NCBI GenBank assembly: GCA_963965975.1
Contig: OZ014417.1
Location: 2,089,821 to 2,153,820 of the forward strand
DNA length: 64,000 bases
Direction of reading: 5' to 3'
Source: Xestospongia bergquistia
Taxonomy: Eukaryota; Porifera; Demospongiae; Haplosclerida; Petrosiidae
Shown here: one piece after another, positions 1-64,000 of the stretch
Layout: each line of letters starts with the position of its first letter
How positions within the stretch are numbered: position 1 is the stretch's first letter
Made by a program: the position numbers and the translations under genes
Notes under the pieces: generated by a model
The model's database searches: none
What the model saw: only the letters and a program-made list of their open reading frames with translations
What the model was told of the DNA's origin: nothing

Positions 1-136
1 TCAAAACAACTATCTGAAATAGAATCTCTTTCTTACCTGCTATATCTAAAAAAATTACAAGCCATAACTTTCGCAAGTATAGACAATGCTGTATTTATGT
101 TTGACTTTTAATATGTTTATGGTCATGGCAGAAGAT

Positions 137-300
137 TAAGAAATAAAACTTGAGGTAAATGGAAAAAATATTCAGTTTCAAATCTATAGCTATAGTATGG
201 TGAAGCATTTTTCAGCCACTTTTGTCATTGATAATGGAAAGAGATGGCAAACAATCACTCTTCCTAACAATATCAAAGAAAATATTGAGACTAGTAAGTA
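137..300 (+). other. possible orphan exon or gene remnant
   Basis: A short stretch is open on the plus strand from about 137 to a TAA at 298-300 (about 50 residues, including NGKRWQTITLPNN) and ends at an ACTA/GTAAGT donor-like site. There is no start codon at its head, and an AG lies just upstream, so it would have to be an internal exon cut off by the window edge. I do not recognise the protein. It may simply be chance reading frame in AT-rich DNA. Confidence 0.15.
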
Positions 301-349
301 ACCTATGAAAGTATTGTATCATAACTATAGATAGTTAACCCAGGATCAC

Positions 350-707
350 TTCTGAATGTGAATTCTAAAATAAGGATAATATTTAACTTGATCTATTGTT
401 ACCGTAGTAAGTGTACACAAAGAGAAAGATTTTTAAATATCATAATTATTGGTTTGCCCTCTCTCTCTTCACTGTGAATTACCCAATCACCAAAGAATGC
501 TCTAGCAAATTGAATTTGAAATTGAATAATCTTCCTTCCTCTTTTGTCTCTCTTTCTAAGACTTTCCTTGTTTGGATGAATTGATCTTCCAGCAGATCGT
601 AGATAAACACAATACAATAAGATCAATCCTATTAGGACAAGTAATGGTACTATTGTCACAATTCCTACAGCTATGAAGTCAACTGTTATATAATATATAA
701 GCTTCAT
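350..707 (-). pseudogene. truncated copy of tandem multi-pass membrane protein
   Basis: The frame starting at 707 encodes about the first 95 residues of the same family as the gene at 1506-2420: an N-terminal membrane helix, the HPN...RKRDKRGRKI basic stretch, then FQIQFARAFFGDWV and EERxGK. After IIMIFK the frame shifts (around 422-430). The next codons in the other frame still resemble the paralog's WTL..VTI.Q, but homology is lost by about 350. The rest of the protein (luminal cysteine loop and later helices) is absent. A GGGTGGATCC element lies 13 bases upstream of the start, as in the intact paralogs. It is either a dead copy or a gene for a short single-helix protein; the frameshift argues for decay. 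Confidence 0.6.
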
Positions 708-889
708 TTTGTTTTATGTAGGGTGGATCCAAAGAAGCTAGCTGTCTACCATGTCACATGACAACTAATAAAATAGACCAACCATGTTGATAAATTAAAT
801 TCACATGTGTACTATTAGTGAATTAGGAAAACTTGAGATATTTTAGTTACATAAGAAAGATACCATCAATACATCAATTGTATTTAAAG

Positions 890-1225
890 TAAAGAGAGAG
901 GAAAGAAATCCAACAGTCCGCCGCCAGCCATTGCTGCAGCAAAGAAAAATTGAAGTTAAACTTGCAACAATAAATAAGAATCTCGTCTACATCATAAAAA
1001 TCAGAACAATTTATAGGATCACTAAAAATATCACTGGTATTGATGAAGCAACTAAATCCAATCTGTTTCTTATTACATTAATAACTCCTTACTACAAGCA
1101 AAACATTAATAAATAGCAGCGATGTCAGTTATAATGATAGTTTGGTCTACAGCTATCATTAACAGTGCCCACAACGGGAAGGGTTTCTTGAAAAGAACTA
1201 TGACACTAGAATTAACACAACCAGC
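890..1225 (-). pseudogene. internal fragment of tandem membrane protein gene
   Basis: Read on the minus strand, this stretch matches the middle of the 1506-2420 paralog. It has the P...W.L/MIV helix, then INVLLV, the DPINCS cysteine motif, and a ...CKFNFNF.AAA.AGG-like segment. It carries several in-frame stops and frame changes and has no recognisable N-terminus. A GGGTGGAGCTC element at 1320-1330 lies about 100 bases upstream, just where an intact gene of this family would begin, so the N-terminal part seems to have been deleted or scrambled. It is a separate copy from the fragment at 350-707, because that fragment holds the N-terminus but sits downstream of this one. Confidence 0.6.
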
Positions 1226-1505
1226 TAATAGTACTTCTGTATAATAGACAAACTTTATTTTATTCTATAGCATCACACACTTAATATGTGATTGAAATTG
1301 CTGATTATAGATCATGCTTGGGTGGAGCTCAAAGTAAAGAAAATAATCACATTAGAGGTTTTTAATTTATGAATATACTTTAGAAAAGTGAATTCATATA
1401 CTATTACAATGATGACACAAACATAATCACTCGAGAATTTTACATACAAAATATATATTACATGACAATGATGTATGCCTATTAAAGAATGAATGGTGTT
1501 AAATT

Positions 1506-2420
1506 TTAAAGATAACTTGAGTTTATTGTGACAATATTATCAATCTCCCTTTCCATCAATCCAGATTTATGCTTGTCAGAATTGGACAAACGCCTTATAG
1601 CCAAACTCCATGGCATGACAAGTACTGATAGTATAGTAGAAAAAAGAGCAACATATGTAAAATAATCAAAGATTTGTATCCCCATAATATAGTATCTGAT
1701 CCCATTTTCACCAGTAACTATCAGGGAACAAAAGAGAATAATCAATAAAGCAATCCATTGTAAGATATAAGTACTACATCGACGACATTTGTTACCATTA
1801 GCTAATTTGATAATAATGAACAATGGAACAGTGAAGAGTAATGGAAAGAATTCCATTAGTCCTCCAGCTAGTGCTGCAGCAACTGGAAAGTTAAAGTTAA
1901 ATTTGCAACAATAGATGAAAAGTCCATCTGTATTACTGTAATTGGAACAGTTTATTGGATCATCAAAAAGTTTCAAGCCTACATCTTCATAATAAAAGAA
2001 ACAATCAAATCCAACTTGTGTCTGGTCACAGTTATAACTTCTTTCCACTAGTAAGACATTGATAAATATAGCAGCAATATAGGCAATGATAATAATCTGT
2101 TCAATTGTTACTATCATCAGTGTCCACATTGGGAAAGGCTTCTTGAATAACAGTATCATTAATTTACCGTCTCTTTCTTCACTATCAATGACCCAGTCAC
2201 CAAAAAATGATTTAGCAAACTGTATTTGAAATTTAGTTATCTTCTTTGCTCTCTCTATCTTTTTTTTCAATCTCTCATTGTTGTTGGGATGAACAGATCT
2301 TTGAGCAGACGAAAGATAACAAAATTGGAATGCTAACAAAGCCACAATGATGACAATAGGTAAAAAAATAATTACTAGCATTAAGAGCCAGTCTACAATT
2401 TCATAGTAAATGTACTTCAT
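1506..2420 (-). CDS. multi-pass membrane protein of a tandem family (paralog 2)
   Basis: A single-exon gene of 304 residues. I do not recognise the family; it may be lineage-specific. Visible are a hydrophobic segment at about 12-35, a cytosolic-looking basic region (RSVHPNNNERLKKKIERAKK, 41-60), FGDWVIDSEERDGK (73-86), a long hydrophobic stretch at about 97-125, and a loop with cysteines at 131, 140, 158, 171 and 172 containing CD...DCFF and PINCS. Three further hydrophobic segments lie at about 176-206, 218-236 and 244-275, for about five in total. A KCRRC motif (211-215) lies between two of them. The start is fixed by the MKYxYYEIVD head shared with the next paralog and by the GGGTGGAGCTC element at 2447-2457. 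It is closely related to 3273-4169; differences concentrate in the cysteine loop and the tail. Confidence 0.8.
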   Translation of the reverse strand: MKYIYYEIVDWLLMLVIIFLPIVIIVALLAFQFCYLSSAQRSVHPNNNERLKKKIERAKKITKFQIQFAKSFFGDWVIDSEERDGKLMILLFKKPFPMWTLMIVTIEQIIIIAYIAAIFINVLLVERSYNCDQTQVGFDCFFYYEDVGLKLFDDPINCSNYSNTDGLFIYCCKFNFNFPVAAALAGGLMEFFPLLFTVPLFIIIKLANGNKCRRCSTYILQWIALLIILFCSLIVTGENGIRYYIMGIQIFDYFTYVALFSTILSVLVMPWSLAIRRLSNSDKHKSGLMEREIDNIVTINSSYL

Positions 2421-2446
2421 CTCTTAAACTTTCAATCAAGTAGCTA

Positions 2447-2457
2447 GGGTGGAGCTC
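2447..2457 (-). promoter_or_regulatory. conserved upstream element GAGCTCCACCC
   Basis: Read on the minus strand this is GAGCTCCACCC, 26 bases before the start codon of the 1506-2420 gene. The same element or a one- or two-base variant occurs at 721-731, 1320-1330, 3102-3112 and 4186-4196, each at or near the 5' end of a family copy. It is either a core promoter / 5' UTR element of this family or a passive part of the duplicated unit. Confidence 0.45.
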
Positions 2458-3109
2458 AAGAACAATGCAATTAAATAAGTGCAAGTAGTAATTGCTGAAT
2501 AATGAACACCAAATTATTGGTTTATTTCCGTTTCGCTAAATCGCCCTTGTGGTCTGAAGGGTTGCTTGTGTGGGTATCATGAAACCTTTTGTAATTCCTT
2601 CAGAAGGTTGAACAGCATTCCAAAATTTACACGGTGTCACCTATACTGAGTTCTACCAGACTCTAACTTAATTGTATACTCACAGTAGAAAAGACCAGAT
2701 AACTAGTCTGTAGGGCTGAATGCACTGTCATGAGAGCATCTAGTAGTTCCAAAAAGTATATGCAGAATGATAATATGATATAGTGTTCCATCAGTTGATA
2801 TTCCATCTACTTCAATGATTGTCACAAGATTCTCAAGATTGAGAGAGCAATATATTCATCAATAGCTATCTTTATTAAATGCAAACAAGAGGCAGTTTTT
2901 TTAACAATTACTATAATATGTACATGTTTTGTCTTATAACATTTGACATCACTATTACACAAAGTGGAAATGTCAAACTATAAGTTATCAATAAAAGATC
3001 ACAGCATCTTAATCAATTTGGAAAAATTAGTGACCTTTTCTATCTAAACAATACTAACAAGCTCATGTTTCTAACCTTGGTTTTATATAGAATTATATAG
3101 AGGGTGGAC

Positions 3110-3147
<38 letters not shown>

Positions 3148-3272
3148 GTCAACTGACATATGATATATATATATCACTTGTATATGTCTTGCTAACAAAT
3201 CAATACACTCAACAAACAGAACATGCATATATTATATTATATTACAAAATATTATACAAAACAATTAATGTT
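2458..3272. other. spacer between tandem membrane genes
   Basis: I see no convincing gene here. The stretch holds a TA microsatellite (about 3113-3142) and an isolated GGGTGGACCTC element (3102-3112) with no family start codon beside it. That may mark the 5' edge of a further lost copy. Confidence 0.5.
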
Positions 3273-4169
3273 TTATAATCCATTAGAATCTGGTATGACA
3301 AAACTGTCTTTGATTTCTTGTTCCTCAAATTTGTTCTTGTTAGAATTGGATGGACGTCTTATTGCTAAACTCCACGGCATAACAAACACTGATAGTAAGG
3401 TAAAAAACAGTGCAATATATGTGAAATAATCATGAATTTGTATCCCCATAATATAGTATCTGATATTAGTATCTGACATTGTTAGTGTACAAATAATAGT
3501 AAATAGGAAAGCAATCCATTGTAAGATATAAGTACCACATCGACGACATTTGTTACCATTAGCTAATTTGATAATGATGAACAATGGAACAGTGAAGAGT
3601 AATGGAAAGAATTCCATTAACCCTCCAGCTAGTGCTGCAGCAACTGGAAAGTTAAAGTTGAATTTCCTGCAGTCAATAAGTAGACCATCAGAAGAGTTTG
3701 AACAATTGATAGGACCGTCAAAATTAGTTAAGTTCTCATTATAAAAGAAACAATCAAATCCAACTTGTGTCTGATCACATTCATAACTTCTTTCCACTAG
3801 TAAGACATTGAAAAATATTGCAGCAATATAGGCAATGATAATAATCTGTTCAATTGTTACTATCATCAGTGTCCACATTGGGAAAGGCTTCTTGAACAAC
3901 AGTATCATTAATTTACCGTCTCTTTCTTCACTATCAATGACCCAATCACCAAAAAATGATTTAGCAAACTGTATTTGAAATTTAGTTATCTTCTTTGCTC
4001 TCTCTATCTTCTTTTTCAATCTCTCATTGTTGTTGGGATGAACAGATCTTTGAGCAGACGAAAGATAGCAAAATTGGAATGCTAACAAAGCCACAATAAT
4101 GAAAATAGGTAGAATTACAAGTAGTATAAATAACAGCATATCTACAATTTCGTAATAAACATACTTCAT
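3273..4169 (-). CDS. multi-pass membrane protein of a tandem family (paralog 3)
   Basis: A single-exon gene of 298 residues, very similar to the gene at 1506-2420 over the whole length and a clear tandem duplicate. It shares the MKYxYYEIVD start, the HPNNNERLKKK basic stretch, FFGDWVIDSEERDGK, five hydrophobic segments, and a loop with CDQTQVGFDCFF and PINCSNS. It diverges in the first membrane helix (IDMLLFILLVILPIF against VDWLLMLVIIFLPIV), in the loop after DCFFY, and in the last 25 residues. The element GAGCTCCACCC (4186-4196, minus) is 16 bases before the start. Function is unknown; the topology suggests a plasma or endomembrane protein with one disulfide-bonded luminal or extracellular loop. 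Confidence 0.8.
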   Translation of the reverse strand: MKYVYYEIVDMLLFILLVILPIFIIVALLAFQFCYLSSAQRSVHPNNNERLKKKIERAKKITKFQIQFAKSFFGDWVIDSEERDGKLMILLFKKPFPMWTLMIVTIEQIIIIAYIAAIFFNVLLVERSYECDQTQVGFDCFFYNENLTNFDGPINCSNSSDGLLIDCRKFNFNFPVAAALAGGLMEFFPLLFTVPLFIIIKLANGNKCRRCGTYILQWIAFLFTIICTLTMSDTNIRYYIMGIQIHDYFTYIALFFTLLSVFVMPWSLAIRRPSNSNKNKFEEQEIKDSFVIPDSNGL

Positions 4170-4327
4170 CTTGAATATGAACTATGGGTGGAGCTCATTA
4201 AATTGCAAGCTATGCAATAATAAGTGGGCGAGGTTATTATTGATTATTAAACGTTTTTCAACAATAATTGATACACCATATATGAAAAGTTATTATATTA
4301 TTTGATCCAACGAAAAAACAAGTATAA

Positions 4328-5350
4328 TTATTTGCGTGCTTTTGACAGCAGACCTCGTCTTTCATCTCGATTATAAGGATCATAATAACTTGAGGCTCCA
4401 TTTCCATATTTAGATTGTGGTTTAGCTCTTGGTCGGTAAGGGGCTCTTCTATGCTTATATTGTGGTCGGCTAGAACTAGGTGCAATTGAAGGATCAGAAG
4501 GATTTATAATTTCAGTGCTACTATCCAATTGAGCTTCCCTGTCATCACCTTCATAATAATATCGACTTTCATCTCTTTCTAGGCAACACCAGGGCAAACA
4601 AAACAATGACACAATTAATACAATACCTACAGTAATCTCCAAACCAACATTGAGTTTAAGAATATCGGTACACACGGCCAATGTGATAATTAATGCCATT
4701 CCTACAATGCAGAAAATAACTTGTAATATTCCTAGCAAAACTCGAAAATAGATGTCTGATGAAACGAAACTTAAAATGATGTTTGTAACAAAAAAGAACA
4801 CCAAAGATGAGATAGATATGAGACCTCCAGTTATACCAATAGCGGTTCCCAAATTGAAGGTCAGTTCATGGCAGATCAAGGGCACAGTGTTGTTCCCTTG
4901 CTCAATGTACGACGAACAAAGGATGGGTTCGGCATCCCATGATGCATTTTCAAAGAAGCAGTCGAGATGTTTATGAGAGACATCACAAGCGTGAGTATCT
5001 TGATATACAAGTGTTGAGACAGTGAACACACAGATAGTACCAGCTATCAAACATTCAGATATAAACACATAGATAATAGCTAGTATCCCAGGAAAGGCAA
5101 ATCCGTGAAGTATTATAGCTCCATCTCTTTCTCTCACTTTAATTGCTTTTCCTAGAAGGATCTTCGCACCCTTCAAGTGCATTTTGAAGAATCTATGGGA
5201 GTAAGACATGTCCCGGTCATCAGTCTCAGAATCTTCACATTTGATTAGACATGCCTGTATCATCGACACGATCAAAGTGAGAAGGAAAGGTATAGCAAAG
5301 GCTACCCCAGCAAGTACGTATGGAAGAGCGATGTATGATCCGTACTTCAT
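4328..5350 (-). CDS. divergent multi-pass membrane protein related to the tandem family
   Basis: A single-exon gene of 340 residues. It has the same plan as its two neighbours: a hydrophobic N-terminal segment, a basic RFFKMHLKGAKILLG-type region, an RERDG motif, and a loop with CD....LDCFF and a PILCSS...CHELTFNLG block that lines up with PINCSN...CKFNFNFP in the paralogs, followed by further helices. The cytosolic tail after residue about 255 is new, hydrophilic and rich in Tyr, Arg, Ser and Pro (YYYEGDDREAQL, SRPQYKHRRAPYRPRAK), ending in ERRGLLSKARK. It lacks the GGGTGGAGCTC element. This looks like an older member of the cluster whose tail could be a signalling or sorting region. Family and function are not recognised. 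Confidence 0.75.
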   Translation of the reverse strand: MKYGSYIALPYVLAGVAFAIPFLLTLIVSMIQACLIKCEDSETDDRDMSYSHRFFKMHLKGAKILLGKAIKVRERDGAIILHGFAFPGILAIIYVFISECLIAGTICVFTVSTLVYQDTHACDVSHKHLDCFFENASWDAEPILCSSYIEQGNNTVPLICHELTFNLGTAIGITGGLISISSLVFFFVTNIILSFVSSDIYFRVLLGILQVIFCIVGMALIITLAVCTDILKLNVGLEITVGIVLIVSLFCLPWCCLERDESRYYYEGDDREAQLDSSTEIINPSDPSIAPSSSRPQYKHRRAPYRPRAKPQSKYGNGASSYYDPYNRDERRGLLSKARK

Positions 5351-6118
5351 TGTTGAGCTTCTCTTCTCGATTATTGTAACCGAAAGTTGAGGTCACCTGG
5401 ATGTGGGAGGGTGTCTTTGCATGCTCATTGCGAAAGTACTATGATGTTTGCACAACACCCGCAAATAGTCTGGTTATATCATCCACAGCTGTGGACTAGT
5501 AGTAAATTTCATTTAAATGGCGTTTAAAAAAGATAAGATATTTTCAAAATAAGAGCTACATTAATTTCTATGCTGATAAGAAATTAGCACAGATTAAAAT
5601 GACTGAATAATGATAGTCTGATGTAACTTAGTTATTATTGACAGATGTGACTGATAGTTTTCAATAAATTGGTAAATAGCAGTCAATTAATCTAATAACA
5701 ATACTTTCTAAATTATTAATGTTAATAATGTAACTAGAAATCAACAAAAATAGTAAACTAAACATGACTAGTAAGAGAAGATAAAGCATTTAGAGAAAGA
5801 GAGAGTGGTGCACCTATTTCAATTGTCTTACCACATGTACTATGAACATGTACTAGTAGTACAATTTTAAAAGCTTAATACAACACAAATAGTCATGTTA
5901 CTTAATAAACACCTCTATATCTCTAACTTAATTACATTTTCAATCTTTGGCTGTAGAGCTCATAGTTTTTTATTTATTATTCATTGATTTTGGTATTTTT
6001 CATATTTTATTTTTCTTTTTTCTTTCTTCTCCCACAAAGTTTGCAGATATTTTCTGTTGTGAGCTGTTCTTAATTGGACCTGAGGATCTGACAGGAGAAT
6101 CAATGGCTACTATGTGCA

Positions 6119-6185
<67 letters not shown>

Positions 6186-6587
6186 CTCCCATTTCTCTCT
6201 AATGTTGTTTGATAAATTTTTACAGCCATACTTTAATTTTTCCCAAAAGAATAATTCTTGTATACTACATACACCATGTAGTACAATGTAATTGAGAGAA
6301 AGATCAAGTCATCTGCAATGCATGTGTGGCACAATAGGACAGCAATAACTTAGTGCAATCTTTGTATGCTAAAATGCAATGATATTTATATAATATCTGC
6401 AAATATTCTGACCTCTTTATCATACTAGGAGTTTATGATAATGATAAAAGAACCAGATCATTCAGAATACTATTTCTATTATTTCAGACATTTACTAGAA
6501 TATATTCTCACTAAAATAATTTATATACTGGTAAGATTAAAAAGGATGAAAATAATAGTGATATGATAAAAATAATTTAGCTATTAT
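5351..6587. other. intergenic region with TA microsatellite
   Basis: This is the upstream region of the minus-strand membrane gene and the 3' flank of the first transporter gene. It contains a long TA repeat at about 6122-6178. From about 6425 it is homologous to 10335 onwards, which marks the low-coordinate edge of the transporter duplication. No gene is supported. Confidence 0.6.
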
Positions 6588-6824
6588 TTAATTAATAGAT
6601 ATGGTAGTTTTGATTGATGGACTTTGATAAGGTAGATAATAGTCAATTAAAGTCACTCCTAATAACAAGGCTCCCTAAATTAACAAAAGTGATAAATATT
6701 AATAATATAAGAAATTAACAATGATAATAAACTTACCACAGCTAGTAATAGCTGACCAAATAACTACAGAGAGAGAGAGAGACAGACAGTCGACAGAGAC
6801 AGAGACAAAGACAGAGAGAGAGAT

Positions 6825-6865
<41 letters not shown>

Positions 6866-9782
6866 GACAGACAGAGACAGAGACAGAGACAGAGAGACAG
6901 ACACACAGAGAGAGTTATAATAGACCTATTTCATTTACCCTTTTATCTTACCACTGATGCCATTTGGAAGCCCAACAATTGTGTCAATCCTCCACCCATG
7001 ATAGGACATACAAAATAACTGACAGAAAAATGAATCATTATATCTTATAAGATTTATTTACCCCAGACTATCAGTAGATGATGACAGACCAGATATGATA
7101 GCATTCATAGTTTCTGAACTAGTTTTAGTATCAATTCTCCTTGTATTGTATAGAAATATATGATGATTTGTTAATACATTAGTCAAGTATACTTACTGTG
7201 CAATTTGTAACATATCTGTAAATATTGGAATAGTACCAAATCCAATACCAATACCAATTGTTCCAAAAGATATACATGTCATCCATAAATAACTGAGTAT
7301 ATGTGGAAAGGGAGAAAGAGAAAGGGAGAGAGAGAGAGAGAAGGGGGGGGAGAGTTCAATAATTAAACTAATTATAAACACTGTATACCTCTTGTCTACA
7401 ATAAATTGAGCAGGACCAACAAAAAAATAAGAACATCCTGTTAATATGATTCCTCCAATAATCAAAAATCGTGGTCCCTACATAATAATATAATAACAAC
7501 TAATAACATTAATTTATTATTATCATAGTTATCTGTCTTTCATTAGTCCATTCATCCATCTATCTCATCCTTCTAATCATACCATTATATCAGTAATCTT
7601 TCCAGCAAGGAATGATGATAACATGTAAGTTAACGGAGCAACTAAAAATACAACACCAATTAATAATTCAGAAAGATGGAACTAAAAAATGAAATAGAGA
7701 ACAATAACACAAAGGGAATATAACTTGAGGTCTAAACCTAATAACTAACAATGATAGTTAGTAAGATTTGTATATGATCATATTAATATAATCATCACAG
7801 AATAAACTATTCACACACTATATTGTGAATGAGACCTTATATATATAATATTGATATCATACTTGTTGTTTTAGGAAAGTAGACATTGTTGGACTAAAGA
7901 ACTCCAGAGCACCTACGACCACAATATTACACATTACTATAAATATAAGAGGAGAGTATAATCTATTGATATATGAACTTACCTAATAATAAGAAGGGTA
8001 CATCTATTAATAATTTAATGATAGTTTTAGGTGGTAAGAATTGTTTCTCTCCATCTAAAATAAATAAAAATGTCAATATCTCCCTCCCTCCTTTCCCCTA
8101 GCCCCCTTCTTCTAGTCATCCTTACCAGTATGAGGTATTAAAATAAAAAATAATGGTAGAATGATCAAGATGGCACCTCCAGTGACAACAAAGGGAAGTA
8201 GAAATCCTCCAAACTAAATAACAAATACAATAATTAATACATTAAGAATAATGACTAATTAAGCTCACATTATACAGGAACCCTCCTAAAGGGGGTCCAA
8301 TAACATATCCAAGTCCAGACCCTACTTCCATTAAACCCTAAGTAATAGTGACAATATATATTATCATTGATATTAGTATCATTATAGAGTTAAAAATTTA
8401 GTGGTAATCTAGTGACTACATCATGTGTTTTGATACAATAGATAAACAGGAAAAAACACTAACACTGTCACAGGGATATAATAAGAATAGACTATATAGT
8501 ATTATAGTATGGACAATAATGAACAGTCATTATTAGTGATATAGTAATGATCAGTTGTTCTTACTATAACTGTCCCAGTGTTCTCTGGATAGAGTATAGT
8601 AGCAATAGTAAATGATGCTGTAATATAACCAGCACTTCCAATACCTTCTATTATTCTTAGTAACATTGAAAATATTACAAACTCCCAATAGTTTGACATC
8701 TTTATCAGGAATCTAATGGACAAATGGACAATGTTACAATGGATGCATAAGAGCATTATAGATCAATAAAAATAGATGCTTACAAAAACAATAGATCAAT
8801 AACAATATTATAACAACTTGGATGGACAGATAGTCATAGATTAAAATCCATGAATGGATGCATAATTTAAGGAATGGATAAATAAATAAAGCATTCCTGT
8901 AATAATAGTAGAAAACAAAGATGCTAGACAAGTTATAAACAAAGAGAAGACACTTACCCTAATAGTATGAAGGCTCCACCCACTAAGAATGATCCTGATA
9001 TTAACATAAACTTCAATCCAATTTCTGGTACCTATACAATAAACATAGAGTCTATGACATCATTGTATTAAAATAGTGAAATCCCATGATGTTACTAGTA
9101 AGAGGATATATTGTGGTACATGATATATCAGGTTTCACTAATTATAAACTAAAGAATGTCCTTTTAACATGAAAGTCATATAAGAACCTATTATCTATTT
9201 CTTTGTGAAACTGTATTTTACATATCTGTTACAGTGGCTTAGTATGTTACATGATATATAATAATTACGTAGTAAGTTAGCGCTATTCATATAATAAACG
9301 ACATACTATATTACTATTTCAGCAGCTTACAATATAACTCAGTAATATTTATGTGATAATCAAATGCTATGTGCTACTTACATAATAACCCAGTATAGGT
9401 GAGAGTATTACGACACAAAGAGGAGACACTCCCATTATAAATCCCACTGTCAGACTATTAACACCATATACAGCTGCCTACAAAATTAATAAAAAAGTTT
9501 AATATTTAATTCCCACCAATTATTTCTGAAGTACAGTATGTACTTCTAATATAAAGCTATTACTGTGTTTACCTCTTGAGGGTAGAAAGGGTCCAAAATA
9601 GAGTAGGCAGCATTGATAACGAGATAGGCTATCCACAGTGCTATAAATGTTATTGAGTTCCTAACAGTCTGTCTAGAACATCTCCATGAGTTCTTCGTAC
9701 CAGGTTGCTCTGATAATATTAGTGGATCAGTCTCCTTTGCTCCTGTCCATGATGTTTGTCTTTGGATTTTTACTATCGACAT
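6588..9782 (-). CDS. SLC18B1: SLC18B1-like MFS transporter, copy A
   Basis: A 449-residue protein from 15 exons: 9573-9782, 9382-9477, 8958-9031, 8565-8712, 8269-8337, 8126-8213, 7983-8054, 7863-7912, 7583-7681, 7389-7477, 7197-7292, 7062-7139, 6952-7018, 6737-6763 and 6588-6674. All junctions are GT-AG and phases agree. Diagnostic stretches are AYSILDPFYPQE after the first helix, ITASFTIATILYPENTGTV, GLMEVGSGLGYVIGPPLGGFLYN and FGGFLLPFVVTGGA, the vesicular-amine-transporter-like signature of SLC18B1, a 12-helix polyamine/amine exporter of vesicles. The length matches the human protein (about 456). A GA/CAGA microsatellite (6766-6916) fills the intron between exons 13 and 14. The copy differs from copy B at scattered residues, for example AYSILD against AYSILA and GYFVCPIM against GEFVGPIV, and appears intact. 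Confidence 0.85.
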
Positions 9783-10495
9783 AATCTTGGCATGAACAGT
9801 TTACAGTAATTAAATCTATATAATTATACTCAGTTGAGAATGACTACTAACTCAGTGTTATAACTCAGGCTAGGAATAAGCTAGAGAGAAATAGTTTGTA
9901 CCATTCAAAAGGTTTTGCAAGTACAAAAGTTTTATTAAAAACTAGAGCGCTAGCTACTTAGAAAAATAGCTAGCCTGAAACACCATATAAAGTTAATCGA
10001 ATGCTTCGCATTCTACCGTGACATGACGTCACGCAAAATTTGTACGAACACTTGTTTTCCAGCTTCAGCAAAAAAGTTCAGAAATTGTTGAAAATACCTT
10101 TAAATAGTAAAAGTAGGATAGATTAATAAAAGAGAAAACCGCAAAGAACCAGCTTCAGTATAACTCGCACTATTTGTTCAGAAAGGTGTGGTTTTACTAA
10201 CTCGCGCATTAATTAGAATTATAACGAATCATGTGTAGAATTCTGCTACCTTTAGGAAGTAAAATTTAACATTAAAACTCTTGCTTATTTCTGTATCTCC
10301 ATAGTTCGTCACTGGAGAATAGTACAACTTCAAAACCAGGAGCTTTGATAACAATGAAAACAACCTGACCATTTAGAATACCTTTGTTGTTATTTCAAAC
10401 ATTGACTAGAATATGATCTTAATAAAAATATTAATTTATACTTATATGCTGGTAGGATTAAAAAGAATAAATTAGTAGTATGATATGGCTATTAT
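9783..10495. other. copy A 5' flank with relic bidirectional promoter and duplication junction
   Basis: The segment from about 10200 to 10330 matches 13975-14125, the spacer between copy B and NDUFS8, up to and including TTCGTCACTGGAGAA. The sequence from about 10335 matches the 3' flank of copy A from about 6425. The tandem duplication junction is therefore near 10330. No gene is supported in the stretch. Confidence 0.65.
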
Positions 10496-13400
10496 TTAAT
10501 TAACGTGTGTAGTAGTTTCAATTGATAACTTTCGATAAGGTAGATAACGATTAATTAAAGTCACTCCCAATAACAAGGATCCCTAAATTAATAAGAATTA
10601 TTAAAGTTAATAATATAAGATATTAACAATGATAATAAACTTACCACAGCTAGTAACACCAGACCAAATAACTAGAGAGAGATATACAAACTTATAATAG
10701 ACCTATTAAATTTTGTTAACCCTTGTATCTTACCACTGAGGCCATTTGGAAGGCCAACAATTGTGTTAATCCTCCACCTACAATAGGACCCACAAACTCA
10801 CTGACATAGAAAAATGAACCATTATATTTTATAAGATTTATTTACCCCAGACTAAGTGTAGATGATGACAGACCAGATATGATAGCATTCATAGTTTCTG
10901 AACTTGTTTTAGTATCAATTCTCCTTGTATTGTATAGAAATATTATGATAATTTGTTAATACATTAGTCAAGTATACTTACTGTGCAATTTGTAACATAT
11001 CTGTAAATATTGGGACAATACCAAATCCAATACCAATACCAATTGTTCCAAAAGATATACATGTCATCCATAAATAACTGAGTACATGTGGAAAGGGAGA
11101 TAGAGAGAGGGGGGGGAAGGGAATAAGAGTTCAATAATCAAATAATTATAAACAGTGTATACCTCTTGTCTACAATAAATTGAGCAGGACCAACAAAAAA
11201 ATAAGAACATCCTGTTAATATGATTCCTCCAATAATCAAAAATCGTGGTCCCTACATAATAATATAATAACAACTAATAACATTAATTTATTATTATCTT
11301 AGTTATCTGTCTAACTCTGTTGGTAGAACTAGGTAGGTAAGTCATTACACACAGTAATAAATGTCATTTCATTAGTCCATTCATCCATTTATCTCATCCC
11401 TCTAATCATACCATTATATCAGTAATTTTTCCAGCAAGGAATGATGATAACATGTAAGTTAATGGACCAACTAAAAATACAACACCAATTAATAATTCAG
11501 AAAGATGGAACTAAAAAAATGAAATAGAGAACAACAATAACACAAAGGGAATATATTCTATAATATAATTATATTAAATATTTATAACTTGAGGTCTTTA
11601 TACTAAACCTAACAACTAACAATGATAGTTAGTAAGACTTGTATATGATCATATTAATATCATCATCATAGAATATATTGTGAATGAGACCCTATATATA
11701 TAATATTGATATCATACTTGTTGTTTTAGGAAAGTAGACATTGTTGGACTAAAGAACCCCAGAGCAGCTACAACCACAATATTACACATTACTATAAATA
11801 TAAGAGGAGAGTATAATCTATTGATATATGAACTTACCTAATAATAAGAAGGGTACATCTATTAATAATTTAATGATAGTTTTAGGTGGTAAGAATTGTT
11901 TCTCTCCGTCTAAAATAAATAAAAATGTCAACATCTCCCTCCCTCTTTTCCCCTAGCTCCTTACCAGTATGAGGTATTAAAATAAAAAATAATGGTAGAA
12001 TGATCAAGATGGCACCTCCAGTGACAACAAAGGGAAGTAGAAATCCTCCAAACTAAATAACAAATACAATACAATAGTAACAATACAATCAGTGCATTAA
12101 GAATAATGACTAATTAAACTCACATTATACAGGAATCCTCCTAAAGGGGGTCCAATAACAAATCCAAGTCCAGACCCTACTTCCATTAAACCCTAAGTAA
12201 TAATGATAATATATACGATCATTAATATTAGCAGAGTCAACAATTTAGTGGTAATTATTAGTGATATAGTGATATAGTAATGATCAGTTGTTCTTACTAT
12301 AACTGTCCCAGTGTTCTCTGGATAGAGTATAGTAGCAATAGTAAATGATGCTGTAATATAACCAGCACTTCCAATACCTTCTATTATTCTTAATAACATT
12401 GAAAATATTACAAACTCCAAAAAGTTTGACATCTTTATTAGGAATCTAATGGACAAATGGACAATGTTACAATGGATGCATAAGAGCATAATAGATCAAT
12501 AAGAATGGATGCTTACAAGAACAATAGATCAATAACAATATTGTTGGATGGACAGATAGTTATAGATTAAAATCCATGAATGGATGCATAATTTAAGGAA
12601 TGGATAAATAAATGAAGTATGTATGTATCATTAGTAAAAAATAAAGACACACCCTAATAGTATGAAGGCTCCACCCACTAAGAATGATCCTGATATTAAC
12701 ATAAACTTCAATCCAATTTCCGGTACCTATACAATAAACATAGAGTCTATGACATCATCGTAATAATATAGTGAAGTCCTATGATGTTACTAGTAAGAGG
12801 ATATATTGTGGTAATGATATATCAGGTTTCACTAATTATAAGTCAGGAAGCCGATACAGTAATACACAAATAATATGCTATCAAGTCACACAAGATCCTA
12901 TTACTCTATTTCGTTGTACATGAAACTGCTATTAACACACTATGTACCTGGTACAATGGTTTACAATAGTTTACTTGATATGTAATATTTATGCAGCTCA
13001 ACTCTACAAAAGTGCTTAAACCTTCCACAATCAAATTATAGAATATGGCAATGCAGGCCACTTCGATACTTTGTTAACTTAAAAACAATCTTTGTTCTCA
13101 TATAACAGTAGCTAACAGATAATACAATGTCATTTTATGTTATTTCTAATAATTTGGAGGAATTATGTATTTACCGAACATGCACATTTGAAGTCATTTT
13201 AATATATAAAAATAGGAATCTATCAGATCTCATTGACCAATCAACTAATTTGAATTTGTATTTGAGTTACATTATAAGCACCTACAATTAGAACATAGAA
13301 CATTATTATGAATAACTCTAGTTGCTGGTTACCATTAATATAGTCTGAGTAATCATTTCAAAAGTAATTTGTTGCTGGAAATTATGTTTGGTTGATTAAT

Positions 13401-13913
13401 TTTTGGTAAGTTTTTCCTATCTACTGACCTTTATTATATAGATTGTCCATAAACCAATAAATTAATTTAAATAAAAATAAACATTTGAGTAATATTAAAC
13501 CTGCTTACATAATAACCCAGTAGAGGTGAGAGTATTACAACACAAAGAGGAGACACTCCCATTATAAATCCCACTGTCAGACTATTAACACCATATTCAG
13601 CTGCCTACAAAATTGTAAATTAAAAAGTTTTAAATTTAATTCCCACCAATTAATTTCTGAAGTACAGTATGTACTTCTAATATAAAGCTATTACTGTGCT
13701 TACCTCTTGAGGGTAGAAAGGCGCCAAAATAGAGTAGGCACTACTGATAACGAGATAGGCTATCCACAGTGCTATAAATGTTATTAAGTTCCTAACAGTC
13801 TGTCTAGAAAATCTCCATGACTTCTTCGTATAATGTTTTTCTGATAATATTAGTGGATCAGTCTCCTTTGGTCCCGTCCATGATGTTTGTCTTTGGATTT
13901 TTACTACCGACAT
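10496..13913 (-). CDS. SLC18B1: SLC18B1-like MFS transporter, copy B
   Basis: This copy has the same 15-exon structure and exon lengths as copy A, 449 residues: 13704-13913, 13509-13604, 12653-12726, 12298-12445, 12124-12192, 11965-12052, 11838-11909, 11718-11767, 11412-11510, 11163-11251, 10982-11077, 10846-10923, 10734-10800, 10645-10671 and 10496-10582. Introns are also alignable, so the duplication is fairly recent; intron 2 is much longer here. Substitutions keep the frame. The donor of exon 3 is GTGTGT instead of GTAAGT, a weaker site. The gene is head-to-head with NDUFS8 and is probably the parental copy, because it keeps the original upstream neighbour. The predicted role is proton-coupled export or vesicular loading of polyamines or amines. 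Confidence 0.85.
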
Positions 13914-14118
13914 AATCTTGGCATGAACCAGGTGCTACTAATTACATTTGCTTGCACCATTCTTGATGGGCGTGGTTTACTAGCTGGGTATTAATTAGAA
14001 CTATAACACAGCCATGTCTTTGAGCAGTTCTAGGAGTTTGCTGTCTTTAGGAAGTAAGTATTAACAGTAAAACTGTTGTTTATCTCTGCCCCTCTATAGT
14101 TCGTCACTGGAGAACAGC
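13914..14118. promoter_or_regulatory. shared promoter region between SLC18B1 copy B and NDUFS8
   Basis: Divergent start sites leave only about 200 bases here if the proposed NDUFS8 first exon is right. The region is duplicated in decayed form at 9783-10330. Pyrimidine-rich and ATTAATTAGAA-type blocks are shared by the two copies. No TATA box was seen. Confidence 0.45.
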
Positions 14119-15887
<1,769 letters not shown>

Positions 15888-16212
15888 AATATCTATGACA
15901 TCATCATGTGACATGTTGTATATGTACTCAGTTAATATTTGAGAGTCCTCTATTGTTATGTATACAATGTTGATAACAAGATATACTACTAGTACTTTAA
16001 ACATAATATTGCTTGTATGTACTAGTGGTGGACAATCAAAGTAGTATTTTACTAGTATCTCTTAGTGGTAAATTAAACTACAATTATAGTTAGCATGTAA
16101 GATATATTACAATTCAAACTTATAGGTTAACAGAATACAATTGATAATTATTACTATACAGCCACAGACAATAACTGATTAATGATTATTCATTCTATGT
16201 ATGTGAAGTACC

Positions 16213-16793
16213 TCAAGAGTCATCTGTTGTGTTATTGTCTGTAGTATATTCTGTGTACTTACGACTAGAGCCATATACTTTATTAACAGGATATTTCTTA
16301 GCATTGAGTTCAAATTTACGAAGTACAGCTGAGGGTAAGTCAACATGACATCGTTCAGCTAACTCTACTAAGTATATTAGAACATCGCTAAGTTCCTCTC
16401 CAACATGTACTCTCTCCTCATCTGTCCATCCTATATAATAGTAGATAGTAAATAAGTATTAATACATCACATGTACATACCTGGTAGACCGACGCCTACT
16501 TCTCCTTTCCATTGACTGTAAAGGGAGGGGAAATAATCATTATATTAATTCAATATATCTCACAATATTTCTGACAATTCTCCTACTTCCCCTACTAATG
16601 CTAAGAGCACATTTCGTGGAGAATGATACTTCTTCCAGTCTCTCTCAATAGCAAAGACAGCTTGTTTTTGTCTTCTGTAACAAAACAGGAAATAGATTAA
16701 GAAGATATTCTCCTGCTATTAAATTTACATTTCTTCCAGTGACAGGTTAGAACTAAATTTAAATTTTCCTTCCTCAACAGGATTTTCTGCCAT
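16213..16793 (-). CDS. DCTPP1: dCTP pyrophosphatase 1 (all-alpha NTP pyrophosphatase, MazG-like)
   Basis: Four exons (16729-16793, 16564-16674, 16481-16515, 16213-16430) give 142 residues. The order matches animal DCTPP1: FKFSSNLSLEEIRRQKQAVFAIERDW, PRNVLLALVGEVGELSEIFQWKGE, then GEELSDVLIYLVELAERC and KYPVNKVYGSSRKYTE. The EVGEL and EELSD motifs supply the acidic residues that bind magnesium and the triphosphate in the MazG-like fold. The enzyme hydrolyses dCTP and modified dCTP to the monophosphate, cleansing the nucleotide pool in nucleus, cytosol and mitochondria. It is head-to-head with MRM1, with 55 bases between start codons. The last exon contains an internal GTAAGT that is coding (SRKY). 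Human DCTPP1 has a longer disordered tail, which is missing here. Confidence 0.93.
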
Positions 16794-16848
16794 TTCCAGA
16801 TTTGGCGCCACATATTTTTGCGCATGCTCAATAACCACGTGCTAGAGC
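16794..16848. promoter_or_regulatory. 55-base bidirectional promoter DCTPP1/MRM1
   Basis: Three known-looking motifs are packed between the two start codons: TTTGGCGCC at 16801-16809 (E2F-type), TGCGCATGC at 16819-16827 (NRF-1-type half, one mismatch to the full palindrome), and CACGTG at 16836-16841 (E-box). Their relevance to a dNTP-pool enzyme and a mitochondrial enzyme is plausible but inferred. Confidence 0.5.
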
Positions 16849-19059
16849 ATGGTATTTTCAAGGTTCTTCTCTTCTAAATCTAGTAAAGTAACTCCTTGTA
16901 TTCTTATAACACACGATTTTTATAAATTTTCTTTATTTTAGTTACCTAAGAGACGAGGAGAGCTGTTATATGGTTTAGCTTCTTGTTTAGCAGCTCTTCA
17001 AATGTCTAGACGTAAAGTCTATTCCATTATATTACAAGATGGATTTGGTAGGACCAGTATTGACAGAAAACATAATTTGAAACAGTATGTATGAGTACTT
17101 AAATCAGTTTGTTTATGAGGTTAAGTAGTTAGCTCCTCACACCTACAAAAAATGGGAGGGGCTACCTTCCAAAGACCAGCAGGACCCATATTGACTCCTC
17201 CCATATCATGTGTTGCTCTGTTTTTAAATAATGTTTCATTTACTATACATTTATTGTAGTACCTTTATTGTGTTTGTCATTTCTTTTAATTTTTAACCTA
17301 GGTTAGTTTATGATAAAGTCAATACATTTATTAGAAGTCATGATACACAACTATGTACTGTGAATAAGAGAACATTAATACAATTAATTGGTAACAAGAA
17401 ACTACATCAGGTACATTAATAGAATACTGTTTAAAACTATTAATAATCAAAAGTTACTTTAGTAAAACCTCAGGAAATCCCTTTTAAGCTTAAACTATTA
17501 TTTAACTTGATCTATTTTACTAGTTCTAGTTAGTACTATACACAATAAGCTATAATACCATCTATTTGTGACAACATTGTTCTTAACTTGTATAGGGTAT
17601 ACTAATGGATGTAGAACCATTACATTTTAAACCTACAGATGGAAACAAACTATTCCAGAAGTAATATTATGTTATATAAAATACATTATAGTTATTAATA
17701 TGGAGTGATTTTAATACAGATATTATAGAGATCCAGCTACTTTGCCATTATGGTTGGTATTATATCAAGTTCAAGTGAGGAGGATGTTCTTGTAATTAAC
17801 AGCCTATATAAAGTTATTATATGCTAGGATCCTATGAACTTTGGTGCTATTTTACGATGTGCTTACTTTTTAGGAGTTGATAATATCTTTGTTACATCAC
17901 AAAACAGGTTAGACTGAGCAGGTTGTACTTATAAAAAACATTGTTATATCTCTAATTAATGGATGATACTGTTATAAATCTATTACTATTGTTGTCTTTG
18001 TCTGTAGTTGTTGTCTCTCTCCTGTTGTTAGTAAAGCCAGTGCTGGAGCAATGGAATTTATTACAGTCTATTCTATCTCAGATTTGTCTTCAATGTTAAT
18101 GGTAAATAGACCTCATTAAACTCAGTATTGTTTTTAATTTCATTACAAATAATGTCAAAACTTATCAGATATTTATATATGTATTGTAGCAAGCTATGAA
18201 TTTAGGCTGGGAAATACTTGGAGCAGATAGTCCACAAACCATTTCAAATTTTGATCATTCTAAATCACATTCTATTTCAGTAATATCATGTCAAGATCAT
18301 CAAATAAAAAGACCTACTATTTTAGTAGTAGGTAAGTATTATAGCTGTAATACTGATATCTAGTCTCATTCCCAGACTACCTTGATATGGAGTATGGGAA
18401 CATAACTAGATAATAGACATCATTATAGTAAGTACTATGACATCCATACTATAACGTCTTTGGTATAGTTAGCTATAAGAACATGTAAGACTATTGGTAT
18501 TATAGTGATAGGTACAGTTCCACATGATCCTATATGCCTGTGTGGTAATAAAATTATCATAGATTATCTTTTCTTGGTAATTTCAAATGTTTTTGAAGCT
18601 ATATTTAGAACAGTGTTTTAGGTTAAAGACATAAAGAAAGTAAAAGTTAATAGAGTTATTCCTAATAAAACATGTGGAAGACAATATAATATACTATGTA
18701 GTTTAGTTTGTTCATTTCTTAGTAACTATTCCACACATCATGGTGAATTTTTACAAATTATTAAGCAGAATTTTAACTTACTAAACACTTTATGACCAAT
18801 TCCCATTTTTTCTCATCAATAATTTCTATTATACTATTGATATAATATGTTTTTGATGTATTTCTGTACTCTAGGAAATGAGGGGTGTGGTTTACCACAA
18901 GACATTCTAAACTGTTGTACATCATTGTTGACTATACATCCTCTGAGAGGACTACCTCTAGGATTTGACTCTCTGAATGTCTCCGTGGCAACAGGAATAC
19001 TCCTACATAACCTTCAGATTAACAAACTTGAAAACTTTAAACAAACTACTATTAGTTAA
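16849..19059 (+). CDS. MRM1: mitochondrial rRNA 2'-O-methyltransferase 1 (SpoU family)
   Basis: Nine exons (16849-16887, 16942-17084, 17302-17410, 17596-17660, 17720-17774, 17828-17907, 18008-18101, 18190-18331, 18875-19059) encode 303 residues. The first exon, [13 protein letters not shown], is a good mitochondrial presequence. [16 protein letters not shown] is the substrate-binding N-terminal domain. The SPOUT knot motifs are present: [20 protein letters not shown] (motif 1 with the catalytic Arg), [12 protein letters not shown] (motif 2) and [15 protein letters not shown] (motif 3). It methylates the 2'-hydroxyl of the conserved G in the peptidyl-transferase loop of mitochondrial large-subunit rRNA. 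Most introns are small, and the 543-base intron 8 is the longest. It shares its promoter with DCTPP1. No defects were seen. Confidence 0.92.
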
Positions 19060-19935
19060 TACAAACATTACTATAATTTACAAAATATATCATACATTAT
19101 TATAACAGACATGATTTAAATAATAATTGTTAGTAAATAACACTCATCAAGATCATAAATGTACTACTGTTATCTTTGTCTTCACAATTTTTCTTCATTG
19201 GATAGCCATTCTATACTAGTGGTGGTATATCATAATATGCTAGGTCAAGATTGAGGTTAGTGGTTCAATAAAATCCACTACGAGTACTCAGGTCAGGATT
19301 AATATAAGATTAGTGGTTCAGTAAAGCCCACTAGGAGTATGCTTGTTGGTATGGTATGATACTATACTACTATCATTTAGAGATTTAAAGAGATTATATT
19401 GTGTAGCCAGATAGTAAGAAAATGACTTGAAAATATATTGGATAAATCTGTACTGTGTATATAATATTAATTCTCTGTTCAGTTAGTACACTAGTTGTAG
19501 CTAGAGTTGTCTAAGTGAGTAGTTACCCATTGTTTTTACAGTAACACAATTGTATGGAGCATAAATATCACTAGGCTATAATGGAAATTGATTCTTTATC
19601 CAACTTACGTTTCTAGATCCTAAATCTTGAAACCCAAAGGAAGTACATGAAATCTGTCCTCTTCCAAAGTGTCCTCCTGGACATTATTCACTTTCACATT
19701 GATTCTCTATCTATAGTTTCGTATACTTCGTACGCATTCTTATAAATGTTTATAATTACTTTATTGCAAGCTGAGATTACTGATGCGTCTGCCAAGACTT
19801 GGCCCATAAGTTTATCAGCACGGAAGTCTGGCCTCATAATTTAGATTGTTACGCCCCTTCTTATTCTCGCCCCATTGAGCGCTAAGCATTCACGTCCTTC
19901 TTACTGTTCTTTAGTTTAAGCAGTGTTATCACAAA
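19060..19935 (+). other. intergenic region, nudix-gene fragment and leader exon candidate 1
   Basis: At about 19190-19250 the sequence matches 42140-42185, inside the last exon of the NUDT6-like gene (CTTCATTGGATGGCC and flanks), a displaced fragment. Near the end, TTATCACAAA followed by GTAAGTCGATGCATCCA (donor at 19936) is almost identical to 30236-30258. It is the best candidate for the untranslated first exon of the first Roc-COR-Death locus. The transcription start is not visible. Confidence 0.4.
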
Positions 19936-20534
19936 GTAAGTCGATGCATCCATCCATAAAATTAATCATCCTATTATTAGTTAGCTATTATATAGCGGTG
20001 AATAGAACCCCATCTCCTAGTTAGCTAAGACAAGTTATTCCTTACATTGTAGGTGTTTTTTGTGTAAAGTAAAATTGATATTTAAACAGGCGGTATTAGT
20101 GCAAATCAAGTCTGTACATAATGTATAATATATATACATGATTATGTATCTATAATGTAGATAACCAACCTTTCTAAAATAATTAAGGTTATCTTGGTGC
20201 ACATTAGTTCATGCACAATTTGTAATTATGTTTAATTATGTTTCTAATGTCTGAAAATAAGTTTATTTTATTAACAGTCAATTTTTCAATGATGGATACA
20301 TGAAGTATGTTATAGGTCAAGCCTGTAATATTTAGTACAAGTTTCTTGTGTTGTCTGTTTCATTGATAAAATAAAGACAGCATTAAATTTCATTGTAATT
20401 TTGAAATATCACAGTAAGGACTTTTGTTGCAGACAAAAGTTTGTAATTCTAACTTCATTTTGTTTAGAAAGTCCTATTTTGCATGTTGTAGCTTTTATTC
20501 ATTGTTCATTAATTTATAATTTCTCTTTTATTAG

Positions 20535-20537
20535 ATG
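20535..20537 (+). other. three-base candidate exon consisting of ATG (locus 1)
   Basis: The site reads TTTTATTAG / ATG / GTAAGT. The same arrangement with homologous flanks is found at 31481-31483. It would be the start codon isolated as its own exon, upstream of the array of single-codon candidates. It is seen directly as sequence; its use in splicing is inferred. Confidence 0.45.
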
Positions 20538-22047
20538 GTAAGTGTAATAACTATTTTGAAGCTGATTTTATAGTCTCATTCTGTAATCCCTCTCTGGTGA
20601 TATTCTACATGAACCTTTACTCTTCTCTATTGTTATATATGGGACTAAATAATAGGGAGTAAGTTCAATTAAGTTAGCTTATTTGGAGTGAGCCTGCATG
20701 AGTAATAAATTAAATGTTTCTTGTATAATCATTTATTTGTCCAAAGTTTTACTTATGTTAAAGTCTAGTGCCAGAATGGAGGACCAAGTGCAAGGTCATT
20801 ACTTTAATTAAAGCTGATTTTTAGATTACCTAATCATTATGTATTAGTCATAAACATAAATTTGATTTAATGAGCTGTACCATAATAAGGCTCACTCCTT
20901 TGAGATTATATTTGATAATGTTCTAATACAACATGCATGTCATTTAATCTTTTTCGTGTTCTATTTTCTTTATATAATGCTCTCACCTTATCTGCATCAA
21001 TTATAGATTATTGTAAGTACATAATTATTACATTAACTTTGTTAAGTAATTGAATACGCACTGTTTGTGTATCAAGCTAATTTGAATGTACTTAAAAGTT
21101 GCTATTAAACAATTAATTTTTCCCCTATCATCATATTTGAACTTTATGTATCTTTCTTTCTCTTATTGATCTATCTCACTATAATGGCACATTCATTTGT
21201 TTAACCTGTATCTCCTGCTACTATTTAGATTGTGAGTAGATGAAAATTATAATAGTAATATTCAATATAATATATATTAAATATTTCTTTTCCATTTTAA
21301 TTCCCCTCTGACAACAACTTAACCTGTATTTTCTGCCATTACTTAGAGTGTAAGTAAATGTAATAATTGTGTTAGTAACCAGTGTAATGTATTGATGAAA
21401 TAGATTGTATCATTAATGTTCATATTTTTATGTATCATTCCTTTCCCTTTCTTAATGCCACTGTGATGACAGCTTCACTTGTATTTTCTCCCAATATTTA
21501 GTGTTAAGTAGATATAATAATTGTGTTAGTTAGTATAATGTCTTGAACAAGATTGTATCAATACTGTTCAAATTTTATGTATCTTCCTTTTTCCTTTTGG
21601 ACAACAACTTCACTTGTACTTTCTGCTAATATTTAGGTGGTAAGTAGAAATAATGATGACATTAGTAATCAGTATTATGTATGCACCAAAAATAGTTGAT
21701 TAGTTGATTTAACCAATATTATGGTATTTTAAGTTGTATATAATTCACTGACAAGTAGTAAGCATCATACTGTTCGTAACAAATATACAGCTTGTAGTCA
21801 TATAATTAATTGTCAGAGATATTGTTTAATGCCTCATTAGTTAGAACAATAATTTTCAAAGATGCTAGGCCTACGTGTGAGGTCTGTCACTATGGAATTT
21901 ATTGATTGGATATCCCTCTTTACCAGACACATGTCCTTTCTGAGACATCATTTGTTGAAGTAAAACAAATTATTAATTCCATAGTAGTTAGTACCCCAAA
22001 CAACATATATTGATAATAATTTTCAGTCTAATTGGTATGTATAAAAT

Positions 22048-22280
22048 GTGACCTGATTTGCAAAAAGAGACCACTTCTGTCAAAACATTTGTGACCTGAT
22101 TTGTCAAAAATAAACTGTTCAAACATCTCAAAAAATAGTTATGTATATACAGTTGTTGTATATGCATAACTATTCTATATATATACAAAACTGTTTTTAA
22201 TATTTTTAACATTGTTTTTTTATCACAAATCAGGTCACAAATATTTTGACAGAAATGGTCCTTTTTGCAAATCAGGTCAC
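22048..22280. mobile_element. palindromic MITE-like element
   Basis: Nearly the whole 233 bases form a hairpin. The left arm begins GTGACCTGATTTGCAAAAAG and continues through CTTCTGTCAAAACATTTGTG; the right arm holds the reverse complement of both blocks (TTTTGACAGAA, then CAAATCAGGTCAC). The centre is a TATACA/TGTATA-rich loop. There is no coding capacity. It lies between two array units and accounts for part of the gap from 21639 to 22436. Confidence 0.6.
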
Positions 22281-24539
22281 AAATGTAGGTGATCACAAGT
22301 TGGTTTTAAAAAGCAATCTCTTTTAATAGTGTATCAATGAAGTAGATCATATTATTAATATTCAAAATTTATGAATATTTTTTTCTTAATGATAATCTGA
22401 CAACAACTTGACCTGTATTTTCTGCCACTATTTAGGTGGTAAGTAGAAGTAATAATTGTGTTAATAACCAGTGTAATGTATTGATGAAGTAGACTGTGTT
22501 GTATTTATTTTATATATCTTTCCCTTTTCCTTTCTTAATGCCACTCTGATGACAACTTGACATGTACTTTCTACCACTATTTAGGAGGTAAGTAGATGTA
22601 ATAATTGTATTAGTAACCAGTGTAATGTATTGATGAAATAGATTGAGTCATATTTTATATGTTTCCTTTTTCATTTCTCAATACCACTCTGACATTTATT
22701 TTCTGCCACTATTTAGACAGTAAGTAAAATTAATAATTGTGTTAGTAACCTCTGCAATGTGTTTATAAAATATAAAGACTATATCATAATTATTTATTTA
22801 TCTTTCCTTTTCTTTTTTTAATTCCACTCTTACGACAACTTGACATGTATTTTTTTCTACAATTTAGAGGGTAAGTAGATATGATAATTGTGTTATTAAC
22901 AAGTGTAACATATTGATGAACTAGATTATGTTATTAAATTTCATAGTTTATGTTTCTTTCTTAATGCCACCTTACTGACAATTTCACCTGGATTTTCTGC
23001 CACTATTTAGAAAGTAAGTAGATATGATAATTGTGTTAGTAACAAATGTAATGTATTACTGAAGTAGACTGTGTTATATTTTTATATCTTTCCCTTTTTT
23101 CTAAATGCTACTCTGATAACAACTTGACCTGTTTTTTCTGTCACCATTTAGGAAGTAAGTAGATTTATGAGTTGTGTTAATAAACAGTGTAATTCATTAA
23201 TTAAGATTGTGTCATTAATGGTCAAACTTTATGTATATTTCCTATTTCTTTTTTTAATGTCACTCTAATGCCAACTTAACTAATGTCACTCTAATGCCAA
23301 CTTGACCTGCCACTTTTTAGGTGGTAAGTTAAAATAATAAATGTTTTAGTAACTAGTGTAATATATTGATGAAGTACATTGTGTTATATTTTATGTATCT
23401 TTCCTTTTTTATTTCTTAATGCCACTTTGATGACAACTTGTCTTACATTTTTTGTCACTATTTAGAGGGTAAGGATATATGATAATTGTGTTAATAACCA
23501 GTGTAATATGTTGATGAAATAGACCGTATCATTAATGTTCAATTTTTTCGTATTTTTCCTTTTTCCTTTCTGAATGCTACTTTAATGACAAATTGTCTTA
23601 TATTCTTGTCACTTTAGAAGGTGAGGATATATGATAATTTCTGTTAATAACCAGTGTAATGTATTGATAATGTGTCATATTTTATATATCTTTTCTTTTT
23701 CATTTCTTAATGTCAACCTGATGACAACTTGACCTTTATTTTTTGCCACACTTTAGCTGGTAAGTAGAAGTAATAATTGTGCTAATAACCAATGTAATGT
23801 ATAGATGATGTATATTGTGTTATAATTTATGTATCTTTTCTTTTTCCATTTTAATGCCACTTAAATGAGAACTTGTCTTGTATTTTCTCCCTCTATTTAG
23901 ACAGTAAGTAGAAGTAACATTTGTAATGTATTAATGAAGTAGGCTGTATCATTAAGTTTAAATTTTATGTATCTTTTCTTTTTCTTTTCTTAATGGCACT
24001 TTGATAAAAAATTGAACTTTATTTCTGCCACTATTTAGGATGTAAGAAATATTTATATTAGTAACCAATATAATGTATTGATGAAGTAGACTGTAATATT
24101 AATGTTCAAATCTTAATTATCTTTTCTTTTGTCCTTTCTTAATGCGACTCTGATGAAAATTTTGAACTGTATTTTCTGCCACAATTTAGCTGGTAAGTAG
24201 AAATAATAAATGTATTAGTACTTAGCATAATGTATTGATGTAGTAGATTGTGTAATATTTTATGTATCATTTCCTTTTCCTTTCTCATTGCCATTTTGAT
24301 GAAAAAATTAAACTGTATTTGCTGCCACAATTTAGCTGGTAAGTAGAAGCAATGATTATGTTAGTAACGTGTAATGTATTGAAGTAGTAGACTGTATTAT
24401 TAATATTCAATTTTTTATCTTTCCGTTATCCTTATTTAATACCACTTTATTAAAAATCATTGCATACTGATATTAAAATAAACACTCGTGAAATTGCTAG
24501 CTGTATATGGATTAAAGTAATAGAACAACTATTATGTAT

Positions 24540-24975
24540 TATATTGAGTTCAGTGTTCCTGTTATTTCCACAGGAAGTTGTTAGAGATATAGTTGTGTTG
24601 TCACAAGTTGAAAACTGATAATATATATTCCTTTAATAACTTCTTCCATTTGAAATTTAATAACATATATTATTGTCTTTTCATTCTCTAGTTAAATGAA
24701 TATATGTAATTTTGCCACTATATAGATGGTAAGTGAAAATGATAATGTGTTAGTAACTAGTGTAGTGTATTGATGAAGTAAATTGCATCATTAATGTTAA
24801 AATTTATCTCTTTCATTTCTCCTTTCTTAATACCACTCTGATGACAACTTGACCTATATTTTCTGTCAATACTCTCCTAGAGAAAAGAAAAAAGATAAAG
24901 TGAGGTCAACATATCAGTTTAAAGGTCAATTCGTTTATTATTATATATTAATCAATCTTGAACATAAGAATGCCA
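24540..24975. pseudogene. scrambled fragments of the NUDT6-like gene inside array 1
   Basis: The plus strand at about 24540-24705 matches the minus strand of 42310-42480 (end of intron 5, CACAGGAAGTTGTTAGAG, and the first bases of the last exon TTCTCTAGTTAAATG). By contrast 24870-24970 matches the plus strand of 42690-42785 (start of exon 5 and the preceding intron). The two pieces therefore lie in opposite orientations. An array unit (ATG at 24726) sits between them. Confidence 0.55.
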
Positions 24976-27060
24976 CATGACATCAACATGTGAGTTTATT
25001 TGATTCAGTCTATTAATATTTGTCTTTCATCTTCAGATGTATATATTAGTGCAGATATTCATGTGAAATATTATATTGTAACAAATAATTTTATGATTCA
25101 TATATCAGACACATGATAGTCATGATGATATAATGATGGTCATAATGATGCCCATTTGTCAAAATAATTGCTAGCTTTCTGTTAATACTATATATTCCAA
25201 ATCTGATAATACTATGTATTCCAAATAAAATAAGAAGGTATTTAAATAGGTCTAATAATGTCAAATTAAATTGTGGGTGAAGCACTTGAAGATGCCTTAA
25301 ATAAATTTATTGGTGGTGATTGAAGAATTAAAATAACTTTTTGCCTCAAGCTACTAATTATTTTCTATTAAAGTGCAGCAATCCATCTTAACTACTGCTA
25401 CATTTTTGCTTTTTGCAAAACGATCATAAAAATGCAAAACATTTTTCTTGAGAGGTGATCAAAGGATAGTTAGTATCAATCTGATTAAAAGAATGTAAAC
25501 AAGGTACCAATGATGTCAATAGTATTGTTCCTCCATAATTGCACACACAGATCAAATACCTTACTTTAATAATGATTAACAATAATAGTAATATGGTTAA
25601 TATTATGATAATATTACCATCGTTACTACTTTGTTTGTGTTAAAATCCAAGCAGAAGGTCTAAATGTGATATACTTAAACTTCCAAAATAGCAAGCAAAT
25701 TAAAAGTCACTGTGCATGTACACATGTACTTTTACACATAAACAAACATAACATGTTTTTGAAAAAAATTATCATACAGTTGTAGAGATGGTTCAGTGTT
25801 AATCTGATAAAATGTAGCAGTTCATCTTCAGACGTACATGCTATAGTGAAAACATTCACGTGAAATATTATCTGTAACCAATAATCTCATCATCCAGTTA
25901 TCAGACACGTGGTAGTATATGATGGTATAGTGTAGTACTTATGTGTAGGGACTACATAGATTGTCCAATGAAACCTATTAGCAAAAACACTACATTAATA
26001 TTACAGAATTCGAACTTCAATTTCACATATCATTTCAATCTAGAGTAATGCTTAATAAAAGGATTCTTTAAAGGAGACAAATTATGTAGCATCATACTAC
26101 ATACTTAGCCACTAAAGAATCTTTCAGTCTGAGTGATGTGTAAGGATATAATATTTATTATTATCATATTGTTGTTATAATGTGCCTGCTAACCAGCTAT
26201 TAATTGACAATATTACATTTGCAAGTACATAAAAATTCTAAAAAGGGAGTTTCTGACTTTTTTTATTAATCTGTGCTGCTGAGTAGAACAGCTTAGATAT
26301 CATGCAGTGTTTTCTCAGTATGTGCATTCCAATACATTTTAATGAACAATCCCTAAACAGGCATTACTGCTACATGCCGGATACCATTTGAGGATATGTT
26401 TATAATTGTTATTAATTATTACTCCAGCTGTCAAGTCATTCACAATACATTTTAATGAACAATCCCTAAACAGGCATTACTGCTACATGCCGGATACCAT
26501 TTGAGGATATGTTTATAATTGTTATTAATTATTACTCCAACTGTCAAGTCATTCACATATATACTCTTTGATATCTGATCTTCTTTGTTTGGTTCTTACT
26601 TAGCAATATCAAATTAAGTTTCAATAAACATTTGGCAATACCAAATAAACATACAAAGTAAACATTTGGCAATATCCAATTAAGTTTAGCAATATCAATG
26701 GCAATATAAGGCAATATTAAAAAAATTTGGCAAACATTTGGCAATATGAAATTTGATAAACATTTGGCAATTCCCAAACATTTGGCAATCAAATAAACCA
26801 AAAATAAACCAAAAATGTATGTCAAATAAAAGTATCAAATAAAACAATTGGCAATATCTATCAAAGTTTCTTGGCAATATTAAAGGTTTCAATAAACATT
26901 TGTAAGTTTGGCACACAATATCATTAATATCAAATAAAACATATGAAATAAAACATTTTGGCAATATCAAAAGTTGGCACTACATTGGAAAACATTTTGG
27001 CAATATCAAAGTTAAAACATTGGCACTACATTGGTGGATTAATCACATTACCACTTGATG
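24976..27060. other. decayed intergenic or intronic region of locus 1
   Basis: No intact gene is seen. Recognisable pieces: a Death-domain start remnant (25270-25310, GTGGGTGAAGCACTTGAAG); a CATCTTCAGA block present twice (25025-25140 and 25820-25930); a 111-base direct tandem repeat (about 26336-26557) with a third copy at 38510-38625; and many copies of AAACATTTGGCAATATCAA from 26620 to 27020. The same blocks flank the intact Roc exon at 38.3-38.7 kb, so this is the counterpart region, from which the Roc exon has been lost. Confidence 0.5.
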
Positions 27061-29614
27061 CAAATATTATAATGGAGCTATTGATTCATTTTCGTCTTGC
27101 AGCCGAAGTCCGTACCAAGGAGGCTGTCAAGCATTTTTTTTTACCAGCAATGGAGATCCTAATGAAATTATTCATTTTCGTGCTGCTGAAGTCCATACCA
27201 AGGAATATGATCAGGCTGTCAAGTATTTTTTTTACCAGCAGTGGAGATCCTAATTAAGTTACATCTTGTATTTCCTACCACTAAGTTTACGCCATCAGGG
27301 TTGTAAAGCTTACATGGCATTGGAGGAAATTGTTACATGAAGGTTAGTTCAGCCATTTTATCACAATGAATCTGTCTGGAGGGGTTGTGAAGGTGTTGAT
27401 GCAAATAATATAATGAAGCTATTGATTCATTTTCGTCTTGCTGCTGAAGTCTGTACCAAGAAGTCAAAGCATTTTTAACCAGCAGTGCTGAAGTGTTTCC
27501 AAGATGCAGTCTCTCTGCATATTGTATTTTCTACCACTAAGTTTACGACACCAGGTTTTTTTTACTCATTTAGCTACAGCCATGGCCAGCCATCCTTCAT
27601 GTGAGCTTTTGAAATGTCCACTTTGTAATATGATTTGTCACAAATTGATTGTGTTATGCTCACTGTACCACACACTATGCTATGCAAGTGAATGTATCAT
27701 GATGTGCTCCAGATAGCCATTCTCCTCAGTATTTTAATATAAGCTAGTACACTGAACAATGGTAACAAAAGTCAGCTACTTATATAGAAACAAAAATGAC
27801 AGCTAAACTTTTAACCAAATAAGGTAAAAACAGAGATTTAACCAATCATGTTTATTACCAGACTGAGTGGTGCCATATTGATAGAAAGGTCTAAACATAA
27901 AACAACATTAGTAATAATGACCATATTGTTGGTCTTTTACATCTCTCCCATGTATATTACAATATAGGAAGACAAAAGTCTGGACAAGTAATTTCATTAT
28001 CTTCACCAGTACTAGTTACTGGTTAGCCTAACATTGTTAAAAGTTTAATATGCTTAGCTGTCATTTTATTTTATATAAGTAGCTGACTTTTGTTACCACT
28101 CTTTAGTATACTAGCTTATTTTAAGAAAGATTTATCTGAAAAAGGATGATTCAGTTAAGAGATCTCACAAGTAGCATTCTACATTTTTTCATTAATTTAG
28201 GATAGAGATCACCTCAGTGGGTTCTATTCTGACCTGATTGACCATTAATGCTATTTTGTTGTAATACTGCTTCTACTTGTGGTGTTTTCCCAAAATGTAC
28301 TAGATGAGGGTTAGTGAGGGTAGAAGGTTTGTGAATTCCCACTATAGGATGTACTCTTGGTTTGATACTATGCTACTAAAAGATATATATATATATATAT
28401 AAATACATAGCTAGTACTTTATTAAAATTACTATGAATATTTATTATATTATAGTTAATAACAATCCATTACTTAATTAATGTAGATACTTTACGGTTCA
28501 AGGAGACGTTAAAGAGTGTACCAGTCCTGGCTTAGTGTCTTTATCAGATCCCTTCTTTTTTTGATTGTACTAAGGAACTTCGTTAAGGCAGTCTTTTAAA
28601 GCAAGTCCGATTCATTCACTCAGAAAAATACTTCATACCAAGAGTTAATTATTGCATTATTAATAATATTCTATTATATAGATAGCTCTGGAATTCCAAC
28701 TAGTAGTACTAATCTTACATAACTATTATGTGTTTTGTTATCCACTACATTATTGTGTGTCATGACTTCCATTGAATGTATTGATTTTATCATAAACTTA
28801 ACTAAATCGAATAGGTCAAAAATTATATATCAAATTTGTGTTGTCAATTAAAGTACATGAAGTTATTAAAGGTACATCCTTACCTTGTTTCTGTTGTTTT
28901 TGGCATTACCATCCTAACATCCTTATTCAAATGAACACTGTTAATATCATATTATGTCAAGAGCTAGTGACAGTTCTGGAAGATTGTGTTACAAGAAACT
29001 CTCAATACCAGTGCTAGAATGTTGAAACGAGGCAAATTCGCTGATTTGTATGTGGATTTAAGGGTTGTGGTCAAATCATGTAAGTAAGATATGGCAGTTG
29101 TCTTCACAATAATTATGACTATTTTGTCGGACTATTTTGTCTTTTTCAATTCTAATTCCATTATTCTCTAGACATGCATCTAGTGACATATCTGCTCGAG
29201 TGGATCATTCTCATTTTCTAATTACATTGTGAAGAAAAGCCAACCAACTTTCACAAGCCTACTGCTGAGGAAGAAGTTTGGTTTAAAGGAACAGGGAAGG
29301 TAAGTTTTAAAATAGATTAACTAATCAATTATAAATTATACAGGGTACAAAAAATAGATGCCCTTAAACCTATTGCCTCACACTGGCATATGTTGGGTGT
29401 AGCACTTGAAGTCCCAGAGGATGCCCTGCAGAATGTGTGTCAGAACCATGGTGCTGACCCTGATACAATGAAATTGTTGATTATGATTGATCACTGGTTG
29501 CTGCAGCTAAATGCTGATTGGGCAACACTAATAAAAGTCACAGAGGATCCTCTTGTCAACAATTTAAAGTTGCTGCTGACATTTGTAAATTTAACTGAAT
29601 CTATTGACATGTAA
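27061..29614 (+). pseudogene. decayed Roc-COR-Death gene (locus 1)
   Basis: Fragments align in order to the gene at 38705-41205. COR-domain pieces occur three times (27061-27165, 27166-27255, 27308-27715) with the FHFRLAAEVRTKE motif repeated. The end of the COR exon lies at about 28946-29075, the next exon at about 29172-29300, and a still-open Death-domain exon at about 29345-29614 (WHMLGVALEVPEDALQN...MIDHWLLQLNADWATLIK). The GTPase domain is absent. Frameshifts, internal duplications and at least one inserted element (27741-28117) break the rest. It is the paralog of the second locus, with its own leader and array 1 upstream. Only the Death-domain exon keeps coding character. Confidence 0.65.
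27741..28117. mobile_element. MITE-like element with long terminal inverted repeats
   Basis: The left end AAGCTAGTACACT...GGTAACAAAAGTCAGCTACTT is mirrored at the right end (AAGTAGCTGACTTTTGTTACC...AGTATACTAGCTT). Inner arms also match (ATGACAGCTAAACTTTTAAC against its complement). ATTTTAA flanks both sides and may be the target duplication. It is inserted in the COR remnant. No coding sequence is seen. Confidence 0.6.
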
Positions 29615-31480
29615 CACTATAGATAGAGAGTTGTTGATTCCTACTTTACAACAATGCTGACCACAGTAATTGTACGTGAGTGCGAGTAAAGACTTGCCCC
29701 CCCCCCCCCCCCCCCAATAATTAGCAGTACCCAGCAACTTTATGCACAAAATCCCAATACCCCTCCTTACTATGCAAGTGAGCAGTGATAGAGAAGTGGT
29801 CCCAATTCCATATTGGTCTTTGGAACCTAACTATATTAATTTTGCATTAAAATACGATATTTTCTGCCTCTAAGAGCCTTCTGAGCTCATTTACACTGAA
29901 AAGCACTAAAAGCTTGAGAGAACTGCTATATGAATCTGGCAATTTAAAGTAGGTGTTTGCCCTCCTTCCTATTAATACCACTTATTGACTATAGGATTTT
30001 TGGCAGTTCTTTGATCTTTGAACAAGAGCTATACTTAAAGTTGACCAACCCTCCCTTCCCTCAGGGAGGAGGGGCCGATTACGCGAGACAGAAAACCTCT
30101 CCGGATTGCAATTACTTTTATTACGCCTCCTTTTAGTCTCAAAGTTAGGTACCTATCTATTGTGCGCTGAGCTTCTACGTCTTCTTGTCGTTGACTGTAA
30201 CTAGTGTTCTTTAAGGAACTTAATTTAGGCAGTTTTATCACAAAGTAAGTCGATGCATCCACCCAGAAAAGTAAGTAGTCATTCTTTTATTAGTTAGCTA
30301 GTATATATAGCAGTGAGTAGAACTCCATCCCCTAGTTAACTAAGAAGACATATTATTATTCCTTACATCAGTTGCTAGGATGTTTTTGTGTAAAGTAATA
30401 TTAGCCCTTAGATGCAAATTCGTTACACGCCCACCTTTATTTAAAAAGCACGCGGGATGTTAATTATAAAATATTTCTTATTTACCTTTTTTTATAAGTT
30501 TTACCTTTAACTTTTTAAAAAGCTTAACAATATGATATTCAATAATTACTACTATAAAACAATAATCAGTTTTTTGAAAATTGCTCAGAGGGAGAGAGCA
30601 GTGACAATTATGACTATGTTAATGATGATGAACTAGATAATGATGTCCTTCAGGTTGTTGTGTTCAGATGAATGTTTAAAAAAATGCCATGCTTGACTCA
30701 AACTCATAAATCATAACCTTTCATATATGATATATTCACATAATTACACAAGTTAAAAAAATACAAAACTACTAGCCTGTATTCGTTGCTAAGGATGGCA
30801 TGTGTGTACGAGTGTCCATGGAAATGGCCCCATAGGCAAGAATAATAAACATACCATAGTGGTTGATGACCTAAAGTAATTTGCTATTGAGAAAACAAAT
30901 TGAAGCACATATATGCTGGTTGTTTTCATCAACAAACTCCCGTTTTTTCACCTGAATCTTGTGGTTTTTAGGTGAAATAAATTAAATAAGCATGGTCCTC
31001 TATATTTTAACATGCAGATGGTATTAGTATAAATTAAATATGTCTGTACATAATGTATATATCTGCTACATGTATAATTGTATATCTGTAATATTGAAAG
31101 CCAAGTTTTTAAAGTTAACTTGATGCACATTAGTTCATGTGCGAGTTTATATATTTGTAGACTCTGTAAATAAATTTAGTTTATCTATAGTCAATTTTTC
31201 AGTATATGTAATAGATGCATGAAATATATTGTAGGTCAAGCTTATGATATTTAGTACAAGTTCATTGTGTGGTCTGTTTAAAATAAAAATAAAGTATATT
31301 CATTGATATAATTAGGCAGCATTAAATTTCATTATAATTCTAAAATAATACAATAGGATATAATAGACTTTTGTTGCAAACAAAAGGTGATAATTCTAAC
31401 TTCATTTTGTGTTTAGAAAGACTTACTTTGCATGCTATAGCTTTTGTTCATTGTTAATTAATTTATATTTTCTCTATTAG
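29615..31480 (+). other. leader region of locus 2
   Basis: This stretch contains a 19-base C run (29697-29715). The leader candidate ends TTTTATCACAAA with donor GTAAGTCGATGCATCCA (donor at 30245), followed by sequence homologous to 19.94-20.53 kb: a TTAGTTAGCTA block, CTGTACATAATGTATA and GACTTTTGTTGCA. Relative to locus 1 there is an insertion at about 30420-31000. An open frame on the minus strand at 30035-30262 is not supported by the homologous locus. There is no other gene. Confidence 0.45.
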
Positions 31481-31483
31481 ATG
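31481..31483 (+). other. three-base candidate exon consisting of ATG (locus 2)
   Basis: The site reads TCTCTATTAG / ATG / GTAAGT, homologous to 20535-20537. If spliced, it makes the start codon a separate exon. The downstream Roc exon starts in phase 0, so any number of three-base exons in between keeps the frame. Confidence 0.45.
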
Positions 31484-33579
31484 GTAAGTATAATAACAAC
31501 TTTAAAGCTGATTTTACAGTAATTTTCTGTAATACTTTTCTGGTGACATTCTACATGAACCTTTACTGGTCTCCTCTACTGTATATATGGCAACAATAGG
31601 GAGTAAGTCTAATTAAGTCTAATTAATTTTTGGAACATATGTACTAAATTTTAGCATCTTATGTATAATCATGTCAAACTATATGTCTGAATCTATTTAC
31701 ATTAATATAAGTCTAGTACCAAAATGTAGTACCAAAGTGTAAAAGGTATTACATTAAAGCTAATGTATGTTTTAGTTTCAGACCTCATGATTATGTAATA
31801 TTTAGTTAATGAGTTTATAAGTCTTATTTAACTAACTTTATAATTCTAAGTTAGTTATAAATACAAATTAAGTTAAGGTTAACTTCTTGAGACTACATTT
31901 GATAATTTTCTGATTCTACATATCATTTAATTCTTTTCATATTCTATGTCTCTACACAATGAATCCTCTCACTACATCTATATCAATTTAAGAATACTGT
32001 AAGTAATATATCTTAGAAGTAGATTTTATATTAATATTAAATTTATATTAATCTTTTCTTTTTTCTTGATTAATCCATTCTAATAACTAGTTGACCTTTT
32101 TTCTGCGACTATTTAGAATGTAATTATTGTGTTATTAATGTATTGAAGAGATAAATTGTATCATTAATGTTCAATTTTAAAATATATCTTTCCTTTTTCT
32201 TTTTAATGCCACTCTGATGACAACTCGACCTGTTTGTCTTCAACTATTCAGTATGTAAGTAATTATAATAATTATGTTAGTAACTAGTGTAATATATCTT
32301 AGAATGTGATTTTATATTAAAGTAAATTTATATTAATCTTTTCTTTTTTCTTGATTAATGTCATCTAATGACTAGTTGACCTTTTTTCTGCGACTATTTA
32401 GAATGTAATTATTGTGTTATTAATGTTTTGAAGAGGTTAATTGTATCATTAATGTTCAATTTTAAAATATATCTTTCCTTTTTCATTTTAATGGCACTCT
32501 GATGACAACTTGACCTGTTTGTCTTCAACTGTTCAGCCTGTAAGTAATTATAATAATTATGTTAGTTACTAGTGTAATATATCTTAGAAGTAGATTTTAT
32601 ATTAATATTAAATTTATATTAATCTTTTCTTTTTTCTTGATTAATCCATTTTAATAACTAGTTGACCTTTTTTCTGTGACTATTTGGAATGTAATTATTG
32701 TATTATTAATGTATTGTAGAGGTCAATTGTATCATTATTGTTCAATTTTAAAATATATGTTTCCTTTTTCTTTTTAATGCCACTCTGATGACAACTTGAC
32801 CTGTTTGTCTTCAACTATTCAGTATGTAAGTAATTATAATAATTATGTTAGTAAGTGTAATATATCTTAGAAGTAGATTTTATATTAATATTAAATTTAT
32901 ATTAATCTTTTCTTTTTTCTTGATTAATGTCATCTAATGACTAGTTGACCTTTTTTCTGCGACTATTAAAAATGTAATTATTGTGTTATTAATGTATTGA
33001 AGAGGTTAATTGTATCATTAATGTTCAATTTTAAAATATATCTTTCCTTTTTCATTTTAATGGCACTCTGATGACAACTTGACCTGTTTGTTTTCAACTA
33101 TAAAGCCTGTAAGTAATTATAATAATTATGTTAGTAACTAGTGTAACATATCTTAGAAGTAGATTTTATATTAATATTAAATTTATATTAATCTTTTCTT
33201 TTTTCTTGATTAATGTCATTCTAATAACTAGTTGACCTTTTTTCTGTGACTATTTAGAATGTAATTATTGTGTTATTAATGTATTGAAGAGGTCAATTGT
33301 ATCATTAATGTCAATTTTAAAATATATCCTTCCTTTTTTTTTCAATGGCACTCTGATGACAACTTGACCTGTTTGTCTTCAATTATTCAGCCTGTAAGTA
33401 ATTATAATAATTATGTTATTAATTTATTGAAGAGGTCAATTATATCATTAATGTTCAATTTTAAAATATATCTTTCTTTTTTCTTTTTAATGGCACTCTG
33501 ATGACAACTTGACCTGTTTGTCTTCAAATATTCAGCCTGTAAGTAATTATAATAATTATGTTAGTTACTAGTGTAGTAT

Positions 33580-34819
33580 CATAGATAGTATAGACTATGT
33601 AACCGGGATTGGAAATGCCCACGCATTTCCGGTACTCTCCTTGTCATCTCAAGCATAAATATCATATAAACTATAGCTTGTAGTGCTCCTGTTTCTTCGG
33701 AAACAAGCATGTAGTATTTGAAATTTTTACTTTAATTAAGTGTTACCTTATAATAAATACTTATTTGAAATAATTATTATTTATCTGATAATTAATTTTA
33801 CTGATAATGTAAGACAAAAGTCTTTTTGCTAGTATAATATACGTTATACTACAAGGAGCTCTTTTAGATGTAGGTTTTAAAATTGGTACACCAGTTGCTA
33901 CATAAGTGTTAGATAGTGCATACCTCCTGTTTAAATGATGCTCTTGGCCTGAACCAGGAAGATTTGTATCAACTTTTGCAACCAATCTAATAAATGACCT
34001 GTCATCTGATTATTTAGGCAATAATCCCAAGGAATGGAATCTCTCTCTTAGCGCAGACAAGGAATGGAAAGGAGCATGAATATGATAAATCAACTTTGCA
34101 TTTGAAGAGATACAATTAAAGACCTGGGAATTGATCTGTGCTTTCTATAGTACAGTCACTTACCCATTTGAAAGGAAATTAATTATTAATAATTATTTAG
34201 TACTGAATATGTACGCGTATTTTGTATCTTACATAACTATGACAGGAGATTGCCATAGCAAATAATAACAAGCTAAATCAACACAGAAATTATTCATCTT
34301 TAAATAAGAAGCTGTAATTTATGTCTACATAACTTAAAACAATGGCTATAGTCCCAAAAGTGCACCTATATCTTATGTTGTTCTAGTGTTTTCCATAAGA
34401 ATAGCGCAACTTTACTAACATAAAAACAGTTTAAACCAATGTGTTCTTATTTGTTCTAAATAATTGGTCCTAAACCTTTTAGTAATAATATTGCTGTAAG
34501 AAGAAAGAGCGACAAAAGTATTTTTAGTGCCATTTTCATCAATAAATAACTAATTTAAAAGTGGATGTCTGTATTATTGACTATTTTTAATAATAGAATA
34601 TAAAGAAGAATATATAGTCAATGTGTTGATAAATAAAAATAACACTAATGTCTTTATAGGAATATATAATAACAGCATAAGTATGTCTAGGTTACAATGT
34701 AAGGTAATAAAAATTAATTGATTTTTTTGGACACGGAGTGCGTTTTCAAATGTTCATTCACTTCTATGGGATCACGTGATTTGTTTCCAATCCCAGTTAC
34801 GTAGTCTATACTATCTATG
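33580..34819. mobile_element. non-autonomous DNA transposon (about 1.24 kb) in array 2
   Basis: Terminal inverted repeats of about 35 bases start CATAGATAGTATAGACTA and continue through GGGATTGGAAA at both ends. GTAGTAT occurs on both sides (33573-33579 and 34820-34826), consistent with a 7-base target duplication. Just inside the left end, GGAAATGC and GCATTTCC form a small hairpin. The interior is AT-rich with no convincing protein; a 74-codon minus-strand frame at 33761-33985 has no recognisable domain. It splits an array unit cleanly, so it post-dates the array expansion. Confidence 0.7.
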
Positions 34820-37800
34820 GTAGTATATCTTAGAAATAGATTTTATATTAATATTAACTTTATATTAATCTTTTCTTTTTTCTTGATTAATCCATTCTAA
34901 TAACTAGTTGACCTTTTTTCTGAATGTAATTATTGTGTTATTAATGTATTGAATAGGTCAATTGTATCATTAATGTTCAATTTTAAAATATATCTTTCCT
35001 TTTTCTTTATAATGGCACTCTGATGACAACTTGACCTGTATTTCTTCTACTATTTAGAGAGTAAGTAATTATAATAATTATGTCAGTAACTAGTGTAATA
35101 TATCTTAGAAGTAGATTTTATATTAATATTAAATTTATATTAATCTTTTCTTTTTTCTTGATTAATGTCATTCTAATAACTAGTTGACCTTTTTTGTGAC
35201 TATTTAGAATGTAATTATTGTGTTATTAATGTATTGAAGAGGTCAATTGTATCATTAATGTTCAATTTTAAAATATATCTTTCCTTTTTCTTTTTAATGG
35301 CACTCTGATGACAACTTGACCTGTATTCCACTATATAGGAAGTAAGTAATTATAATAATTATGTTAGTAACTAGTGTAGAATGTGATTTTATATTAATAT
35401 TAAATTTATATTAATCTTTTCTTTTTTCTTGATTAATGTCATTCTAATAACTAGTTGACCTTTTTTCTGCAACTATTTAGAATGTAATTATTGTGTTATT
35501 AATGTATTGAAGAGGTCAATTGTATCATTAATGTTCAATTTTAAAATATATCTTTCTTTTTTATTTTTAATGGCACTCTTATGACAGTTTGTCTTCAACT
35601 ATTCAGCCTGTAAGTAATTATAATAATTATATTAGTAACTAGTGTAATATATCTTAGAAGTAGATTTTATATTAATATTAACTTTATATTAATCTTTTCT
35701 TTTTTCTTGATTAATCCATTCTAATAACTAGTTGACCTTTTTTCTGCAACTATTTAGAATGTTATTATTGTGTTATTAATGTATTGAAGAGGTCAATTGT
35801 ATCATTAATGTTCAATTTTAAAATATATCTTTCCTTTTTCTTTCTAATGCACTTTGATGACAACTTGACCTGTATTCCACTATAAAGGAAGTAAGTAATT
35901 ATAATAATTATGTTAGTAACTAGCGTAATATATCTTAGAAGTAGATTTTATGTTAATAGTAAATTTATATTAATCTTTCCTTTTTTTTGATTAATGTCAT
36001 TCTAATAACTAGTTGATCTTTTTTGTGAATGTAATTATTGTGTTATTAATATATTAAGAAAGTCAATTGTATCGTTAATGTTCAATTTTAAATGTATCTT
36101 TCCTCTTTCTTTTTAATGCCACTCTAATGACAACTTGACCTGTATGCCACTATATAGGAAGTAAGTTGATATAATAGTTATGTTAGTAACTAGTGTAATA
36201 TATCTTAGAATGTGATTTTATATTAATAGTAAATTTATATTAATCTTTTCTTTTTTCTTGATTAATGTCATTCTAATGACTAGTTGACCTTTTTTCTGCG
36301 ACTTTTTAGAATGTAATTATTGTGTTATTAATGTATTGAAGAGGTCATTAATGCTTAATTTTAAAATATATCTTTCCTTTTTCTTTTTAATGGCACTCTG
36401 ATGACAATTTGACCTGTTTGTCTTCCACTATTCAGCCTGTAAGTAATTATAATAATTGTATTAGTAATATATCTTAGAATGTGATTTTATATTAATAGTA
36501 AATTTACATTAATCTTTTCTTTTCTTGATTAATGTCATTCTAATGACTAGTTGACTTTTTATCTGCGATTATATAGAATGTAATTATTGTGTTATTAATG
36601 TGTTAAGGAAGTCAATTGTATCATTAATGTTTAATTTTAAATGTATCTTTCCTTTTTCTTTTTAATGGCACTCTTATAACAACTTGACCTTTTTGTCTTC
36701 AACTATTCAGCCTGTAAGTAATTATAATAATTATATTAGTAACTAGTGTAATATATCTTAGAATGTGATTTTATATTAATAGTAAATTTATATTAATCTT
36801 TTCTTATTCTTGATTAATATCATTCTAAGGACTAGTTGACCTTTTTTCTGCGACTATATAGAATGTAATTATTGTGTTATTAATGTATTGAAGAGGTCAA
36901 TTGTATCATTAACGTCCAATTTTAAATGTATCTTTCCTTTTTCTTTTTAATGCTACTCTGATGACAACTTGACCTGTTTGTCTTCAACTGTTCAGCCTGT
37001 AAGTAATTATAATAATTATGTTAGTAACTAGTGTAATATATCTTAGAATGTGATTTTATATTAATCTTTTCTTTTTTCTTGATTAATCCATTTTAATAAC
37101 TAGTTGACCTTTTTTCTGTGACTATTTGGAATGTAATTATTGTGTTATTAATGTATTGTAGAGGTCAATTGTATCATTAATGTTCAATTTTAAAATATAT
37201 CTTTTCTTTTTCTTTTTAATGGCACTCTGATGACAACTTGACCTGTATTCCACTATATAGGATGTAAGTTGATATAATAGTTATGTTAGTAACTAGTGTA
37301 GTATATCATAGTAATATATTTTTTGTTAATAGTAAATTTATATTAATTTTTCCTTTTTTCTTGATTAATGTCATTCTAATAGCTAGTTGACCTTTTTTCT
37401 GAATGTAATTATTGTGTTATTAATGTATTAAGAAAGTCAATTGTATCATTAATGTTCAATTTTAAATGTATCTTTTCCTTTTTCTTTTTAATGCCACTCT
37501 AATGACAACTTGACCTGTATTTCTTCTACTGTTTAGATTGTAAGTAATTACAATAATTATGTTAGTAACTAGTGTAATATATATTAGAATGTGATTTTAT
37601 GTTAATAGTAAATTTATATTAATCTTTTTCTTGATTAATGTCATTTTAGTAACTAGTTGACCTTTTTTCTTAATGTAATTATTGTGTTATTAATGTATTA
37701 AGAAAGTCAATTGTATCATTAATGTTCAATTTTAAATGTATCTTTTGTTTTTACTTTTTAATGCCACTCTGTTGAGAACTTGACCTGTATGCCACTATAT

Positions 37801-38704
37801 AGGATGTAAGTTGATGTAATAATTATGTTAGTAACTAATATAATTTATTGATGAAGTAGATATTGTCATTGATGTTTACATTTGATGTATCTTTCTTTTT
37901 TCCTTTCCATATTAATCACATTTTCATGACCAATTGATCTGTATTTTCTGCACTATATAGGATGTAAGTAGATACAATAATTGTGTTAATAACAAGTGTA
38001 ATGTATTGATGAGAAGTTGTTGTCATTAATGTTCAAGGGTTATGTATCTTTTATTTTTCTTTCCCTTATGACAGCATGACCTTATTTTCTTGTAGTTGTA
38101 TATAATTATTGTGTTAGTAACCCTAGTATAATATCCTTTGGTGCCTTTTTAGGCATGCAGTAGCACTGCCTGTGTATAGAGATATCCTGGATTATATAAA
38201 TAATTGAATGTTTTGTTAAAACATGTCAAAGCAAATATTTTCATAAAATTAACACATCATTTACTTTGTATTACATTTTGTTTGGATTGCAAGATGAAGT
38301 CAACCTTTGCAAGGGCAAATGTAAAGAATCTTTCAGTCTGAGTGGTATGTAAGGATATACCATACACTGGGATTTATTGGCGAGCGTTAAAATTTGGCGA
38401 ATTATTGGCGAATTTCAGAAAATCGCCAAATTAAATGAGTTTATTAATTTATGACAATATATGTACTGCCATGTAGAGTTTAGATATCTTAGATATCATG
38501 CAGTGTTCAATCCATTTTAATGAACAATCCCTAAACAGACATTGCTACCACATACCTGATACCATTACAGCATAAGTTTATAATTGTTATTAATTGTTAT
38601 TCCTAGCTGACAAGTCTTTCACATCTTAATTAGCAATATCAAATTAGTTTTGATAAACATTTGTATGTTTTTATTAGTTACTAATATTATATATTTTTAT
38701 ATAG

Positions 38705-41205
38705 AGTGCTTATAGAAGAGCTCTAAAGGAGGGAAAGCTGGATATAGCATATGGACGCATGATACTCCTTGGTACAGCAGGTGTTGGAAAAACAAGTTTA
38801 AAGCGATCTTTGATGGAACTACCTTTTGATCCTAAAACAAACAGTACTATCATCTCTGATATCAGCTATGTTCAACCAGTTAATTATAAGTGGCATGCTG
38901 TGGATCCAGAAGAGAAATGGAAAGAAGTGACATCTGATGATGAGCTAAATGAAATGGCACAACTACTTGCTATGGTATATCATTCTAGTTCAACACCCAG
39001 ACCCCTACATAGCAAAGTAGCTGCCATAAGTCTTTATCCTATTTCTGCCATTGCTGCTATGATTAAAGATGTGCCATTAAATGAAGAGCAAATACATAAT
39101 ATCGAAAAAGAAACTATGGAGTCAATCTTTTCGAAGGCTATGAAACGTGCCTATAGAATGTCTAAAGATGATCTTAAGGAGATGAAACCTCAACCTCTCT
39201 TGCATATATGGGATTGTGGTGGTCAACCTGTCTTTCTTGAAATCCTCCCAGCCTTTCTTACACCTCGTACCATGTTTTTCCTCATGTTCAATGCATTGAA
39301 ATCCTTCAGTGAAAAGTGGCATTCAGTGATCAGTACTCAGGGAGTACAAGAGTTTGACGATGAAGTCAATGAAACTACACTGGAGTTGTTACTCAGCTGG
39401 ATGGCCAATATTCATAGTCATCTTATAGCATATGACAATGGTGCCATTCCAGAATACCCTCGTATATACTGCATTGGTACACATGGAGATCAATTGAATG
39501 AGCAAAAGAAGACAGAAGTGAAGACAGAACTTGAATCACATTACCAAGACAAAATCTTTGCACCACTTATTGAAGGTACCCTCATTATTGACAACACCAG
39601 TTCTGGTAAAGGGGAATTTGAAGATCCTAATTTTGCAAATTTACGAAAAGTCATTTGTAATTTCACTTCTGATAAGCTCATTGTTGAAACTCCAGTTAGT
39701 TGGGTTCTTTTCCGAAAGGTGATCCAGCGATATCCTAAGAATGTCATTGATCTTGAAGAAGCTCATGCTATAGGAGTAGCCTGCAAAATTCCTTCTGATG
39801 ATGTCCCCAAAGTCCTCCTATTTTACCATGATGTAGGAGTCCTGTTGTTCTACCCTCATATTGACGGCTTGCAGAATGCTGTTATCATTAATCCTAAATG
39901 GTTTGTGGATGTTCTTGGGAGGGTATTCACTTTAAAGGAAAGAGATACAGGGGCTCGTACATGGCATTGGAGAAAATTGCTTCGTGAAAAGGGATCTTAG
40001 TTCAGCCATTTTATCATGATGAATCTGTCTGGAGGGGTTGTGAAGGTCTTGATCCAAATGGTATAATGAAGCTATTGGTTCGTTTTCGTCTTGCTGCTGA
40101 AGTCCATACCAAGGAATATGATCAGGCTGTTAAGCATTATTTTTTACCAGCAGTGCTGAATTCTTTCCATGGAGATCCTAACAAAGTCCCATCTGGTTAT
40201 TTACAATATGCAGTCCCTCTGCATGTTGTATTTCCCACCACTAAGTTAACACCACCAGGTTTCTTTACTCGTTTAGCTACAACCATGGCCAGCTGTCCTT
40301 CATGTGAGCTTTTCTTTGATAATGGCATCTTTCGAAATCGTGTCACTTTTACATATGGTGTGTCTCAAATTGATCGTGTTATACTCACAGATCTACACTA
40401 TGCTATGCAAGTGAATGTATTACGATGTGCTCCTGATAGTCATTCTCCTCAGTCTTTTAATACTGTATGTCAAGAGTTAGTGCCAATTCTTGAAGATTGC
40501 ATTAGCAGAGTTAAAGAAACTCTTAATACAAGTGCTAGAGTATTGGATCAAGGCAAATTTTCTGTTCAGACCACAGAAGTTCGATTTGTGTGTGGATCTG
40601 AAGATTGTGGTCAACTCAGGTAATTATAGGATACAGTTATGATAGATGCCTTCAATATATATTATTATAACAATTTTGTCTTCTTTAATTCTAATTCTGC
40701 TATTCTTTAGATATGAATCTAATGGCATACCTGCTAAAATGAATTGTCCTCACTATCTTGTTACAGCAAAAGCTCAAACAAGTGATCTCACTCTTCATTG
40801 TGAAGAAAAGCCGACCAACTTTCGCAATCCTTCAGCTGAGGAAGGAGTTTGGTTTAAAGAGACAGGGAAGGTAGGTTTTAAAATAGTTTAAGTAATTAAT
40901 GATAAATTATATAGGGTACAAAACCAAAGAAAATAGATGCCCTTAATCAGCTAGCCCCCATCTCCTCACACTGGTTCAATTTGGGAGAAGCACTTGAAGT
41001 CCCATTTGATAAACTGGAGGGTGTGGATCAAAGAAATAACACAAATATGAACACTAACTTGTCAATGATGATTGAATACTGGTTGAAGCAGCCAAATGCT
41101 GATTGGGCTACACTAATAAAAGCTGTAGAGGGTCCTCTTGTTCAGCAAAAAAGTGTTGCTGATGACATTCGTAAATTTTTAGTGCAGCTAAGTAATGATA
41201 TATAA
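38705..41205 (+). CDS. Roc-COR GTPase with C-terminal Death domain
   Basis: Exons are 38705-40619, 40711-40870 and 40915-41205, about 788 residues apart from any N-terminus encoded upstream. The Roc GTPase shows the P-loop GTAGVGKTS, a G3 motif WDCGGQ and a G4-like THGDQ. The COR domain follows (WVLFRKVIQRYP...LEEAHAIG...VPKVLLFYHDVGVLLFYP...IINPKWFVDVLGRVF, then FRLAAEVHTKE...YFLPAVL). The last exon is a Death domain (WFNLGEALEVPFDKL...MIEYWLKQPNADWATLIKAV). Members act as GTP-regulated scaffolds; the Death domain points to apoptosis or innate immune signalling. The exon starts in phase 0 (AGT GCT TAT) with no good upstream ATG except the array. At 39990-40000 the frame breaks: TAG follows GGATCT, and the open frame continues at -1. 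Phases of the later exons need exactly that shift. Confidence 0.8.
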
Positions 41206-42096
41206 CTCATGTGAACAATTTTAAATTATGTACTTTTATTTACTAATTTTTAACTTGTTAGATATTACTATTAAACAGTGTGAAGTATTGTAGTACCATT
41301 TATTGTTGAATAAATTTGTAATAAGCCCATTTGTCAAAGATAATTACTAGCATATCAGTCAGATATGCTAATATATATGTAGTATTATCAGATATCTGAT
41401 AATACTATGTATTTCAAATAAAATAAGAACGGCTTTTAATAGATCTAATAAATCTTGAGTGAAACATTGAAGTCTCATTCAATTCCCTGCAGACCATGTT
41501 GCTAATCCTGATACAATGAAATTGTCATTGTGGACTAAGGAATTTTTGAAGCAGTCAAGTACTGATTGAGTTACACTAACAAAAGTTGTAGAGTATCTTC
41601 TTGTTAACAATAACAGTAAACAAGTTGGTGATAACATTTATAACTGAATCTATTAACCTGTAACACTGGGACAAACTCAGTTTACATAGTAAATTAACTG
41701 ATATTCTACTTTTACTGTAATATTATATAGTTTTATTATTTTTGATCTAAGTAGCATATTAAGAGTGTTAAGTATTATAGTACAGTCTTTGATGAATAAA
41801 TTTGTAATTTGATTCCTTCAGGTCTCATAGTCACTTCTATCTACAATAGTATTAGACATGTTGTAGTATATTTTTAATAGTAATCTGCAGGTGATATTAT
41901 AAATTAATCAAGTAAACAAATTTTAAATGAAAACAATTTTTTTAATAGTTTGGTCTATAATTTTAAATAAATTTATTATTGGGACACATGTTGTTGTGAG
42001 ATATGGCACTTACTAGTTAGGAGGTGTAAAAGAACCATTTCTTAAAAATAATATTAAATTAATAAATATAAACACACTCAAATAACATCATAATAA
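41206..42096. other. 3' flank with second Death-domain remnant
   Basis: Between about 41440 and 41660 the sequence aligns to the Death-domain exon (AAACATTGAAGTCTCATT, GATACAATGAAATTG, TGATTGAGTTACACTAAC) but is full of stops, an old duplicate of the last exon. The block 41330-41420 also matches 25150-25250. No gene is supported in the rest. Confidence 0.5.
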
Positions 42097-44002
42097 TCAC
42101 AGTCTAGGTTGTACTGTACTACTACTATTCTCTTCATTGGATGGCCATACTAGTGGTGCTATACCATAATGTACTAGGTCAGGTTTATTTGGGAAGAAGT
42201 GAGGATAGAGTGTTGGTGATAGAGAGTAACCACATTTACGACTGGCTACAAAAGTCTCAGCTATTAATCTGTTTTGATTATTGGTATATGGATCAGCAAT
42301 ATATTCATTTAACTAGAGAATAAGAGGACAATAATATATATTATTAAATCTCAAGGGAAGAAGTTATTAAGAGAATATTTTATTGATTCTCAACACGTGA
42401 CAACACAACTATATCTCTAACAACTTCCTGTGAAAATAGCAGGAACACTTAACTCAATATAATACACAATAGTTGTTATATTACTTACATCCATCCATTT
42501 ACAGCTAGCTATTTCACCAGTGTCCATTTTAATATCAGTATGTAATGGTTTTAATAGACACACAAAATAAAGGTCACTTGTTCCCCAACGATATTGATGT
42601 AAGTGACGAAAACAAAGAAGAGACACAAATATTGTATCTATTCCAGTCTCCTCTTTAACCTCACGTATTGCAGTCTCTATGAGATTCTCTCCTGGGGAAC
42701 AGACAAAAGATATAGTAAGGTCAACACATTAGTTCAAAGGTCAACTCATTTATTACTATATAATATAATCAACTAACCTTGATCAGTGAGACCACCTGGA
42801 AATTTCCATGTGGCTCTCTTTAGAGATATGTGATATTTCTCTTGGACAACTAAGAGCTCATATCTATCATTTATTACAAATCCAGCAACTCCTAAAAAAT
42901 GTATATTAATATTAATAAAGATTGGTTGATTGTTAAATAAAATAGAAGTATTAATAAGTTATGTAATAATGACATCATACCGACATAATGGTTAGCATAT
43001 GTTGGTAGTTTATTTGGTTCTGTAGTAGGTAGCCATTTTGTTAACATGACGTATCCACTTTGAGCATGATGGAAATCAAAACCTAACTATAAAATAATAG
43101 AAAGAAAAAGTCAATACTAAAGCCATTCATATTTACTTTGACCTTTAAATCATTTCAATGGCTTCATTGATATGTGGCAACATGACACTACTTTGCCAAC
43201 AGATAATACAGTTAACATTGGAACTGCTAAGCATATTATTATAGACTTGTACTACATTAATAGTTAGTACTATTATTATAGTAATTTGATGTTTTATAAT
43301 TAGCAGTTGAATAAGAAAAGGCTAAAAAGTTATCAAGTGGTAGAAAAACAAAGGTCAAAGTTGATGTGAACAAACTTTCAATGTAATAGTAGTAATATCT
43401 CTTGTTTATATTAATATCTAATATATTGTTAATATAATAGTACTTTAAGTGGGGATTCCAATGGAAAGTGACCTCAAAATATAATATGCTATAAATTTAC
43501 ATTCAGTTATATCCTGCATATATAGTAATTGTCCTTCTATTCTACGTGTGAATAAAAGGTCTGAATTAAAAAAATAAGTTTTATTTATAAAAGAGAGATC
43601 AAGACTTAGTTATGTCACTTGTCAATTTATCTATATGAGTTGACATACCCATATAACATGTAGACACGTCCCCAAATGACATTCTTACTTTTGTTGCAAT
43701 AGGAATTAGTTCAGATTGATGTGTTGGAATCTTGATCCACACACCTCTCCGTCCCTCTTGTTTCCACGTTTCCAAGGAGACAGGGAGCAGCTGACTAAAG
43801 CTGTCTACATTAACTTCACTGAGATGGTTTGGTCTAATAGTTACTCCATTAAACCTATCATGATTTAGTGTTAAGGTACATAGCAACATACTATTTGAAC
43901 TAACACATCTAAATCACACTTGAGGCAGCCAGCATTCTCTAGTGGTGTCCCTCTCAGTAGCTTTTCAAGTGTTTCCACATCTTTTGTTGTATTGGTGGCC
44001 AT
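42097..44002 (-). CDS. NUDT6: NUDT6-like nudix hydrolase
   Basis: Six exons (43920-44002, 43689-43854, 42981-43086, 42778-42891, 42489-42691, 42097-42312) give 295 residues. The N-terminal pre-nudix domain (FNGVTIRPNHL...WKQEGRRGVWIKIP) is typical of the NUDT6 group. The nudix box spans the exon 4/5 joint: GGLTDQGENLIETAIREVKEETGI, with the full GX5EX7REUXEEXGU pattern, so it should bind magnesium and hydrolyse a nucleoside-diphosphate derivative. HQYRWGTSDLYFVC and ASCKWMD follow. The substrate is not deducible. The 5' end is 55 bases from the PELO start, on the other strand. Intron 5 holds a second acceptor with a short frame (EVVRDIVVLSRVENQ, stop), a possible alternative ending. Exon 1 ends at a GTGTGA donor. 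Confidence 0.85.
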
Positions 44003-44057
44003 TTAAGATAATAGAATTCATTGATACCTGAACAAGCCACACCCAAATCTATTCAAC
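44003..44057. promoter_or_regulatory. 55-base bidirectional spacer NUDT6-like/PELO
   Basis: Start codons of the two genes face away from each other with 55 bases between, so the promoter and both 5' untranslated regions must be very short or overlap coding sequence. No TATA box was seen. CCACACCC occurs near the PELO start. Confidence 0.45.
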
Positions 44058-46395
44058 ATGAAGTTAGAAAAAAGATTTATTGACAAAAATGGATCTGGGT
44101 AAGTTTTTTGTCTATAACACTCATTTCCATGACAATCTATATACAATAATTATTATATTATAGTCAGGTGACCTTAATACCAGAAGAGGCTGAAGACATG
44201 TGGCATGTTTATAATTTAGTTGCCAATGGAGACAGCCTCAGATCAACTACAATAAGGTATATATAGATAACACACACATTATGTAGTATAGTAACAACCT
44301 AACAAAACTAATAGTAAGTATTTATATTCATAGTGTCACTTAATACTCTTATTTGTACACAAGAGGTCCATATTTCAATGATCAACTTAATCCATCCCCT
44401 AACTCTAACAGTTATTTACATGTGCATTATGACAGTGTTACTGGTTTTATGGATAAGAGTCACTTGGTCAGCCAAGCTCTCTCCTGTATAAGGATAAGCC
44501 TCATTTATCAATAAACTATAGGCTCTATAGGTACCCTTCTATTAATAATTATGCAATTTTTAACCCTATTGTATAACTAATAGTGTACCAAATATATTGT
44601 TGGTAGTTTTAAACGTATTTAGTATTTATAATTCTCACTGTATTTTGGCTCTGATTCAATTGTATTGTAATACTCTCATAGTAGTCTATCTCTTTATTTT
44701 ACTAATTAGAAAAGTGACCAGTGAATCAGTTACTGGTTCCAGTACTTCAGAACGAGTCCGTACCACTCTAACTATCTCTATAGAAAGTGTAGAATATGAT
44801 ACAACTGCATGTCAAGTTCGATTTAAAGGACGTAATATCCAGGAAAACCAGTTTGTCAAGATGGGAGCTTATCACACAATTGATCTACAATTAAATCAAA
44901 AGTTTACATTAGCTAAAGAAAACTGGGATAGTGTGGCATTGGATAGATTAGGTAAGAATCACTGACCAATCAGATGTTAATCCGGTATATAATGGAAGGA
45001 AACTACTAATAAACTGTAACATATATCACTTCTTCTTCTCCCGCTTCTTCCTCAGATCTAGCCTGTGATCCGTCAAGATCGGCAGATGTAGCAGCACTTG
45101 TTATGCAGGAAGGTAAGTTAGCATCAGTAAATAAATCATTTAACCCTTTGTTGGCTAGGTTTAGCTCATATGTGCATAGTGACCTCATGTATGACAATTA
45201 CTAGGGCAAGAATAGAACAACATATCCCACGTAAGAGAAAGGGATCATGTGCTAACCACGACAAGGTACTTATGACTCATATACTAAGAGCAATATTGTA
45301 TAGTAAAGTTATATGTGAAATGTTTGTGTGGTGAATTTTGTGGTTGCTTATAATAACAAAAATATGACCCAAGGTACCACAATTATAATATGTCCATAAA
45401 CCACTAAAAGGATGAAACTAATATTCATATTTTAAAAATGAATGTAAAAAATATTGTTATATTTTCAAGATGTATAATTATAGTATAATACCACTATATA
45501 ACATCGACTCATTGTTATATAATTATAGTATAATACCACTATATAACATCGACTCATTGTTATATAATTATAGTATAATACCACTATATAACATCGACTC
45601 ATTGTTATATAATTATAGTATAATACCACTATATAACATCGACTCATTGTTATATAATTATAGTATAATACCACTATATAACATCGACTCATTGTTATAT
45701 AATTATAGTATAATACCACTATATAACATCGACTCATTGTTATATAATTATAGTATAATACCACTATACAACATTGACTCATTGTTATATGATTATAGCA
45801 TAATACCACTATATAGCATCCACTCATTGTTATATGATTATACCATAATACCACTATATAACATCCGCTCATTGTTATATGATTATAGTATAATACCACT
45901 ATATAACATCTACTCATTGTTATATGATTACAGTATAATACCACTATAACATCCACACATTGTTAATTTTTAAAAATTAATTGTGATACAGTCTTTAACG
46001 ATGTTATATAGCATATGCCCAATATACAGATGGCTATATTAGGTAAAGATGCTATTGTAATATTACTTTATAGTACATCTATTGTACATATTAGTTCTAT
46101 TGTGTTATCTCTTCACTAGGCATTAGAGAGATTCTATGGTACTGTACTTCAAGCTGTTTTACGACATGTTAGATTTGATGGTAATAAGTAGTTTTATTAG
46201 TTCTTTAGTTATTATTAAAGTTCTTGTATTGTTATAGTTGTTAAATGTGTATTAATTGCTAGTCCTGGATTTGTTAAAGATCAGTTTTATGAGTACATGC
46301 TTGCTGAGGCTATCAAACAAGATATTAAAATAATTCTAGAAAATAAACCTAAATTTTTACTAGTAAGTGATTACATTCTATGTAAGAGAATGACT

Positions 46396-46457
<62 letters not shown>

Positions 46458-49079
46458 ACTCTCTCAGGTCCATTCTTCATCAGGACATAAACAAGCACTT
46501 AAAGAGGTATTAGCTGATTCAGCTGTAGCTATTAAATTAGCTGACACAAAAGCAGCTGGTGAAGTAAAGGCACTTGATATGTTTTATGTCATGTTACAAA
46601 ATGAACCTAACAGAGCATTCTATGGGTAAGTAGATGTACATACAATAATAACTAGTATACTCCCACTATACTCTGGATATATACTATTGATAGATATTAT
46701 AACTACCCAATGAGTATCCAATAATATCCATTAGTATCTATTAGTCAGTGATGGGGTTAAGCACTGACTATATTACTTAAAGCACAAGGATAAGCACTTT
46801 AAAAAGTACTTGAAGCATTAAGCATTTTTTCAGCACTTTTACAAAAAGTGCTCAAGTACCAAGTCAAAGCATTTTAAAAGAGCTTTAACCACAAGGATAA
46901 GTACATGTACTTTATAGTAGATAAGATGGTTTATTTCAAATTTTTATTACAACGAATAAACATTAGTTTTCAAAGTTACTATCAGACAATTGGCCTAAAA
47001 ACTTTGCCTGTGATATTGAATAAACATTCGACTGGTGCAGAAGAAGCTGGCACTGCTGGAATTGTTTCAGCAACACTGGATAAGATTGTGTTTTTAACAA
47101 ACACTACACTAAGTGGTTAAGCACAAGTGCTTTGATTAACAAAATACTTCAAAGCACTTGTAAGTACTTCAAAAAAGTGTTTAAATCACTTTTAAACACG
47201 AGCACCAAAATACTTGACCCATCCTTGCTATTAGTATCTGTAAGTATCCATCTTATGGGATACTCATTAGATAACTATCTACCATCACTTAGTATCCAGG
47301 AGTATCCAAGAGTATCCAATTAGTACAGATAGAGGAGTACATAGCAATCCATTGATATTCTCAATTGATTCAAGTCCTTTCCTTGTTTCTAATAGCTCTT
47401 TGTTCAGCATAAATTACATAATTAAGTATAACAAATAAATAATAGTATAAAGTAATAATAGGAGTATATTATAAGGAACTATAGATCACTGTTATATATA
47501 ATCTTATATTATGGAATTAACCATTGTCATACATGGAGTATTACTGTTATAGTGTTTGACCAAACAATAGGTACTGTATTTCTAACAAAATATTATATTA
47601 AAATATATTACATAATTGGATCACTTTAATATGCTCTCTTCTTTTCTCCAGTATAGATGATGTAGAGAGAGCAAGTGAAGCTAATGCAATAGAAACATTA
47701 CTTATTACTGATGAACTGTTCAGGTACTTCTTAATATATTCATTGAGAATGTTTTGTTATGTATTATTGTATAGATCAGCTGATATTCCTACCAGACAAA
47801 GATATGTAGCATTAGTTGATGGAGTCAAAGACAATGGTGGTACTGTTAGGTAAGTTGGTATGAGGTAGACACAATAGTTAGCTTAGTGAGTGTGATACAT
47901 ATGATTGGAGGTGAGCCTATATTTAAGACTGAGCCTATATTTAAGACTGGGCCTCTATTTAAGACTGAGCCTCTATCTAGACTGGGTCTCAATTTAAGAC
48001 TGGGCCTTTATTCAAGTGAATAAAGTATGTATAGATTTAATATTACTAGACAAGTATGCATACTAATAATATCATATTACATCTATTGTAATAAGTATCC
48101 TAGACCTGTGACATAACTTTCAATTTCTATGACACCTAAAAGTTGACTATACAATAGTGTAATATTATAGCCGGTTATACAACATTCTGACATCATAGAT
48201 ATATTATACACAGATATATTATACTATAATACAGATATATTTTGCTACAATAAATTTTATATTATACTATAAAACATATATAGTATTTGATCATTCCTGT
48301 TTTATATTTTGTAGAATATTTTCTAGTTTACATGTATCAGGAGAACGTAAGTTTATTTTAGATATAAATTTAGAATGATTTAGCTGATGTATATTAATTA
48401 CCCATTGAGATCCAAGAGTATCCAATGTACATGTTTTAACTAGTACTATTGTTAGTGTGGCCAGACAACACTATCTAAACTTTGAAATTTTCTGGTCATT
48501 TTTAATGTTCAAGCAATAAAGAGTACTTATACAAATATGATGTAATTATGGAAGCCGAGAGTGACATCCATTTCTAAATTTCAATTTATTATTAAGTGTT
48601 ATAATATTGTTATATTGTTGTTATATTATTATTATATTGTTGTTATGATATTGTTATATTGTTTGAAGATCCCACCCCAAAACATACCTAACTGCTAAGC
48701 TGTAGGAGTAAATGTTCTTTCATCCATTCTCTCAGCAACTGACCATTAACACTTTAAACTCATTCATCTTGTTGATACTAGTATCAGCTCACGTTAATTT
48801 TGTATTACATGTAAATTTACTAATTTTTAGTAATGTAATGAAGTTAGAAGTACAGTCTAATACAATATAATAAATTGGAAAATAGAAATGTGTGTCTACC
48901 TTTACCAATTATATATAACAATAGTGTAATTCCTTTGTAAGTAACAATTTGAATTAATTTATTCCAATTAATTTTATATTTATGTTGTAGAGTTGGGATT
49001 GCTAACGGGTGTGGCTGCCATTTTGAGGTTCCCTTTGCCAGAAGTTATTGATGATTCAGATGATAGCAATGATGATTAA
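44058..49079 (+). CDS. PELO: pelota, mRNA surveillance and ribosome rescue factor
   Basis: Twelve exons: 44058-44098, 44164-44256, 44710-44951, 45056-45112, 45159-45265, 46120-46180, 46238-46362, 46468-46625, 47652-47723, 47775-47849, 48315-48346 and 48991-49079; 383 residues, close to the human 385. [30 protein letters not shown] is the Sm-like N-terminal domain. [16 protein letters not shown] and [10 protein letters not shown] follow, then the central domain with SPGFVKDQF, and the C-terminal eRF1-like domain with [27 protein letters not shown] and [24 protein letters not shown], ending in an acidic tail. With HBS1 it binds the empty A site of stalled ribosomes and triggers no-go decay. Introns host a 45-base minisatellite (intron 5), a CT tract (intron 7) and a hAT-like element (intron 8). 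Confidence 0.95.
45470..45960. repeat. 45-base minisatellite in PELO intron 5
   Basis: About eleven copies of a 45-base unit containing TTGTTATATAATTATAGTAT and ACCACTATATAACATC. The first six or so are identical and the later ones drift. As 45 is a multiple of three and the unit lacks stops in one frame of each strand, long frames appear on both strands, but they are artefacts of the repeat. Confidence 0.85.
46746..47227. mobile_element. hAT-like non-autonomous element in PELO intron 8
   Basis: An 8-base target duplication CTATTAGT flanks it (46738-46745 and 47228-47235). Ends are CAGTGATGGG on the left and the complement of CAAGGATGGG on the right, a hAT-type terminus. The interior is rich in AAGCACTT/AAGTGCTT repeats in both orientations. 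It has no transposase. It lies in a zone of degenerate AGTATCCA repeats. Confidence 0.7.
47905..48015. repeat. short tandem repeat in PELO intron 10
   Basis: About five degenerate copies of a 22-base unit of the form GAGCCTATATTTAAGACTG. Confidence 0.7.
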
Positions 49080-51605
<2,526 letters not shown>

Positions 51606-53510
51606 TTAATCAACTTCTTCCACTGTAGGTCCACCTCGATGATTACCAGGTGAGCCAGCACCATTGTCAGAACCACCATGAAGTTTGGCCATGATAGGAG
51701 AACAGACTCGTTGGATTTCTTGAAGTTTGTGGTTGTATTCCTCTTTGTCTGCCAAACTATTCTTGTCTAACCAGTTTAACACTTCCTTCACTTGACTCTC
51801 TACTGTTTCTTTATCTGATGAACTCAGTTTGTCTCCATGGTTACGTATAGCATCTTGTATGCTGAAAGCATAATTCTCCAAGCTGTTTCGAGAACTTATT
51901 CGCTCCCTCTGAGCATTGTCTTCCTCCTTGAACTTTTCTGCTTCTTTCACCATTCTATCAATCTCTTCTTTAGAGAGTCGTCCTTTGTTGTTGGTAATAG
52001 TAATTGTGTTGCTTTTACCAGTGCTCTGGTCTTTAGCAGTCACATTGAGTATACCATTAGCATCGACATCAAATGAGACATCAATCTTTGGAACTCCACG
52101 AGGTGCTGGAGGAATACCAGTCAGCTCAAAGGTACCAAGAAGGTTATTGTCTTTCGTCATAGCTCTCTCTCCTTCGTAGACCTGGATGGTCACTCCTGTT
52201 TGGTTGTCTGAATAAGTAGTGAAGGTGTTAGAAGCACGAGTTGGAATACGGCTGTTGCGTTCAACCAGTTTGGTCATTACTCCTCCAGCAGTTTCTATAC
52301 CAAGGGAAAGGGGAGCTACATCAACCAGTAAGACTTCTTGAACGTTAGCACTGTCATCTCCAGACAGGATAGCAGCCTGAACAGCAGCACCATAGGCAAC
52401 AGCTTCATCAGGATTGATGGATTTGTTCAGTTCCTTACCATTGAAGTAATCCTGCAGCAATTTTTGTACTTTAGGGATACGAGTAGATCCTCCAACTAGA
52501 ACAATATCATGGATCTTCCCTTTGTCCAACTTTGCATCTCTGAGTGCCTTCTCTACTGGATCAAGAGTACAACGGAAGAGATCCTGACAAAGCTCTTCAA
52601 ATCGTGCACGTGTGATTTTGGAGTAGAAGTCAACCCCTTCGTGGAGAGCATCAATTTCTAGACATGCCTCTGTGCTGGATGACAATGTTCTCTTGGCTCT
52701 TTCACAGGCAGTTCTCAGACGACGTAATGCTCTTGGGTTGTTGCTGATGTCCTTACGAGTTTTACGTTTGAATTCTTGGACAAAATGACTGACCAATCGG
52801 TTGTCAAAGTCTTCTCCTCCCAAGTGAGTGTCACCAGCAGTGGCTCTCACTTCAAAGACAGATCCTTCATCAATTGTAAGGATAGAGACGTCAAAGGTAC
52901 CACCACCAAGATCAAAGATCAAAACATTTCTCTCTCCTGTCAGGTTTTTGTCCAACCCATAAGCTAGAGCTGCAGCTGTTGGCTCATTGATTATCCTTAG
53001 TACATTAAGTCCAGCAATATGGCCTGCATCTTTGGTAGCTTGGCGTTGAGAGTCATTGAAATAAGCTGGTACTGTGATAACTGCATCCTTTACACTCTGT
53101 CCCAGATAGACTTCAGCTGTCTCCTTCATCTTTTGCAAAACCATTGAACTGATCTCTTCTGGAGAGAAAACTTTGTCTTCTCCCATGTACTCCACCTTGA
53201 TCTTTGGTTTGCCGTAATCATCAACAACTTTGAAAGGCCAGTGTTTCATATCGGATTGAACAACTGGATCATTGTACTTTCGACCAATCAAACGTTTTGC
53301 ATCAAAGACACTGTTCTCTGGGTTCCTAGCCACCTGTTGTTTGGCACCATCTCCAATGAGTCTCTCTGTTTCTGTGAAGGCTACATGACTGGGTGTGGTC
53401 CTATTTCCTTGATCGTTTGCAATGATTTCCACTTTGCCATGTTGGAAGACTCCCACACATGAGTATGTCGTTCCAAGATCAATACCAATTGCTGATGCTT
53501 TAGCAGCCAT
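51606..53510 (-). CDS. HSP70: cytosolic heat shock protein 70, inducible type
   Basis: A single uninterrupted exon of 634 residues. The ATPase domain carries the three family signatures: GIDLGTTYS (residue 9), [12 protein letters not shown] (about 197) and [13 protein letters not shown] (about 336). The substrate-binding domain follows ([22 protein letters not shown]), then a short lid and the C-terminal EEVD motif that binds TPR co-chaperones in the cytosol and nucleus. It lacks signal or transit peptide. Lack of introns and a promoter with TATA box and heat-shock elements (53607-53700) mark it as stress-inducible. It refolds or holds unfolded proteins using ATP. The lid carries [17 protein letters not shown] instead of long GGMP repeats. 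No defect was seen. Confidence 0.97.
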
Positions 53511-53606
53511 TGCCTTGATAATCTTCTTAGTAGTTTCTTCTGCTTTCTTTAGTTTTACTTGAGTTTCGAATCTCTAAGTTACTGATGTTGATCAGTGGAC
53601 TGTCTC

Positions 53607-53700
53607 CTTTTATAGTACCTAGGATTTTGCATTGTACAATTCTAGAAATTTGTAGAATTATAGTTGTCTAGAACAATGAAGACATTTCTGGAAAAATCCA
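53607..53700 (-). promoter_or_regulatory. HSP70 core promoter with heat-shock elements
   Basis: On the minus strand TATAAAAG lies at 53607-53614, about 100 bases before the start codon. Upstream are alternating GAA/TTC pentamers: TTCTAGAA at 53640-53647 with a further GAA eight bases on, TCTAGAACAATGAA at 53667-53680, and TTTCTGGAAAAATCCA at 53685-53700. These fit HSF1 trimer sites. Binding is inferred. Confidence 0.7.
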
Positions 53701-54073
53701 GAGGTTAGAAGATTGCCAAGTCATTTTCAGCCAATGATGTAACTCGAATACTCTAAAACACCCACGTGGTTTTCGTTCATATCCGTAAACCTCCGCTCAC
53801 TCAACTATGATGTCATAGCATCGTCAGCAATATGGCTGTACAAAAAGTATGACAGTGTCCACAAATGACCATCAGTTGACTTAAGATTTTGGCTCTGCGT
53901 AAGCTTCCTCTTGTTCTGTTGTCTACTCTTAAAGTGACGTATTCCGACAAGGATAACTGGAATACTATTGTCTACGTTACTATCACTCGGAGAGTATGGA
54001 ACAAAGTTTATGAACTGAGAAAACTGTGAAATCTATTATTTATAACTATTAGAACTTATTTCTCTCTGCCACT

Positions 54074-64000
<9,927 letters not shown>

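Follow-up and report, generated by a model that had tools for sequence, protein, structure and literature searches.

Tandem arrays of predicted single-codon exons upstream of Roc-COR-Death GTPase genes in the sponge Xestospongia bergquistia

The 64,000-nucleotide stretch of Xestospongia bergquistia DNA analysed here (the window) contains, between positions 20535 and 24728, a run of units in which an acceptor AG and a strong donor enclose only three bases. This raises the question of whether the units are exons of one codon each or a tandem repeat that carries splice-like motifs. Comparison of this run (array A) with related arrays makes it highly probable that the arrays consist of exons of one codon each, spliced in series to encode an N-terminal segment that is hypervariable. 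Serial single-codon exons had been put forward in the original prediction, and they fit the findings on spacer length, phase-0 stops, frame closure, hypervariability and position before the Roc exons.

A motif scan of 20535-24728 revealed 20 YAG-NNN-GTRAG units on the plus strand plus one YAG-N6-GTAAG unit, matching the predicted twenty or so units with a three-base spacer. The triplets read, in order, ATG GGA (ATTATT) ATT AGT GTG GTG GAG ACA AGG AAA GAA GTG AGG AAG CTG ACA GAT CTG CTG ATG, and none is a stop, as had been claimed. The first, ATG (20535-20537), is a candidate lone start codon and is kept in a second copy of the locus, copy B; the second, GGA (20656-20658), lies in an AG-GGA-GTAAGT motif common to copy B; and the six-base exon ATTATT (21007-21012) has AATACT as its copy B counterpart. 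Eighteen more three-base exons, from ATT to the final ATG, follow at 21229-24728, mostly within a repeat of ~145 bases; a defective unit near 21502 has lost its donor register (AG-TGT-TAAG). The regular spacing originally described therefore holds for most units, at ~145 bases, but not for the first ones, which lie at irregular distances of 121, 351 and 222 bases, nor across a gap of ~800 bases (21640-22436). By eye, this gap contains an inverted-repeat insertion. Five of 23 units detected by their bodies, fragments counted, were not intact.

Within 20400-24900, spacer 3 occurred 20 times on the array strand and not once on the opposite strand, while the remaining 15 lengths in the 0-15 range yielded three matches in all on the array strand, the six-base unit among them. 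On these counts a chance origin was rejected. Mean pairwise differences per site among 16 full-length units were 0.265 for the body, 0.14 for AG plus GTAAG and 0.689 for the triplet, which bears out the earlier remarks that the bodies have drifted and the triplets vary freely. An alignment of the units, proposed at the outset as a check, gave a conservation of 0.929 for the splice core and 0.811 for the body, with 57 of 111 body columns at least as conserved as the weakest core column; the excess is moderate in array A and clear in the related arrays. As the core of array A stands just moderately above its body, the strong evidence comes from the related arrays elsewhere.

One of these lies in the window itself. 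Array B (31481-37963, plus strand) stands upstream of a Roc-COR-Death gene and opens, according to the motif scan and the match to copy A, with ATG (31481-31483), GGA (31600-31602) and the six-base AATACT (31993-31998). Its single-codon units (32117-37963) form higher-order repeats of ~286 bases and include CCT, GAA, GAT, TAT, AGA and ATT with GTAAG donors and AAT with weaker GTAATT donors. The core is intact in 17 of 35 body-detected units, the other 18 being weak, mutated or cut (fragments counted). Downstream, the Roc-COR exon (38705-40622, plus strand) begins in phase 0 with AGT directly after the acceptor TATAG. Pfam analysis of 38705-39997 identified PF08477 (E 9.2e-12) and PF16095 (E 1.9e-11), the order of a Roco protein, in which a Roc GTPase domain is followed by COR. 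The Roco reading frame of this window copy is not intact, shifting near 39997; its paralogue at C1:17513587-17514876 is a single open frame of 639 amino acids. A Death-domain exon (PF00531, E 3.7e-5) follows at 40915-41205 on the plus strand.

Copy A shares parts of this gene. Its likely 5' leader exon ends at 19911-19935 (plus strand) with TATCACAAA followed by GTAAGT, an end also found in the copy B leader (30220-30244, plus strand), and 19911-20076 is 80% identical to 30220-30402. Copy A also retains relics, at 27311-29592 on the plus strand, of the copy B COR end (27311-27739, 74%) and of the region leading to the Death exon (28953-29592, 69%). Self-comparison for matches of more than 150 bases revealed none between copy A and the Roc part of copy B, and no Pfam family was found in 29321-29611. 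Judged by sequence, both window copies have probably degenerated: no Roc exon is seen in A, and B carries a frameshift as well as numerous damaged units.

The array pattern recurs elsewhere in the 146-Mb genome and constitutes a genome-wide family. Neither this family nor array B nor the decayed state of the two window copies had been part of the original prediction. When YAG-Nk-GTRAG was counted for k from 0 to 15 in six arrays, k=3 accounted for 166 of 177 matches on the gene strand and was seen once on the opposite strand; three further arrays gave 27, 24 and 10 matches at k=3 and none at any other k on the gene strand. Genome-wide, pairs of k=3 units were counted by gap in four classes, of which the first and fourth have one gap length in common; they numbered 127, 309, 175 and 24, versus 12, 4, 8 and 4 for the reversed-pattern control. 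With a gap of 81-111, two pairs were found at k=2 versus 175 at k=3; with a gap of 112-142, two were found at k=4 and one at k=6, versus 127 each at k=3. Arrays of 2-, 4- or 6-base exons were rejected on these 2, 2 and 1 pairs, each from one gap class. Pairs at C4:4586657-4587813 (triplet TAA) resemble an unrelated tandem repeat and were counted as misses, and in one of the 2-/4-/6-base spacer searches the reversed-pattern control gave 12+77 matches. Arrays comprise 11 to 64 triplets in series, 64 being reached in one fetched gene, and extend over ~14 kb at another locus. In the C12 array the unit bodies are mutually dissimilar, yet 26 AG-NNN-GTRAG motifs persist; the same stretch holds weaker candidate exons of 9 and 3 bases, which were excluded from the counts. 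Seven of nine fetched neighbourhoods of pattern matches outside the window contained isolated matches only.

Arrays were found upstream of five of six Roc-COR genes picked by protein homology; for the sixth, none was found within 7.7 kb, and one isolated match lies at C7:1942519. Open Roc-COR frames are present in paralogues at C1, C5, C10, C11 and C12, examples of intact paralogues being C5:2.262-2.270M, C10:1.398-1.402M and C12:2.905-2.911M. We compared array clusters with a list of 43 Roc loci at 40% identity or more, drawn from the 97 candidates scored out of 412. With approximate numbers of matches per cluster and rough guesses for the lengths of C4, C8, C14 and C15, 21 of at least 43 clusters were at most 20 kb upstream of a Roc match on the same strand, compared with 1 when the strand was flipped and a random mean of 0.7. 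An association restricted to one gene was rejected on the basis of the several loci and this proximity. The other 22 of the at least 43 clusters, including the largest (C7:1.871M), had no Roc match in the 20 kb downstream of them, and maps of the best-scored 150 Death, 146 COR-A and 95 NACHT matches did not identify a host for most arrays away from Roc matches. The sole candidate for another host is a Death match at C1:12364133 (minus strand); a single pair at C1:12379607 (minus strand) lies ~15 kb upstream of it.

Each unit would form a complete miniature splicing module, consisting of a pyrimidine-rich stretch, the acceptor YAG, one codon and the donor GTAAGT. In a Death-domain GTPase gene, a tandem series of such modules would follow a first exon or a lone ATG exon and precede the Roc-COR exon, from which one or two short linker exons would often separate it. 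The introns, mostly of ~90-205 bases, would be removed successively, each step joining one codon and leaving, three bases further on, the donor that the next step uses, so that about 11 to more than 60 residues would be assembled, one residue per exon. Inclusion of the units in mRNA, and its stepwise order, are our inference. The tail that they encode may be a fast-evolving recognition or regulatory segment.

The exons around the arrays are consistent with this scheme. As identified by eye, three genes have a first exon that ends in phase 0 and three have a lone ATG exon, and linkers total 3n+1 before Roc exons opening with two bases in five genes; the Roc exon is in phase 0 in B and C1. The predicted N-terminal order is MAQQQDL-RSLLHHPIFEP-AKRISTMED-VAYRKAL at C10:1.3995M and MSISR-EDDTPPENRRRRSERRHTEGTYRRIT-LKESYNDGPHIND-IYLSSMMKD-DVYQKAL at C12:2.905M. 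Since all array introns would be in phase 0, gain, loss or skipping of a unit would keep the frame. That any subset stays in frame, that the codons are hypervariable and that flatworm micro-exon genes are described as varying by exon skipping (PMC7653826) would suit the same exons serving mainly combinatorial alternative splicing, with a different subset in each cell or individual; the strong, uniform donors and acceptors equally suit constitutive inclusion. We regard a mainly combinatorial function as possible but doubtful, noting that it is a version of serial single-codon splicing and that its probability overlaps with that of the latter.

The frame also closes when the whole array is skipped, as would occur if the array were a single long intron, a noncoding tandem repeat in which the splice-like motif acts as a decoy or stepping stone and the triplets are absent from mature mRNA. 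The AG...GT pairs resemble the ratchet points described in PMC8605326, which agrees with such an intron. It leaves unexplained, however, the preference for a spacer of 3 over one of 0, 2, 4 or 6, and does not account for diversification confined to the three bases. It also leaves the stop codons unexplained: 235 triplets from nine arrays contain 0 stops in phase 0, versus 15 in phase 1 and 48 in phase 2. Shuffling the triplet columns gave an expectation of 8.3 phase-0 stops, and zero was reached in 1 of 5,000 shuffles. Array units are copies, so the triplets are not independent; with each triplet counted once per array (n=95), 4.0 stops were expected (P 0.009). The set of 235 excludes two six-base units, donors other than GTRAG/GTRNGT (such as AAT-GTAATT in array B) and any match less than 20 bases after the previous one, which removes three AG-TAA-GTATGT matches in C5b. 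Three C5b units with ATA can be read in this overlapping register, which contains TAA. Triplets split across codons were rejected on the 15 and 48 stops in the other phases. A single long intron thus appears unlikely.

Serial single-codon exons also agree with how the triplets differ. Among the full-length units of eight arrays (C12 left out), pairwise difference was 0.55-0.74 for the triplet versus 0.057-0.31 for the body. In C5a, C5b, C11 and C1:11.02M, bodies of 140-205 bases differ by 6-16% and triplets by 55-70%, a ratio of ~4 to 12, with AG and GTAAG nearly fixed. Pairs of differing triplets within arrays were synonymous in 1.5% of cases versus 3.1% after shuffling (0 of 1,000 shuffles as low). 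C12 shows the opposite trend, and the deficit of synonymous pairs is unclear in C11 and C1:11.02M. Body-detected units were intact in 72 of 72 cases in C5a, C5b and C1:11.02M together, and non-intact in 22 of 86 in C1 (where the Roc frame is open), 2 of 26 in C11 and 1 of 12 in C10 (fragments counted); because the core motif served to select the units for the masked profiles, the intact counts are biased upward. A plain satellite was rejected on stop counts, unit integrity and triplet versus body divergence. Within C1, the internal duplication that is both longest and most recent (4 kb) showed 2/189 core, 1/63 triplet and 69/3663 body differences. Two comparisons that have a segment in common gave 0/63 and 1/63 for the core, 4/21 and 4/21 for the triplet and 41/1205 and 39/1201 for the body, and a fourth gave 1/54, 2/18 and 119/762, respectively. 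A relic satellite, in which one ancestral three-base exon and its flanks were duplicated and the copies are now neutral, would suit the decayed units in B and parts of C1, the missing Roc exon of A, the frameshift of B and the like divergence of triplet and body in this most recent C1 duplication, but neutrality predicts a triplet difference no greater than that of the body, whereas the four arrays with the ~4- to 12-fold excess, and the 72 intact units, make it very improbable.

If the arrays are spliced as predicted, exon size would extend down to one codon, in bulk, and the spliceosome would have to ligate three-base exons by the dozen in their proper sequence with no exon definition. One natural transcript would then allow a direct test of the order in which intron-defined splicing proceeds and of its limits. 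With a codon per repeat up to twelve times more divergent than its flanks, the selection or mutation behind a hypervariable segment could be read in DNA. More speculatively, homogenised tandem single-codon exons, at least several hundred per genome and possibly including a second gene family, might be a repertoire generator for recognition- or immune-type Death-domain GTPases, their codons under strong diversifying selection and their length and sequence changing by germ-line unequal crossing over and in-frame exon choice. Exons this small are known to escape standard gene-finding and read-alignment programs, and the N-termini of the Roco family may therefore be misannotated or absent from annotation. 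The same structure may exist in other genomes.

PRDM9-type zinc-finger arrays likewise consist of tandem units that are kept alike apart from a handful of functional positions that change fast. Their units are coding, whereas here just 3 of the ~140-205 bases per unit are predicted to be. Recursive splicing uses ratchet points in which a juxtaposed acceptor and donor are reused stepwise, as outlined in PMC8605326. The arrays are similar in that an acceptor closely precedes a donor, but three bases intervene; k=0, with AG directly abutting GT, occurred once across six arrays, and true ratchet points were rejected. Isolated three-base exons are described in Drosophila homothorax (PMC7392893) and, by a title cited in PMC8374620, in mammalian VDAC3, and RPS24 has micro-exons of 3, 18 and 22 bases (PMC11162997). 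These share the in-frame single-codon exon but, as the cited passages present them, have one per gene and no series. In plants, the cited passages describe 1-nt exons in APC11 and VPS55, the latter with conserved GTRAGT donors, and two neighbouring rice exons of 5 and 12 nt (PMC4674806, PMC8831610); these show that exons far below the usual size are spliced, with only one or two per gene in those accounts. A series of single-codon exons was not found in the open-access literature searched.

Among known systems, the micro-exon genes (MEGs) of flatworms come closest; several exon lengths are mixed in them, and they resemble the arrays in having repetitive runs of in-frame micro-exons. In schistosomes and tapeworms, MEG micro-exons are described as repetitive runs of exons shorter than 70 bases and divisible by three; one family was enlarged via tandem duplication, and exon skipping yields proteins varying by single residues (PMC7653826). 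The predicted array exons, of 3 or rarely 6 bases, lie within these bounds, and the arrays, with 11-64 predicted serial exons and a few larger exons identified by eye, would fall under the MEG definition given there, which asks for a minimum of seven exons, of which half are micro-exons, and a run of at least four (PMC7653826). The arrays differ from MEGs in that nearly all of their predicted exons are exactly three bases long and mostly sit in alike tandem repeat bodies, and in that the host encodes a Roc-COR-Death GTPase, with up to 64 units per gene.

We found that the candidate single-codon exons predicted in array A (window 20535-24728, forward strand) are present. About twenty three-base units had been claimed, and 20 occur in which a YAG acceptor is followed by three bases (the triplet) and a GTRAG donor, with no stop among them; the single six-base spacer between YAG and GTRAG is also there and is not a stop. 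One further unit has a damaged donor. Across 20400-24900 on the forward strand, a spacer of three was counted 20 times and the remaining lengths between 0 and 15 came to three in total, and no three-base spacer was found on the opposite strand. At 22040-22295, array A is interrupted by an inverted-repeat insertion, its arms carrying CAAATCAGGTCACAAAT (by eye), which looks like a short mobile element.

Array B (31481-37963, forward) lies ahead of a Roc-COR exon starting at 38705 (forward; Pfam PF08477 and PF16095) and a Death exon starting at 40915 (forward; PF00531). Sequence comparison marks A and B as duplicates: identity is 80% between the leaders and 69% across the stretch of ATG, GGA and six-base units. 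Relics of the COR and Death exons remain in copy A. Pfam assigned no family to the Death-like relic of copy A or to 39988-40620 of copy B, and the Roc part of B had no match longer than 150 bases in copy A. The frame of copy B shifts near 39997, and its counterpart on contig C1 is one 639-aa frame; about half of the array B units are weak, mutated, or cut. Because copy A keeps relics with no Roc match over 150 bases, copy B is frameshifted, and about half of the B units are damaged, the two are probably decayed copies in a family that has open members at other loci. The C1 array carries dead units too, so decay is not limited to broken genes. Elsewhere, the window contains two adjoining, much alike open frames of about 300 aa each (1506-4181, reverse), putatively a multi-pass membrane protein; a 655-aa open frame (51606-53573, reverse), which we take to be Hsp70-like; and tandem repeats of 45-base (45473-45965) and 76-base (59948-60786) units.

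A protein search of the surrounding genome (146 Mb) with the B Roc-COR exon yielded at least 50 matches at ≥40% identity, from at least 43 loci including B (97 of 412 candidates scored). Upstream DNA was inspected for nine Roc genes, B among them. Two (C1:17.51M and C12:2.91M) were chosen for pattern matches, and seven other pattern-match neighbourhoods held isolated matches only. Six others were chosen by protein homology, and arrays lie upstream of five (C5:2.261M, C5:2.277M, C10:1.40M, C11:5.667M, and C1:11.019M), the second C5 gene being a tandem neighbour chosen once the first had shown an array. The sixth (C7:1942519) had no array within 7.7 kb and one isolated match. The repeat period varies by gene (about 100, 130, 140, 145, 201, and 205 bases), and the design is common to all; on C12, 26 AG-NNN-GTRAG motifs are kept although the unit bodies look unlike one another. 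A long TA/TG microsatellite (C12:2905250-2905420) immediately follows the first single-codon exon of that array.

In six arrays, 166 of 177 YAG-GTRAG sites on the gene strand with spacers of 0 to 15 had exactly three bases, with one three-base site on the opposite strands; three more arrays gave 27, 24, and 10 gene-strand sites at three and none at other lengths. The 7 kb inspected further upstream of the first C5 array, most of it outside the array, gave two at three and six at other lengths. Pairs of TTAG-NNN-GTAAGT and YAG-NNN-GTAAGT then were counted genome-wide by gap class, with the reversed pattern as the control. Three-base pairs numbered 175 at gaps of 81-111 (control, 8), 127 at 112-142 (12), 24 at 142-172 (4), and 309 at 172-202 (4). 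Two-base spacers gave two pairs at 81-111 (control, 1); at 112-142, four-base spacers gave two and six-base spacers one, with reversed controls of 89 (itself high) and 2, respectively. A repeat at C4:4586657-4587813 (forward) fits the paired pattern and has TAA as its triplet. It differs in this from the gene-linked arrays and looks unrelated to them.

Among the matches listed, 21 of 43 array clusters lie within 20 kb upstream of a Roc match on the same strand, compared with one after strand flipping and a mean of 0.7 (maximum, 4) after random placement, in which the sizes of four contigs were guesses. The other 22, among the matches listed, include the largest (C7:1.871-1.885M) and ten at C1:13.3-17.3M; no listed Roc, COR, Death, or NACHT match accounts for them, except one Death match, which lies 15 kb downstream from the C1:12379607 pair. 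The C7 array (1871076-1884400, reverse) comprises at least 96 pairs of ~115- to 120-base single-codon units, the largest array seen, with no nearby match to those four domains on its strand among the matches listed. The ten small three-base-motif clusters listed at C1:13.33M-17.29M (forward) are distant from Roc matches; many share similar bases 3' of the donor (by eye), and they are perhaps a second gene family with the same architecture.

Nine arrays yielded 235 triplets with a GTRAG or GTRNGT donor. Read in phase 0, these include no stop, compared with 15 stops in phase 1 and 48 in phase 2. Permuting the bases of each column, array by array, gave a mean of 8.3 stops, with none in 1 of 5,000 trials; with each triplet taken once per array (n = 95), the mean was 4.0 (P = 0.009). 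An overlapping reading, AG-TAA-GTATGT, could also be made in three ATA units of the second C5 array and was dropped by rule. Synonymous pairs among different triplets within an array made up 1.5%, versus 3.1% in shuffles, although independence is overstated in this and the stop figures because units are copies of each other. They fell below their own shuffles in at least seven of nine arrays, with P < 0.05 in six (A, 0.034; B, 0.046; C1 at 17.5M, 0; first and second C5, 0 and 0; C10, 0.047); C11 (0.15) and C1:11.02M (0.28) were lower but not clearly so, and C12 (0.92) was higher. Ala, Cys, and Trp are absent from the 235 codons, and just two triplets end in C; GCT, GCG, TGT, and TGG are present among other genome-wide pattern matches.

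Units were detected with profiles in which the core (AG plus donor) was masked; misses include fragments. Cores were intact in 34/34 units of the first C5 array, 27/27 of the second, and 11/11 of C1:11.02M, and in 11/12 of C10, 24/26 of C11, 18/23 of A, 64/86 of C1, and 17/35 of B. Mean pairwise difference per site was higher in the triplet than in the unit body: 0.69 versus 0.27 (A), 0.57 versus 0.23 (B), 0.66 versus 0.31 (C1), 0.74 versus 0.23 (C10), 0.63 versus 0.16 and 0.68 versus 0.09 (first and second C5), 0.55 versus 0.07 (C11), and 0.70 versus 0.06 (C1:11.02M). AG plus GTAAG conservation was 0.95-1.00 in both C5 arrays, C10, C11, and C1:11.02M. Values were lower in A (0.93), C1 (0.80), and B (0.51), the last lying below the B body (0.79). 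Where homogenisation is recent, the core barely exceeds the body (second C5, 0.952 versus 0.927), because the greater part of the unit is alike, codon excepted. From these alignments, it looks as if selection, or a mutation process, targets the codon. Counting against this, in the most recent duplication within the C1 array (C1:17518959-17526940; a block of roughly 4 kb, about 21 units, 97.9% identity), the triplet was not more variable (1/63 versus 69/3663 in the body); two other C1 duplication comparisons gave 4/21 versus about 3%.

First and linker exons were placed by eye. The first exons of C5 (ATG GCT AAA AGA TAT TAC AGT AAA AAT CCA, then GTAAGT), C10 (ATG GCT CAA CAA CAA GAT CTT, then GTGAGT), and C12 (ATG TCA ATA TCT CGT, then GTGAGT) each finish in phase 0. 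The ATG of the first unit is a three-base exon in its own right in A, B, and C1, and C1:11.02M showed no first exon. Linkers of 19 (C5), 25 (C10), 13 (C11), 16 (C1:11.02M), and 39 + 25 (C12) bases sum to 3n+1, and in the Roc exon that follows two bases precede the first whole codon. For B and C1:17.5M, the array seems to lead straight into the Roc exon in phase 0. Two arrays (C11 and the second of C5) extend beyond the inspected stretch, and the C5 linker is that of the first gene. Wherever ends could be placed by eye, the frame closes if the array contributes whole phase-0 codons, or nothing.

Exon definition can hardly work across three bases. Stepwise intron definition would be the likely course: the donor of the upstream exon would join the first acceptor, and the GTAAGT lying three bases past the new junction would serve as the next donor. 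The variability of the codons suggests that the array-encoded tail may form a recognition or decoy surface. Open-access searches for single-codon, 3-base, consecutive, or clustered micro-exons returned only isolated cases and micro-exon genes, and the absence of a single-codon series from open-access papers is weak evidence; those for micro-exon genes, recursive splicing, and sponge Roco-Death expansion returned nothing beyond these. The nearest known class is the micro-exon genes of flatworms (PMC7653826). Recursive splicing is a similarly stepwise process, from which the proposed course would differ in that one codon is retained at each step.
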